Shown: piece by piece, positions 1 through 51,112 of the stretch | Position numbering within the stretch: the stretch's first letter is position 1 | Layout of the letters: every line of letters starts with the position of its first letter | Program-made: the position numbers and the translations under genes | Notes under the pieces: model-generated | The model's input: only the letters and a program-made list of their open reading frames with translations | The model's database searches: none | Told to the model about the DNA's origin: nothing | Source: a virus | Length of the DNA: 51,112 nucleotides | IMG/VR virus record: IMGVR_UViG_3300042010_000260 | Coordinates: 1 to 51,112 of that record | Direction: 5' to 3' (one strand)

Positions 1-1029
1 TCATTTTTTATATTCCAACGGGTTTAAATTGATAGCTTCTTGCAAATGGCTTGGGGCGAAATGCGCGTAACGCATAGTCATTTTAATGTCTGTATGACCT
101 AAAATTTCTTTAAGAACCAGTATGTTTCCTCCGTTCATCATAAAGTGACTGGCAAAGGTGTGGCGTAAAACATGCGAAAGTTGACCGTCTGGCAGATTCA
201 GTTCGGCGCGTTCAACGGCTTTGCGAAAAGCCGAATAACAGGATTTAAAGAAACGACCCGGTTTCTCCGGTTTTGGAAGGGCGTCATAGAATTCTTGGCT
301 AATCGGCACAGTCCTGTTTCTATTCCCCTTCGTTTTGAAAAAGCTAACTTTAAGATTTTTTATCTGCTTTGTTGTAACTGATTCAGCTTCATCCCAACGC
401 GCACCAGTTACTAGGCAAAGACAGGCGACCCAATAGGTACTGTCGTTCCGGCTTTTCATGCATTCTTCCAGCAATCTTGTGATTTCTTCATGTTCAAGGT
501 AGGCCAGTTCGGCTTCCTCTGATTTGAAAGGACGGACATTAATTAGGGGATTTTCAAGTTTCCAATGACCCAGACGCTTTAGCTCATTAAACACCGCTCG
601 GAAATAGGCCAATTCTAGGTTCATTGTTCTGGGAGAAACCTGTTTGACGCGCGAAGTGCGGGATATTTCACCTGATAGGCGCTTTTTTCGATAAAGTGAA
701 AACATGGTTGCATCGAATTCGTGTGCGAGGGGATCACCCATGCTTTCACAAGCGAATTCCATCGTGGATTTCCGCTTTTCCCCATCGTCCAGTGTAACGC
801 CATGTTCATCAAACCATTGTGTTACAAGGTCGCGCAATTTACGGCGATCCTCTTTACCGTCCAGCCATGGTTTTATATGGACGTTTTCCATGATGTGATT
901 CTGATAGGCAATCGCCTCGCCTTTAGTAGAAAATACTCGGCGAATACGTTTTGCTGGTTTGCCTTTTGGCTTCCCTTCTGGATAAAAGTCTAATAGCCAT
1001 TTGCCATCAAGTTGTTTTCTAATTGTCAT
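1..1029 (-). CDS. int: Tyrosine integrase of prophage 1
   Basis: Site-specific recombinase that integrates and excises the prophage. From the ATG at 1029 the product is 342 aa. The tyrosine-recombinase catalytic residues are all visible: Arg near 211 (TGARW), Lys near 234 (TKG), His-x-x-Arg near 286-289 (HVLRH), His near 312 (GHTD) and the nucleophile Tyr near 321 (MRYAHF). An N-terminal SAM-like core-binding region precedes them. It closely resembles the integrase of prophage 2, so both should use the same tRNA-Ile att site. It is the last gene of the leftward cI-cargo-int operon, six bases after the cargo gene. An AAGG motif nine bases upstream supports the ATG over the TTG one codon earlier. 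The window begins at its stop codon. Confidence 0.97.
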   Translation of the reverse strand: MTIRKQLDGKWLLDFYPEGKPKGKPAKRIRRVFSTKGEAIAYQNHIMENVHIKPWLDGKEDRRKLRDLVTQWFDEHGVTLDDGEKRKSTMEFACESMGDPLAHEFDATMFSLYRKKRLSGEISRTSRVKQVSPRTMNLELAYFRAVFNELKRLGHWKLENPLINVRPFKSEEAELAYLEHEEITRLLEECMKSRNDSTYWVACLCLVTGARWDEAESVTTKQIKNLKVSFFKTKGNRNRTVPISQEFYDALPKPEKPGRFFKSCYSAFRKAVERAELNLPDGQLSHVLRHTFASHFMMNGGNILVLKEILGHTDIKMTMRYAHFAPSHLQEAINLNPLEYKK

Positions 1030-1034
1030 CAATA

Positions 1035-1907
1035 TTAGCCTTGATCTGGTCTATGTTCCTCTGATCTGTCCCAGTATATATCGTCCAAAAACTCTGAATA
1101 ACTCGGAAATATTATTTGCTGGTCGTCAAATTTGAAAATATGGTCACCATCTTCCGTTACGCCAGCGTAAATTCCTATGGGTCCTTTAGCGTTTCTAAAT
1201 GGTCTACCTTTTAAAGTTCTCGGTGCGAGTCGTAATGCTTCCGTAAACGTAAGTGCATACCCTTCTTTACTTTCTTTTTTAGACACTTTACGGAAGGACG
1301 ACTGGGGAGCCAGTTGGTTTATTTTACTATCGAGATTTTTAATCATTTCAAACAATACTGAATCTTGAGCACTCAATTGCAAGCGGTCAATGTGAGCAGG
1401 TTGTATTCTTAGTAGTTTTATTATTGAATTAACATCGTCCTCAGGCGCAGCTTCTGTTTCCGTCAACATTGCTGACACTTCGCTTATGTCTCTTATTACA
1501 GTATCAATTCTTAAATTTGGATTGTATTGAACGTATCTAAAGCCTGTTATATCAAATGGTGTATTTGTTAGTCCGTCTGTTATAAGAATAGTCTTTTTAT
1601 TGAAGGCTTGGCGAAGGCCTAACTCATAGAAAACGTTAGCATTTTTTGAACTAAGATCACAAATTGCCATATCACAATCGATGATTTTTTTCAGGATGTC
1701 GAACATTATCATATGCGACGCTTTGGAATCATCGGCACGAACAGCGATATAGCCAGCTCTTTGACACGCAGGTTTGATTAGATGTTCATAAACTCGGTTA
1801 AAATGACCACTGTCATAATCAGGATGATCGGCAATTGGCATTATTATGAAGCAAGTCTTCATGTTACTTGCTGTGCCTTCTTTTTCTGTCGAATTAAACT
1901 TTTCCAT
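1035..1907 (-). CDS. TIR/nucleoside 2-deoxyribosyltransferase-like cargo protein
   Basis: 290 aa. The N-terminal half has the signature of the TIR/deoxyribosyltransferase-like superfamily: a first strand ending FIIMPI (residues 20-25), a buried CDLS strand (Asp near 84), then NANVFYELG with Glu near 95 at the position of the catalytic Glu of nucleoside deoxyribosyltransferases. The C-terminal part (about 205-290) is not recognised. Proteins of this fold are used as NAD+- or nucleotide-cleaving effectors in several anti-phage systems, so a prophage-encoded defence role is a reasonable inference but is not proven. It starts one base after the cI stop and is followed by int, so it should be co-expressed with the repressor in the lysogen. 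An alternative start is Met16, which begins directly at the fold; the first ATG has the better Shine-Dalgarno (GAGAG). Confidence 0.8.
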   Translation of the reverse strand: MEKFNSTEKEGTASNMKTCFIIMPIADHPDYDSGHFNRVYEHLIKPACQRAGYIAVRADDSKASHMIMFDILKKIIDCDMAICDLSSKNANVFYELGLRQAFNKKTILITDGLTNTPFDITGFRYVQYNPNLRIDTVIRDISEVSAMLTETEAAPEDDVNSIIKLLRIQPAHIDRLQLSAQDSVLFEMIKNLDSKINQLAPQSSFRKVSKKESKEGYALTFTEALRLAPRTLKGRPFRNAKGPIGIYAGVTEDGDHIFKFDDQQIIFPSYSEFLDDIYWDRSEEHRPDQG

Positions 1908-1908
1908 A

Positions 1909-2499
1909 TTATTTACTCTCAGAAATTATTAAAACCACCCTGCCGATTATGTCAATATCCTCCAAGGAGCAATCAAACGCCATCCCAACGCCGCTAACAC
2001 GTACCTTTTTCACCGGAATGCGTGTCAGTGTTCTGATACTGGTTTTACCTTCGATATTAACCAGCCACTCACCATCGAAAACCTCGGAATATGTTTGGTC
2101 GAGGATGTACTGCGCTTTTTCATCCTGCACACAGACGGGATCTGAAGGTAGTGGGTTTCCTGGCTTAAAGAAAATTTTGTCAAACATAACGAAGCCTGAA
2201 TCGTAGAGTTGACCATCGACAAGTTTCTTTTTTGAAAACTTCATGATGTCTAACTGATCATCATCAAATTTCTTGCCTTGGCCAGTTGATAGCCATTCAA
2301 GAGAAGCCCCAGTTTCTGCCACGCAACGCACTACCATATCAGCTGGAAATATTCCCCGCTTAAATCTCGCGGAAAGGCTACTTGAGGCCATGTTGAAATG
2401 CTCCGCAAGTTGTAGTTTTGATGTGAAGCCGTAAGCCTCTAAAACTCGATCAAGCACATCGCTGCTGTGCCCTACCTGCTCATAAGGGAATTTGCTCAT
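1909..2499 (-). CDS. cI: CI-type phage repressor of prophage 1
   Basis: 196 aa repressor of the 186 CI family that maintains lysogeny. Residues about 12-62 form a helix-turn-helix domain (LQLAEHFNMASSSLSARFKRG) and residues about 95-196 a beta-rich oligomerisation domain ending VGRVVLIIS. It has no LexA-like Ser-Lys cleavage site that I can see, which agrees with the 186 pattern where a LexA-controlled antirepressor, not RecA cleavage, drives induction. It is transcribed leftward from the switch region at 2500-2634, with the cargo gene and int downstream. It is only distantly similar to the prophage 2 repressor, so the two immunities probably differ. Confidence 0.92.
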   Translation of the reverse strand: MSKFPYEQVGHSSDVLDRVLEAYGFTSKLQLAEHFNMASSSLSARFKRGIFPADMVVRCVAETGASLEWLSTGQGKKFDDDQLDIMKFSKKKLVDGQLYDSGFVMFDKIFFKPGNPLPSDPVCVQDEKAQYILDQTYSEVFDGEWLVNIEGKTSIRTLTRIPVKKVRVSGVGMAFDCSLEDIDIIGRVVLIISESK

Positions 2500-2511
2500 G
2501 TCATCACCTCT

Positions 2512-2555
2512 CTCGATTTAGTCGAGAATTATGTTGATTTCTCGATTAAGTCGAA
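2512..2555. promoter_or_regulatory. Paired repressor operators in the prophage 1 switch
   Basis: Two dyads of the same form lie between cI and cox. CTCGA-TTTAG-TCGAG at 2512-2526 is a perfect 5-bp inverted repeat; CTCGA-TTAAG-TCGAA at 2541-2555 matches it with one mismatch. Their centres are 29 bp apart, close to three helical turns. A rightward promoter candidate, TTGATT (2534-2539) with a 17-bp spacer and TAGAGT, lies between and over them. Binding by CI is inferred from position and symmetry. Confidence 0.65.
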
Positions 2556-2592
2556 GTAGAGTCGCTCCGTATTGTAGTTTTAATCGAATATT

Positions 2593-2614
2593 GTTGAATG
2601 TTGCCGCATTCAAC
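2593..2614. promoter_or_regulatory. 22-bp inverted repeat upstream of cox
   Basis: GTTGAATG (2593-2600), six bases, then CATTCAAC (2607-2614) form a perfect 8-bp-arm inverted repeat 20 bases before the cox ATG. It could be a Cox/Apl or CI site, or a leader hairpin in the early transcript. The sequence alone does not decide between these. Confidence 0.5.
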
Positions 2615-2634
2615 CGAATACGGGAGTTTGCCTT

Positions 2635-2856
2635 ATGCGTCCTAACATTACAATCACCATCCCCACACCATACCTGCCCTTAGATGAGTATTGCCGCCTA
2701 ACTGGAACAGCCACGAGTACAGCACGGGATATGATCCGTGATGGCCGCCTTCCTATTCGCGGTAAGGGAGATAAGCCGCGGGGTCGTGTTGAAATCAACA
2801 TGGCGGCCCTAACCGTAGAGGCATTAAGCGAATGCCATATTTCGCTTAATGCGTAA
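2635..2856 (+). CDS. cox: Cox/Apl-like excisionase and repressor
   Basis: 73 aa DNA-binding protein at the first position of the early operon. The middle (EYCRLTGTATSTARDMIRDG) is a winged-helix/MerR-like recognition element as in P2 Cox and 186 Apl, followed by the typical end VEINMAAL. In the relatives it acts both as excisionase partner of Int and as repressor of the lysogenic promoter. It lies opposite cI across the switch region, 30 bases before the CII gene. GGGAG sits 8 bases upstream of the ATG. Confidence 0.85.
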   Translation: MRPNITITIPTPYLPLDEYCRLTGTATSTARDMIRDGRLPIRGKGDKPRGRVEINMAALTVEALSECHISLNA

Positions 2857-2886
2857 TCCATCCTACGGATTAGGGGAGAGCTAACA

Positions 2887-3390
2887 ATGTTTGATTACCA
2901 GGCTTCTAAACATGCTTACTTTGATGCAGCTTGCCGAGCGTTTGCGCTGGTACACAATCTGGAAGATGTGGCCGCTGCCGTTGGTATGCGTCCGCAGATC
3001 CTTCGCAATAAGTTAAACCCAGTTCAACCGCATCGCCTGACCTGTGACGAGCTTCTGGCCATCACCGATTACACAGAGGATGCGCGTTTACTGGATGGGA
3101 TTTTGAGGCAGATAAACTGTTTGCCGTCCGTTCCGGTTAATAACGCCACGGAAGCAAACATGCAGGTTTGTGCGCTGAGTGCCACTGCCAATGTGGGCGC
3201 GATCGCTGGGGAAGCTGTATCAACTGAGCACATGACCGCAGCCCGCCGCACTCAAATCCTTGATCGTGCCCGTGATGCGATCCGCTCCCTTTCCATTCTT
3301 GCTTACACGGTTGAAAGCCGTATCCAGTCCGCCCCGGTTCTTGCTGCCGCCGTCGATATAGTGACGTCTAATGCCACCGGTCTGTTGTGA
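2887..3390 (+). CDS. cII: CII-family regulatory protein
   Basis: 167 aa, the family of phage 186 CII. Residues about 22-60 form a helix-turn-helix (LEDVAAAVGMRPQILRNKLN); the C-terminal half is Ala-rich and helical, ending in a long putative oligomerisation helix. In 186 this protein activates establishment transcription of cI. GGGGAG lies upstream of the ATG. The prophage 2 gene at 22531 is a clear homologue with the same start (MFDYKxSKHxxFDxAC). Confidence 0.88.
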   Translation: MFDYQASKHAYFDAACRAFALVHNLEDVAAAVGMRPQILRNKLNPVQPHRLTCDELLAITDYTEDARLLDGILRQINCLPSVPVNNATEANMQVCALSATANVGAIAGEAVSTEHMTAARRTQILDRARDAIRSLSILAYTVESRIQSAPVLAAAVDIVTSNATGLL

Positions 3391-3398
3391 GGTGATCC

Positions 3399-3575
3399 AT
3401 GAAATCTTTTGTTTCTTACCTTAAACGCCAGTCCCCTCCGCAGCAGCTATCCAGTTTCACCAATGGCTGGCTTGAACTGCCTAACGGCCAGCGCTGGAAT
3501 CCCGGGTATCAATACAAATTTAATTCCCGTCTGCCCCGCCGCCCGTGGTGGCATCGCCTGTTCCGGACGAAGTGA
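3399..3575 (+). CDS. fil: Fil-like protein (DUF2724)
   Basis: 58 aa small basic protein starting MKSFVSYLKRQ, with the core WLELPNGQRWNPG and the C-terminal WWHRLFRTK typical of the P2/186 Fil family. In 186 Fil blocks host cell division when expressed and lies directly after cII, as here. The start is 8 bases past the cII stop, with GAGGTG upstream. It is too short to stand out as an ORF but is supported by its homologue in prophage 2 at 23048. Confidence 0.75.
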   Translation: MKSFVSYLKRQSPPQQLSSFTNGWLELPNGQRWNPGYQYKFNSRLPRRPWWHRLFRTK

Positions 3576-3582
3576 GGACGTT

Positions 3583-4011
3583 ATGGCCATCAATGCAGAA
3601 CAGCAAAAGCGCGGACTTGAGCACTTGCGAAATATCCGCCGCAAGTATTTCAGCAACAGCAGCGAAGCAGCTGAATGGTGGGACAAGTTAACACCAGAAT
3701 GGCGCGGCGTCGTGTTACATGCGGCGGCAGTTGCGACGGGGTTAGACGTTTTCAAAGCCCATTTGTGCAAATGCTGTTGGCGTGAGTTGTTCGAACGTCT
3801 GGATTACCGCGCAATGATTCAGCTGCGTCAGGGAATATCCAGGGCGCGTCTGACGTTTGAAGGTTTCGGGAGTTTATGCGACAGCGATTTTTCAAAGCGC
3901 AGCGCGAATCGCGAAGTAAGAAAGGCCCGTCCGATTCATAGCTCTAATGGGGTGCAGATGATTATCGCGCCACATATTGTTCATAAATTGTTGCAGCAGG
4001 AGAATCATTAA
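3583..4011 (+). CDS. Early-operon protein, unassigned
   Basis: 142 aa from the ATG at 3583 (MAINAEQQKRGLEHLRNIR), seven bases past the fil stop with GAGGACG upstream; a longer in-frame extension overlaps fil and is not needed. The N-terminal GLEHLRNIRRKYF resembles the GLNHIAEMRAKVF segment of the DUF5347 protein in the same position in prophage 2, so distant relationship is possible. There is a CKCCW cysteine cluster near residue 65. The stop overlaps the next gene (TAATG). Function unknown. Confidence 0.7.
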   Translation: MAINAEQQKRGLEHLRNIRRKYFSNSSEAAEWWDKLTPEWRGVVLHAAAVATGLDVFKAHLCKCCWRELFERLDYRAMIQLRQGISRARLTFEGFGSLCDSDFSKRSANREVRKARPIHSSNGVQMIIAPHIVHKLLQQENH

Positions 4012-4412
4012 TGACCATTATTTCCGTAAACGTCAGGGAGCTGGGACAGGAGTTGGCCGCGTGGGGTGTGCCGCATGACTACGTAATTCTCTTTATGGAA
4101 AAGGGCATCGTTAAAAATGGTCGGGTGGCCTTACATCCGTTTTTCTTCAACGATACCGACCACATGACAAGCCAGCGTCATTGGCTGGCTATTAATACGG
4201 CTTTCTGGATCTGCGTCTATCGGGGTGCTGAACGCCAGTATCAGCAAATCGAGGCGCTGGCTGGCATTCGCTCCATGTATTACATCGCCGGCTCATTGGG
4301 TGCTGGTGAGATCAAAGCGCTGATCCAGGAGTGGTGGCGCAAAACCTATGAGCTGCACAAAGTCCCGGCACCGAGCTATTCAGCCACGCCTGTTACCGTT
4401 TCGTTCCACTAA
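4011..4412 (+). CDS. Early-operon hypothetical protein
   Basis: 133 aa, translationally coupled to the preceding gene by one shared base. It is rich in aromatic residues (FWICVYRG, MYYIAG) without a clear transmembrane segment. I do not recognise the family. It is present in prophage 1 only; prophage 2 has no counterpart between DUF5347 and DUF2732. Confidence 0.65.
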   Translation: MTIISVNVRELGQELAAWGVPHDYVILFMEKGIVKNGRVALHPFFFNDTDHMTSQRHWLAINTAFWICVYRGAERQYQQIEALAGIRSMYYIAGSLGAGEIKALIQEWWRKTYELHKVPAPSYSATPVTVSFH

Positions 4413-4478
4413 TTAACCCGTAAATTTTCAGGCCACACCCTATGTGGCCGGGGATTCTTTTGCTCTGGAGATAGTGAA

Positions 4479-4712
4479 ATGCATTCAAATAGTACGTTTT
4501 TACCGCAGACAAAAACAGGAACTGATCTGCTGATCATGCTGACTAAAGCCACTCAGGAAGGTAAAGCTGCCGCAGCCGATTTGTGTTCCTCTCGTCTCGA
4601 AAAACTGGCAGCACATGCCGCGCGTGATGGCCTTAGCGCCCCAGAAATTATTGAATTGATACGTGAGGAAGCCGAAGCCATAACAAGCAAAGGCGGTGCA
4701 GCATGGCAGTAA
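4479..4712 (+). CDS. DUF2732-type small early protein
   Basis: 77 aa. The layout (about 15 variable residues, then LLIMLTKATQEGKAAAADLCSSRLEKLAAHAARDGLSAPEIIELIREEAEAI) matches the helical DUF2732 family found just before the zinc-finger or dam genes of P2-like phages and has a homologue at 23621. GGAG lies 10 bases upstream of the ATG. The last bases overlap the start of dam. Function unknown. Confidence 0.75.
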   Translation: MHSNSTFLPQTKTGTDLLIMLTKATQEGKAAAADLCSSRLEKLAAHAARDGLSAPEIIELIREEAEAITSKGGAAWQ

Positions 4713-5530
4713 AAACTCCGCTGAAATGGGTGGGCAGCAAAGTCCGCCTTATGCCGCAGCTGCGTGCACATTTGCCGGAAGGTAAACGCCTGGTAGAACC
4801 GTTCGCGGGTTCGTGCGCCGTCATGATGAATACCGATTACGACGAATACCTGATCGCAGATGTTAACCCTGACCTAATTAGTTTTTATCGTGCAGCTGCT
4901 GCCAATCCGTTGGAGCTTATTGAACGCGCTAAGCATCTGTTCGCAACTTTCAATACTGAGCATGGCTATTACGATAGTCGTGATTCTTTTAACCATGACG
5001 ATGATCCGGAATGGCGTCCGGCTTTATTTCTTTATCTGAACCGTCATGGTTTTAACGGCCTTTGCCGCTACAACAAAGACGGTGGTTTTAATGTGCCGTA
5101 TGGCAAATATAAAAAGCCCTACTTTCCAGAGGTTGAGATTAAGGCTTTCGCTGAAAAGGCTAAGCGGGCAATCTTCGTTTGTGCCACCTACTCTGTAAGC
5201 CTGAACATGGTGCGTGATAACGATGATGTGGTTTATTGCGATCCACCTTATCTAACTGACAGTGCAAATTTCACTGCGTATCACAGCGGCGGTTTTAATC
5301 ATATCGATCAAGGTAAGCTTGCCCGGCAATTGCGAAAGTTGGCAGGGAAAGGTGTGCCGGTTGTTGCGTCAAACGCCGATCTTGAAATGGTGCACTATCT
5401 CTACAAGGGCTTTGACTATGTGCGTGTTAATGCGCCGCGAAGTGTTGGTGCAGCAGCTGCAAGCCAGAAAGTTGCTGCAGAGCTGATACTTAAGTCTCTG
5501 CCTTCGGTAACCAGTAAGGCCAGTACATGA
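4703..5530 (+). CDS. dam: DNA adenine methyltransferase (Dam-type)
   Basis: 275 aa class-alpha (D12) N6-adenine methylase, most likely modifying GATC as in the 186 Dam family. The AdoMet pocket is seen as KWVGSK (8-13) and EPFAGSC (32-38); the catalytic DPPY is at 180-183 within DVVYCDPPY. Length is normal for the family. It overlaps DUF2732 by ten bases and its TGA overlaps the gpA start (ATGA), so methylase and replication initiator are coupled. It probably protects phage DNA or mimics host methylation. It is clearly homologous to the prophage 2 Dam. Confidence 0.95.
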   Translation: MAVKTPLKWVGSKVRLMPQLRAHLPEGKRLVEPFAGSCAVMMNTDYDEYLIADVNPDLISFYRAAAANPLELIERAKHLFATFNTEHGYYDSRDSFNHDDDPEWRPALFLYLNRHGFNGLCRYNKDGGFNVPYGKYKKPYFPEVEIKAFAEKAKRAIFVCATYSVSLNMVRDNDDVVYCDPPYLTDSANFTAYHSGGFNHIDQGKLARQLRKLAGKGVPVVASNADLEMVHYLYKGFDYVRVNAPRSVGAAAASQKVAAELILKSLPSVTSKAST

Positions 5531-7545
5531 CGCTGGCCGTAAATGAACAGTGTTACGCCGTTGAAGCATGGCGGCGTGATACTTTCGCGCCGGGAACGCC
5601 TGTAGATGCGACGATCACTGAACGGCGTTTGTGGGCGATCAACCCGCAGGATTACAAGTGGCGTTCCCAGTACCTGCATGAGATACCCGACTGGTTAGCC
5701 GGGTATTTTGGTAACCGTTACGAAAAGCTGTTTGCTGGTCGTGACGGTCGCCGCCGTGCCAATACATTCCTGCGCAAAACCATCGGCGGGAATGTATTGC
5801 CACGTCTGCGAAAAGTGGCAGCGAGTTATCAGCTGGCTGCTGACGTTGGGGATCTTCCTTTCGGTAAGTCATTACAGCGTTTACCGTCCCTTGACCGTCC
5901 CGATCTTAAAAAACTGTCTGGCCAGATTTCCGGCTGGATGGCGCAAATGTTTTATGACTTCACCGATCAGTTGAAAGGCAAGCCAAAAGACGAAAAGGAA
6001 ATGCGTCAGCGCACGCTGGATGCGTACCGTAATCTTTGCTCGCTTTCTCTGACACTAAACAACCAGCCGCCTTACTGGGCAGAGCATGAAGCGAATGAAG
6101 GCCAGCTGGAAACCCGCAAAGCGGAGTCCGGCATTTTGCGACTCATGGCTCCTGAGTGGTGGTATCAGCGCCTTAAGCGTGCGCGTGATCTCCAACGTGA
6201 ACATCTGGCTATTGCAGTGGGCCAGGTGCAGAAATCGGCCAGCGCTTATGTGTCACGTAAAACCTTGGGTGAATGGATAGACCAGAAGAAACGAAATCTT
6301 GAGTTCTTCAAAAAGTTTGATCTGATGGATGATGAGGGCAATCGTATTGCGCTGGACAGCATGGTACACCGCAGCGTTGCTAACCCGGCAATTCGACGCT
6401 GTGAACTGATGGTGCGTATGCGCGGCTTTGAAGATATTGCTAATGAGATGGGGCTTGCCGGTGAATTTTACACAATTACCGCGCCGTCACGCTTTCACGC
6501 CGTACACAGCAAAGGTGGGTTTGTTTCGCAGTGGAACGGTGCAAGCCCGCAGGACACGCAGCGTTATTTATGTAACATCTGGGCCAAAGCACGCGCAGCG
6601 ATTTCGCGTGCCGGTATTCATATTTTCGGTTTTCGTGTGGTTGAACCTCATCATGACGGGACACCGCACTGGCATATGCTGTTATTCATGCAGCCGCATG
6701 ACGTTGAGGCGGTACGCGATATTCTGTGCTTCCACGCCAGATGTTACGACTCCGAAGAACTGCAAACACCCAACGCGCTTAAGGCGCGTTTTCACGTTGA
6801 ACCTATCGATCCGGCTAAAGGTTCGGCCACTGGCTATATCGCAAAATACATCTCAAAAAATATCGACGGCTTTGCGCTCGATGGCGAACAGGATGATGAA
6901 ACCGGGGAAAGCCTGCATGACATGGCCAAATCAGTGTCAGCATGGGCGTCACGCTGGCGTATTCGTCAATTTCAGCAGATAGGTGGTGCGCCTGTGACTG
7001 TCTGGCGTGAGTTGCGTCGCCTGGGCGATAAACGTCTTACAGATAGCAAAATGGACGCGGTACTGGCGGCGGCAGATGTGGGTGACTGGGCTGCTTATAC
7101 GCAGTTACAGGGTGGTCCACTGGTTGCCCGTCGTGATCTGGTCGTTCGTCTGGCTTATGAGATCACAGAGCAAGGCAACGAGTACGCCGAAGATGTGCAG
7201 CGCGTGCAGGGGGTCTATTCGCCTTTAATTCCTGACTCCGAAGTGTGCACACGTCTGGTGAAGTGGCATAAGGTTGCGAAGTTGGCCGAAGCGTCAGCGG
7301 AGGCTGGTTTTTCTGGCGGCAACGCCGCCCCTTGGAGTTCTGTCAATAACTGTACGGGGGAGAAAAACCATCGGCGATTAACGCTGGAATTAAAGAGACG
7401 TGGGTTTGAAGGAGCCGATCAAGAAATAACCATTTTAAGACGCGGTGGTGGGTTGGCATATGGCCGAGCGGCGCTAATTTACAGAAATGGGGAGTTAATA
7501 GAGAAGCAACATGAGCCACAAAACGAACTTTGGCCGGGCTGGTAA
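5527..7545 (+). CDS. A: Replication initiator endonuclease gpA
   Basis: 672 aa rolling-circle initiator. The HUH metal-binding motif is at 375-383 (HHDGTPHWH), and the nicking tyrosine pair Y437 and Y441 lies in YIAKYISKN, exactly as in P2 gpA, whose two tyrosines alternate in cleavage and joining. The origin is normally inside the A gene; I did not locate it. The protein is shorter than P2 gpA (about 760 aa), mainly at both ends. The start overlaps the dam stop (ATGA). Confidence 0.95.
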   Translation: MTLAVNEQCYAVEAWRRDTFAPGTPVDATITERRLWAINPQDYKWRSQYLHEIPDWLAGYFGNRYEKLFAGRDGRRRANTFLRKTIGGNVLPRLRKVAASYQLAADVGDLPFGKSLQRLPSLDRPDLKKLSGQISGWMAQMFYDFTDQLKGKPKDEKEMRQRTLDAYRNLCSLSLTLNNQPPYWAEHEANEGQLETRKAESGILRLMAPEWWYQRLKRARDLQREHLAIAVGQVQKSASAYVSRKTLGEWIDQKKRNLEFFKKFDLMDDEGNRIALDSMVHRSVANPAIRRCELMVRMRGFEDIANEMGLAGEFYTITAPSRFHAVHSKGGFVSQWNGASPQDTQRYLCNIWAKARAAISRAGIHIFGFRVVEPHHDGTPHWHMLLFMQPHDVEAVRDILCFHARCYDSEELQTPNALKARFHVEPIDPAKGSATGYIAKYISKNIDGFALDGEQDDETGESLHDMAKSVSAWASRWRIRQFQQIGGAPVTVWRELRRLGDKRLTDSKMDAVLAAADVGDWAAYTQLQGGPLVARRDLVVRLAYEITEQGNEYAEDVQRVQGVYSPLIPDSEVCTRLVKWHKVAKLAEASAEAGFSGGNAAPWSSVNNCTGEKNHRRLTLELKRRGFEGADQEITILRRGGGLAYGRAALIYRNGELIEKQHEPQNELWPGW

Positions 7546-7617
7546 TTTACAATGCGCCATGGACACATCAAAAAAATGGCGAAGTCAAAGGTATTCCCAC
7601 AAGGGGTTAATTATGTA

Positions 7618-7637
7618 TACTGTATGTATATACAGTC
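7618..7637. promoter_or_regulatory. LexA box controlling the SOS gene of prophage 1
   Basis: CTG-TATGTATATA-CAG (7620-7635) fits the LexA consensus (CTG-N10-CAG with an alternating AT core), flanked by TA and TC. It overlaps a likely -10 (TATACT, 7616-7621) and lies 20 bases before a GTG start. The equivalent position in prophage 2 carries overlapping boxes. Confidence 0.88.
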
Positions 7638-7657
7638 ATTTTGCTGGAGGTGAAAAA

Positions 7658-7846
7658 GTGCCAGGCTTATTTTCAGAAACGATTGCTGCACAGCGGATGA
7701 ATTTTCTGCTGCGTCTGATCAATATCGCTGGCTGTGATGATGAGAAGGAAGCTGCAATGGCCTTTGAATGGTTAGGCGAGTTGATGCAGCAGCACTCTAG
7801 CAGTTTGAATCATCTAGAAAAGAAAAGCCCCGACTCAGGGGGCTAA
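7658..7846 (+). CDS. LexA-controlled 62-aa protein (Tum-position gene)
   Basis: 62 aa from the GTG at 7658, with GGAGG seven bases upstream. A longer in-frame ORF begins inside gpA but would place the LexA box within coding sequence. The start is fixed by comparison with the 62-aa protein at 27498: both have QR-[MI]-[ND]-F near residue 12, a Cys near 26, an acidic patch and W-x-[GS]-EL near 38. Phage 186 carries its LexA-controlled antirepressor gene tum in this region, so an SOS-induced antirepressor role is the leading guess. Unlike prophage 2 there is no DinI-like gene after it. Its stop overlaps the convergent ogr-like gene by four bases. Confidence 0.72.
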   Translation: MPGLFSETIAAQRMNFLLRLINIAGCDDEKEAAMAFEWLGELMQQHSSSLNHLEKKSPDSGG

Positions 7847-7856
7847 GCACTTTTTT
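7826..7856. terminator. Bidirectional terminator between SOS gene and ogr-like gene
   Basis: AGCCCC-GACTCAG-GGGGCT hairpin (7826-7844) with A-rich sequence on the left and a T-run at 7850-7856 on the right. It sits over the converging 3' ends, so it can stop transcription from both sides. Confidence 0.7.
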
Positions 7857-8106
7857 GCAGCAGATCCAGAAGGATTTGCTTATCATCATTATTAATAGAA
7901 TCGACAATAGTCTTTAACATACTATCTCTATTTTTTGCGCTTGGACTAATTGTGTGGGAAAAAGTTACATTCATTACAAAGGTATGACCACATTCATAAT
8001 CAGAACAAGCGCAATACAAATCCGATAAATCTCTGTGCTTACGGGCCGTTTTCTTAATTATTGACTTTGCACCGCAGGCGGGGCAATCAACTCTCATTAC
8101 GCGCAT
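7843..8106 (-). CDS. ogr: Ogr/Delta-like zinc-finger late activator
   Basis: 87 aa from the ATG at 8106; an upstream in-frame ATG at 8160, coupled to the Q stop, would give 105 aa. The zinc motif is C8-x2-C11-x22-C34-x4-C39, the same spacing as in the canonical Ogr at 50894, but the rest differs (HTFVMNVTFSHTISPS instead of TTFVTHETVVRFIV). Ogr proteins activate phage late promoters by contacting RNA polymerase alpha. Here the gene lies directly after portal Q rather than at the end of the late tail operon. Met19 is preferred because TGGAG precedes it and other family members begin just before the first CxxC. Confidence 0.82.
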   Translation of the reverse strand: MRVMRVDCPACGAKSIIKKTARKHRDLSDLYCACSDYECGHTFVMNVTFSHTISPSAKNRDSMLKTIVDSINNDDKQILLDLLQKSA

Positions 8107-8159
8107 ATTTCTGGCTCCAGAGGAATAATACAATCTGGATTTTACCCGCTTATTACACA

Positions 8160-9203
8160 TTATTCACCGCCTGTTTTATCATCATTACTGAAAATTAAAT
8201 TCAGATGCGATGGAATGTCGCGTTCTGCCTGAACTGCTGCAGTGAACAGTTTTTGCAACGGCAGCACCTCATCTTTCCGGTATGTGGCGCGGGCCTTCTC
8301 CGGGTCACCCATTGCAGATCCGTTTGTAGGGATGATGCCTGCCAGCCCTGCAGGGAAGCGGTGAGCGGTAAGAACGTCCTGCGCACTGATGCTTTTCACA
8401 TTCGAAAACTCGTCTTTCGCGCTGATGTCGCCAATCGGGATAAATTTGATGCCGTCCGGGTCGCCTTTGGGGATGTTCACAAACATTGTGCTGAAATTGC
8501 CGATCCCCTTTGACTGTTCCAGTTTGCTGATGATTTCCTGTTCCACTTCATCCGTCATGTTCGGGTCGTTTGAGTAGAGAACGCCGCCAGTATGCGCACC
8601 GTTATGGTAGTAGCGGCGGCGGAAAATCGTTGCTTCACTGTTCAGCAGCGCAGAGTGAATGCCACTGATATAGTCCGGCAGGCCATAGATGCCCTGTTGC
8701 GGGTCGTACTGCTTAATGAAAATAATGTCAGAGGGATCGTAAACCATCGGTTCCCCCTGTTGCAGTACGACAAATTCACCTTCTTTGCGGATCCGCGTAT
8801 ACAGAGACGGCAGCGGATACAGGTCAACCACATCGCCCCAGCCGTTGCGGATTTTCAGGATTGCCACGTCACCAAACGTCAGATAGTCAAACGTAGCTGC
8901 TTTCAGCTGTTCATGCGTCAGCCCGCCGCTGATATAGTCCGCGGTGATCATGTTGCGGCGGGCGTACAATACGCCGCCATGCTGGGCATTAAGATTAACC
9001 AGTTGTGCCAGGGCCAGACGGTCAATCGGCAGCGTCCAGTGTTCGTGTTCGTTGTCGTACCAGACGTCTTTATAATTCGTGCCGGTAGTCAGTACCGGCT
9101 CTGGCTTGCCCAGGGTGATAATGCTCATCTTGCGTGAAGCAGATGCTTCACCGGCCTGCTGCAGAGTTGAATGTTTATGCTGATGATGTTTCCGTTTTGT
9201 CAT
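8160..9203 (-). CDS. Q: Portal protein gpQ
   Basis: 347 aa portal (PBSX/P2 gpQ type), forming the dodecameric ring at the capsid vertex where the terminase docks. Recognisable segments are the N-terminal basic tail, NMITADYISGG, LKIRNGWGDVVDLYPLP, FIKQYDPQQGIYGLPDYISGIHSALLNSEATIFRRRYYHNGAH and the C-terminal AHRFPAGLAGIIP. It overlaps the P stop by ATGA. It is clearly related to but distinct from the prophage 2 portal. Confidence 0.95.
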   Translation of the reverse strand: MTKRKHHQHKHSTLQQAGEASASRKMSIITLGKPEPVLTTGTNYKDVWYDNEHEHWTLPIDRLALAQLVNLNAQHGGVLYARRNMITADYISGGLTHEQLKAATFDYLTFGDVAILKIRNGWGDVVDLYPLPSLYTRIRKEGEFVVLQQGEPMVYDPSDIIFIKQYDPQQGIYGLPDYISGIHSALLNSEATIFRRRYYHNGAHTGGVLYSNDPNMTDEVEQEIISKLEQSKGIGNFSTMFVNIPKGDPDGIKFIPIGDISAKDEFSNVKSISAQDVLTAHRFPAGLAGIIPTNGSAMGDPEKARATYRKDEVLPLQKLFTAAVQAERDIPSHLNLIFSNDDKTGGE

Positions 9204-10984
9204 GCTGCTTTCCTTATATGCCAGCGGGATTTACGTTCGTTCTCATAGTCCAGTGGTTCGTTATCGATGGCGTGCGCGATAGCCCAGAAACTGTCTGCGT
9301 GCCCTGTTTCGGCGCTGCGATCAGCAACAAACGTCATTGCGTTGCCGCTGGCGGTGGATGTGCGCCTGATGGCCATAAAGCTGGCCGCTATTTCCATGTG
9401 ATCTTTGTCCCACTCAATACGGCTATCTTCCACCACATCAATCATCTTCATTACCAGGCGGTTTTTAGTCTCCACGCCATACCTGATCGCAGTTGCCTGA
9501 CGCAGCGCAAAACTTTGTATTTTTTCAAACACGCCTGAACCGATGCCGGTTATATCGACGCCGATAAAGGTAATGTTGTATTGCCGGAACAGCTTCTTAA
9601 TCTGCGCTGCCTGATGGCTCCAGTTCACGCCTTGCCAGTGGTCCACGCGGAGGATGCGGAATTTCTCACCCTGATAAAGCGGCGGGGCAACAATGACAAA
9701 CGTTGATGTATCGCCGCTGCGGGCCGGGTCATATCCGGCCCATACTTCACGGTTGCCAAATGGACGCGGCGCGGTTGGGTCGTGATCCTGCCATGCCTCC
9801 GGGTCAACGCAGCAACGTTCCACCTGCGTGAATGAAAAAACACTGTCTTTGCTGTCAACGAATACGCACATATAGAGCATGTTGAACGTATCCGCGTTAT
9901 AGCGGTTGCGCAGCTTGTCGATGCTGGCCAGATTAAATCCGCCTGCAATCGCATCTTCCAGGGTGATGATGTAGCGCCACTGTCCGTCCGGGCAAAGGCG
10001 TCCGCCGTCGCGCAGCTCCTTATCACTGGGGAATTCCACCCGCTGGCGTTTCTTGTTACCACGTTTCCATTCTTCGCCCGTCCAGAATGGGTATGCCTGA
10101 TGCGTTTTACTGCTGGGCGTCGAAAAATAAGTGGTGCGCCATTTGTCATGTGTGGCCATCGCACTGGCCACCTCATTCAGCTTCGCAAAGTTCGGAACCC
10201 AAAAATATTCATCGCAATACAAATGGCCACTGTATGACTGCGCGGTATTTTTGTTCGTGGACAGGAAGCGCAGCTCTGCGCCGTTCGACAAGCGGATCGG
10301 GTTGCCGGTCAGCGTCACATCAAAATACTGCTCTGCGATATTGACGATATAGCTGCGGAAAACCTCCGCCTGGGCTTTTGACGCCGACAGGAATATCTGC
10401 GGATCGCCGGTCATTACTGCATTTTCAAATGCCTCGATTGAAAAATACCAGGTCGCACCAATCTGGCGGCTTTTCAGGATGTTTCGTACCTGCTGACCGA
10501 TATTAGCCCGCAGGTGTTTCTGATAGCCGAACAGGTTTTCATCAGCGAAATTATCAAAATCCTCCTGGGTCAGTTCGCTGATGTCGTTCTTTTTATATTT
10601 CCCGCGCTTTTTCCTGCCGTCGCCGTCGCCGTCATCGTCATTATCACGTGATCCGCTGCTGCGTGGTTCCCGTGTTTGCTCAAGCTTCTCTTTATGCTTG
10701 TTCGTCTGAGCACGAAGTTTAACCAGATGACCGACAAGCTTATCCAGTTCCTGTAATTCAAGTTCAGATTTACCTTCACGCAGCGTCAGCGTCTGAATAC
10801 GCCGGTTTAATGCTTCCTCCGTTGATTCATGGCTGAGTAAGTCAGCCCAGCTGTATTTTTCCGCCCAGTAGTAAACGATCCGCCTGTTAGGAAGATTTAA
10901 TTCACTGGCGATTTCTTGCGGGGTGTAACGTCTTAAATAAAGCGCCCGCGCAACGCCTTTTATTTCTTCGCTGTATTTTGCCAT
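9200..10984 (-). CDS. P: Terminase large subunit gpP
   Basis: 594 aa packaging ATPase and nuclease. Residues 1-60 are a helix-turn-helix region; 110-140 is a charged, Asp/Gly/Lys-rich linker. The ATPase has an unusual Walker A (KSRQIGATW) and a Walker B (LYCDEYFW), both as in P2 gpP. The nuclease domain shows WAGYDPARSGD and FIGVDITGIGSG with metal-binding acidic residues. It cuts cos and packages DNA together with gpM. It is divergently transcribed from O across a 144-bp control region. Confidence 0.95.
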   Translation of the reverse strand: MAKYSEEIKGVARALYLRRYTPQEIASELNLPNRRIVYYWAEKYSWADLLSHESTEEALNRRIQTLTLREGKSELELQELDKLVGHLVKLRAQTNKHKEKLEQTREPRSSGSRDNDDDGDGDGRKKRGKYKKNDISELTQEDFDNFADENLFGYQKHLRANIGQQVRNILKSRQIGATWYFSIEAFENAVMTGDPQIFLSASKAQAEVFRSYIVNIAEQYFDVTLTGNPIRLSNGAELRFLSTNKNTAQSYSGHLYCDEYFWVPNFAKLNEVASAMATHDKWRTTYFSTPSSKTHQAYPFWTGEEWKRGNKKRQRVEFPSDKELRDGGRLCPDGQWRYIITLEDAIAGGFNLASIDKLRNRYNADTFNMLYMCVFVDSKDSVFSFTQVERCCVDPEAWQDHDPTAPRPFGNREVWAGYDPARSGDTSTFVIVAPPLYQGEKFRILRVDHWQGVNWSHQAAQIKKLFRQYNITFIGVDITGIGSGVFEKIQSFALRQATAIRYGVETKNRLVMKMIDVVEDSRIEWDKDHMEIAASFMAIRRTSTASGNAMTFVADRSAETGHADSFWAIAHAIDNEPLDYENERKSRWHIRKAA

Positions 10985-11128
10985 GTCTCTATTATGCCTG
11001 CGGATAAAGCGGCAATATCGAAATATATATCGGCAATGTTCGGTAATAGGCTATATCCGAAATCAATCGGATGCACAGGGTGAATAAATTGGCGATACTT
11101 CAAATGCAGCAGGAAAGGAGGCAATTGA
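10985..11128. promoter_or_regulatory. Divergent P/O late control region of prophage 1
   Basis: The gap lacks the TTGT-N12-ACAA dyad seen in prophage 2. It instead contains TTCGG-N13-CCGAA (11039-11061), an overlapping ATCCGA-AATCAA-TCGGAT (11055-11072) and two CGGCAAT repeats to the left. These are candidate sites for the divergent Ogr-like activator of this element. AAGGAGG at 11115-11121 is the ribosome site of O. Confidence 0.45.
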
Positions 11129-11980
11129 ATGTCAGATTCAAAGTTGTCAACAGGATGGATTTGTATTGCTGCAGCTGGGGAGTCTGTAGATGGTCGGGTT
11201 ATAGAAGAACAGTGGATTATTGATGCTGCTGAAACATATTCCACCGATTTATATACAGCTATGTTGTGGCCAGAACATCTTCGCGATTATGGAAACATGG
11301 GTGAGGTTCTGGAGTTAACGGCGGCACAGGATGATGAGGGTGTATTGTGTCTTTATGCCAGATTACGTCCGAATATCGCATTAATTCAGGCGAACGCTAA
11401 CGGGCAGCTTTTGTTTTGCTCGGCAGAATTTACACCAGATGGAAACTTTCGGGGTACAGGTAAAACATATCTGGAAGGGCTGGGGGTTACAGACAGTCCG
11501 GCCAGTGTAAAAACGGACAGACTGCATTTTAGCCGCAGGCGAAATAAACGAGGGGCGCGTTTCGGTTTATATAAGCCGTTGGCGCTGGATGGAATCACAA
11601 AAAATAGACAGGACAGTAAAATGGCAAAAGGGAAAAAAGGCTGGCGCAATTTCTTCGCTATTGAAGACACCACGCCGGAACCAGTTGAAGAACCGTCAAA
11701 AGACGATGCATTGCAGGCACTGGCGCAGGCTGTGGCCGCACTGGAAGACCGTGTGGCTGCGCTGGAAACCCGTGCTAAGGATACCGAAGAAACGGTTGAA
11801 GATGTTCAGGACGATGTGGACACCGTTAAAGAAATCGTGGACACGGAAAACTTTGCGCGTCTGGTCGGTAATCTGCCGGAACTGGTAAAGGGCTTTTCAA
11901 AGCTGAATGAAAAAATCACCAAACTGCCAGAGAAAAAGTTCTCTAAAAAGCAGCATGAAAAGGGCTTTAAGTTCCTTTAA
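11129..11980 (+). CDS. O: Capsid scaffold and protease gpO
   Basis: 283 aa scaffolding protein with self-cleaving serine protease activity. The Asp-His-Ser triad known from P2 gpO can be matched to SVDGR (Asp 21), WPEHL (His 49) and LFCSAEF (Ser near 99). The C-terminal half is acidic and helical (about residues 185-250, with repeated LEDRVAALETR heptads), the scaffold part, and it ends in a basic tail. It has an excellent Shine-Dalgarno (AAGGAGG). It precedes capsid gene N. Confidence 0.92.
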   Translation: MSDSKLSTGWICIAAAGESVDGRVIEEQWIIDAAETYSTDLYTAMLWPEHLRDYGNMGEVLELTAAQDDEGVLCLYARLRPNIALIQANANGQLLFCSAEFTPDGNFRGTGKTYLEGLGVTDSPASVKTDRLHFSRRRNKRGARFGLYKPLALDGITKNRQDSKMAKGKKGWRNFFAIEDTTPEPVEEPSKDDALQALAQAVAALEDRVAALETRAKDTEETVEDVQDDVDTVKEIVDTENFARLVGNLPELVKGFSKLNEKITKLPEKKFSKKQHEKGFKFL

Positions 11981-12019
11981 ATGCCAGTCTTTTACTAATT
12001 CTTTAAGGATAAAGAGCCG

Positions 12020-13048
12020 ATGTTAAATAATAAAGCTCGTCAGTTCATGGCTGATTATATGGCCGGGCTGGCTGAGTCCTACGAACAGGATGACGTAAGC
12101 CGTTATTTTGCTCTTAGTGACCCGAAAGAAACGCAGCTGCGTGCAGCACTGCTGGAACAGTCCGATTTTCTGAATTTAATTACCGTGGCTGATGTTGACC
12201 AGCTGCAGGGGCAGGTTATTCCGGTTGGCACGTCTGGTATTTATACCGGTCGTGCTGCAGAGGGACGTTTCCGCCGTAAAGTTGGCGTTTCCGGTAATGA
12301 ATATAAATTAGCGGAAACAGATTCCTGTGCGGTACTTGACTGGAAATTGCTTTCTGTGTGGGCGAATGCAGGCAATGAAAATGAGTTTTTCCAGCGCGTG
12401 CAGGAATTCACTAACCAGTCTTTCGCGCTGGATATGCTGCGTATCGGTTTTAACGGTACGTCTGTGGCTGACGACACTGACTACGATAAAAACCCGAACG
12501 GCGAAGACGTCAATATCGGCTGGCACCAGATTGTAAAAAACTGGAAAGACGGCCAGCAGATTATTACCGATACGGTAACGCTGGATGAGGACGGCGGCGA
12601 TTATAAGTCTCTTGATGCCATGGCATCCGATCTGATTAACAGCAAAATTCCGCAGCAGTTCCGCAATGACCCGCGTCTGGTTGTGCTGGTGGGTGCTGAT
12701 CTGGTGGCTGCAGAGCAGTTCCGTCTGTACCAGAAAGCGGATAAGCCCACTGAAAAAATCGCCGCGCAGCTGCTGTCTGACAGTATCGCCGGGCGTCAGG
12801 CGTGGGTTCCGCCGTTTATGCCGGGTAAACGCATGGTGGTTACCACGTTGCCGAACCTGCATATCTACACGCAGCGCAATACGCGCCAGCGCAAAGCGGA
12901 GTTTGTTGAAGACCGCAAGGCATACGAAAACAAGTATCTGCGCAACGAAGGTTACGCCGTTGAGTATCCGGAACTGTATGCCGCCTTCGATGAGACCGCT
13001 GTAACGATCGGTGCGCCGGTTCCTGATAACGGCGGCAATGAAGGTTAA
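12020..13048 (+). CDS. N: Major capsid protein gpN
   Basis: 342 aa HK97-fold capsid protein of the P2 family. Typical segments are the N-terminal arm MLNNKARQFMADYMAGLAESY, VADVDQLQGQVIPVGTSGIYTGRA, the central DMLRIGFNGTSVADDTDY and the C-terminal NKYLRNEGYAVEYPELYAAFDE. The gene is intact. In P2 the first 31 residues are removed by gpO; a similar processing site is expected but not identified here. Confidence 0.95.
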   Translation: MLNNKARQFMADYMAGLAESYEQDDVSRYFALSDPKETQLRAALLEQSDFLNLITVADVDQLQGQVIPVGTSGIYTGRAAEGRFRRKVGVSGNEYKLAETDSCAVLDWKLLSVWANAGNENEFFQRVQEFTNQSFALDMLRIGFNGTSVADDTDYDKNPNGEDVNIGWHQIVKNWKDGQQIITDTVTLDEDGGDYKSLDAMASDLINSKIPQQFRNDPRLVVLVGADLVAAEQFRLYQKADKPTEKIAAQLLSDSIAGRQAWVPPFMPGKRMVVTTLPNLHIYTQRNTRQRKAEFVEDRKAYENKYLRNEGYAVEYPELYAAFDETAVTIGAPVPDNGGNEG

Positions 13049-13061
13049 CGGGGAGTAAACC

Positions 13062-13751
13062 ATGTTGTCACCGGCCCAGCGCCATAACGCACGCCTCCGG
13101 GCAGAACGCCAGCTTAAAGCGCAGCGGGCGCTGTCACCTGATACCAGTCTGCATATTCTGTGCGCCGAACTGGAAAAGGATGTGCAGGCGGCAGCGGAAC
13201 AGGGAAGCCGCGCGGAGCGTCAGCGCTATAAAGCAGACGTGTTACTGCCTAAATGGATGCCAACGGCAGAAGCGTATCTGGCCGGTGAGCAGGTTTATAA
13301 AAATCCCGTGTTCGCTTGGTGCATTGTCTGGCTGTTCGACACTGAACAGTTTGACCAGGCGCTGGACTGGGCGGATCGGGCCATAACCGAGGGGCAGGAT
13401 ACCCCGGAAGCGTTCCGCAGCACGTTTCCCGCTTTTGTCGCGGATACCGTGCTGGCGTGGGCGGAAACAGAAGCTGCCGCAGGGCATTCGGTGGAGCCGT
13501 ATTTTTCACGCACGTTTGCGAACGTGCTGCAGGTCTGGCAGGTACATGAGGCGATCAAGGCTAAGTATCTTAAATTTGCCGGGCTGCAGCTTCTGCGGGA
13601 TGAAGACGGGGAACCGCGTGCGGCGGCGGTGGATGACAGGGAATCTGGTAACCAGAAGCGGCAGCACGTATCAGCTAACAGCCGGTGCAGGATATGTTGC
13701 CGGGCTGCGTACAGAGCTGCAGCAAAACACAGAGCTGGTTGTAACAACTAA
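13062..13751 (+). pseudogene. M: Terminase small subunit gpM, C-terminally truncated by deletion
   Basis: The first about 192 residues are a normal gpM (helical, MLSPAQRHNARLRAERQLKAQ to RDEDGEPRAAAVDD). From about 13630 the DNA is tail-fibre sequence read in another frame, adding about 37 unrelated residues (RESGNQKRQ to AGCNN) before a stop at 13751. The lost C-terminal part, compared with the usual 230-250 residues, is the region expected to contact gpP, so terminase activity is probably impaired. A 14 kb-scale deletion joined M to the fibre gene. Confidence 0.88.
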
Positions 13752-15183
13752 ACCCGTTTTTGTCCTGCTGGACGTCGCATGGACAGGAACGCTGACCAGC
13801 GCATGGGGTGTTGAAAGCAAAATCCATGTGAACGCAGGCATGGATAGTTATGAAAAAGATGGCGTCTGGCATTACGTTTTTGGCGTTGCCCGGATTGAGG
13901 AAGACGGCACGATAACGGATCTGCGTCCGAAAGGAACGCTGGATGGCCAGCTGGCGGAAAGCCGTTACTTGCAGCGAGAAAAAAACCTTTCCGATCTCAC
14001 AGATGCTGCGGCAGCAAGGAATGCGCTGGCGCTGAAAGGGGCGGCCCTGCTTGATGTGGGAAAATCTGCTGACACCGTGGCGGCGGGTGATGATTCGCGC
14101 ATCGTTAACGCCTTGCAGGTGGCTAAATCCCCTCTTGCGGTTGATTTGAACACGCTGGGCAGTTATGACGATGCCGGGGTGTATTTTCAGGGTACTGACG
14201 CCAATGCCAAAGCAGAGCTTAATTATCCGGTAGGTTTATCCGGCACGCTGACTTTAACCCCTGCGGCTTATGGCTGTGTTCAGGAATACACCACTTATCA
14301 TCTTACCCGCAAATTCGTGCGCGGCCTTATTGGGGAATGGACCGGGAGTGGGCCATGGGCACCGTGGACAGAAATCTACTCTGAAAACCATAAACCCACA
14401 CCTGCGGAAATTGGCGCAGTCCCGGCTGCGGGGGGCAGCGTAGGGTATCTTGATAATGCCGCGTATTACTACACCGCAGGAGACAGAAACCCTGCCGGGG
14501 CTGGCGGGTTCGGAGGGCAGTTATCTACATCAGCCCCTTTTTATGCGCCTAACTGGGAATGGGCACCCACTGACGGCGGGTTATACGTCCCGCTGGTCAA
14601 AGGTAAAAGTACCCGTAAAGGGCAGGGATGGCCGACAGCTGTAAGCTTCGGTTATTTAATGTCGGGCGGTACCGGGAATTTTGCGGCACCTGCAATTCAT
14701 GTTCAGGGTGACTCAGTGAACGCTGCGTGGTTCTTCGATCCCTACTCCAAGTCTATGAGTTCAGATGGTGGCTATACGGCTGGTTCAGCCAGATATGATA
14801 CTAACGGCGATGTGACCGGCGCTACATGGGGCGGCGGTCCGCTCAGCAGCTGGCTGGCAAGTTCGTTTGCTATCCGTGATCAAAATATTGCTGCAAGGGC
14901 CACCACAGAGGTAGTGAATCTCCATGTTGCTAATCTGAACCAGAATATTGGTACCAAAGCAGATACGGTATGGGTACAGCAGAACTTTATTAACGATATT
15001 GCCCTGGGTGCAGAAGGTTCTTTTCTCATTGCTAAAAATGCATGGCAGCGTGTTCCGGGCGGGTGTGTGCTGACGGGATACAACGCTGAAGGCAATGAAC
15101 CGGTTAATGACACGCTCTTTTATCGACCGATACAGAAATATTACCCTTCTGTGGGCTGGATGACGATTGGACATAATGCATGA
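13633..15183 (+). pseudogene. H: Tail fibre gpH-like, 5' end deleted
   Basis: In the +1 frame relative to M, sequence from about 13640 is a tail-fibre protein lacking its start: LVTRSGSTYQLTAGAGYVAGLR and WHYVFGVARIEEDGTITDLRP belong to the conserved N-terminal attachment region, followed by a collagen-free shaft and a variable tip to 15183. The particle-binding first 100 or so residues are missing. An ATG at 13633 at the junction could give a 516-aa product, but without a good ribosome site. The C-terminal part is open and could still act as an allele donor for fibre switching by recombination. Confidence 0.82.
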
Positions 15184-15704
15184 TGCTGACTTTGAAGAAA
15201 TTTAAACCGTATACGCCGGAATACGAAGATTTGATGCTTAAGGCTATCTACCTTGAAACGGCAGACGGGCTTGACTGGTATTTTCATATGTCACGCTTTC
15301 AGCCTGACACGCTGAAAGTGTGTTATGACGAAAATAATATTATTCGTTCATTCAGTTATCAGGCAGACCGGCTGTTTCCGCAGGGGCTGTCTGTTTCAGA
15401 AGTTGCAAAAAAAGACGTACCGGAAGGGCTTGATATTCTCGGTGGCTGGATTTTCGATAAAGGTAAAATTGTGCCGCTGCCGGTTGATCATGTTGCCCTG
15501 GCTGAAAAGAAACGTGACGCCGCAATGGATACGGTAACGGAACGTATTACTGCGCTGGTAGCGGCACAGGAAGATGGCGACATTACTGACAGTGAGGAAA
15601 AAGAGCTGGCTTCATTACGTGCCTACCGATCCGCGTTGCGCCGTCTTGATTTAAGTACCGCGCCAGATATTAACTGGCCGGAGATTGAAGATTATGTGGC
15701 GTAA
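15180..15704 (+). CDS. G: Tail fibre assembly chaperone gpG-like
   Basis: 174 aa, Caudo_TAP family. The C-terminal half (LAEKKRDAAMDTVTERITALVAAQEDGDITDSEEKELASLRAYRSALRRLD, here in segments) is the conserved chaperone helix region, ending INWPEIEDYVA. It overlaps the fibre stop (ATGA). It probably folds the tip of the fibre just upstream and is fibre-specific. It differs from the gpG of prophage 2. Confidence 0.85.
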   Translation: MMLTLKKFKPYTPEYEDLMLKAIYLETADGLDWYFHMSRFQPDTLKVCYDENNIIRSFSYQADRLFPQGLSVSEVAKKDVPEGLDILGGWIFDKGKIVPLPVDHVALAEKKRDAAMDTVTERITALVAAQEDGDITDSEEKELASLRAYRSALRRLDLSTAPDINWPEIEDYVA

Positions 15705-16416
15705 AGCGCGTCTGGCATTGACCGATTCACTGTCCGCACTGACCTGTTCTGTGGTGCCTGCGCATCCATGGATTTACGGGCTGGGGCAGGCTGCTGAAAC
15801 CGGCGTTTATCTTAGTCCACTGAATGCCATAAATTATCTGGCCGGAAAACTCTCTGGCCAGGCAGGATCCGCTGATGTGGTGGTATTCCTGGTCAGCGCA
15901 GATACCCAGCCGGAATTTATGAACAGTCTGGATGCGATGGCGTCCGTTTTTCCGGTTCCGGCGTTTACGCAGGTAAGGCGACAGGCGCAGGCGGCGGCAG
16001 AGCTGGCGATCACGCGAATGCAGATACCGGCAAAAGCGGAGAACGCGTTGCCTGCCGCGCAACCACTGTCCGTGCCAACTACCCGGCAGGCTGTTAATGC
16101 AGCCCGCATTGCAGCTGCAAAAGCGCAGGCAGGGGCCGGTGCCAGTCTTGCGGGCCTAACGGATGCGCTGAAAAACTTTAATAAGGCGCGTGATTCAGCG
16201 CTGGCCAGCATTAACGACGCGCTGGACGGGCTGAAAGGGAAAAGCGCGGATGCCTGGGTTTTCACCGGCACCGGCAGTCTTAACACCGTTGCGACGGAAC
16301 TGCAGCAGGGGATCCCGGCAGCCTCGTCTGTTTACTGCGTGGCGGTGATGTTCGTGGGCGAACTGGAAGCATTAAGGACGATGATTCATGACACAGATAA
16401 TTACACTGGCGCTTGA
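15694..16416 (+). CDS. Tail/baseplate protein, HP1-type right end
   Basis: 240 aa from the ATG at 15694 (MWRKARLALTDSL), which overlaps the gpG stop; GGAG lies 10 bases upstream. It is strongly Ala-rich, with helical repeats in the middle (AARIAAAKAQAGAGASLAGLTDALKNFNKARDSALASINDALDGLKG) and no transmembrane segment. By position, third from the end before the hub gene, it should be a tail-tip or baseplate component of HP1/K139-like phages. The exact role is not recognised. Confidence 0.65.
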   Translation: MWRKARLALTDSLSALTCSVVPAHPWIYGLGQAAETGVYLSPLNAINYLAGKLSGQAGSADVVVFLVSADTQPEFMNSLDAMASVFPVPAFTQVRRQAQAAAELAITRMQIPAKAENALPAAQPLSVPTTRQAVNAARIAAAKAQAGAGASLAGLTDALKNFNKARDSALASINDALDGLKGKSADAWVFTGTGSLNTVATELQQGIPAASSVYCVAVMFVGELEALRTMIHDTDNYTGA

Positions 16417-16957
16417 TGGTGAGGCGGTGCCGCTTAAAGATATGAAGGTCACTATGACCATGCAGTACCAGGAAAAAGACCAGAGCGGCCAGTCATCCAG
16501 CACAGCAAACGCCCAGCAGGGCATTAAGGCGAAAGAAATGCGGATTTCTGGCCTTATCCCGTTCAGTAAGCCGGAAATATTGCGCCGTTTGTTTGAGCTG
16601 GGATCCGCTACCAGCGATAACGGCGATCTCAGGGTTTACCGCGTGGCCAACATGACCGCTTCTGCTGTAAATTTTCGCCAGGCCACCTTTTCAGGGCAGA
16701 TTGACGCACCGCAGCAGGACGGGAAAATGGCGTGGCTTGTTACATTCACACTGCGTGAGCATGTTAGCGTGCCGGAGAAAAAACAGGCCCGGGCAGACAG
16801 TAAAATTACGGCAAAAGCGCAGGGGCAGAACGGCACAGCGACGGCAGCGGGGGCAGATGAGGAAAATCAGCGTCTGTCATGGTTTGAACGAAATGTTCTG
16901 AAACCGACTGACGCGGCACTGGGTAAAGTTGTCGGGGGTGGCGATGCGTCCAGTTAA
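16388..16957 (+). CDS. Baseplate/tail protein, unassigned
   Basis: 189 aa; starts 29 bases inside the preceding gene. The N-terminal half (ITLALDGEAVPLKDMKVTMTMQYQEKDQSGQSSS) is beta-rich and predicted to form a tail-tube-like or LysM-type baseplate fold; the C-terminal tail (about 135-189) is charged and low-complexity. It overlaps the start of the hub gene by 14 bases. The tight coupling argues for a shared structural complex. No specific family recognised. Confidence 0.65.
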   Translation: MTQIITLALDGEAVPLKDMKVTMTMQYQEKDQSGQSSSTANAQQGIKAKEMRISGLIPFSKPEILRRLFELGSATSDNGDLRVYRVANMTASAVNFRQATFSGQIDAPQQDGKMAWLVTFTLREHVSVPEKKQARADSKITAKAQGQNGTATAAGADEENQRLSWFERNVLKPTDAALGKVVGGGDASS

Positions 16958-18590
16958 GCGCCTTTATCTTTCGTCGGATGAAGTTCACATGGCCGATCTG
17001 CAACTGGTTCTGGAGTTAAGCGCCTGCGGCCGCGGGTTCATTACCGCGAAGACTGATAAAGATTACACCGGCAAGATGGTTCGCATCGACGCCGGATATT
17101 CGGATCAGCTTTATCGGTGGTTTACCGGTTACGTTGAGCGTTCGCAGCCGTCAGAAAATGGTTATCAGCGCCTTTTTGTACGCGAGCTTGTCGGCATTTT
17201 TGACAAGGCGTGGCCTTGCAGCTTTCAGCACCCGACGCTGCGTACTATTACTGACTGGCTGACAGAGAACAGCGGCCTGACATTTAGCCTGGCTAACGGC
17301 GCATCCTATACCGATAAGCCGATCCCCCATTTCACGCACAGCGGCACGGGTTACCAGCTGCTGGCCGCGTTAGGTCCGGCGTTCAGTATTGAGGACTATA
17401 TCTGGTATCAGTTACCCAACGGCGATGTGTTCGCAGGCAGCGCAACGCATGGCATGTTTGCCGGTAAAGCGGTGACCATCACTGACGAATTCAGCCAGGG
17501 CGCTGCTGCGGGTGATTCCATGAAAGTGGCGCTGGTTCCGTCTCTGCGTCCGGGTGTTGTCGTTAATGAAAAGCGGGTGAATAATATCCGTCTGCATAAC
17601 GATGAAATGACATTAACGTGGGCGGCGGCCAGCGGTGTGGCAACGGCAAAAAGTCCGATCGTCAGGCAGATTGAAAACGCGTATCCGGAGCTGGCAAGCG
17701 GTCAGCACCTGCCGAAATTTGCGCGTGTGGAAGCGCCAGCAGAAGCCGTGACCAGCGGCAACATTGCCGATCCGTTCCGTCCACGCTATGCGGTAGATTT
17801 GCAGCTGCTCGATGCCGATGGCAAGCCCGCAGCGGGTACGCCGGTTTATCCCGCTGTACCGTTGCCGGTGCCGATGGCTGGTAATGATTCCGGCATGTTC
17901 CAGTTCCCGCCGCCCGGCACGCTGGTAGAGGTGGCGTTTACTGATGGTCGCCCTGATAAACCCTTCATTCGTCAGACACTGGCGCAGGGCAACAGCCTGC
18001 CGGACATTAAGCCTGGTGAGCAGCTGCAGCAGCAGCGCGACGGCGTGTCGCAGCGCGTAACGGTGGTTGGAGACTGGGAACGTCAGACGGATCAGACCAT
18101 CCGTGAAACGTCGATGAGCCGGGTTATCACTGCTGACGATGAAACCCGTGCGCTGGTTGCCAGAGAAACTACGGTGCAGGCTACGGATAAAACGACGGTA
18201 CTGGGAACGGCCAGCCTTATGGCCGGTGCAATTCAGCAGGTAGCCAGCGGGGATTATGCGCTGGCCAGCGGCGGCAATCTGGTTACCAGTGTTGCGAAGG
18301 ACGCGAGTCTGCAGGCGGGCGGTAGCCTCACTGAAAAAATTGCGCAGCTGCGGCAGAGTATCGCCGGGGTGCGTCAGGAAATTATTGCGCCAGTGGTATG
18401 GGTCGGCAGTGCCTCCGTCAACGTAATGCAACTGATGCTGGACACGCTTGATGTGGTGCAGCAGCTGGCAGAGCAGACGGCCAGCCATACGCACAGCGGA
18501 ACGGGTGCGCCGCAGAACGCCAGCGCTATCAGCGCAACCGGAACCAGTGCTGCGCAATTACAGACAAAATATAAACCAGTCATTGGTTAG
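16944..18590 (+). CDS. Baseplate hub-spike protein (gpD/gpV-like fusion)
   Basis: 548 aa from the ATG at 16944. Residues about 15-180 resemble the gpD/gp27-like hub (LFVRELVGIFDKAW, LTENSGLTFSLANG). Residues about 280-350 contain an OB-fold with GMFQFPPPGTLVEVAF and GRPDKPFIRQ, typical of gpV/gp5/VgrG spikes. A repetitive stretch follows (GTASLMAGAIQQVASGDYALASGGNLVTS), then HTHSGTG, the HxH metal motif of spike tips. P2 makes hub and spike from separate genes V and D; here they appear as one VgrG-like polypeptide. It is the last structural gene of prophage 1. Confidence 0.75.
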   Translation: MRPVKRLYLSSDEVHMADLQLVLELSACGRGFITAKTDKDYTGKMVRIDAGYSDQLYRWFTGYVERSQPSENGYQRLFVRELVGIFDKAWPCSFQHPTLRTITDWLTENSGLTFSLANGASYTDKPIPHFTHSGTGYQLLAALGPAFSIEDYIWYQLPNGDVFAGSATHGMFAGKAVTITDEFSQGAAAGDSMKVALVPSLRPGVVVNEKRVNNIRLHNDEMTLTWAAASGVATAKSPIVRQIENAYPELASGQHLPKFARVEAPAEAVTSGNIADPFRPRYAVDLQLLDADGKPAAGTPVYPAVPLPVPMAGNDSGMFQFPPPGTLVEVAFTDGRPDKPFIRQTLAQGNSLPDIKPGEQLQQQRDGVSQRVTVVGDWERQTDQTIRETSMSRVITADDETRALVARETTVQATDKTTVLGTASLMAGAIQQVASGDYALASGGNLVTSVAKDASLQAGGSLTEKIAQLRQSIAGVRQEIIAPVVWVGSASVNVMQLMLDTLDVVQQLAEQTASHTHSGTGAPQNASAISATGTSAAQLQTKYKPVIG

Positions 18591-18617
18591 CCATTCCAGA
18601 TCACATCAGCCTTCAAG

Positions 18618-18638
18618 CCCGCTTTCGCGGGTTTTTTT
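18618..18638 (+). terminator. Late-operon terminator of prophage 1
   Basis: CCCGC-TTTC-GCGGG hairpin followed by seven T, 27 bases after the hub-spike stop. A second hairpin, AGCGCC (18658-18663) with GGCGCT (18673-18678) and TTTT, follows. Confidence 0.85.
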
Positions 18639-19322
18639 ATGCCCTTAAAACAGCGTCAGCGCCTCCACACGGGGCGCTTTTGATTATGTGCGTTCGGCAT
18701 CCCCTGAAATGGATCTCACCGCTAAAGCCTCGCCAGCGCAGCGACAGCGCCACGAAATCACGGAGGAAGTGACGAAAACGGCACTACACCGCACCCGCCT
18801 GCGGTTTTTGGATCATAAAATTTTTTCAATTTTATTTTTCTACAAACCAGACCGCCAGACCGTGCCAGTTCTGGCGGCTTTGCGTAAAACCAGAACTGAA
18901 AAGATTGCAAAGAATTTCAGTGTTTTTCACTTTCATGGATCTGTGGAGGACCTGTTTTGTGAATTAAGGGATTGATAAATAAGGTAAATATAAGATTTAC
19001 GTTAGTTTTAAGGATCTTTTTTTGTACAATGAAGAAGATATTTTTTCTGCATAGACCAGCGCTAGTGCAGGATGCGGAGAGAAGTAATGATTATTTGGAC
19101 TGAAAAATACTGATTCAATTAGGCCTAACTTTTAGCTTGCAGTCCACGTAAGCGGTGGGGCAAAAAAATGCATAGACGTTGCATGTTCATCTTCTTAAAA
19201 CTCGGATTTATTCGTCACATCACTCCTACTTCACAATCTTAAGAAATCGGTGTAATAACCAATGTGATTGTGGAGTTACTATACATATTCCGTAGCTATG
19301 TGATTCTTATAGAGGACTCATC
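18639..19322. other. Gene-free right-end region of prophage 1
   Basis: About 680 bp without a convincing gene. It opens with a second terminator-like hairpin at 18658-18681, then GC-rich sequence containing AAAGCCTCGCC (18724-18734), whose reverse strand GGCGAGGC equals the first eight bases of the P2 cos end. From about 18800 the composition turns AT-rich. HP1-type phages have cos beside attP, so the packaging site could be here, but the match is short. The 95-codon ORF at 18688 has no ribosome site and looks non-coding. Confidence 0.4.
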
Positions 19323-19637
19323 ATGCCATTGAAACGTAACAGTAATATTGATCAGTTGAAAAAAAATTTGGAAGAAATTAGTAATAATAATCAACTTCGA
19401 TTTGATGAGCTTTTTAACACTGAATTTCTTTCTGAGCATACATCATTCACGTCCTTAGATGATATGTTTGAAAAATCAGGTTTTAAAGTCGAATCAGCAG
19501 ATGATTTCAAGGCGATTCCCGATCAGGAATGGGAAGATTTTATTATTGCTAACACTTCCTTTGAAAGCTGGGAAGAGATGCAAAAAGCAGCTGCCGTGGC
19601 AGTGTTGAGTAAACGGATGCAACAAGGATTGAAGTGA
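19323..19637 (+). CDS. AT-rich 104-aa accessory protein at the prophage 1 end
   Basis: 104 aa, beginning MPLKRNSNIDQLKKNLEEIS, acidic and helical, with two similar segments (SLDDMFEKSGFKVESADDF and SFESWEEMQKAAAVAV). I recall similar short proteins of unknown role in many enterobacterial genomes (pattern: basic start, LFN-x-x-F, S-x-DEMLEKSGF, W-x-x-FI-x-x-NTSF), but no function. GAGGAC lies 5-10 bases before the ATG. It has its own upstream AT-rich region with TATACAT and its own terminator, so it is likely a moron expressed in the lysogen. Confidence 0.75.
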   Translation: MPLKRNSNIDQLKKNLEEISNNNQLRFDELFNTEFLSEHTSFTSLDDMFEKSGFKVESADDFKAIPDQEWEDFIIANTSFESWEEMQKAAAVAVLSKRMQQGLK

Positions 19638-19655
19638 TAAATATTGCAGTTAAGT

Positions 19656-19682
19656 CCCTCTGAGTATCAGGGGGATTTTTCT
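19656..19682 (+). terminator. Terminator after the 104-aa gene
   Basis: TCCCTCTGA-GTA-TCAGGGGGA hairpin with one mismatch, followed by TTTTT, 18 bases past the stop. Confidence 0.8.
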
Positions 19683-19706
19683 ATTTAGGGGCAGAAGTTA
19701 ACAGTG

Positions 19707-19725
19707 AGGGGACAAAAAAGGGACA
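19707..19725. repeat. GGGACA direct repeats, putative Int arm sites
   Basis: AGGGGACA (19707-19714) and AAGGGACA (19718-19725) are 11 bp apart, about 70 bp from the att core on the prophage 1 side. The phasing of one helical turn is what arm-type integrase sites show in P2-like attP regions. Inferred. Confidence 0.4.
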
Positions 19726-19794
19726 TCATACAATGCTAGCGTAAAAAATCCACTGTGAAATGTGTCTTATCTATATGATTTTAAAGCTAAAATT

Positions 19795-19841
19795 TGGTGG
19801 CCCCTGCTGGACTTGAACCAGCGACCAAGCGATTATGAGTC
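19795..19841 (-). other. att core: 3' fragment of tRNA-Ile(CAU)
   Basis: Read on the minus strand the 47 bases run from the anticodon stem (GACTCATAATC, anticodon CAU) through the variable region and T arm (GGTTCAAGTCC) to the acceptor end and CCA (GGGGCCACCA). The 5' half of the tRNA is absent, so this is not a functional gene. It is the crossover core carried by the phage, here the junction site that is attR for prophage 1 and attL for prophage 2. Phage 186 uses a tRNA-Ile gene. With this orientation the intact tRNA should be reconstituted to the right of the window. Confidence 0.93.
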
Positions 19842-19932
19842 CCAAACTTAAGCGTTACAAAACAATAAGTTGCTTTAATTTCAACGCCTTGCACAGTCGA
19901 ATAGTGGAGAATGTTAAAGCATAGTGAATAGG

Positions 19933-19954
19933 TTTGCTGCCATTTTGCTGCCAT
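19933..19954. repeat. Perfect tandem 11-bp repeat beside attL
   Basis: TTTGCTGCCAT occurs twice without a gap (19933-19943, 19944-19954), ending on the first base of the int stop codon. The 11-bp period places both copies on one DNA face. Candidate arm-type sites for Int or Cox/Apl. Confidence 0.5.
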
Positions 19955-20967
19955 CAAATGAGATTTAAGGGGTTGTACTCCACTGCTTCTGTCAGATGGT
20001 CTGGGGCAAAATGAGCATAGCGCATCGTCACCTTAATATCAGTGTGTCCAAGGATACGCTGCAGTACAAGAATGTTGCCCCCACGCATCATAAAGTGGCT
20101 TGCAAATGTGTGCCGTAGAACGTGTGACAACTGCCCGTCAGGTAGTTCGATCCCCGCTCGTTTAATTGCACCACGAAACGCAGAATAGCACCCTGTAAAG
20201 ACTGGTTTTGAAGTTCTTACTTTTGGGAGTATTTCGTAAAGTTCATCACTTATTGGAACGGCGCGGTTTTTCTTGCCCTTGGTTTTGATATAGGTGATTT
20301 TGCCGGGGCTGATTTGCTTGCCTGTCAGTGACTCAGCCTCGCCCCATCGTGCGCCGGTTGCAAGGCATATTTTGACGATGGTTACTAAATCTACCGCTTT
20401 GCTTTTCTCACACTCAGCCAGCAGTTGCTTGACTTCTTCGACTGTTAGCCAGGCCAGCTCTGCCTCATCAATTTTAAATTCCCGGACGTTTTCTAGCGGA
20501 TTGGGGGCACTCCAATCATCAAGCCTTTTCAGTTCGTTAAACATGGCGCGGAAATACGCTAGCTCAAGATTGACGGTACGGGGCGTCACGGCTTTAACCC
20601 GATCAGAACGTGTTATTTTCCCGCTCAAGCGTTGCTCACGGTAGGTTGCAAAAAGCTTGGCATTAAATTCAGTCGCGAGAGGGTTGCCCATGGCGAAACA
20701 GGCAAATTCCATCGCGCCCTTACGCTTGAGGCCATCGGAGAGTGTAACGCCATGAGCATTGAACCAGGTTTCAACAAGGTCAGTAACTCGTCGCTTATCT
20801 GCTTTTTCTCCTAACCATGGCTTGTCCTGTGCCTGATCTTTTATGTGGCGCTCAAAGGCCATAGCTTCCCCTTTGGTGGCGAACTGGCGACGTATGCGCC
20901 GCCCGTCCCTACCGTTGGGAAATACCTGAGCCTGCCACTTTCCACTTGCGAGTTTTGTTACAGCCAC
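19954..20967 (-). CDS. int: Tyrosine integrase of prophage 2
   Basis: 337 aa site-specific recombinase from a GTG start (AAAGG six bases upstream). Catalytic residues: R207 (TGARW), K230 (KTKGK), H282 and R285 (SHVLRH), H308 (GHTD), Y317 (MRYAHF). It aligns over its length with the prophage 1 integrase, with very similar N-terminal arm-binding and catalytic domains, explaining tandem use of one tRNA-Ile site. It is the last gene of the leftward cI operon, four bases past the secreted-protein gene. Confidence 0.97.
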   Translation of the reverse strand: MAVTKLASGKWQAQVFPNGRDGRRIRRQFATKGEAMAFERHIKDQAQDKPWLGEKADKRRVTDLVETWFNAHGVTLSDGLKRKGAMEFACFAMGNPLATEFNAKLFATYREQRLSGKITRSDRVKAVTPRTVNLELAYFRAMFNELKRLDDWSAPNPLENVREFKIDEAELAWLTVEEVKQLLAECEKSKAVDLVTIVKICLATGARWGEAESLTGKQISPGKITYIKTKGKKNRAVPISDELYEILPKVRTSKPVFTGCYSAFRGAIKRAGIELPDGQLSHVLRHTFASHFMMRGGNILVLQRILGHTDIKVTMRYAHFAPDHLTEAVEYNPLNLI

Positions 20968-20971
20968 GTTT

Positions 20972-21520
20972 TTACCTTTGAGTGATTAACTCTTTAGCAA
21001 ATATCGACAGACCGGGCTTACCTTCTTCAAGGTAACAGCATTTTTCAAACGCTGTGCTCCACTCACCATCAGCAGACATTAATTGGTCAGCGTTTAAAAT
21101 ATTGCTGTGTTTGCGGAGTAAATTTATTGCCTGCTTTTTTGTAATGTTAAAATCATATTTACCTTCCTCGATATACTCGACTTTTCGTGGCTGGGGCGTA
21201 ATCGAAATCGGTAATACTGTTATCTTGACTCTTTCAGCGGGCGTTTGGTACAAGGTGCGATATGCTGCGTAAATAGCTGCCTTATCAGATTCGTATTTTA
21301 CTTCTTGTGCTGAGCTTCCGGATAAAGTGCGCGGTGATATTTGTATGTGCAAAGGTTTTTCAGAAACAACTTTGAATGATGGGAAATCATTACCGTCTAC
21401 ATTATAGGTTGGGTAATCGTTATAATGTCCCATTAATTCATTAATATTTTTGAATTGCTCAGGTGCAGCCATTGCAGCAAATGATGAGAAAACCAAAAGG
21501 CTTGCAGCTAAAATTTTCAT
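20972..21520 (-). CDS. Secreted cargo protein, function unknown
   Basis: 182 aa with a clear Sec signal peptide (MKILAASLLVFSSFAAMA, cleavage likely after Ala18), so the mature product of about 164 aa is periplasmic. It has no further membrane segment; a CC pair lies near residue 155. I do not recognise the family. AAGGAAA lies five bases before the ATG. It sits between cI and int, the same slot as the TIR-like gene of prophage 1, and should be made in the lysogen. A periplasmic protein expressed by a prophage suggests superinfection exclusion or lysogenic conversion; this is inference. Confidence 0.8.
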   Translation of the reverse strand: MKILAASLLVFSSFAAMAAPEQFKNINELMGHYNDYPTYNVDGNDFPSFKVVSEKPLHIQISPRTLSGSSAQEVKYESDKAAIYAAYRTLYQTPAERVKITVLPISITPQPRKVEYIEEGKYDFNITKKQAINLLRKHSNILNADQLMSADGEWSTAFEKCCYLEEGKPGLSIFAKELITQR

Positions 21521-21544
21521 TTATTTTCCTTAAGATATTAAATC

Positions 21545-22159
21545 TCAGTCCACGTTATATATTTTGCTTGCCACTTTTCCTAATACTTTTACATCTGAGG
21601 CCGCACACTCAAAAGATGCCGGGCCGTTTTCTACACGAACTCGCCCGCCAGGGAGGCGGTAAACCAGTCTGACGCTTGCAAAGCCATCTATCTCAATCAG
21701 CCACGTTCCATCATTGATCTCGCCTTTACATTCTCCGACGACGTAGGTTGCCGACTCAAATTTAATCAGGAACGGATCTGTGGTGTTCTGAGGGATCAGG
21801 CGAGAGTCATAGAGAATTTGAGATGTACTGCTTAAAATCCCATTTGTGATTTCTTTTAATTGTAAAGTTAACCCGTAGTCTTCGCTTTGGACCGCCTCCG
21901 GATTGCCCTTACCAGTAGTTAACCAAAGCAAGGGCACTCCCGTGTCCAAATGACAGGCTATAAGCCAGTCGTGCGGGAAAGTGTCACGCATCCAGCGATT
22001 AGCCATCGTGCTCTGAGATACGCCAAGGTGATCACATAGGGCTTGTCGTGTGCTAAATCCGTAAGCTTGCAGAATGCGAGTAATCGCATCTCTCCCCCCG
22101 CTTTGGGATGAGAAATTGAATGAAGTAATCGCGCTAGGGGTTTCTTTTATGTTTGACAT
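21545..22159 (-). CDS. cI: CI-type phage repressor of prophage 2
   Basis: 204 aa, same family as 186 CI. Residues about 25-75 form the helix-turn-helix (FSTRQALCDHLGVSQSTMANRWMRD), followed by TGVPLLWLTTGKG, shared in form with the prophage 1 repressor, and a beta-rich C-terminal domain (about 110-204) for multimerisation. The DNA-recognition helices of the two repressors differ, so the two prophages are expected to be heteroimmune and able to coexist. Read leftward together with the secreted-protein gene and int. Confidence 0.92.
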   Translation of the reverse strand: MSNIKETPSAITSFNFSSQSGGRDAITRILQAYGFSTRQALCDHLGVSQSTMANRWMRDTFPHDWLIACHLDTGVPLLWLTTGKGNPEAVQSEDYGLTLQLKEITNGILSSTSQILYDSRLIPQNTTDPFLIKFESATYVVGECKGEINDGTWLIEIDGFASVRLVYRLPGGRVRVENGPASFECAASDVKVLGKVASKIYNVD

Positions 22160-22181
22160 ATCTCAATTGCGATCCTATCAT
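22153..22181 (+). promoter_or_regulatory. Rightward early promoter of prophage 2
   Basis: TTGACA (22153-22158), 17-bp spacer, TATCAT (22176-22181) is a near-consensus sigma-70 promoter pointing into cox. Its -35 overlaps the first codons of cI. Downstream, TTCGGTATATGTGCGAA and the repeated GAATA units between about 22198 and 22225 are candidate repressor or Apl sites. Confidence 0.75.
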
Positions 22182-22256
22182 CGGTTTTGTGGTGTTCGGT
22201 ATATGTGCGAATACATCCGAATAGTGAAGTTTTAAACACAAACTGAGGAATAGTGC

Positions 22257-22496
22257 ATGATGAAAAGTAATTTTTCAATGCGCCCCAGCATTAACCTTGT
22301 GGTATCTGAGCCTTTCATCACTCTGGATGAGTTCTGTCGCCGCACAGGTTACAAGCCTAGTTATGCGCGTCAGATGATCCGAGAAAACCGCCTGCCAATA
22401 AGAAAGAAAGCCGGGGTTAACAGTCTTATTGAAATCAACATGTTCGCGTTAACGATGGAAGCGGCCCAAGGCTGCGAAGTCACAATGCAAGCCTGA
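22257..22496 (+). CDS. cox: Cox/Apl-like excisionase and repressor
   Basis: 79 aa. A MerR-like winged helix (EFCRRTGYKPSYARQMIRENRLPI) is followed by IEINMFALTMEA, parallel to the prophage 1 protein. Expected to direct excision with Int and to repress leftward transcription. Two consecutive ATGs follow GAGGAA; either may be used. First gene of the early operon. Confidence 0.85.
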   Translation: MMKSNFSMRPSINLVVSEPFITLDEFCRRTGYKPSYARQMIRENRLPIRKKAGVNSLIEINMFALTMEAAQGCEVTMQA

Positions 22497-22530
22497 TAGT
22501 TCCATTTTGGGATAGAAAAGGATTTACATC

Positions 22531-23040
22531 ATGTTTGATTACAAGATTTCCAAACATCCGCATTTTGATGAAGCCTGCCGGGCTTTCGCACTGCATCACA
22601 ACATGGCGAAGCTGGCGGAACGTGCAGGAATGAATGTCCAGACGCTGCGCAACAAGCTGAACCCGGAGCAACCGCATCAGTTCACGCCGCCGGAAATCTG
22701 GCTGCTTACCGATCTGACGGAGGACTCAACACTGGTTGATGGCTTTCTGGCCCAGATCCACTGCCTACCATGCGTACCGATGAACGAAGTGGCAAAAGAG
22801 AAGTTGCCGCACTACGTCATGAGCGCCACCGCTGAGATCGGACGCGTTGCTGCCGGTGCCGTATCCGGTGATGTGAAAACAACAGCAGGCCGCCGTGATG
22901 TTATCAGCAGCATTAACTCTGTTACCCGCCTGATGGCACTGGCTGCCGTTTCCATGCAGGCGCGTTTGCAGGCTAACCCGGCGATGGCAAGCGCGGTGGA
23001 TACCGTGACGGGCCTCGGTGCCTCGTTCGGTCTGATCTGA
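22531..23040 (+). CDS. cII: CII-family regulatory protein
   Basis: 169 aa. [20 protein letters not shown] start, helix-turn-helix at about 24-60 ([21 protein letters not shown]), Ala-rich helical C-terminal half with a GLGASFG tail. Homologous along its length to the prophage 1 CII. In 186 CII activates the establishment promoter for cI. It is followed after seven bases by fil. Confidence 0.9.
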
Positions 23041-23047
23041 GGTGGTT

Positions 23048-23248
23048 ATGCTGACTAAAGAACCTTCATTAGCGTCTCTGCTCGTTAAGCGAAGTCCATC
23101 CATGCATTTCGGTCACGGCTGGATAGCAGGTAAAGACGGTAAGCGCTGGCACCCGTCACGCTCTCAGGACGAACTGCTGGCAGAACTGACCACTACCAAA
23201 CAGGGGAAACCATGGCTATTGAAGGCGCTACGGCGACTGTTCCATTAA
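23048..23248 (+). CDS. fil: Fil-like protein (DUF2724)
   Basis: 66 aa. Core HGWIAGKDGKRWHPS and C-terminal WLLKALRRLFH match the basic Fil family pattern (compare WLELPNGQRWNPG and WWHRLF in prophage 1). In 186 the product causes cell filamentation. GAGGTGG precedes the ATG. It overlaps the next gene by 37 bases. Confidence 0.78.
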   Translation: MLTKEPSLASLLVKRSPSMHFGHGWIAGKDGKRWHPSRSQDELLAELTTTKQGKPWLLKALRRLFH

Positions 23249-23553
23249 GCCCCGGAAAACGCCTGGATGGGCTGAACCATATTGCAGAGATGAGGGCTAA
23301 AGTGTTTGGTCTGAATATTGAGCCGGAGCTTGAAAGGTTTATTAATGATATGCGCGATCCACGCGATGTAAATAATAAGCAGAATGAGCGGGCGCTGGCA
23401 GCCATTTTTTATATGGCAAAAATTCCGGCAGAACGTCACGGCGTCGATATTAGTGATCTGACTACTGACGAAAAGCGGGAACTGGTTAAAGCAATGAATC
23501 ATTTTCGTGCAGTGGTGAGCTTATTTCCCAAACGGCTAACCATGCCGATTTAA
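23212..23553 (+). CDS. DUF5347-type early protein
   Basis: 113 aa. The segments RLDGLNHIAEMRAKVFG, DMRDPRDVNNKQNERALAAIFYMAKIPAERH and HFRAVVSLFP are those I associate with the DUF5347 family of enterobacterial P2-like phages. All-helical, soluble. Starts inside fil with GGGGAAACC upstream. Function unknown. Confidence 0.75.
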   Translation: MAIEGATATVPLSPGKRLDGLNHIAEMRAKVFGLNIEPELERFINDMRDPRDVNNKQNERALAAIFYMAKIPAERHGVDISDLTTDEKRELVKAMNHFRAVVSLFPKRLTMPI

Positions 23554-23620
23554 TCCATAACAGAAATTAATGGCGTAAACCCGCCGGGCTTCTTATTGCC
23601 CAAATTCAGGAGAAACAACT

Positions 23621-23854
23621 ATGCGAAATATTGAAACCCGTACCACTAAAACAGGACTAGATGATGCTGGACTCAACCTGCTGCTGACTGAGGCACGCAA
23701 AGAAGAACGCCGGGGACGTGCAGATGTGATGGCTGCGCGTCTGGACTCTTTGGCTGCCTGTATCGTGTCACGTCAGCTTAACCACTCGGAAGCAGCTGAA
23801 CTGCTACGTCAGGAAGCGGTGAAAATTCAGAACGAAGCGCAGGAGATCCACTGA
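23621..23854 (+). CDS. DUF2732-type small early protein
   Basis: 77 aa, helical (LNLLLTEARKEERRGRADVMAARLDSLAACIVSRQLNHSEAAELLRQEA). Same size and position as the prophage 1 protein at 4479. AGGAG lies upstream. Its stop shares a base with the next start (TGATGG). Function unknown. Confidence 0.75.
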   Translation: MRNIETRTTKTGLDDAGLNLLLTEARKEERRGRADVMAARLDSLAACIVSRQLNHSEAAELLRQEAVKIQNEAQEIH

Positions 23855-24081
23855 TGGCTGATTCAATGGACCTCGTACAGCAGCGCGTTGAAGAAGAACG
23901 CCAGCGCCACATCCACACCGCCCGCAATAAAGCGCCGGGCGTTTCCCGTGTTCTCTGCATTGATTGCGATGCGCCGATCCCGCCAGCTCGCCGCCGCGCC
24001 ATTCCGGGCGTGCAGTGCTGCGTCACTTGTCAGGAAATCGCAGAGCTGAAAGGCAAACACTACAACGGGGGTGCTGTATGA
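23854..24081 (+). CDS. TraR/DksA-type zinc-finger protein
   Basis: 75 aa. A single C4 finger: C-x2-C (CIDCDAPI, residues about 37-40), then PPARRRAIPGVQCCVTCQEIAE with the second cysteine pair. This is the short TraR/DksA form common in P2-like phages; such proteins bind the RNA polymerase secondary channel and alter promoter choice without ppGpp. Absent from prophage 1. It overlaps dam by ATGA. Confidence 0.88.
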   Translation: MADSMDLVQQRVEEERQRHIHTARNKAPGVSRVLCIDCDAPIPPARRRAIPGVQCCVTCQEIAELKGKHYNGGAV

Positions 24082-24938
24082 GCACTATCCTGAAATGGGC
24101 GGGAAATAAAACCGCCATTATGCCGGAACTGATTAAGCACCTGCCTGCTGGCCCGCGACTGGTTGAACCTTTCGCGGGTTCTTGTGCTGTCATGATGGCA
24201 ACAGACTATCCTCATTATCTTGTCGCAGATATTAACCCCGATCTGATTAATCTATATAGCGTCATCAAAAGCGGATCAGATTTATTTACCACAATTGCAA
24301 AAGAATTATTTTCAAAAAACAATACCGCAGAAAATTACTACGGTATTCGTAAAGAATTTAATCATGATCGTCAGTGGCCTGCTGAATGGCGTGCTGCGAT
24401 GTTTCTTTATCTCAACAGGCATTGTTATCGTGGCCTGTGCCGCTATAACCAGAGCGGTCACTTCAACTCGCCCTACGGGAATTATAAATCGCCGTACTTC
24501 CCTGAAAATGAAATACAGACTTTTGCTGAGAAATCACAACGAGCAACGTTTATCTGCGCCAGCTATGACGAGACACTGGCGCTGCTGCAGAAGGGTGATG
24601 TTGTTTATTGTGATCCGCCGTATGACGGTACATTTAGCGGCTATCACACCGCCGGGTTTACAGATGACGACCAGTATCATCTGGCGTCTATTCTTGAGCA
24701 CCGGTCATCAGAAGGCCATCCGGTTATCGTGTCCAACAGCGACACATCCCTGACCCGTTCGCTTTATCGTAACTTCACCCGCCATCGTATCACTGCAAAG
24801 CGCAGCATGGGTGTGGCTGCAGGTGATGGTAAGTCTGCAACTGAAATCATCGCCACAAAAGCAGCGTGCCGGTTTGGTGTTGATGTGGCGTCTGGTCCTG
24901 ATGTCTCAGTAGAAACTGAGGTTTGGGCGTGGCAGTGA
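24078..24938 (+). CDS. dam: DNA adenine methyltransferase (Dam-type)
   Basis: 286 aa D12-class adenine methylase. LKWAGNK (5-11), EPFAGSC (30-36) and catalytic DPPY (179-182) are present. The start ATG at 24078 overlaps the TraR-like stop; a longer in-frame reading is only overlap. Strong similarity to the prophage 1 Dam over most of the length (YLNRHxxxGLCRYN, SPYGxYKxPYFPE) makes this a possible site of recombination between the prophages. Likely target GATC. Confidence 0.95.
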
Positions 24939-27337
24939 GTAAACTCACATCACATCATGCACCAACCACCGGCGGCTCGAATGAGACCGCCGTGGCCTTT
25001 CCATGGAATACCCCAAAAAAAGCGGTTAACCCGTATCTGGACCCGGCGGAAGTTGCGCCGGAGTCCGCGCTTTCAAACCTGATCACTCTTTACGCTGCGG
25101 ATAACGAGTATGAACAGCTGCGCCGCGAAGCGCTGAGTGATGAGGTCTGGGAACGCTATTTCTTCAATGAGTCACGCGATCCTGTCCAGCGCGAACTGGA
25201 ACAGGACCGGCTGATTAGCTGCGCCAAAATGGCCCGCGAGCAACAGCGCTTTAATCCCGATCTGGTTATTCTGGCTGACGTTAACGCCATGCCGTCCCAC
25301 ATCAGCAAGCCTTTGTTGGAGAGGATTAAATATTTCCATAGCCTGGGCCGTCCTAAAGCCTATTCCCGTTTCCTGCGTGAAACCATCAGGCCGTGCCTTG
25401 AGCGGCTGGAGCGCGTGCGTGACAGCCAGTTGTCTGCTTCTTTCCGGTTTATGGCGAGCCATGACGGGCTGGAGGGACTGCTGGTCCTGCCGGAAATGAA
25501 CCAGGATCAGGTTAAGCGTCTGTCCACACTGGTTGCGGCACACATGAGCATGTGTCTTGATGCTATCTGCGGTGATCTGTTTGTCAGCGACGATGTGAAG
25601 CCCGAAGAAATCCGTAAAGCGTGGGAAAAGGTTGCTGCCGAAGCCATGCGGCTTGATGTGATCCCGCCTGCATTTGAGCAGCTGCGCCGCAAGCGGAATC
25701 GTCGTAAGCCGGTTCCCTACGAACTGATCCCGCCGTCACTGGCGCGTATGTTGTGCGCGGACTGGTGGTATCGCAAATTGTGGCAGATGCGCTGCGAGTG
25801 GCGGGAGGAACAGCTGCGTGCTGTCTGCCTGGTCAACAAGAAAGCGTCCCCGTATGTCAGCTGTGAAGCCGTGATCCACAAACGCGAGCAGCGCCGTAAG
25901 TCGCTGGAGTTCTTCCGCTCGCATGAGCTGGTCAATGAAGATGGCGATACGCTGGACATGGAAGATGTGGTGAATGCCAGCAACAGTAACCCGGCACACC
26001 GCCGTAATGAAATGATGGCCTGTGTTAAAGGGCTGGAGCTGATCGCGGAAATGCGCGGGGACTGCGCGGTGTTTTATACCATCACCTGCCCGTCACGCTT
26101 CCACGCAACCCTTAACAACGGCAGACCTAATCCGAAGTGGACCAGTGCCACCGTCCGGCAGAGCAGTGATTATCTGGTTGATACGTTTGCCGCTTTCCGC
26201 AAGGCAATGCACAAGGCCGGGCTGCGCTGGTATGGCGTCCGCGTTGCAGAACCTCACCATGACGGCACCGTGCACTGGCATCTGCTGTGCTTTATGCGCA
26301 AAAAAGACCGCCGATCCATCACCGCACTGCTGCGCAAGTTTGCCATCCGTGAGGACCGCGAGGAGTTGGGCAACAATACCGGGCCGCGCTTTAAGTCCGA
26401 GCTTATCAACCCGCGCAAAGGCACGCCGACGAGCTACATCGCCAAATACATCAGCAAGAACATCGACGGGCGTGGACTGGCTAAAGAAATCAGCAAAGAA
26501 ACCGGCAGATCATTGCGCGACAGCGCCGAGCATGTCAGCGCCTGGGCTTCGCTGCATCGTGTCCAGCAGTTTCGTTTCTTTGGTATTCCGGGGCGTCAGG
26601 CTTACCGTGAGCTGCGTTTGCTGGCTGGTCAGGCGGCGAGAGTGCAGGGCGAGCGTAAAGCAGGTGCGCCGGTACTGGATAACCCTCGTCTGGATGCGGT
26701 TCTGGCTGCTGCTGATGCGGGCTGCTTTGCCACCTATATCATGAAGCAGGGTGGTGTGCTGGTTCCCCGCAAACATCACCTTGTCCGCACGGCTTATGAG
26801 CTTAACGACGAGCCGAGCGCCTACGGCGATCACGGTATCCGTATCTATGGCATCTGGTCCCCGATTGCAGAGGGCAGGATTTGCACGCACGCGGTGAAGT
26901 GGAAAATGGTTCGTAAAGCTGTTGACGTTCAGGAGGCGACAGCCGACCAGGGCGCTTGCGCCCCTTGGACTCGTGGCAATAACTGTCCCCCTGTTGAAAA
27001 TCTGAACAAATCAGGGGGTGATTTACCCGATATTAAAACCATGGATGAGAAGGAGCTGCAGGAATATCTCCACAACATGGGCCAGAAGGAACGCCGGGAG
27101 CTGACCGCCAGGCTGAGGCTGGTAAAACCGAAGCGGAAAAAAGCATACAAGCAGAATATTTCCGATCAGCAGCGCCTGCAGCTTGAGGCAGAACTGGCTT
27201 CCAGAGGGTTTGATGGCAGCGAATCAGAAATAGACCTGCTTCTGCGTGGCGGCAGTATTCCATCAGGGGCCGGGCTGCGTATTTTCTACCGCAACCAGCG
27301 ACTGCAGGAAGATGACAAATGGCGTCAGTGGTACTGA
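24929..27337 (+). CDS. A: Replication initiator endonuclease gpA
   Basis: 802 aa from the GTG at 24929, supported by GAGG seven bases upstream and the MAVSK start (P2 gpA also starts MAV). HUH motif at 443-451 (HHDGTVHWH); catalytic tyrosines Y503 and Y507 in YIAKYISKN. It nicks the origin and starts one-sided rolling-circle replication with host Rep helicase, as known for P2. It overlaps the dam stop by ten bases. The C-terminal 200 residues are less conserved than in prophage 1. Confidence 0.95.
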
Positions 27338-27430
27338 TACCGGAGGTTTAGCAATTCCTGCTTTATTGATCCACATCAGAGCGATCCAATTGACAGGCAA
27401 AAAACGTTTTACATTCTGAAATGGCTTCTA

Positions 27431-27465
27431 TACTGTATATATAAACAGTGGATATATATACAGTT
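27431..27465. promoter_or_regulatory. Two overlapping LexA boxes
   Basis: Box A: CTG-TATATATAAA-CAG (27433-27448) with TA on the left is close to the ideal LexA site. Box B: GTG-GATATATATA-CAG (27448-27463) differs only in the first base of the left half and shares one base with A. A -10-like TATACT (27429-27434) lies under box A, with TTTTAC upstream. The pair predicts tight SOS control of the two genes downstream. Confidence 0.9.
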
Positions 27466-27497
27466 ACATTGTGTAAGTAGCCGTAATAGGAGGGAAA

Positions 27498-27686
27498 ATG
27501 CAGGATTATCTTTTAGAGTCATTGAAACTTCAGCGCATCGATTTTTTCATAAAACTGGTAGCGGCAAGCGAGTGCAGCGAAGAAGAAAAACGGCTGGCTA
27601 TCCAGTGGGTTTCAGAGCTGACTGACGAACTGATGGCGAAAATTCGCAACCATGAATACAGCCGGACTATGGACGTTACCTGTTAG
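27498..27686 (+). CDS. LexA-controlled 62-aa protein (Tum-position gene)
   Basis: 62 aa with AGGAGGG directly upstream. Helical: LESLKLQRIDFFIKLVAASECSEEEKRLAIQWVSELTDEL. It shares length, LexA control and the QR-x-x-F, Cys, acidic and W-x-x-EL pattern with the protein at 7658. It is followed by a DinI-like gene after ten bases, in a different frame. Position and SOS control match the antirepressor tum of phage 186, so a role in prophage induction is likely, though the sequence alone does not prove it. Confidence 0.78.
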   Translation: MQDYLLESLKLQRIDFFIKLVAASECSEEEKRLAIQWVSELTDELMAKIRNHEYSRTMDVTC

Positions 27687-27696
27687 GGGAAAATCT

Positions 27697-27930
27697 ATGC
27701 GCATCGAAATAATGATCGATAAAGAGCAGAAGATTGGTCAGGCCACACTGGACGCCCTTGAATCCGAGCTTTACCGTAATCTGCGCCCTCTGTATCCGAG
27801 AACAGCAATCCGTATCCGCAAGGGCAGCGCCAACGGCGTTGAGTTGAGCGGGTTAAAACTGGATGAAGACAAAAAGCGGGTCATGGAAATAATGCAGCAG
27901 GTCTGGGAGGACGACAGCTGGTTACATTAG
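27697..27930 (+). CDS. DinI-like protein
   Basis: 77 aa, DinI family: MRIEIMIDK start, ALESELYRNLRPLYPRTAIRIRKGSANGVELSG core, and the acidic C-terminal helix KRVMEIMQQVWEDDSW. Cellular DinI binds RecA filaments and modulates LexA/UmuD cleavage; the phage copy may prolong or tune the SOS signal during induction. The start at 27697 has AGGGGA upstream; the ATG at 27652 within the previous gene is less suitable. Second gene of the LexA-controlled unit. Confidence 0.9.
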   Translation: MRIEIMIDKEQKIGQATLDALESELYRNLRPLYPRTAIRIRKGSANGVELSGLKLDEDKKRVMEIMQQVWEDDSWLH

Positions 27931-27936
27931 CGAACG

Positions 27937-27971
27937 TTGCGGACGATAAAACTGGTTTTTACCGTCCGCAA
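27937..27971. other. Long-loop hairpin after the SOS operon
   Basis: TTGCGGACG (27937-27945) and CGTCCGCAA (27963-27971) are perfect 9-bp arms around a 17-base AT-rich loop, directly after the DinI-like stop. No T-run follows, so it is not a standard terminator. It could stabilise the mRNA or be a protein site. Confidence 0.5.
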
Positions 27972-28127
27972 GGTTGAACAACGAGCTGCGCGAGGCGTTA
28001 GGCTCTGTCTGGTCAAAAACATTTCAACTAAAATAGTTGATTGGTCCTGCCAGGTAGGTTAATAAGTAGCTCTCGTTGAATTAAGTATTTTTTCAGCTGT
28101 CCTATAGTTAGGTAGCAGAACACAGTT

Positions 28128-28148
28128 AACGCCGCTGCCTGCGGCGTT
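28128..28148. other. Hairpin just before the 66-aa gene
   Basis: AACGCCGC-TGCCT-GCGGCGTT, perfect 8-bp stem, ends eight bases before the CAGGAGGT ribosome site of the next gene. It may be an attenuator-like or mRNA-stability element, or a weak terminator (TTTGTG follows). Confidence 0.5.
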
Positions 28149-28167
28149 TGTGTCATCAGGAGGTTAT

Positions 28168-28368
28168 ATGACCGAACTTCTCAGAAAGATGTTATCCGCA
28201 CCGGGTAAAATCATGCAGGAAGCTATCCGTCATGATGTAAGTAATTCAGGGAACGGTAAAATCATTACCGATCTGAACGGCTCAGCGACAGTTAACATGA
28301 AAAATCAGCAGGTACGTGACTCAATGCGTGCACGTATGGAAGAACTGGCTGCTAAACGACAGGGATAG
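28168..28368 (+). CDS. 66-aa accessory protein before cos
   Basis: 66 aa from the ATG at 28168 with a full Shine-Dalgarno (CAGGAGGT). Basic and helical: MTELLRKMLSAPGKIMQEAIRHDVSN, then GKIITDLNGSATVNMKNQQVRDSMRARMEELAAK. No known domain. It is followed after seven bases by a membrane-protein gene, so the two form a unit in the A-cos interval, where P2 carries tin and old (both interfere with other phages). A joint role in exclusion is inference. Confidence 0.72.
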   Translation: MTELLRKMLSAPGKIMQEAIRHDVSNSGNGKIITDLNGSATVNMKNQQVRDSMRARMEELAAKRQG

Positions 28369-28375
28369 ATAGGTA

Positions 28376-29170
28376 ATGGGTCCGCTGATCATTATGGTTG
28401 TTTTGGTATGCGGGTTTTGGTACACGCAGAATCACTACCAATCCCGCATAAAGTTAGCCCGAAGCGATGGCTGGAATGCTTACTTTTACGTGGCTATGCA
28501 TGGATGTAAGTTCGCTATTCAGGGCTTCGCTGTTGTCTCCATAATTTTTGTTTTACTCCTTGTTCTGAGTGCCATAATCAATATTCTGGGTATGATATGG
28601 CCCAGCCTTCACGCTGATTTGTATTCATGGCTTACCGATATCAAAGTCATGTCATACCCGCTTTTTTTCGTTCTTTCCCTGATGACCGCTGTATGTCTGG
28701 CTGTTGAGCAGGGAAATAGTGCGAAGCGGGCGCTGGAGGATAATGATGCCAGGCAGAAAGCTTACAGAGAGATGGCAACACAGGATGGTATCGAGGCATT
28801 GCTGGTCCAGGCTATTGATGAAGGGAAGCTTGTTTTTGTTACCCTTAAATCTCGCAAAGTTTATATCGGTTATGTTGCCGCTCCTCGCATGGAGCATCAT
28901 GACACACAGCACCTGTCTATCATCCCTTATATTAGTGGCTACCGTGATAAAGACACGCTGCGCTACCATGAGCAACATAGATACTATGAGCTTTATCTGA
29001 GTCAAAATATTACAGCTGACTCAGAACCTCTTAACTTCGGTCATTTCCGGCATGTCATGCCGATGGAGCAGGTTGAAGCTGTGTCGCTTTTCGATACCGA
29101 AACCTACAAGACTTTTGAAGATTTCTCGACACCTGAACCAGTGAAGACAGAAAACTCCGGCAGTGCATGA
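28376..29170 (+). CDS. Three-TM membrane protein in the A-cos slot
   Basis: 264 aa. Transmembrane segments at about 3-17, 47-72 and 92-110, then a soluble domain of about 150 residues with a beta-strand pattern (KLVFVTLKSRKVYIGYVAAP) reminiscent of an SH3-like barrel, and an acidic tail. I do not recognise the family. The upstream gene is seven bases away. It lies immediately before two terminators and the cos candidate, the cargo position used by many P2-like phages for anti-phage genes. Inner-membrane superinfection exclusion is a possible role. Confidence 0.78.
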   Translation: MGPLIIMVVLVCGFWYTQNHYQSRIKLARSDGWNAYFYVAMHGCKFAIQGFAVVSIIFVLLLVLSAIINILGMIWPSLHADLYSWLTDIKVMSYPLFFVLSLMTAVCLAVEQGNSAKRALEDNDARQKAYREMATQDGIEALLVQAIDEGKLVFVTLKSRKVYIGYVAAPRMEHHDTQHLSIIPYISGYRDKDTLRYHEQHRYYELYLSQNITADSEPLNFGHFRHVMPMEQVEAVSLFDTETYKTFEDFSTPEPVKTENSGSA

Positions 29171-29189
29171 CTATGCTGCATGAAATCGC

Positions 29190-29212
29190 ATGATCGTTTG
29201 AGGATCATTTTT
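29190..29212 (+). terminator. Terminator 1 before cos
   Basis: ATGATC-GTTTGAG-GATCAT hairpin followed by TTTTT, 20 bases after the membrane-protein stop. Confidence 0.65.
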
Positions 29213-29218
29213 GCTGAG

Positions 29219-29242
29219 GCCCGCCAGAACTGGCGGGCTTTT
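29219..29242 (+). terminator. Terminator 2 before cos
   Basis: GCCCGCCAG-AA-CTGGCGGGC, a perfect 9-bp stem followed by TTTT. Strong terminator; with terminator 1 it insulates cos from early or cargo transcription. Confidence 0.88.
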
Positions 29243-29249
29243 GCTTATG

Positions 29250-29265
29250 TCATGCACGTGCATGA
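29250..29265. repeat. 16-bp perfect palindrome near cos
   Basis: TCATGCACGTGCATGA reads the same on both strands and lies 22 bases before the cos candidate. It may be a binding site for a dimeric terminase small subunit or a host protein involved in cos cutting. Confidence 0.7.
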
Positions 29266-29287
29266 AAACCGCTACATAAAGCGGGCA

Positions 29288-29306
29288 GGCGTGGCGGGGA
29301 TACGAG
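29288..29306. other. cos site candidate (186-like)
   Basis: GGCGTGGCGGGGATACGAG. The first 13 bases (GGCGTGGCGGGGA) are those I recall for the cohesive end of phage 186 (P2 has A instead of T at position 5). It lies between A and Q as required by the P2 map. The expected product is a 19-base 5' overhang. The last six bases differ from P2 and 186. Confidence 0.75.
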
Positions 29307-29391
29307 CGCGCGCTCCTCCTTCAGATAGTTGTTCAAAGTGTGATAATCTGAGTCAATCTGGCTTTTACACATAGCAATGAAAGGCGACGTT

Positions 29392-30756
29392 ATGAATGAA
29401 AAGTTGAATGAACTAAAACAAAAATTAGATAATTTACATACTGCTGTCAGTTCAATTACTTTCCCACAACCAGATTTAATTGATGCGGGAAATTATCATT
29501 ATCCTTTCTTACATGCGGAGGACTTAGTTTATTTTCCAAAAATGCTATCTGAAAAGATAGGAAAGATGACTAAGTTTGAACCCTCTGAGCATGATATTGA
29601 AATTATAGATTCTATTATCTATTCGCTTGACAAATCGCAGCCGAACCTTAATCATTTGAGCCATGGTAATTCTACTGTCTCGGGGCCTGCAATTGCATCA
29701 TATCTGGTTTCGATGCTATATATAAGCATCGAAATAAATGAGCTATTTTCATTTGAGGTTTTGAATAATAAAGAGCTTTTGCCAAAGAAAATAATTAATA
29801 GACTAGGTTTGTATCAATCTAATCTTCAAGCTATTGAGGAGAAAACAGGCAATATTGAAAGTAAAATTGATACTATCAATGAAGCTTATGATGCCGCTGA
29901 AAGTCTTCCCACAACCCTGAAGTCTCTGAGGGATACGAATGAAAAGATTAATGAATTAAACGAAAATTCAGAGAGAAATGCTAATTCAATCGGCGATAGA
30001 TTAGAACAGGCAAAGATTGATAGCAAAGAATTAACTGAGATTAAAAATAATGTTGCGCAGTTGCACAAAGATGTAGCAAAAGAAGCCAGTGATTATTTGA
30101 ACCAACTTAAGGTCGAAGCTCAAGGATATATTGATAAATGTGAGGAAGCTTTTAGAACCACTACGTCTAAAGGTTTAGCGGGAGCTTTTGAAGACAAAGC
30201 GATTAAACTTAACGCAAGTATTAGGCTTTGGGTAGCAGGATTAATCGCCGCGCTCGGAGCGGGGGCAATTGTTGGTTATACGCGGTTGCATGCTCTAGAA
30301 GCATACTTGTCGAGCCCTAATTCTTCTGGTATCAAACTTACCATACAGCTGATCTTGTCAATTCTTAGTGTGGGGGCTCCTCTTTGGTTCGCTTGGTTAG
30401 CCACTAAGCAAATTGGTCAACGATTTAGACTAGCTGAAGATTATGAATTCAAAGCCAGTGTTTCTAAAGCTTACGAAGGTTATCGGAGAGAGGCGATGCA
30501 GTTGGATGCAGATTTTTCGCAGCGCCTGTTTGGCAATGCTCTTACTCGACTTGAAGAGCCACCTTTGAGGTTTGTAGAGGAAACAGCTCACTCATCTCCA
30601 ATCATGGAAATGCTATCATCAGATGGTTTCAAAAATTTGGTAGATAGAGGTGGTGATAAAATTGACTCTATACTAGAAAAGGCTGGGCTAGTAAGAAAAC
30701 AGAAAATTAATAAAGATATTCCTGAAAGAAAAGTTATAAGTAATGAAGATGAATAG
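29392..30756 (+). CDS. Coiled-coil membrane protein between cos and Q
   Basis: 454 aa from the ATG at 29392 (AAGG seven bases upstream; an ATG at 29377 lacks a good site). Residues 1-135 are a helical N-terminal domain; 140-255 a long coiled coil rich in Glu, Lys and Asn; 279-296 and 314-337 two transmembrane helices; 340-370 an Arg-rich helix (QIGQRFRLAEDYEFKASVSKAYEGYRREA); then a charged tail. Much more AT-rich than the neighbouring late genes, a sign of recent acquisition. I recall similar C-terminal membrane regions in uncharacterised bacterial proteins but no function. Position next to Q, at the left end of the packaged chromosome, is a cargo site. Candidate abortive-infection or exclusion protein. 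Confidence 0.8.
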   Translation: MNEKLNELKQKLDNLHTAVSSITFPQPDLIDAGNYHYPFLHAEDLVYFPKMLSEKIGKMTKFEPSEHDIEIIDSIIYSLDKSQPNLNHLSHGNSTVSGPAIASYLVSMLYISIEINELFSFEVLNNKELLPKKIINRLGLYQSNLQAIEEKTGNIESKIDTINEAYDAAESLPTTLKSLRDTNEKINELNENSERNANSIGDRLEQAKIDSKELTEIKNNVAQLHKDVAKEASDYLNQLKVEAQGYIDKCEEAFRTTTSKGLAGAFEDKAIKLNASIRLWVAGLIAALGAGAIVGYTRLHALEAYLSSPNSSGIKLTIQLILSILSVGAPLWFAWLATKQIGQRFRLAEDYEFKASVSKAYEGYRREAMQLDADFSQRLFGNALTRLEEPPLRFVEETAHSSPIMEMLSSDGFKNLVDRGGDKIDSILEKAGLVRKQKINKDIPERKVISNEDE

Positions 30757-30775
30757 AGTTTCGGAGTAGTTAAAA

Positions 30776-30797
30776 GGCCGCGTTCCGCGGCCTTTTT
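30776..30797. terminator. Bidirectional terminator between cargo gene and Q
   Basis: GGCCGCG-TTC-CGCGGCC, perfect 7-bp stem with AAAA before and TTTTT after, so it works in both directions for the convergent cargo gene and P-Q operon. It overlaps the last bases before the Q stop. Confidence 0.9.
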
Positions 30798-30799
30798 CA

Positions 30800-31825
30800 T
30801 TATAAATTGTATTCGTTGAACGTAATTATTTCTTCTCCGATCCAAGTGTTTAGTTCTTTTAATCTTTTCTGCAGTGGGTAAAGCTCATTTCTCACAAATA
30901 CTTTGCTGGCCTTTTCAACATCCCCAAAACCGCCGACATTATTTGGCATGATTCCCATCATTTGCGGCGGCACGCGGTGCGCCGCCATCATGTCATCCCG
31001 GCTAACGTTCTTGATGTTCAGAAACTCATCCTTTGCCGCTACCTCTGACAGGGGGATGATCTGAATCCCGTCCTTTTTGCCGTTGGGCGAGTACATAAAC
31101 AGGTTGCGGAAGTTGCCCGGTCCCTTGGCGCTTTTCATGGCCTGGCGGATATTGTCCACATCCTGCTGATTCTGTGCCGCATCGGTCATGTACATGATGA
31201 AGCCCGCATGGCTGCCGTTGATGTAATACTTCCGGCGGAACAGCGTGGCGGATTCGTTGAGCAGCGCTGACGGAATGGCTGACAGGTAGCCAGGCAGCCC
31301 GTAAATCTCCTGGTTAATATCAGGCTCAAGAAGATGAAAGATGTTCCCCGGTGTAAATTCGTAGGGCTGCGTGGTGAATCCATATTGCACAAACCAGTAG
31401 GTGTCCAGGTCAACGCCGCGTCGGGTGTACTTCGCCAGTGCTGGCTCCAGCGAGAGAACGCCGCCGAGCCGGTTGGTGCGCTTTTCCAGGTAGGCATTGC
31501 CGAATACCAGATAGTCTTGGACGAAACGGGCAAAAGCCTGCTGGCTGAGCAGGCGGTGCGGGATGTAGGTACTGCTGAGAATGTCACGCTTCACAGCAAT
31601 TGGTGAGCTGTGGTGCACGGCGGCGCGATAGGTGCGCGCCAGCCCGTCAAAGCTCACCGGCGGCTCATACCAGCGGTCCATCTGCACGCATTCCACATAG
31701 TCCAGCAGTTCGCGGCGGTCCAGTACCGGGATCGGGTCGCCAAAACTGAATGCTTCTGCGGATATGCCGCTGCTGTGTTGAACGCTCTGTTTAGCTGCAG
31801 CGCGGTTTTTATTTCTCTTGCCCAT
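30800..31825 (-). CDS. Q: Portal protein gpQ
   Basis: 341 aa portal, P2 gpQ family. Recognisable: VECVQMDRWYEPPVSFDGLARTYRA, DVDTYWFVQYGFTTQPYEF-like region, EIYGLPGYLSAIPSALLNESATLFRRKYYINGSHAGFIMYMTD, AHRVPPQMMGIMPNNVGGFGDVEKA. The ATG at 31825 overlaps the P stop (ATGA) with GGAG upstream; the TTG one codon earlier is rejected. Forms the portal ring for DNA entry and tail joining. Confidence 0.96.
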   Translation of the reverse strand: MGKRNKNRAAAKQSVQHSSGISAEAFSFGDPIPVLDRRELLDYVECVQMDRWYEPPVSFDGLARTYRAAVHHSSPIAVKRDILSSTYIPHRLLSQQAFARFVQDYLVFGNAYLEKRTNRLGGVLSLEPALAKYTRRGVDLDTYWFVQYGFTTQPYEFTPGNIFHLLEPDINQEIYGLPGYLSAIPSALLNESATLFRRKYYINGSHAGFIMYMTDAAQNQQDVDNIRQAMKSAKGPGNFRNLFMYSPNGKKDGIQIIPLSEVAAKDEFLNIKNVSRDDMMAAHRVPPQMMGIMPNNVGGFGDVEKASKVFVRNELYPLQKRLKELNTWIGEEIITFNEYNL

Positions 31826-33591
31826 CAAAAAATCTCCACAATATTGTTGATATTAGCGGCTTCGCCTTGCAGCGGTTCGTTAAACAGTGCGTGCATCGTT
31901 GCCCAGGCCAGGTCTGCATGGCTGGCTTCTTCGCTGCGGCTGGCTTCGTAGGTGGGGCGGTTTCCGCTGGCGGTGGTGGCCCGGCGGATCGCCATAAAGG
32001 ACTGCGCAATGTCGGTATGCCCGGCGTCAAACTCCAGGCGGCGGTGGCTGATAATGTCGTAGGCCTTGAGCACCAGGGCGTTTTTGACGTTGGGGTTGTA
32101 GACAAACTCCCGCACCGCCGGGAAGAACGCCTTCACGTTCTCATAGACGCCATGACCGACGCCGGTCGAGTCGATACCGATGTAGGTCACGTTGTACTGC
32201 TGCGTCAGTTTTTTGATGGCGTCAGCCTGGGCGCGGAAGTCCATCCCGCGCCACTGGTGACGCTCCAGAATGCGGAACTTGCCGCCCGGCACTGTCGGTG
32301 GTGCCATGACCACGCAGCCTGCGCTGTCGCCGTTCTGCGTACCTTTCGCCGGGTCATAGCCGATCCAGACTTCACGCCAGCCAAACGGGCGCAGCGCCAG
32401 CGCCTGAAAATCGGACCACACTTCCCAGCTGTCCACCATGCACGCCTGCAACTCACTGAGCGGGAACACTGACGCCAGATCGTCAATAAATTCACACATC
32501 AGCAGGTTCTGGTATTCGTCGGGGCTGTACTCCATGCGCAGCTGATCGAGGTCGAACAGGTTGCAGCCGCCGCGCACCGCATCTTCCACGGTGACGATCT
32601 GGCGATACTGACCGTCCGGGCAGAGCAGGCCGGGGGCAAGGCTGGTATGGGTCAGGTCAATATCCACCTTGTCCGCTTTGGCGCGGCCCCGGTTGAACAG
32701 TGCGCCGGACCAGAACGGATAGGCGCTGTGGGTCAGGCTGGACGGCGTGGAGAAGTAGGTTTGTCGCCATTTCTTGTGAATGGCCATGCCGGACGCCACC
32801 TTGCGCAGCTCCTGGAATTTCGGTATCCAGAAATATTCATCAAGGTACAGGTTGCCGTGGTAGCTCTGCGCCGTGCGGGCATTGGTGCCGAGAAAGTACA
32901 GGCACGCGCCGTTGCTGAGCGTCATCGGGTCGCCTTTCAGCTCCACATCCACTTCTTTTGCAAAGTCGATGATGTACTGCTTGAAGACGTGCGCCTGCGC
33001 CTTACTGGCTGAGAGAAAAATCTGGTTGCGCCCGGTGGTGATGGCGTCAATCAGCGCTTCGCGCGCAAAAAAGAAGGTCGCCCCGATCTGGCGTGATTTA
33101 AGCAGGTTGCGGATACGGTGGCGTTTGCCTGCTTCGAACCAGTGACGCTGATAGTCGAACATGGAGCTGTGGAAAACGTCCTGCAGCTTCTCGATCTGTT
33201 CGTCGGTGAAAACGTTTTTTTCCGGCTGCCTGCGCGGGCCTTTGTTACGGTTGGCAACTTTCGGATTTAAGTCAGCTTCGTTCCCGCCATCGTTAAATTT
33301 ACTGATCCGGGCGTGGCGCTCTGACTGGCGCGCCAGCAGGTCAATTTCCTTGAAGTCTTTCCCTTCTTTCTGCTCCTTCATGATGAGCTGGCAGTAACGC
33401 GCGGCGGTGGTGAGCTGCATCTGATCCAGCGGCCCGTACTCGCTCCACTTGTCGCGCTTTTTCCAGCTGTGAACGGTTGCAACTTTCTCGCCCAGCATTT
33501 CAGCAATGCGGGCTACGCGGTATCCCTGAAAGTACAGCAGCATGGCCTGCCGACGGGGATCGAGGTCTGCGGGGGTCAGTGTCGTGTTCAT
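31825..33591 (-). CDS. P: Terminase large subunit gpP
   Basis: 588 aa. N-terminal HTH (YRVARIAEMLGEKVATVHSWKKR), ATPase with atypical Walker A LKSRQIGATFFF and Walker B LYLDEYFW, coupling motif FSTPSS, nuclease acidic residues in WIGYDPAKG and YIGIDSTGVGHG. Drives DNA translocation and cos cleavage with gpM. Divergent from O across a region holding an Ogr box; the box centre is 55 bp from this ATG. Confidence 0.96.
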   Translation of the reverse strand: MNTTLTPADLDPRRQAMLLYFQGYRVARIAEMLGEKVATVHSWKKRDKWSEYGPLDQMQLTTAARYCQLIMKEQKEGKDFKEIDLLARQSERHARISKFNDGGNEADLNPKVANRNKGPRRQPEKNVFTDEQIEKLQDVFHSSMFDYQRHWFEAGKRHRIRNLLKSRQIGATFFFAREALIDAITTGRNQIFLSASKAQAHVFKQYIIDFAKEVDVELKGDPMTLSNGACLYFLGTNARTAQSYHGNLYLDEYFWIPKFQELRKVASGMAIHKKWRQTYFSTPSSLTHSAYPFWSGALFNRGRAKADKVDIDLTHTSLAPGLLCPDGQYRQIVTVEDAVRGGCNLFDLDQLRMEYSPDEYQNLLMCEFIDDLASVFPLSELQACMVDSWEVWSDFQALALRPFGWREVWIGYDPAKGTQNGDSAGCVVMAPPTVPGGKFRILERHQWRGMDFRAQADAIKKLTQQYNVTYIGIDSTGVGHGVYENVKAFFPAVREFVYNPNVKNALVLKAYDIISHRRLEFDAGHTDIAQSFMAIRRATTASGNRPTYEASRSEEASHADLAWATMHALFNEPLQGEAANINNIVEIF

Positions 33592-33636
33592 GGCCCAAAC
33601 ATACGGCCTTGCCTGACGGCTTTCCCCGGCTGTGGT

Positions 33637-33656
33637 TTGTGTGGTTTACCGTACAA
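33637..33656. promoter_or_regulatory. Ogr box between P and O
   Basis: TTGT-GTGGTTTACCGT-ACAA: 4-bp dyad separated by 12 bases. The same pattern occurs upstream of V and FI. P2 late promoters carry an Ogr/Delta dyad centred near -55; from this box that predicts an O transcript start near 33702, 32 bases before the O ATG. Confidence 0.85.
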
Positions 33657-33733
33657 GTGCCGCGCGTTGTTTCACGCCCCCCATCACCGCAAACATAAGG
33701 CTCCAGCAAGTTATTTTTAACGGAGCACGGCTC

Positions 33734-34567
33734 ATGACAGTGAAAGCAAAGCGTTTCCGTATCGGGGTGGAAGGTGCCACCACCGACGGGCGCGAAATCC
33801 AGCGTGAATGGCTGGTACAGATGGCTGCCAGTTACAACCCGGCGGTGTATACCGCGCTGATTAACCTTGAACACATCAAGTCTTATCTGCCGGACAGCAC
33901 CTTTAACCGCTACGGCAGGGTGACGGGGCTGGTTGCAGAAGAAATCAAGGACGGGCCGCTGGCGGGCAAGATGGCGCTTTATGCCGATATTGAACCCACG
34001 GACGCCCTGGTGGAACTGGTGAAAAAAGGCCAGAAGCTTTTCACCTCCATGGAAGTCAGCACGAAGTTTGCTGACACCGGCAAAGCCTACCTTGTGGGGC
34101 TGGGTGCGACGGATGATCCGGCGAGCCTGGGCACCGAAATGCTGGCATTCAGCGCCAGCGCCGCGCATAACCCGTTGGCGAATCGTAAGCAAAAACCTGA
34201 AAACCTGTTTTCGGAAGCCGTTGAAACGCTGATCGAACTGGAAGAAGTCCAGGACGAAAAGCCGTCTCTCTTTGCACGCGTCACCGCGATGTTTACCAAA
34301 AAAGAGCAGACCGATGAGGCGCGTTTTTCCGACGTGCATAAAGCCGTGGAGCTGGTCGCCACTGAGCAGCAGAACCTCAGCGAGCGCACTGATAAATCCC
34401 TGTCTGAACAGGACAAGCGCCTTGCTGAGCTGGAGTCCTCTCTGCAGGAACAGCAGGCCGCCTTTGCCGAGCTTGAGCAGACGCTGAGCCGTGAAGACAG
34501 CCGCAAAGACTACCGCCAGCGCGCGCCGGGCGGTGACGCACCGGCTGGCACCCTGACCAATTGCTGA
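33734..34567 (+). CDS. O: Capsid scaffold and protease gpO
   Basis: 277 aa, very close to P2 gpO (MTVKAKRFRIGVEGATTDGRE start). The Asp-His-Ser protease triad maps to Asp18, His47 and Ser105 (FTSMEVS). The C-terminal acidic helical scaffold is about 190-265, with coiled-coil heptads, ending GGDAPAGTLTNC. It directs shell assembly and cleaves gpN, gpQ and itself. GGAG lies eight bases before the ATG. Confidence 0.96.
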   Translation: MTVKAKRFRIGVEGATTDGREIQREWLVQMAASYNPAVYTALINLEHIKSYLPDSTFNRYGRVTGLVAEEIKDGPLAGKMALYADIEPTDALVELVKKGQKLFTSMEVSTKFADTGKAYLVGLGATDDPASLGTEMLAFSASAAHNPLANRKQKPENLFSEAVETLIELEEVQDEKPSLFARVTAMFTKKEQTDEARFSDVHKAVELVATEQQNLSERTDKSLSEQDKRLAELESSLQEQQAAFAELEQTLSREDSRKDYRQRAPGGDAPAGTLTNC

Positions 34568-34583
34568 TGGAGCATAAAACCCG

Positions 34584-35678
34584 ATGAAAAAGAAAACCCG
34601 CTTTGCCTTTAACGCTTACCTGCAGCAGCTGGCGCGCCTGAACGGTGTGGAGGTTGAAGAACTTTCCAGCAAGTTCACCGTGGACCCGTCCGTGCAGCAG
34701 ATACTGGAAGACCAGATCCAGCAGTCCGCCGCTTTCCTGACGCTGATTAACATCACGCCGGTCACTGAGCAGTCTGGTCAGTTGCTGGGGCTGGGCGTTG
34801 GCAGCACCATTGCCGGCACCACCGATACCACCACCAAAGAGCGCGAACCTACCGATCCGATGGTGATGGAGGACGTGGAATATAAATGCGAGCAGACCAA
34901 TTTTGATACGGTGCTGACCTACGCGAAGCTGGACCTGTGGGCGAAATTCCAGGACTTCCAGGTGCGTATTCGTAACGCCATCATCAAGCGCCAGGCACTG
35001 GACCGCATCATGATCGGCTTTAACGGCATGAAGCGCGCCAAAACCTCTAACCGCGCTGAAAATCCGCTGCTGCAGGACGTGAACAAAGGCTGGCTGCAGA
35101 AAATCCGTGAAGATGCGCCGGATCACGTTATGGGCAGCACCACCAAAGATGGCACCACTACCGCGGGCGCGGTGAAGGTGGGTAAGAGCGGTGACTATGC
35201 CAACCTGGACGCCGTGGTGATGGATGCGGTCAACGAGCTGATCGACGTGGTGTATCAGGACGATGACGAGCTGGTTGTTATCTGTGGTCGTGAACTGCTG
35301 TCTGACAAGTATTTCCCGCTGGTCAACAAAGAACAGGACAACAGCGAAAAAGTCGCCGCCGATCTCATTATCAGCCAGAAACGCATGGGCGGTCTGCAGG
35401 CCGTGCGCGCGCCGTTCTTTCCGGCAAATGCCCTGCTGATCACCCGCCTGGATAACCTGTCCATCTACTGGCAGGAAGACACCCGCCGCCGTTCTGTTAT
35501 CGATAACCCGAAACGTGACCGGATTGAAAACTTTGAATCCGTTAACGAAGCGTATGTGGTTGAAGACTACCGCTGCGCGGCCCTGGTCGAAAACATCACT
35601 ATCGGTGACTTCAGCGAACCAACTGAGGTGCAGTCTGCGCCTGTGGAAGAACCCGCCGAAACAGAAACAGAGGAGTAA
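34584..35678 (+). CDS. N: Major capsid protein gpN
   Basis: 364 aa HK97-fold capsid protein, P2 type (357 aa). Segments: KTRFAFNAYLQQLARLNGVEVEELSSKFTVDPSVQQ scaffold-proximal arm, INITPVTEQSGQLLGLGVGSTIAGTTDT, MIGFNGMKRAKTSN, and YVVEDYRCAALVENI. The acidic extension EVQSAPVEEPAETETEE at the end is slightly longer than in P2. Lies between O and M. Confidence 0.96.
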   Translation: MKKKTRFAFNAYLQQLARLNGVEVEELSSKFTVDPSVQQILEDQIQQSAAFLTLINITPVTEQSGQLLGLGVGSTIAGTTDTTTKEREPTDPMVMEDVEYKCEQTNFDTVLTYAKLDLWAKFQDFQVRIRNAIIKRQALDRIMIGFNGMKRAKTSNRAENPLLQDVNKGWLQKIREDAPDHVMGSTTKDGTTTAGAVKVGKSGDYANLDAVVMDAVNELIDVVYQDDDELVVICGRELLSDKYFPLVNKEQDNSEKVAADLIISQKRMGGLQAVRAPFFPANALLITRLDNLSIYWQEDTRRRSVIDNPKRDRIENFESVNEAYVVEDYRCAALVENITIGDFSEPTEVQSAPVEEPAETETEE

Positions 35679-35681
35679 CGC

Positions 35682-36332
35682 ATGAGCCTGAGTCCCGCAC
35701 GGCAGCACCGCCTGCGCATTCAGGCTGAACAGGCCGCCCGTCAGGGCGGCAGTGTTCGCCATGCGTCGGGCTATGACCTGATGCTGCTGCAGCTGGCAGA
35801 GGACCGCCGCCGCCTTAAGGGTATCCAGTCCACGGTGAAAAAGGCGGAAATCAAGGTGGATCTGCTGCCGAAGTATGCCGCCTGGGCGGAGGGCGTGCTG
35901 GCTGCCGGAGGCGCGCAGCAGGATGACGTGCTGATGTACGTGATGCTGTGGCGTATTGACGCCGGTGATTATGCCGGTGCGCTGGAAATCGGACGTCATG
36001 CGCTGCGCCATCGCTGGGTAATGCCACTGGGCAACCGCAACGTGCAGACCGTGCTGGCAGAAGAAATGGCAGACGCGGCGCAAAGCGCCCTGCTTGCCGC
36101 CACCGGTTTTGATGCCGGTCTGCTCCTGCAGACGCTGGACATGACAGCCGATCTGGATATGCCGGACCAGTCTCGCGCGCGCCTGCATAAAGCCATTGGC
36201 GCGGTGATCAGCGAAAGCAACCCGGCATCGGCCCTCAATCACCTTACCCATGCGCTGCAGCTCGATCCCCGCTGCGGCGTGAAAAAAGAAAAGCAGCAGC
36301 TGGAGCGCAGACTGCGCAATGACAGCCGCTAA
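35682..36332 (+). CDS. M: Terminase small subunit gpM
   Basis: 216 aa DNA-binding terminase subunit: SLSPARQHRLRIQAEQAARQG start, helical throughout, YVMLWRIDAGDYAGALEIGRHALRH middle, and an intact C-terminal region (about 190-216) with basic residues, which prophage 1 lacks. It selects cos and stimulates gpP. Only three bases separate it from N. Confidence 0.94.
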   Translation: MSLSPARQHRLRIQAEQAARQGGSVRHASGYDLMLLQLAEDRRRLKGIQSTVKKAEIKVDLLPKYAAWAEGVLAAGGAQQDDVLMYVMLWRIDAGDYAGALEIGRHALRHRWVMPLGNRNVQTVLAEEMADAAQSALLAATGFDAGLLLQTLDMTADLDMPDQSRARLHKAIGAVISESNPASALNHLTHALQLDPRCGVKKEKQQLERRLRNDSR

Positions 36333-36425
36333 CGAACGTGCCCCGCGCACGGGCGGCACGGGGTGGCGAAAGGCACAGCCACATCAAAACCCCGTCCACC
36401 GCCCACTTATTCAGGAGAAAGCCGC

Positions 36426-36890
36426 ATGAAGTTTGTTGCGCCCGAACAGGTACCGGATCAGGCGGACGTAATCAAAAATACGCCGTTCTGGCCTGATGTG
36501 GACCTGTCGGAATTTCGCAGTGTGATGCGCACTGACGGCACGGTGACGCAGCCGCGTTTAAAGCAGGTGGCGCTGACGGCAATTTCTGAGGTCAACGCTG
36601 AGCTGTACGACTTCCGCAACCGTCAGCAGATGCTGGGCTACCGGGCACTGGCTGAGGTTCCGGCAGAAATGCTGGACGGCAAAAGTGAGCGTATCCGGCA
36701 CTACTTTAACGCTGTGTATTGCTGGGCGCGTGCCGTGCTCAATGAGCGTTACCAGGATTATGACGCCACGGCGTCCGGCGTGAAGCGAGGGGAGGAGCTG
36801 GCGGAGGCCAGCGGCGATCTGTGGCGTGATGCCCGCTGGGCTATCAGCCGGGTGCAGGATGCACCGCACTGCACGGTGGAGCTTATCTGA
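36426..36890 (+). CDS. L: Head completion protein gpL
   Basis: 154 aa; ATG at 36426 with AGGAG eight bases upstream, so the longer reading from 36363 is rejected. Helical, with LSEFRSVMRTDGTVTQPRLKQVALTAISEVNAEL, a pattern of P2 gpL, and the C-terminal LWRDARWAISRVQ. Stabilises the filled head at the portal. Its stop overlaps X (ATGA). Confidence 0.93.
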   Translation: MKFVAPEQVPDQADVIKNTPFWPDVDLSEFRSVMRTDGTVTQPRLKQVALTAISEVNAELYDFRNRQQMLGYRALAEVPAEMLDGKSERIRHYFNAVYCWARAVLNERYQDYDATASGVKRGEELAEASGDLWRDARWAISRVQDAPHCTVELI

Positions 36891-37093
36891 TGAAAGTGCG
36901 TGCGCACCAGTATGACACGGTGGACGCGCTTTGCTGGCGTCATTACGGGCGCACGCAGGGTGTCACTGAGCAGGTTCTGCAGGCAAATCCGGGGCTGGCT
37001 GAGCATGGCCCTTTTTTACCGCACGGACTGCAGGTGGAGCTGCCGGACATTCCGGCGTCAACCACGGCGCAGACCGTCCAGCTATGGGACTGA
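36890..37093 (+). CDS. X: Tail protein gpX
   Basis: 67 aa, P2 gpX family, a LysM-like small tail protein: YDTVDALCWRHYGRTQGVTEQVLQANPGLAEHGPFLPHGLQVELPDI. Needed for tail formation in P2. Overlaps L by four bases. Confidence 0.93.
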   Translation: MKVRAHQYDTVDALCWRHYGRTQGVTEQVLQANPGLAEHGPFLPHGLQVELPDIPASTTAQTVQLWD

Positions 37094-37096
37094 ATT

Positions 37097-37312
37097 ATGA
37101 CGCTTGAACGAATCAGCGCCTTTATCACTTACTGCATCGCCGTGCTGCTCGCATGGCTGGGCGATCTGTCGCTTAAGGATGCGTCAACGGTTGGCGGCGT
37201 TCTGATTGGTGCGCTGATGCTGGCGATCAACTGGTATTACAAGCACAAAACCTACCAGCTGCTGCGCGACGGGCAAATCACGCGGGGGGAATATGAATCC
37301 TTCAATCGTTAA
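37097..37312 (+). CDS. Holin
   Basis: 71 aa small membrane protein in the position of P2 Y. Hydrophobic segments at about 7-20 and 33-48 (GGVLIGALMLAINWYY), short cytoplasmic basic tail. I associate this sequence type with the HP1-family holins. It forms the membrane lesion that starts lysis and releases the SAR endolysin downstream. The endolysin starts within its last codons. Confidence 0.85.
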   Translation: MTLERISAFITYCIAVLLAWLGDLSLKDASTVGGVLIGALMLAINWYYKHKTYQLLRDGQITRGEYESFNR

Positions 37313-37802
37313 ACGCTGCCTTGTCGGGGTGGTGCTGGCTATCGCCGCCACGCTGCCCGGTTTCCAGTCACTGAATACCTCTGTCGAGGGGCTGAAACTG
37401 ATTGCCGATTACGAGGGATGCCGCCTGCAGCCGTATCAGTGCAGCGCGGGTGTGTGGACTGACGGGATCGGCAATACATCCGGTGTGGTGCCGGGCAAAA
37501 CCATCACGGAACGGCAGGCGGCGCAGGGGCTTATCAACAACATTTTGCTGACAGAAAAAAGGCTCGCTGCCTGTCTGCAGGTTAAGCCACCGCAGCATGT
37601 TTACGATGCGCTGGTCAGCATCGGCTTCAATGTGGGCACCGGTGCAATATGCCGATCCACCATGGTTTCCTACATCAATCGCCAGCAGTGGTGGCAGGCG
37701 TGCAAGCAGCTGCCGCGCTGGGTTTACGTCAATGGCAAGAAAAATAAAGGGCTGGAGAACCGCCGCGCGCGGGAGCTGGTCTGGTGCTTAAAAGGAGCAT
37801 AA
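37293..37802 (+). CDS. K: SAR endolysin (T4-type lysozyme)
   Basis: 169 aa muramidase. Catalytic triad E41-x8-C50-x5-T56 in YEGCRLQPYQCSAGVWTDGIGNT, that is, the E-C-T version of P1 Lyz. The N-terminal signal-arrest-release segment (CLVGVVLAIAATLPGF) includes Cys9, which may cage the active-site Cys until the protein is freed from the membrane. Same function as P2 K but a different enzyme fold is possible. Overlaps the holin by 20 bases. Confidence 0.93.
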   Translation: MNPSIVKRCLVGVVLAIAATLPGFQSLNTSVEGLKLIADYEGCRLQPYQCSAGVWTDGIGNTSGVVPGKTITERQAAQGLINNILLTEKRLAACLQVKPPQHVYDALVSIGFNVGTGAICRSTMVSYINRQQWWQACKQLPRWVYVNGKKNKGLENRRARELVWCLKGA

Positions 37803-37806
37803 CGAA

Positions 37807-38184
37807 ATGAAAAAGAAAGTCATGAGCGTTTTTTTCCAGCTGGCATGGGCTGCGCTGTTGGTTATCAGTCTGCTGTATCCGCGCAGCGGTGCGCCGGTTC
37901 TGGTTGGTGCGTCTGTCTGGGTGTCATGCTTCCTCACCTGGCTGCTTGCTGCGCTGTTCGCTGTCGGGTGGTTCGCCGGAGATCGGGCGCGCGATGAGGT
38001 CAGGGCGGCATTAATCAAATTCAGGGCGCACCCTGTAAAACCCGTGCGCACATGGATAATCAGGCTGCTTATTGTTCTGTGCTTGGCGTTTTCGGGATGG
38101 GTGATCACCCTGGTGTTTTACCTGCTGACGCTGGTTTTGTATCAGATTGCCCGCGCGCAGCTTCATGAACCGATGGCGGCCTGA
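37807..38184 (+). CDS. LysA-like lysis membrane protein
   Basis: 125 aa with four hydrophobic segments (about 10-25, 31-54, 81-102, 102-115) and basic loops. It occupies the lysA slot between endolysin and spanins. P2 LysA delays lysis; this protein may do the same as an antiholin, but similarity is by position more than by sequence. Its stop overlaps lysB (TGATGC). Confidence 0.75.
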   Translation: MKKKVMSVFFQLAWAALLVISLLYPRSGAPVLVGASVWVSCFLTWLLAALFAVGWFAGDRARDEVRAALIKFRAHPVKPVRTWIIRLLIVLCLAFSGWVITLVFYLLTLVLYQIARAQLHEPMAA

Positions 38185-38609
38185 TGCGTGCGCTGGCGGT
38201 AGTGCTGGCGCTGGCACTTGCGGCGCTGGGCTGGCAGTCGTGGCGGCTTAACAATGCCAGCCACACCATCGAAACGCAGGGCGCGGCGCTGAAAAGCAAA
38301 ACGCAGGAGTTGACGAAGAAAAACAGCCAGCTGATCGGCCTGTCCATTCTGACCGAAACCAACAGCCGGGAGCAGACGCGGCTTTATGCGGCAGCGGAAC
38401 AGACCACCGCACTGCTGCGCAGCCGCCAGCACCGGATCGAGGAACTGAAACGTGAAAATGAGGATTTGCGCCGCTGGGCTGATACTCCTTTGCCTGCTGA
38501 CATTATCCGGCTGCGGGAGCGTCCGGCCCTCGCCGGAGGTGCAGCTTACCGTGAGTGGCTGTCCCAGAGTGACGCAGTGCCGCCTGGAAAGGTCAGCGCC
38601 GCGCAGTAA
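38184..38609 (+). CDS. lysB: LysB-like inner-membrane spanin (Rz type)
   Basis: 141 aa. N-terminal membrane anchor (ALAVVLALALAALGWQSW), then a periplasmic coiled coil (IETQGAALKSKTQELTKKNSQL, RHRIEELKRENEDLRRW) and Pro/Ala-rich end. The i-spanin; with LysC it fuses inner and outer membranes at the end of lysis. The lysC frame is embedded in its last third. Confidence 0.9.
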   Translation: MRALAVVLALALAALGWQSWRLNNASHTIETQGAALKSKTQELTKKNSQLIGLSILTETNSREQTRLYAAAEQTTALLRSRQHRIEELKRENEDLRRWADTPLPADIIRLRERPALAGGAAYREWLSQSDAVPPGKVSAAQ

Positions 38610-38742
38610 CGGCGATCTGAACGCAGTGCTGGATGAAACGGAGGCCGCCTGGGCGGTCTGTGCTGACAAAGTGGACACGATCATTGCGTGTCAGGAGCGA
38701 GACAGTGAACAAGCCGCAGTCTTTACGCAGCGCTCTGAATAA
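38458..38742 (+). CDS. lysC: LysC-like outer-membrane spanin (Rz1 type)
   Basis: 94 aa lipoprotein in the +1 frame within and beyond lysB. Signal peptide MRICAAGLILLCLLTLSGC with a lipobox (LSGC), mature protein starting at Cys19, short Pro-containing periplasmic stretch, and a longer tail after the lysB stop (ERSAPRSNGDLNAVLDETEAAWAVCADKVDTII). The embedded arrangement is that of P2 lysB/lysC. It also overlaps the start of R. Confidence 0.88.
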   Translation: MRICAAGLILLCLLTLSGCGSVRPSPEVQLTVSGCPRVTQCRLERSAPRSNGDLNAVLDETEAAWAVCADKVDTIIACQERDSEQAAVFTQRSE

Positions 38743-39136
38743 GGCGGTGCAGTATGTCCGCGATAACCCGGACAAACTGCACCTCTTTGTGGATAACGGC
38801 TCACTGGTGGCAACCGGGGCCAGCTCCATGTCATGGGAATACCGCTACACCCTGAACGTGGTGATCGAGGATTTCAGCGGGGACCAGAATCTGCTGATGG
38901 CTCCCGTTCTGCTGTGGCTCACAGCCAATCAGCCGGACGCCATCACTAACCCGGATCTGCGCGAAAAGCTGTTTACCTTTGACGTGGATATTCTGCGCAA
39001 CGATGTGTGCGATCTCAGCCTGAACCTGCAGCTGACGGAGCGTGTATTGGTCAGCACGGATAACGGCGTGTCGAGCGTTGAAGCGGTGCCGGAGCCGGAC
39101 GAACCCGAAGAAATATGGACGGTGAAACGTGGGTGA
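38705..39136 (+). CDS. R: Tail completion protein gpR
   Basis: 143 aa from GTG 38705 with GGAG seven bases upstream; longer in-frame readings overlap lysC. KPQSLRSALNKAVQYVRDNPDKLHLFVDNG and LLWLTANQPDA are typical of P2 gpR, which acts late in joining tail to head. It overlaps S by eight bases. Confidence 0.92.
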   Translation: MNKPQSLRSALNKAVQYVRDNPDKLHLFVDNGSLVATGASSMSWEYRYTLNVVIEDFSGDQNLLMAPVLLWLTANQPDAITNPDLREKLFTFDVDILRNDVCDLSLNLQLTERVLVSTDNGVSSVEAVPEPDEPEEIWTVKRG

Positions 39137-39575
39137 TCTGCAGAGAGTAGATGACTGGCTGGCGGCGTTGCTGGCGAATCTGGAGCCTGCCGCGCGCAGT
39201 CGTATGCTTCGGCAACTGACGCAACAGTTGCGCCGGACGCAGCAGAAAAACATCAGGCTACAGCGCAATCCTGACGGCAGCGGCTATGAGCCGCGCCGGG
39301 TGACGGCCCGCAGCAAGAAAGGCCGCATCAAACGCCAGATGTTTGCAAAGCTGCGCACCACCAAATACCTGAAAACCTCAGCCAGTGCTGACTCTGCAAG
39401 CGTGCAGTTTGACGGCTCAGTGCAACGTATAGCCCGTGTTCACCATTACGGCCTGCGTGATCGAGTCAGCCGCAAGGGCCCGGAGGTCCGCTATGCAGAG
39501 CGCCGCCTGCTGGGTGTGAATGATGAGGTGGAAGCCGTTATCCGTGACACCCTGCTGCGCTGGCTGGCGGAGTGA
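39129..39575 (+). CDS. S: Tail completion protein gpS
   Basis: 148 aa from a GTG inside R. Signature: RMLRQLTQQLRRTQQKNIRLQRNPDGSGYEPR and RIARVHHYGLRDRVSR, a virion-morphogenesis protein family (gpG-like/P2 gpS). Terminates the tail tube. It ends just before the V promoter region. Confidence 0.92.
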   Translation: MGDLQRVDDWLAALLANLEPAARSRMLRQLTQQLRRTQQKNIRLQRNPDGSGYEPRRVTARSKKGRIKRQMFAKLRTTKYLKTSASADSASVQFDGSVQRIARVHHYGLRDRVSRKGPEVRYAERRLLGVNDEVEAVIRDTLLRWLAE

Positions 39576-39578
39576 TCT

Positions 39579-39598
39579 TTGTGTCACCGCTGGCACAA
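39579..39598. promoter_or_regulatory. Ogr box upstream of V
   Basis: TTGT-GTCACCGCTGGC-ACAA. Only four bases separate it from the S stop. Its centre is 55.5 bp from the assigned V ATG, so a promoter with the usual geometry would start transcription at or next to that ATG. Confidence 0.85.
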
Positions 39599-39643
39599 GC
39601 GCTCGCGCTGCCTCCCTTTTCCCTCTGATGGCAACCTTTCGTT

Positions 39644-40222
39644 ATGAACGCACAATTAACCGAAATCATGCGCCTTATCACCAACCTGATCCGCACCGGT
39701 ACTGTGACCGAAGTGGACCGGGAAAACTGGCTGTGCCGGGTGAAGGTGGGCGAACTTGAAACCAACTGGATTAACTGGCTGACGCTGCGTGCCGGTGGTG
39801 CCAGGACATGGTGGTGCCCGTCGCCGGATGAGCAGGTGGTGGTGTTGAGTATGGGCGGCAATCTTGAAACCGCTTTTGTGCTGCCTGCCATCTACTCCAG
39901 TGAGTTTGCGCCGCCGTCGGACTCCGTTGACGGCTGCGTCACGGAATACCCGGACGGCGGCTGGTTTGAGTATGAACCCGCCACCGGGCGCTGGCATGTC
40001 AGGGGTATCAAATCCATGGTGATCGAGGCGGCAGACAATATCACCCTGAAAACGGGTGAGTTTGTGGTGGAGGCTGACACCACGCGCATTAACAGCGGGG
40101 TGGTGATCAATGGTGGCGTCACCCAGGGCGGCGGCGCGATGAGTTCCAACGGGATCGTGGTGGATAAACACGGTCACACCGGCGTGAAGTCCGGCGGCGA
40201 TACGTCAGGAGGTCCGGTATGA
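39644..40222 (+). CDS. V: Baseplate spike gpV
   Basis: 192 aa. OB-fold (RTGTVTEVDRENWLCRVKVGELETNWINWLT, RTWWCPSPDEQVVVLSMGG), beta-helix (IKSMVIEAADNITLKTGEFVVEADTTRI) and spike tip with the HGH metal motif in KHGHTG. It pierces the outer membrane during infection. It lacks a clear ribosome site; an in-frame ATG at 39668 is an alternative. It overlaps W (ATGA). Confidence 0.94.
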   Translation: MNAQLTEIMRLITNLIRTGTVTEVDRENWLCRVKVGELETNWINWLTLRAGGARTWWCPSPDEQVVVLSMGGNLETAFVLPAIYSSEFAPPSDSVDGCVTEYPDGGWFEYEPATGRWHVRGIKSMVIEAADNITLKTGEFVVEADTTRINSGVVINGGVTQGGGAMSSNGIVVDKHGHTGVKSGGDTSGGPV

Positions 40223-40578
40223 CGCTGTATCTCGGCATGAGCCAGGGCAACGGGAAAGCCATTACGGACACGGATCATCTGCGCCAGTCCGTGCGGGATA
40301 TTCTGCTGACACCGCAGGGCAGTCGCCTTGCCCGCCGGGAATATGGTTCCCTGCTGTCAGCCCTGATTGACCAGCCGCAGAACCCGGCGCTGCGCCTGCA
40401 GGTCATGTCTGCGGTTTATGTGGCGCTGAGTCGATGGGAGCCACGGCTTACGCTGGATTCCATCACCATCAGCAGCAATTTTGACGGCTCCATGGTGGTT
40501 GAGCTTACCGGGCAGCGCAACAACGGCGCGCCGGTTTCCCTTTCCGTATCAACAGGAGCAGACAATGCCAGTTATTGA
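40219..40578 (+). CDS. W: Baseplate wedge gpW (gp25-like)
   Basis: 119 aa, T4 gp25/lysozyme-like wedge family: DTDHLRQSVRDILLTPQGSRLARREYGS and ALSRWEPRLTLDSI are diagnostic. Sits at the sheath-baseplate interface. Overlaps V and J. Confidence 0.95.
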   Translation: MTLYLGMSQGNGKAITDTDHLRQSVRDILLTPQGSRLARREYGSLLSALIDQPQNPALRLQVMSAVYVALSRWEPRLTLDSITISSNFDGSMVVELTGQRNNGAPVSLSVSTGADNASY

Positions 40579-41473
40579 CCTGTCCCGACTGCCCGCGCCG
40601 CAGATCGTGGACGTGCCGGATTTTGAGACACTGCTGGCTGAGCGCAAGGCCGCTTTTGTGAGCCTTTACCCGACAAATGAGCAGGATGCGGTGCGGCGCA
40701 CGCTGGAACTGGAATCTGAACCCATTACCAAACTGCTGCAGGAAAATACCTACCGCGAAATCCTGCTGCGCCAGCGCATTAACGAGGCTGCACAGGCTGT
40801 CATGGTGGCGTATTCCATGGGTAGCGATCTTGAACAACTGGCGGCTAACAACAACGTGAAGCGCCTGACGGTTACACCTGCAGATAACGACGCCGTGCCG
40901 CCGGTTGCCGCCGTGATGGAAAGCGATGAAGCCCTGCGCCAGCGCATCCCGGAAGCCTTTGAAGGATTGTCTGTGGCGGGGCCAACGGGAGCATATGAGT
41001 TTCACGCCAAAAGCGCGGACGGACGCGTGGCGGATGCCAGTGCAACCAGTCCGGCACCGGCTGAGGTGGTGCTTACCGTGCTGAGCCGTGAGGGTGACGG
41101 TACGGCGGCGGCTGATCTGCTGGCAGTGGTTGAGCAGACGCTTAACAGCGAAAGCGTGCGCCCGGTGGCAGACCGCCTGACGGTGCGCAGCGCCGAAATT
41201 ATCCCGTACCGCGTGGATGCGACGATTTACCTTTATCCGGGGCCGGAAGCGGAGCCGGTGATGGCGGCGGCAAAAGCCAGTCTGCAGAAGTACATTGCCA
41301 GCCAGACGCGGCTGGGGCGTGATATTCGCCGCAGCGCTATTTATGCCGCGCTGCACGTTGAGGGCGTCCAGCGCGTGGAACTGGCATCCCCGCTGGATGA
41401 TGTGGTGCTGGACAAGACGCAGGCGGCGTCCTGCACGGAATGGCGCGTAACCAACGGGGGCACGGATGAATAG
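40565..41473 (+). CDS. J: Baseplate wedge gpJ (gp6-like)
   Basis: 302 aa, identical in length to P2 gpJ. MPVIDLSRLPAPQIVDVPDFETLLAERKAAF start, NVKRLTVTPADN, FEGLSVAGPTGAYEFHAKSADGRVADASATSPAPAEVVLTVLSREGDG. It starts 14 bases before the W stop with AGGAG upstream. Edge of the baseplate. Confidence 0.96.
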   Translation: MPVIDLSRLPAPQIVDVPDFETLLAERKAAFVSLYPTNEQDAVRRTLELESEPITKLLQENTYREILLRQRINEAAQAVMVAYSMGSDLEQLAANNNVKRLTVTPADNDAVPPVAAVMESDEALRQRIPEAFEGLSVAGPTGAYEFHAKSADGRVADASATSPAPAEVVLTVLSREGDGTAAADLLAVVEQTLNSESVRPVADRLTVRSAEIIPYRVDATIYLYPGPEAEPVMAAAKASLQKYIASQTRLGRDIRRSAIYAALHVEGVQRVELASPLDDVVLDKTQAASCTEWRVTNGGTDE

Positions 41474-42071
41474 CCTGCTGCCGCCCGGTTCATCACCGCT
41501 TGAGCGCCGCCTGGCGCTGACGTGCAGCGGGATTTCGGATCTGCAGGTATCACTGCGTGACTTATGGAACCCGGCAACGTGTCCGATCAGATTCCTGCCG
41601 TATCTGGCGTGGGCATTTTCCGTGGACCGCTGGGACGAAAGCTGGTCCGAAAGCGTTAAGCGCCGGGTGGTACAGGACGCCTTCTATATCCATCAGCGCA
41701 AAGGAACAACCAGCGCCGTGCGGCGCGTGGTGGAGCCGTTCGGCTTCCTGATCCGCATCATTGAGTGGTGGCAGACCAATGATGCGCCGGGGACGTTTCG
41801 CCTGGACATTGGCGTGCAGGACCAGGGCATTACAGAGGAAACCTATCTGGAGCTGGAGCGCCTGATCAGTGACGCCAAACCGTGCAGCCGCCACCTGATC
41901 GGCATGTCCATCAACCTGCAGGCCAGCGGAGATTATTGGGTAGGTGCTGCCACTTATACCGGCGAAGAAATCACGATTTATCCGTACATCAACGACACCA
42001 TTATTTCCGGCGGCTCTGCCTATGAGGGCGGGGCGGTCCATGTTATTGACACAATGAGAGTGAATCCATGA
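41466..42071 (+). CDS. I: Tail protein gpI
   Basis: 201 aa, P2 gpI family (176 aa in P2): LALTCSGISDLQVSLRDLWNPATCPIRFLPYLAWAFSVDRWDESW and KGTTSAVRRVVEPFGF. It connects the fibre to the baseplate. The last 35 residues (Gly/Ile/Thr-rich) extend beyond the P2 protein. Overlaps J and H. Confidence 0.94.
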   Translation: MNSLLPPGSSPLERRLALTCSGISDLQVSLRDLWNPATCPIRFLPYLAWAFSVDRWDESWSESVKRRVVQDAFYIHQRKGTTSAVRRVVEPFGFLIRIIEWWQTNDAPGTFRLDIGVQDQGITEETYLELERLISDAKPCSRHLIGMSINLQASGDYWVGAATYTGEEITIYPYINDTIISGGSAYEGGAVHVIDTMRVNP

Positions 42072-43534
42072 GCGCAAAATTTTATACCCTGCTGACGGAG
42101 ATCGGCGCGGCGAAACTGGCAAGCGCCGCCGCGCTCGGTGTCCCGCTGAAAATTACCCAGATGGCGGTGGGCGACGGTGGCGGTGTGCTGCCCACACCCA
42201 GCGCGCAACAGACCGCGCTGGTCTCAGAAAAGCGCCGCGCGTCACTTAATATGCTGTATATCGATCCGCAGAACAGCAGCCAGATTATTGCTGAGCAGGT
42301 GATCCCCGAAACGGAGGGGGGTTGGTGGATACGTGAGGTGGGGCTTTTCGATGATACCGGCGCGCTGATCGCCGTCGGTAACTGCCCGGAGAGTTACAAG
42401 CCGCAGCTGGCAGAGGGGAGCGGGCGCACGCAGACGGTGCGCATGGTGCTGATTACCAGCAGTACCGAAAACATCACCCTGAAAATTGACCCTGCCGTGG
42501 TGCTGGCTACCCGTAAGTACGTGGATGACAAGGTGCTGGAGCTAAAGGTGTATGTGGATGACCTGATGGCAAAACATCTGGCTGCCGCTGATCCTCATAC
42601 GCAGTATGCGACAAAGGCCAGTCCGACATTCACCGGAATGCCAAAGGCACCGACGGCGGCGGCAGGTAGTAATTCCACGCAGCTTGCCACCACGGCTTTT
42701 GTACAGTTAGCGATTGCGGCACTGGTGGATTCATCGCCTGGCGCGCTCGATACGCTGAATGAGCTGGCTAAAGCCTTAGGCAATGATCCGAACTTTGCCA
42801 CCACCATGACCAATGCGCTTGCAGGGAAAATGGATAAATCAGCTAATGGTGCTGATATTGCTGATATTGCAGCGTTTCTGAGTAATCTTGGTATGTCAGA
42901 TTACATCCAGGGGGCAATAGGTAACACGACGCAATGGGATCTCTGGAAATATCTGGGGCTGGTCGATGCACTGAACTCCAAGCAACCAGTTGATGCGGTG
43001 TTGTCCTCACTCGCCGCGCTGGCGACTGCCGAAAACAAGCTTCCGTATTTTTCGGATGTAGACGAGATGGATCTTACTGACCTGACGGCGTTTGCCAGAG
43101 GGCTACTGGGAAAGGCATCTGCTGCGGCAGCTAAGGCACACTTAGGTGTTGGTAGTGCAGGTGCGCGAAATGTCGGGATTGGTTTTAGCGCCGGTGGAAG
43201 TGAAATACCAGACATGACTTTCTTTGGCGGATTAAAGGGGGCTGCCGGGTATCAATATTGTCCAACAGGTGTGCTCATACAATGGGGCACGGTAGGATTG
43301 AATTCTGCTCCCTCCGGTACCGTCATAGGGAAATTTCCTGTCGCGTTCCCAAGCGCAGGCCAGCAGATAATTGTTACTCACGATAACCCACTGGCCAGTA
43401 CACTGGCATTCGGTGCCGCGTCAATCATTGATTCTTCAAGTTTTCGCGTTAATGCAATTGCTATTGACGCAAATACTTTCACTATGGTGCCGGGACATGC
43501 TTTGACCCTGCGCTGGATAGCTATCGGGAGCTAA
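42068..43534 (+). CDS. H: Tail fibre gpH
   Basis: 488 aa. N-terminal 150 residues are the conserved P2 gpH attachment domain (SAKFYTLLTEIGAAKLASAAALGVPLKITQMAVGDGGG). The shaft includes a TKASPTFTGMPKAPTAAAGSNSTQLATTAFVQ repeat unit and LDTLNELAKALGNDPNF; the tip is a collar-like domain ending GHALTLRWIAIGS. It binds the host receptor. Shorter than P2 H (669 aa), by shaft repeats. Confidence 0.94.
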   Translation: MSAKFYTLLTEIGAAKLASAAALGVPLKITQMAVGDGGGVLPTPSAQQTALVSEKRRASLNMLYIDPQNSSQIIAEQVIPETEGGWWIREVGLFDDTGALIAVGNCPESYKPQLAEGSGRTQTVRMVLITSSTENITLKIDPAVVLATRKYVDDKVLELKVYVDDLMAKHLAAADPHTQYATKASPTFTGMPKAPTAAAGSNSTQLATTAFVQLAIAALVDSSPGALDTLNELAKALGNDPNFATTMTNALAGKMDKSANGADIADIAAFLSNLGMSDYIQGAIGNTTQWDLWKYLGLVDALNSKQPVDAVLSSLAALATAENKLPYFSDVDEMDLTDLTAFARGLLGKASAAAAKAHLGVGSAGARNVGIGFSAGGSEIPDMTFFGGLKGAAGYQYCPTGVLIQWGTVGLNSAPSGTVIGKFPVAFPSAGQQIIVTHDNPLASTLAFGAASIIDSSSFRVNAIAIDANTFTMVPGHALTLRWIAIGS

Positions 43535-43536
43535 TT

Positions 43537-43986
43537 ATGGCTATTAAATTTAGCTTAAAAACTCAGGCGTTTTATGATGAAAAAACGAGTGTAATTCCTG
43601 GCGACGCAGAAGAAATTACACATGACCAGCACATGGCATTAATCTATGGAATGAATGACGGTGAGCGGCGCGTATACAGAAATTCTGTTGGAGAGTTAAT
43701 TTTATCTGATCGTAAACCGTCTCAGTGGCACACATGGAATGGTGACAAAAACACGTGGGATATTTCGGATGACTCACGTGTGCAGGTTACCGAGAGCGAA
43801 AAATCACGTCGTATTCAGGAGGCAAACGACTTTATCAACAGCCAGCAATGGCCCGGCAGGGCTGTTATGGACAGGCTGAGCGACGCTGAGAAACAGCGCT
43901 ATAACACCTGGCTTGACTATCTTGATGCGCTGGCAGAAATTGACACCTCCGCGGCTCAAATTGAATATCCCTCTGTGCCCGCATGA
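43537..43986 (+). CDS. G: Tail fibre assembly chaperone gpG
   Basis: 149 aa Caudo_TAP protein. The C-terminal region EANDFINSQQWPGRAVMDRLSDAEKQRYNTWLDYLDALAEID is conserved. The H tip and G vary together among phages. More AT-rich than the upstream genes, like the fibre tip. Confidence 0.92.
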   Translation: MAIKFSLKTQAFYDEKTSVIPGDAEEITHDQHMALIYGMNDGERRVYRNSVGELILSDRKPSQWHTWNGDKNTWDISDDSRVQVTESEKSRRIQEANDFINSQQWPGRAVMDRLSDAEKQRYNTWLDYLDALAEIDTSAAQIEYPSVPA

Positions 43987-44055
43987 AAAGCATGTCAGAT
44001 TGTGGCCTGCCTGAACTTTTAGTGCTGGCCCGGACTACCCGAAGATCAATTCCGT

Positions 44056-44079
44056 CCCCGCGCCTGCGGGGATTTTTTT
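44056..44079 (+). terminator. Terminator after G
   Basis: CCCCGC-GCCT-GCGGGG with A and seven T. It ends the V-G operon just before the FI promoter. The 194-bp gap from 43987 holds no gene; P2 has its fun(Z) cargo gene in this interval. Confidence 0.88.
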
Positions 44080-44089
44080 ACCCCTTCCA

Positions 44090-44109
44090 TTGTGCCATTA
44101 CCCGCACAA
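44090..44109. promoter_or_regulatory. Ogr box upstream of FI
   Basis: TTGT-GCCATTACCCGC-ACAA. Centred 81 bases before the FI ATG, predicting a start near 44155 and a leader of about 26 bases. Confidence 0.86.
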
Positions 44110-44180
44110 AGCCAGCCACGTGCACCGCGTGCATATCAACCTGAACATAAGCAGACCCCCTGTAACCGGAGAGATGCCTT

Positions 44181-45353
44181 ATGGCTCAGGATTACCACCA
44201 CGGGGTGCGCGTTGTTGAAGTCAACGAAGGCACCCGATCCATTACCACGGTAAGCACCGCTATCGTGGGCATGGTCTGCACCGGCGATGATGCCGATGCG
44301 GAAATGTTCCCCCTCAATAAGCCTGTCCTGCTGACCGATGTGCTGACCGCCAGCGGCAAAGCGGGTGAGTCCGGTACGCTGGCCCGCTCGCTGGATGCGA
44401 TTGCTGACCAGGCAAAACCCGTGACCGTCGTTGTGCGTGTGGCCCAGGGCGAAAGCGAAGCGGAAACCACCGCCAACATCATCGGCGGCGTGACCGCTGA
44501 CGGTAAAAAAACGGGCATGAAAGCGCTGCTTTCGGCGCAGTCGCAGCTGGGCGTTAAGCCGCGCATTCTCGGCGTGCCGGGGCATGATACGCAGGCGGTT
44601 GCCACGGAACTGCTGAGCGTGGCGCAGAGTCTGCGCGGGTTTGCTTACCTGTCCGCTTACGGCTGCAAAACGGTGGAAGAAGCCATTACCTACCGTGACA
44701 ATTTCAGCCAGCGCGAGGGGATGCTGATCTGGCCTGACTTCATCAACTTTGACACCGTGCTGAATGCCGATGCGACGGCTTACGCCTCTGCCCGTGCGCT
44801 CGGTCTGCGCGCCAAAATTGACGAGCAGACCGGCTGGCACAAATCCCTGTCCAACGTGGGCGTGAACGGTGTCACCGGTTTGTCCGCTGACGTGTTCTGG
44901 GATCTGCAGGACCCGGCAACTGATGCGGGGCTGCTGAACCAGAACGATGTGACCACGCTGATCCGCAAGGATGGCTTCCGCTTCTGGGGTTCCCGCTGTC
45001 TCAGTGACGATCCGCTGTTTGCCTTTGAGAACTACACCCGCACGGCGCAGGTACTGGCTGACACCATCGCCGAAGCGCATATGTGGGCGGTGGATGGCAC
45101 GCTTAACCCGTCGCTGGCCCGCGACATTATCGAAGGTATTCGCGCCAAACTGCGCAGCCTGAAAACGCAGGGCTACATCATCGGCGCGGACTGCTGGCTG
45201 GATGAGTCGGTGAACGATAAAGATTCCCTGAAAGCCGGGAAGCTCACTATCGACTACGACTACACGCCGGTGCCGCCGCTTGAAAACCTGATGCTGCGCC
45301 AGCGCATCACCGATCAGTACCTGCTGGACTTCTCCAGCCAGGTCAGCGCGTAA
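44181..45353 (+). CDS. FI: Tail sheath gpFI
   Basis: 390 aa contractile sheath (P2 FI 396 aa): [31 protein letters not shown] start, APGHDT-like segment [42 protein letters not shown], and the C-terminal LGFNITFY-type handshake replaced by [26 protein letters not shown]. First gene of the FI-FII-E-T-U-D operon. Confidence 0.96.
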
Positions 45354-45362
45354 GGGGACACC

Positions 45363-45878
45363 ATGGCTTTACCACGCAAGTTAAAACACCTGAACCTGTT
45401 CAACGACGGGAACAACTGGCAGGGCATCGTTGAGTCTCTGACCCTGCCGAAATTTACCCGCAAGTTTGAGAAGTATCGCGGCGGCGGTATGCCGGGCGCG
45501 GTGGACGTGGATATGGGGCTGGATGACGGCGCACTGGACACGGAATTCTCGATCGGCGGCACCGAACTGCTGCTCTTTAAGCAGATGGGTAAAACCACGG
45601 TTGACGGTATCCAGCTGCGTTTCACCGGCTCCATTCAGCGCGATGACACCGGTGAAGTGCAGGCCGTGGAGCTTGTCGTGCGCGGGCGTCATAAAGAGCT
45701 GGATTCCGGCGAATGGAAGACCGGTGAAAGCAACACCACCAAAGTCAGCAGCACCAACAGCTACGCGAAGCTGACCATCAACGGTGAGGTGCTCTATGAG
45801 GTTGATCTGGTCAACATGATCGAAATTGTGGGTGGTGTGGACCTGCTGGAAGCGCACCGCAAAGCCCTCGGCCTCTGA
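45363..45878 (+). CDS. FII: Tail tube gpFII
   Basis: 171 aa tail tube (P2 172 aa): MALPRKLKHLNLFNDGNNWQGIVESLTLPKFTRKFEKYRGGGMPG and the C-terminal VDLLEAHRKALGL. Beta-rich, forms the inner tube under the sheath. Nine bases after FI. Confidence 0.96.
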   Translation: MALPRKLKHLNLFNDGNNWQGIVESLTLPKFTRKFEKYRGGGMPGAVDVDMGLDDGALDTEFSIGGTELLLFKQMGKTTVDGIQLRFTGSIQRDDTGEVQAVELVVRGRHKELDSGEWKTGESNTTKVSSTNSYAKLTINGEVLYEVDLVNMIEIVGGVDLLEAHRKALGL

Positions 45879-45932
45879 TAACCCTTAACGGCGCGGGCAG
45901 CCGCGCCAGTAACCTCTTAACAGGAAATGAAT

Positions 45933-46235
45933 ATGAGCGACAAGATGACTGAAAAGACCGTGCAACTGGATACGCCCATCAAACGCGGTAATACCGAAAT
46001 CACTGAAATTATCCTGCGCAAACCGCAGTCCGGCGCGCTGCGCGGTACACGCTTGCAGGCCATCATGGATATGGACGTGGGCGCAATGATGACGGTGATC
46101 CCGCGAATCTCGACGCCGACGCTGACCGCGCAGGAAATGGCAGAGCTGGACCCCGCCGATCTCACTGCACTGTCGGTAGAGGTGGTGACTTTTTTGTTGA
46201 AGAAGTCGGTGCTTGCCGGTTTGCCGACAGCCTGA
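45933..46235 (+). CDS. E: Tail chaperone gpE
   Basis: 100 aa from the second ATG (45933), seven bases from AGGA; the ATG at 45927 is too close to it. KTVQLDTPIKRGNTEITEIILRKPQSGALRGTRLQAIMDMD is almost P2 gpE. Binds the tape measure during tube growth. Its 3' end carries the frameshift site for E+E'. Confidence 0.95.
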   Translation: MSDKMTEKTVQLDTPIKRGNTEITEIILRKPQSGALRGTRLQAIMDMDVGAMMTVIPRISTPTLTAQEMAELDPADLTALSVEVVTFLLKKSVLAGLPTA

Positions 46236-46369
46236 CGGTTGATGATCTGGTGGCAGATATTGCCACCATTTTTCACTGGCCGCCCTCCGTCACTGACGTT
46301 ATGCCGCTGACCGAAGTGCTGGAGTGGCGGCATAAAGCGATTCAGCGAAGCGGGGCCAGCGATGAGTGA
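45933..46369 (+). CDS. E+E': Tail chaperone E+E' made by -1 frameshift
   Basis: The slippery heptamer T TTT TTG at 46190-46196 is in the correct phase (ACT TTT TTG). A -1 slip extends E by VEEVGACRFADSLTVDDLV and on through FHWPPSV and LEWRHKA to a TGA at 46367, giving about 145 aa (P2 E+E' 142 aa). The stop overlaps the T start. The ratio of E to E+E' is set by the slip frequency. Confidence 0.93.
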
Positions 46370-49244
46370 CAATAACCTGCGCCTGCAGGTAATTCTTAAT
46401 GCGGTTGACAAGCTCACCCGCCCATTCCGTTCTGCACAGGCCAGCTCAAAGGAGCTGGCAACTGCCATTCAACAGAGCCGCACCAGGCTGAAAGAGTTAG
46501 ACGCTCAGGCGGGCAAAATTGAGGGCTTTCGTAAATCCAGTGCGCAGCTGGCAGTCACCAGTAATAACCTCAAGGCCGCGCGCGAAGAAGCGGCCCGGCT
46601 CGCCACGCAGTTTACCAGTACAAACCGCCCGACAGCGGCGCAGGCCCGCCTGCTTGAGCAGGCAAAAAACCGCGTTTCGGAACTGCAGACCAAATACAAC
46701 GGTCTGCGCCAGTCGGTCCAGAAGCAGCGCCTTGCGCTGAACGAGGCCGGGCTTGATACCCGCAAGCTCAGCAGCGCCCAGCGCGAGCTGCGCCAGAACG
46801 CCGACGAAACCCGGCAGGCGCTGGACCGTCAGCAGAAATCCCTTAAACGGCTCGGTGAGCAGCAGGCCAGGGTTAACGCCGTCAGGGAACGGTATTCCCG
46901 CAGTCTGGAGGTACGGGATCGCATTGCCGGAGCCGGGGCCACAACCTCGGCGGCAGGGCTGGCAATGGGCGCACCGGTTGTGGCGGCAGTGAGAAGCTAT
47001 GCCAGCATGGAAGACGCCATGAAAGGCGTGGCAAAGCAGGTTAATGGCCTGCGGGATGATAACGGCAACCGCACTAAGCAGTTTTATGACATGCAGGCCG
47101 CCATCAAGGCTGCCAGCGAGCAGCTCCCTATGGAGAATGGCGCTATCGACTATGCCGCACTGGTAGAAGGTGGCGCGCGGATGGGCGTGACCAGTCAGGA
47201 CGATCCCTACGAAGACCAGAAGCGCGATCTGCTGGCCTTCGCCAGTACCGCAGCCAAAGCGGCAACCGCGTTTGAACTGCCCGCCGATGAACTGGCTGAA
47301 GGTCTGGGTAAAATCGCCAGCCTTTACAAGGTGCCGACCCGCAATATTGAGCAGTTGGGTGATGCGCTGAACTACCTGGACGATAACGCCATGTCTAAGG
47401 GCGCGGATATTATTGACGTGCTGCAGCGTATGGGTGGCGTGGCTGACCGCCTGGACTTTCGAAAGGCGGCGGCGCTTGGCTCCACATTCCTGTCATTAGG
47501 TGCCGCCCCGGAAGTGGCTGCAAGTGCAGCTAATGCCATGGTTAGGGAGTTGTCCATTGCCACCATGCAAAGTGACCGCTTTATGGATGGCATGGATATG
47601 CTCAAGCTCAAACCAGAAGAGCTTGAAAAGCAGATGGCGAAAGATGCCATGGGGACCATTCTACGGGTGATGGAAAAAGTTAAAAAGCTACCGCAGGACA
47701 AGCGTCTGTCAGCCATGACGATGCTTTTCGGGAAAGAGTTTGGCGACGATGCCGCGAAGCTGGCTAATAACCTGCCGGAACTGCGCCGCCAGCTGCAACT
47801 TACTGCCGGGAATGATGCAAACGGCTCAATGCAGAAAGAGTCCGATATTAATAAAGATTCCCTTTCTGCGCAGTGGATGCTGGTAAAAACGGGTGCACAG
47901 AACGCCTTCAGCAGCCTGGGCGAAACGCTGCGCCAGCCGCTGATGGACATCATGGATACCGTCAAAACCGTTACCGGGGCATTACGCGGTTGGATTGAAC
48001 AAAACCCGCAGCTGGCAGGCACGTTACTGAAAGTGGCAGCTGCAGCTGCAGCGATCACCGTTGCACTAGGCATGTTAGCCGTCGCGGTAGCTGCCGTCCT
48101 GGGACCGCTGGCGGTGATCCGCTTTGGTTTCTCCATGCTGGGTGTAAAAGCGTTCCCATCGCTGGCTGCTGCCGCCTCCCGAACCGGCAGCGTGCTGTCA
48201 TGGCTGGCTGGTGCACCGCTTACTTTACTGCGCGGTGGAATAACAGCTGTCGGTGGTGTACTGCGTTTTCTGGTATCCGGGCCGCTGGCATTACTTCGGG
48301 TTGCGCTGTATGCCATTTCCGGCCTGCTGGGGGCATTAATCAGTCCGATAGGGCTGGTTGTGGCTGCGTTCGCAGGGGTAGCAGTGGTTATCTGGAAATA
48401 CTGGCAGCCCATCAGTGCATTTTTGGGGGGCGTGGTTGAGGGATTCAAAGCCGCTGCAGCACCAATCAGTGCTGCATTTGAACCTCTGCGTCCCGTTTTT
48501 CAATGGATTGGCGATAAGGTGCAGGCATTGTGGGGATGGTTTTCTGATTTACTTGCGCCGGTTAAATCCACATCACAGGAACTTAACAGCGCAGCTGCAA
48601 TGGGGCGCAGGTTTGGAGAGGCGCTGGCAGAAGGTCTGAATCTGGTGATGCACCCGCTGGAGTCGCTTAAGTCAGGTGTGTCGTGGTTGCTGCAAAAACT
48701 CGGCATTGTCAGTAAAGAAGCTGCAAAAGCGAAATTACCGGAGCAGGTCACAAGGCAGCAACCTGCCACGGTCAACAGTGACGGCAGAGTGGTGCTGCCG
48801 CCAGGCGGATTCCCGCCAATGGGGTTTGCTGGCATGTACGACAGCGGCGGCACGATACCACGCGGGCAGTTTGGCATTGCAGGTGAGAACGGCCCGGAAA
48901 TTGTGAACGGTCCGGCATATGTGACCAGCAGGCGGCGCACTGCAGCGCTGGCTTCCGTGGTTGCCGGTGCTATGGGCGCGGCAGCTGCGCCTTCGGAGGC
49001 CGCGCCCCTGCATCCGTACAGTCTCCCGGCTGTGGCATATACACAAAGCCAGCCTGCAAAATCCGCCAGCGTGCCGCCAGTGATCCGTTACGAGATTAAC
49101 GCGCCCATTCATATTACCGCCCAGCCCGGACAGAGCGCGCAGGATATTGCCCGCGAGGTGGCGCGGCAGCTTGATGAGCGCGAGCGCAGGGCCAGGGCTA
49201 AAGCACGCAGTAACTACAGTGATCAGGGGGGATATGATTCATGA
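46362..49244 (+). CDS. T: Tape measure protein gpT
   Basis: 960 aa, longer than P2 T (815 aa), so the tail may be slightly longer. N-terminal coiled coil (about 20-170: LRLQVILNAVDKLTRPFRSAQASSK), conserved TP901-like region (about 210-470), hydrophobic central segments at about 555-580 and 640-690 that could insert into the cell membrane, and a Gly/Pro-rich end with GFAGMYDSGGTIPRGQFGIAGENGPEIV. Starts inside E'. Confidence 0.96.
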   Translation: MSDNNLRLQVILNAVDKLTRPFRSAQASSKELATAIQQSRTRLKELDAQAGKIEGFRKSSAQLAVTSNNLKAAREEAARLATQFTSTNRPTAAQARLLEQAKNRVSELQTKYNGLRQSVQKQRLALNEAGLDTRKLSSAQRELRQNADETRQALDRQQKSLKRLGEQQARVNAVRERYSRSLEVRDRIAGAGATTSAAGLAMGAPVVAAVRSYASMEDAMKGVAKQVNGLRDDNGNRTKQFYDMQAAIKAASEQLPMENGAIDYAALVEGGARMGVTSQDDPYEDQKRDLLAFASTAAKAATAFELPADELAEGLGKIASLYKVPTRNIEQLGDALNYLDDNAMSKGADIIDVLQRMGGVADRLDFRKAAALGSTFLSLGAAPEVAASAANAMVRELSIATMQSDRFMDGMDMLKLKPEELEKQMAKDAMGTILRVMEKVKKLPQDKRLSAMTMLFGKEFGDDAAKLANNLPELRRQLQLTAGNDANGSMQKESDINKDSLSAQWMLVKTGAQNAFSSLGETLRQPLMDIMDTVKTVTGALRGWIEQNPQLAGTLLKVAAAAAAITVALGMLAVAVAAVLGPLAVIRFGFSMLGVKAFPSLAAAASRTGSVLSWLAGAPLTLLRGGITAVGGVLRFLVSGPLALLRVALYAISGLLGALISPIGLVVAAFAGVAVVIWKYWQPISAFLGGVVEGFKAAAAPISAAFEPLRPVFQWIGDKVQALWGWFSDLLAPVKSTSQELNSAAAMGRRFGEALAEGLNLVMHPLESLKSGVSWLLQKLGIVSKEAAKAKLPEQVTRQQPATVNSDGRVVLPPGGFPPMGFAGMYDSGGTIPRGQFGIAGENGPEIVNGPAYVTSRRRTAALASVVAGAMGAAAAPSEAAPLHPYSLPAVAYTQSQPAKSASVPPVIRYEINAPIHITAQPGQSAQDIAREVARQLDERERRARAKARSNYSDQGGYDS

Positions 49245-49726
49245 TGATGGTGCTGGGATTATACGTTTTCATGCTGCGTACCGTGCCTTATCAGGAGCTG
49301 CAGTATCAGCGCAGCTGGCGGCACGCAACGAACAGCCGGGTGAACCGCCGCCCGTCAACACAGTTTCTTGGGCCTGACAATGACTCCCTGACGCTTTCCG
49401 GTGTGCTGCTGCCGGAGGTGACGGGCGGCAGGATGTCCCTGCTGGCGCTGGAGCAGATGGCGGAGCTGGGCAAGGCATGGCCTTTGATTGAGGGCAGCGG
49501 GACCATTTACGGCATGTTCGTGATCGAGAGTCTGAGCCAGATAAAAACGGAATTTTTTGAAAGCGGAATGCCGCGACGCATAGAGTTTACGCTCACCCTG
49601 AAACGGGTTGATGAGTCGCTATCTGATATGTTCGGCAACCTGAGCGATCAGCTGAGCAACCTGCAGGACTCCGCAACGACTGCGATGGGGAATATCAAAA
49701 ATACAGTGGGGGGATTATTGCAGTGA
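49241..49726 (+). CDS. U: Tail terminator-like protein gpU
   Basis: 161 aa, P2 gpU: MMMVLGLYVFMLRTVPYQELQYQRSWRH, RPSTQFLGPDNDSLTLSGVL and KAWPLIEGSGTIYGMFVIESL. ATG overlaps the T stop. Tail assembly component near the baseplate hub. Confidence 0.95.
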   Translation: MMMVLGLYVFMLRTVPYQELQYQRSWRHATNSRVNRRPSTQFLGPDNDSLTLSGVLLPEVTGGRMSLLALEQMAELGKAWPLIEGSGTIYGMFVIESLSQIKTEFFESGMPRRIEFTLTLKRVDESLSDMFGNLSDQLSNLQDSATTAMGNIKNTVGGLLQ

Positions 49727-50823
49727 ATTTTAATTCTGATCTCCTGAACCCGCACAGCAAAAGCCCGGCTTTCAGTATCGTCATTGAAGGTAAGGACGTG
49801 ACCACGGTAATGGATGCACGGCTAATGAGTCTGACGCTCACTGATAACCGGGGTTTTGAGGCGGACCAGCTCGATCTGGAACTGGACGACGCTGACGGGC
49901 AGATTGTCCTGCCGCGACGCGGTGCGGTTATTCAGCTGGCGCTGGGGTGGAAGGGCCAGCCACTTTTCCCCAAAGGGGCATTTACCGTTGATGAGATTGA
50001 GCACAGCGGTGCGCCGGATCGTCTGACCATACGCGCGCGTAGTGCCGATTTCCGCGAAACCCTGAATACCCGGCGTGAAAAGTCATGGCACCAGACCACC
50101 GTGGGGGAGGTGATAAAGGAAATCGCGGCCCGGCATAACCTGAAAATGGCCCTGGGCAAAGACCTGATCGATAAGCCGCTGGATCACCTGGACCAGACCA
50201 ATGAAAGTGACGCCAGTTTTTTGATGAAGCTGGCCCGGCAGTATGGAGCCATCGCGTCAGTAAAAGACGGCAATCTGTTATTTATCCGCCAGGGGCAGGG
50301 CAGAACGTCGAGCGGCAGGCCGCTACCGGTTATTACAATTGAGCGTAAGGCCGGTGACGGGCACCGTTTTACCCTGGCTGATCGTGGTGCTTATACCGGA
50401 GTGATCGCTAGCTGGCTGCATACCCGTGAACCGAAGAAGAAAGAAACCACACAGGTGAAGCGCCGCCGTAAGAAAACCGCTGCACCCAAAGAGCCGGAGG
50501 CAAAGCAGGGGGATTATCTGGTGGGAACAGATGAAAACGTGCTGGTCCTGAACCGGACCTATGCCAACCGCAGCAATGCGGAGCGTGCAGCAAAGATGCA
50601 ATGGGAACGGCTGCAGCGTGGGGTTGCGTCCTTCTCCCTGCAGCTTGCAGAAGGCCGGGCCGATCTCTATACGGAAATGCCGGTAAAGGTCAGCGGCTTT
50701 AAACAACCGATAGATGATGCTGAATGGACCATTACCACCCTGACACATGCAGTCAACCCGGATAATGGTTTTACTACCAGTCTGGAACTTGAAGTAAAAA
50801 TTGATGATTTAGAAATGGAATGA
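49723..50823 (+). CDS. D: Baseplate hub gpD
   Basis: 366 aa from a GTG overlapping the U stop. gp27-like hub: SPAFSIVIEGKDVTTVMDARLMSLTLTDNRGFEADQLDLELDD, FTVDEIEHSGAPDRLTIRARSADF, and QTNESDASFLMKLARQYGAIASVKDGNLLFIRQG. A Lys/Arg-rich insert lies near residues 240-265. The last late structural gene. Confidence 0.95.
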   Translation: MNFNSDLLNPHSKSPAFSIVIEGKDVTTVMDARLMSLTLTDNRGFEADQLDLELDDADGQIVLPRRGAVIQLALGWKGQPLFPKGAFTVDEIEHSGAPDRLTIRARSADFRETLNTRREKSWHQTTVGEVIKEIAARHNLKMALGKDLIDKPLDHLDQTNESDASFLMKLARQYGAIASVKDGNLLFIRQGQGRTSSGRPLPVITIERKAGDGHRFTLADRGAYTGVIASWLHTREPKKKETTQVKRRRKKTAAPKEPEAKQGDYLVGTDENVLVLNRTYANRSNAERAAKMQWERLQRGVASFSLQLAEGRADLYTEMPVKVSGFKQPIDDAEWTITTLTHAVNPDNGFTTSLELEVKIDDLEME

Positions 50824-50893
50824 ATAAGTTCACAAAATGGAAGTGTGGTGTATCATTACGTGATTAAGGGGAATTGCCAGGGGGAAAGCGGAT

Positions 50894-51112
50894 ATGATGA
50901 ATTGTCCGAAATGTGGACATGCTGCGCATACTCGTAGCAGCTTTCGTGTGTCAGACAACACAAAGGAGCGCTACTGCCAGTGCCAGAATATTAATTGCGG
51001 TACCACCTTCGTTACTCATGAAACCGTAGTGCGTTTTATTGTTACTCCTGGACTTATCGATCATGCCACTCCGCACCCATTAAATGGTGGTCAGGGACAC
51101 ATGAATTTTTAA
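50894..51112 (+). CDS. ogr: Late transcription activator Ogr
   Basis: 72 aa, the exact length of P2 Ogr. Zinc site C4-x2-C7-x22-C30-x4-C35; HAAHTRSSFRVSDNTKERYCQCQNINCGTTF is the DNA/RNAP-binding core. It activates the late promoters through RNA polymerase alpha; the three TTGT-N12-ACAA boxes here are its likely targets. GGGGGAAAG precedes tandem ATGs. The window ends at its stop codon. Confidence 0.96.
   Translation: MMNCPKCGHAAHTRSSFRVSDNTKERYCQCQNINCGTTFVTHETVVRFIVTPGLIDHATPHPLNGGQGHMNF

Follow-up and report, generated by a model that had tools for sequence, protein, structure and literature searches.

The window, that is, the whole stretch of 51,112 bases analyzed here, is a contig that carries two P2-like prophage regions in tandem (1-19000 and 19954-51112), each with A-like, Q-like and P-like genes. 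In the first region about 615 bp separate A (ending at 7545) from Q (8160-9203), and a cos box like that of the second region was not found there. Between A and Q of the second region lie, in order:

24923-27337, plus strand: replication gene A, the left border of the hotspot discussed below (PF05840, 6e-131)
28376-29170, plus strand: cargo gene on the A side of cos, encoding a 264-aa membrane protein with a hydrophobic N-terminal half (phrog_3630, unknown function)
29288-29313, plus strand: cos box GGCGTGGCGGGGATACGAGCGCGCGC, the counterpart of the annotated P2 cosL GGCGAGGCGGGG
29314-30800, no strand assigned: variable Q-side cassette of 1.49 kb, GC 37.6%, with an abrupt start where the cos box ends, extending to the 3' end of Q
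29320-29347, plus strand: promoter-like site TTCAGA-16-GATAAT with TG before the -10 hexamer, a consensus match only, of a kind expected by chance here
29392-30756, plus strand: intact ORF of 454 aa, between the cos box and portal gene Q
about 30772-30796, plus strand: 11-bp hairpin with flanking A and T runs, a probable bidirectional terminator (RNA fold -17.6 kcal/mol, z -3.68)
30800-31828, minus strand: portal gene Q, which bounds the cassette on the right and converges with the ORF (PF04860, 1.2e-16; phrog_68, 7e-173)

The 454-aa ORF reported in the initial annotation is present, and its start at 29392 was preferred over an alternative in-frame ATG at 29377 (459 aa) because homologues begin at the same methionine, in the motif MNEKLxxL, and AAAGG lies 7 nt upstream. 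Its composition is unlike that of the flanking late genes, as had been claimed, with a GC of 37.1% and a GC3 of 29.7% versus 53.5% and 66.8% for Q. The distinct filled Q-side cassettes of P2-like relatives have a median GC of 0.357 compared with 0.542 for Q, and odd composition is therefore usual for this site. Relative to the nearest homologue (L002, 85% amino acid identity), dN/dS was 0.08 in the N-terminal domain, 0.10 in the coiled coil and 0.01 in the transmembrane and C-terminal part; the ORF is under purifying selection and is therefore a functional gene. The gene had also been credited with its own terminator; the hairpin at its 3' end, which a simple terminator scan did not include among its listed sites, is probably shared with Q, since it sits between two convergent genes.

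The borders of the cassette are sharp. Within the cos box the majority base at each of the 26 positions occurs in at least 80% (at nearly all positions at least 90%) of 67 distinct P2-like loci, and from cos +26 conservation in the same loci falls to about 50% and then 40%, so that the cassette spans the interval from the end of cos to the Q stop codon. Q-side cassettes elsewhere (L021-L100) likewise have one exact starting base after the cos box, and the last Q codons vary with the cassette between loci. In P2 itself cosL occupies 1-19 and Q 187-1221, with 167 nt and no gene between them, in agreement with the earlier statement that P2 has no gene here; the P2 genes old and tin are found across cos, between A and cosR, and family scans gave no match of the window gene to either.

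The cos-adjacent gpA-gpQ region of P2-like phages is a known defence hotspot (#1), described by Rousset et al. (PMC9122126) and Vassallo et al. (PMC9519451), and the former speculate that cohesive ends promote exchange at this region. The ORF stands at the hotspot's position, between A and Q and adjoining the cos box, and the site 29314-30800 is the Q-side half of hotspot #1. It resembles the P2 locus in holding AT-rich cargo that varies between relatives and differs from it in that old and tin occupy the A side of cos, whereas the window gene occupies the Q side. The initial annotation had inferred that the Q side of cos is a cargo point distinct from others; anatomically this is borne out by the variable sequence that begins 26 nt after the start of cos and by the frequency of cargo in relatives, but the point is not new, because it belongs to the published hotspot, in which both sides of cos are used.

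A catalogue of the genes between cos and Q in other P2-like phages, the check proposed with the earlier claim, covered 76 related contigs with A, cos and Q, and in 54 of them Q-side cargo (at least one ORF of at least 100 aa) was present, a proportion that describes close relatives and not all P2-like phages, as the contigs were chosen by similarity to the window's portal. The 79 Q-side cargo ORFs form 48 sequence clusters, with 74 pointing toward Q and 5 away from it; A-side cargo of at least 130 aa was present in 29 of the 76 contigs. Q-side sites without cargo, about 205 bp long, were seen as well, and the absence of a gene in P2 reflects P2 and not its group. Some of the cargo is recognizable as defence by its PADLOC profile matches, including RT-Toprim (7e-214), PD-T7-1 (1e-196), PDC-S06 (3e-262), bSEFIR (1e-102), HEC-06 (3e-73), a type II methyltransferase (2e-140) and PtuA/AriA-like ATPases. 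When ten large Q-side cargo proteins were run singly against PADLOC, half reached 1e-40 or better and the other five had no such match; the site therefore holds modelled defence genes and is not limited to them. These comparisons also bear on whether the ORF might be a late or structural phage gene, for example for a tail or injection protein, misplaced beside Q. Weak matches to tape-measure and tail profiles would fit such a role, but they are driven by the coiled coil, and the ORF is AT-rich, lies on the strand opposite to Q and is absent from P2 and most relatives, which have unrelated genes in its place; we strongly disfavor this explanation and judge it highly improbable.

The protein is predicted to consist of a four-helix bundle (aa 1-125), a coiled coil (about 140-275), two transmembrane helices (TM1, about 277-302; TM2, about 316-338) separated by a short loop, conserved C-terminal helices (339-400) and a variable tail. 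In an AF2 model of the whole protein (mean pLDDT 76), residues 156-306 form one long helix and residues 313-368 a further one, preceded by helices within 3-117; the N-terminal domain modelled alone is a four-helix bundle (pLDDT 91, pTM 0.85). Both the long coiled coil and the two transmembrane helices of the initial annotation were recovered, the former as the modelled helix 156-306 with heptad-like periodicity at 156-262 above that of 2000 of 2000 shuffles, the latter as hydropathy peaks at 277-295 and 316-338. Its “Arg-rich helix” was overstated, since residues 338-372 comprise 4 R, 3 K and 6 acidic residues, but this is the most conserved segment of the family.

Conservation is distributed very unevenly along the protein. 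Across 39 sequences, the mean pairwise column identity was 0.21 in the N-terminal domain and 0.17 in the coiled coil, rising to 0.48 in the segment preceding TM1, 0.46 in TM1, 0.59 in TM2 and 0.66 in the helix following TM2, and falling to 0.22 in the tail; invariant residues include F266, W332, W335, F345, E349-D350-Y351, K354, G363, P391, R393 and P403. From the alignment, this pattern would be expected for a variable recognition part on a fixed effector, and a fixed membrane scaffold would match it equally.

The predicted topology is relevant to superinfection exclusion, in which the protein would sit in the inner membrane of the lysogen and block entry of related phages' DNA without killing the cell. 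Such a role would suit a membrane-anchored prophage protein whose single gene seems to be transcribed independently, from a unit that includes a promoter-like site. The predicted layout, however, has no periplasmic domain: the large coiled coil and the conserved C-terminal helix are both cytosolic, and the loop expected in the periplasm, between the transmembrane helices, is only ~13 aa long and variable. Homologues are also spread over unrelated phage types and plasmids, and we regard this explanation as unlikely.

Comparison with known systems gave no ready identity. Searches of Pfam, NCBIfam and PADLOC returned no family match beyond coiled-coil noise, to which the database matches over the coiled-coil region amount; we accordingly rejected the Pfam and NCBIfam matches as an identity. 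A sequence search of solved structures gave coiled-coil matches only, and a fold search with the whole model retrieved long-helix proteins, axonemal ones among them, none of them at an E below 0.07. The Pfam scan showed no recognized catalytic domain, and no Walker A motif (GxxxxGK[ST]) was found in the 454 residues. The long coiled coil matches the PADLOC models of ZorA, LmuB and JetC weakly (5e-6 to 1e-3), but the matches center on the coiled coil, and the window protein is without the MotA/TolQ domain, ATPase motif and partner genes of these systems: for ZorA, no MotA/ExbB/TolQ domain was seen by Pfam at E up to 1, and the gene stands alone with no ZorB partner; for Lamassu LmuB and for JetC, SMC-like P-loop ATPases, the matches are mainly confined to the coiled coil, and the Walker A motif is missing. 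A membrane-anchored coiled-coil defence protein with DUF4041 and a C-terminal DNA-cleavage domain has been described (PMC9519451); neither domain appeared in the Pfam scan of the window protein at E up to 1.

The N-terminal bundle was compared with known folds separately. Z scores were 10.6 against the plant Rx-CC domain (rmsd 2.6, 105 aligned) and 9.2 against MLKL (rmsd 2.8, 109 aligned), with similar values for IncA (10.7) and Cbl (about 9), and Foldseek gave no E below 0.3 for this domain. Resemblance to any of these four bundles is weak and within the helical-bundle background; because unrelated bundles score equally, the MLKL and plant CC likeness is a lead only.

Profile searches placed the protein in a family with phrog_34659 (4.3e-85) and phrog_30912 (1.5e-13), both unannotated clusters that give no function, and our literature search found no paper describing it. 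For the search for homologues and their neighbours proposed in the initial annotation, a profile search of viral contigs yielded 63 family loci; overall, relatives were found at P2 sites, in other prophages and on plasmids. Members at the same site include those of E. coli NCTC 13148 (L002), a plasmid-borne P2 prophage of Klebsiella (L015) and Pantoea (L005), among others, and in one locus (L114) a motif-based cos candidate puts the family gene on the A side. Another member (L104) lies at the position of P2 hotspot #2 (the Z/fun locus), between tail-fibre assembly and sheath genes, a place different from that of the window's own gene, and is the sister of a Q-side member (L105) with support of 100/99. 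Beyond P2-like phages, members were found in a lambda-like Providencia phage, in a Vibrio prophage after a zot-domain gene (a filamentous prophage context), in a Mu-like element and on Agrobacterium, Xanthomonas and Vibrio plasmids. In one contig (L101, 1-10572), possibly a satellite-like island, a member is flanked by an AbiEi relative and a primase-helicase, and pieces of an integrase occur there too. In two Vibrio plasmids (L019, 7023-8947; L020, 7041-8965) a distant member overlaps a small site-specific integrase gene by one base.

By sequence, the family protein has diverged more rapidly than the neighbouring portal, with identities of 37% versus 86% in L105 and 65% versus 87% in L006. 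It is also uncommon: a near match was found in 1 of 5426 E. coli genomes, and 4 clear matches in 398 sampled genomes of the Pectobacterium phylum, the remaining matches there looking like coiled coil. No constant neighbour or partner gene was found across the family loci. As a possible fixed partner we considered the 264-aa A-side gene. It has 86% copies in the loci of only two other family members (L009 and L010) and relatives of about 31% in L105 and in five other P2-like loci; being absent beside most family members and present in loci without them, it is not a fixed partner. A consistent defence island around the family outside P2 was rejected as well, since scans of the surroundings turned up defence genes (AbiEi, candidate PDC models) only here and there among mostly ordinary phage genes. 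The window gene forms a cargo cassette of its own in a P2-like prophage, self-contained and exchanged horizontally.

Membrane-anchored coiled coils can tether DNA or protein complexes, and the gene might accordingly serve the prophage or its host outside defence, through lysogenic conversion, stress, DNA anchoring, or maintenance of mobile elements at the membrane. The plasmid relatives, and the overlapping integrase gene in the two Vibrio plasmids, would suit such an accessory role; the lack of a constant partner gene and the recurrence of relatives at two P2 defence loci speak against it, and we give it a low probability.

We consider it somewhat better than even (a probability of roughly 0.55) that the gene encodes a single-protein phage-exclusion or abortive-infection device expressed by the prophage. 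An acquired gene of this kind had been proposed from the sequence, and location, mobility, the lack of a constant partner and architecture make it the best reading here also, one that we infer. In its favor are the position in the published gpA-gpQ hotspot and the recognizable defence proteins among Q-side cassettes, the occurrence of the family at P2 hotspot #2, in other prophage types and on plasmids with no constant neighbour, the faster divergence of the family protein relative to the portal, and the contrast between low identity in the N-terminal domain and coiled coil and high identity in and after TM2, as for a variable sensor and a conserved effector. Against it, matches to known defence families come only through the coiled coil, no catalytic domain or Walker A motif was found, hotspot genes are not all defence genes, neighbours elsewhere are mostly ordinary phage genes, and homologues are uncommon in the genomes sampled.

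Under the defence reading, both termini would be cytosolic, as the predicted topology has them, and the variable helical bundle and coiled coil would detect infection, oligomerize, or both. The effector would be formed by the conserved TTSKGLAGAF segment, the two-TM hairpin and the RFRLAEDYxFK...EGYRRE helix, and once triggered it may perturb the inner membrane and halt the infected cell. RexB is a membrane effector of an abortive system in which a soluble part controls transmembrane helices. Csx23 (PMC11014256) and Cap1 (PMC12642688) are membrane effectors of abortive systems with the same arrangement. The likeness to all three lies in the proposed logic only; no sequence relationship was found, and the window has a single protein with no nucleotide-signal partner seen. 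In a bolder and, in our view, doubtful version, the family would consist of single-protein immune receptors in the membrane, carried from host to host by phages, plasmids and satellite-like islands. A helical bundle of cell-death type (MLKL/CC-NLR-like) and the coiled coil would together be a rapidly changing sensor that controls a membrane effector of two nearly invariant helices.

The cargo point is already known, and the protein family is a candidate defence family. The sharp border of the cassette at the cos box agrees with the speculation on cohesive ends and cargo exchange (PMC9122126) and supplies exact coordinates for it. The family adds a one-gene defence candidate outside the models of PADLOC-DB 2.0.0, with members at both known P2 defence loci, and its pattern of putative variable sensor and conserved effector points to specific residues and domains.
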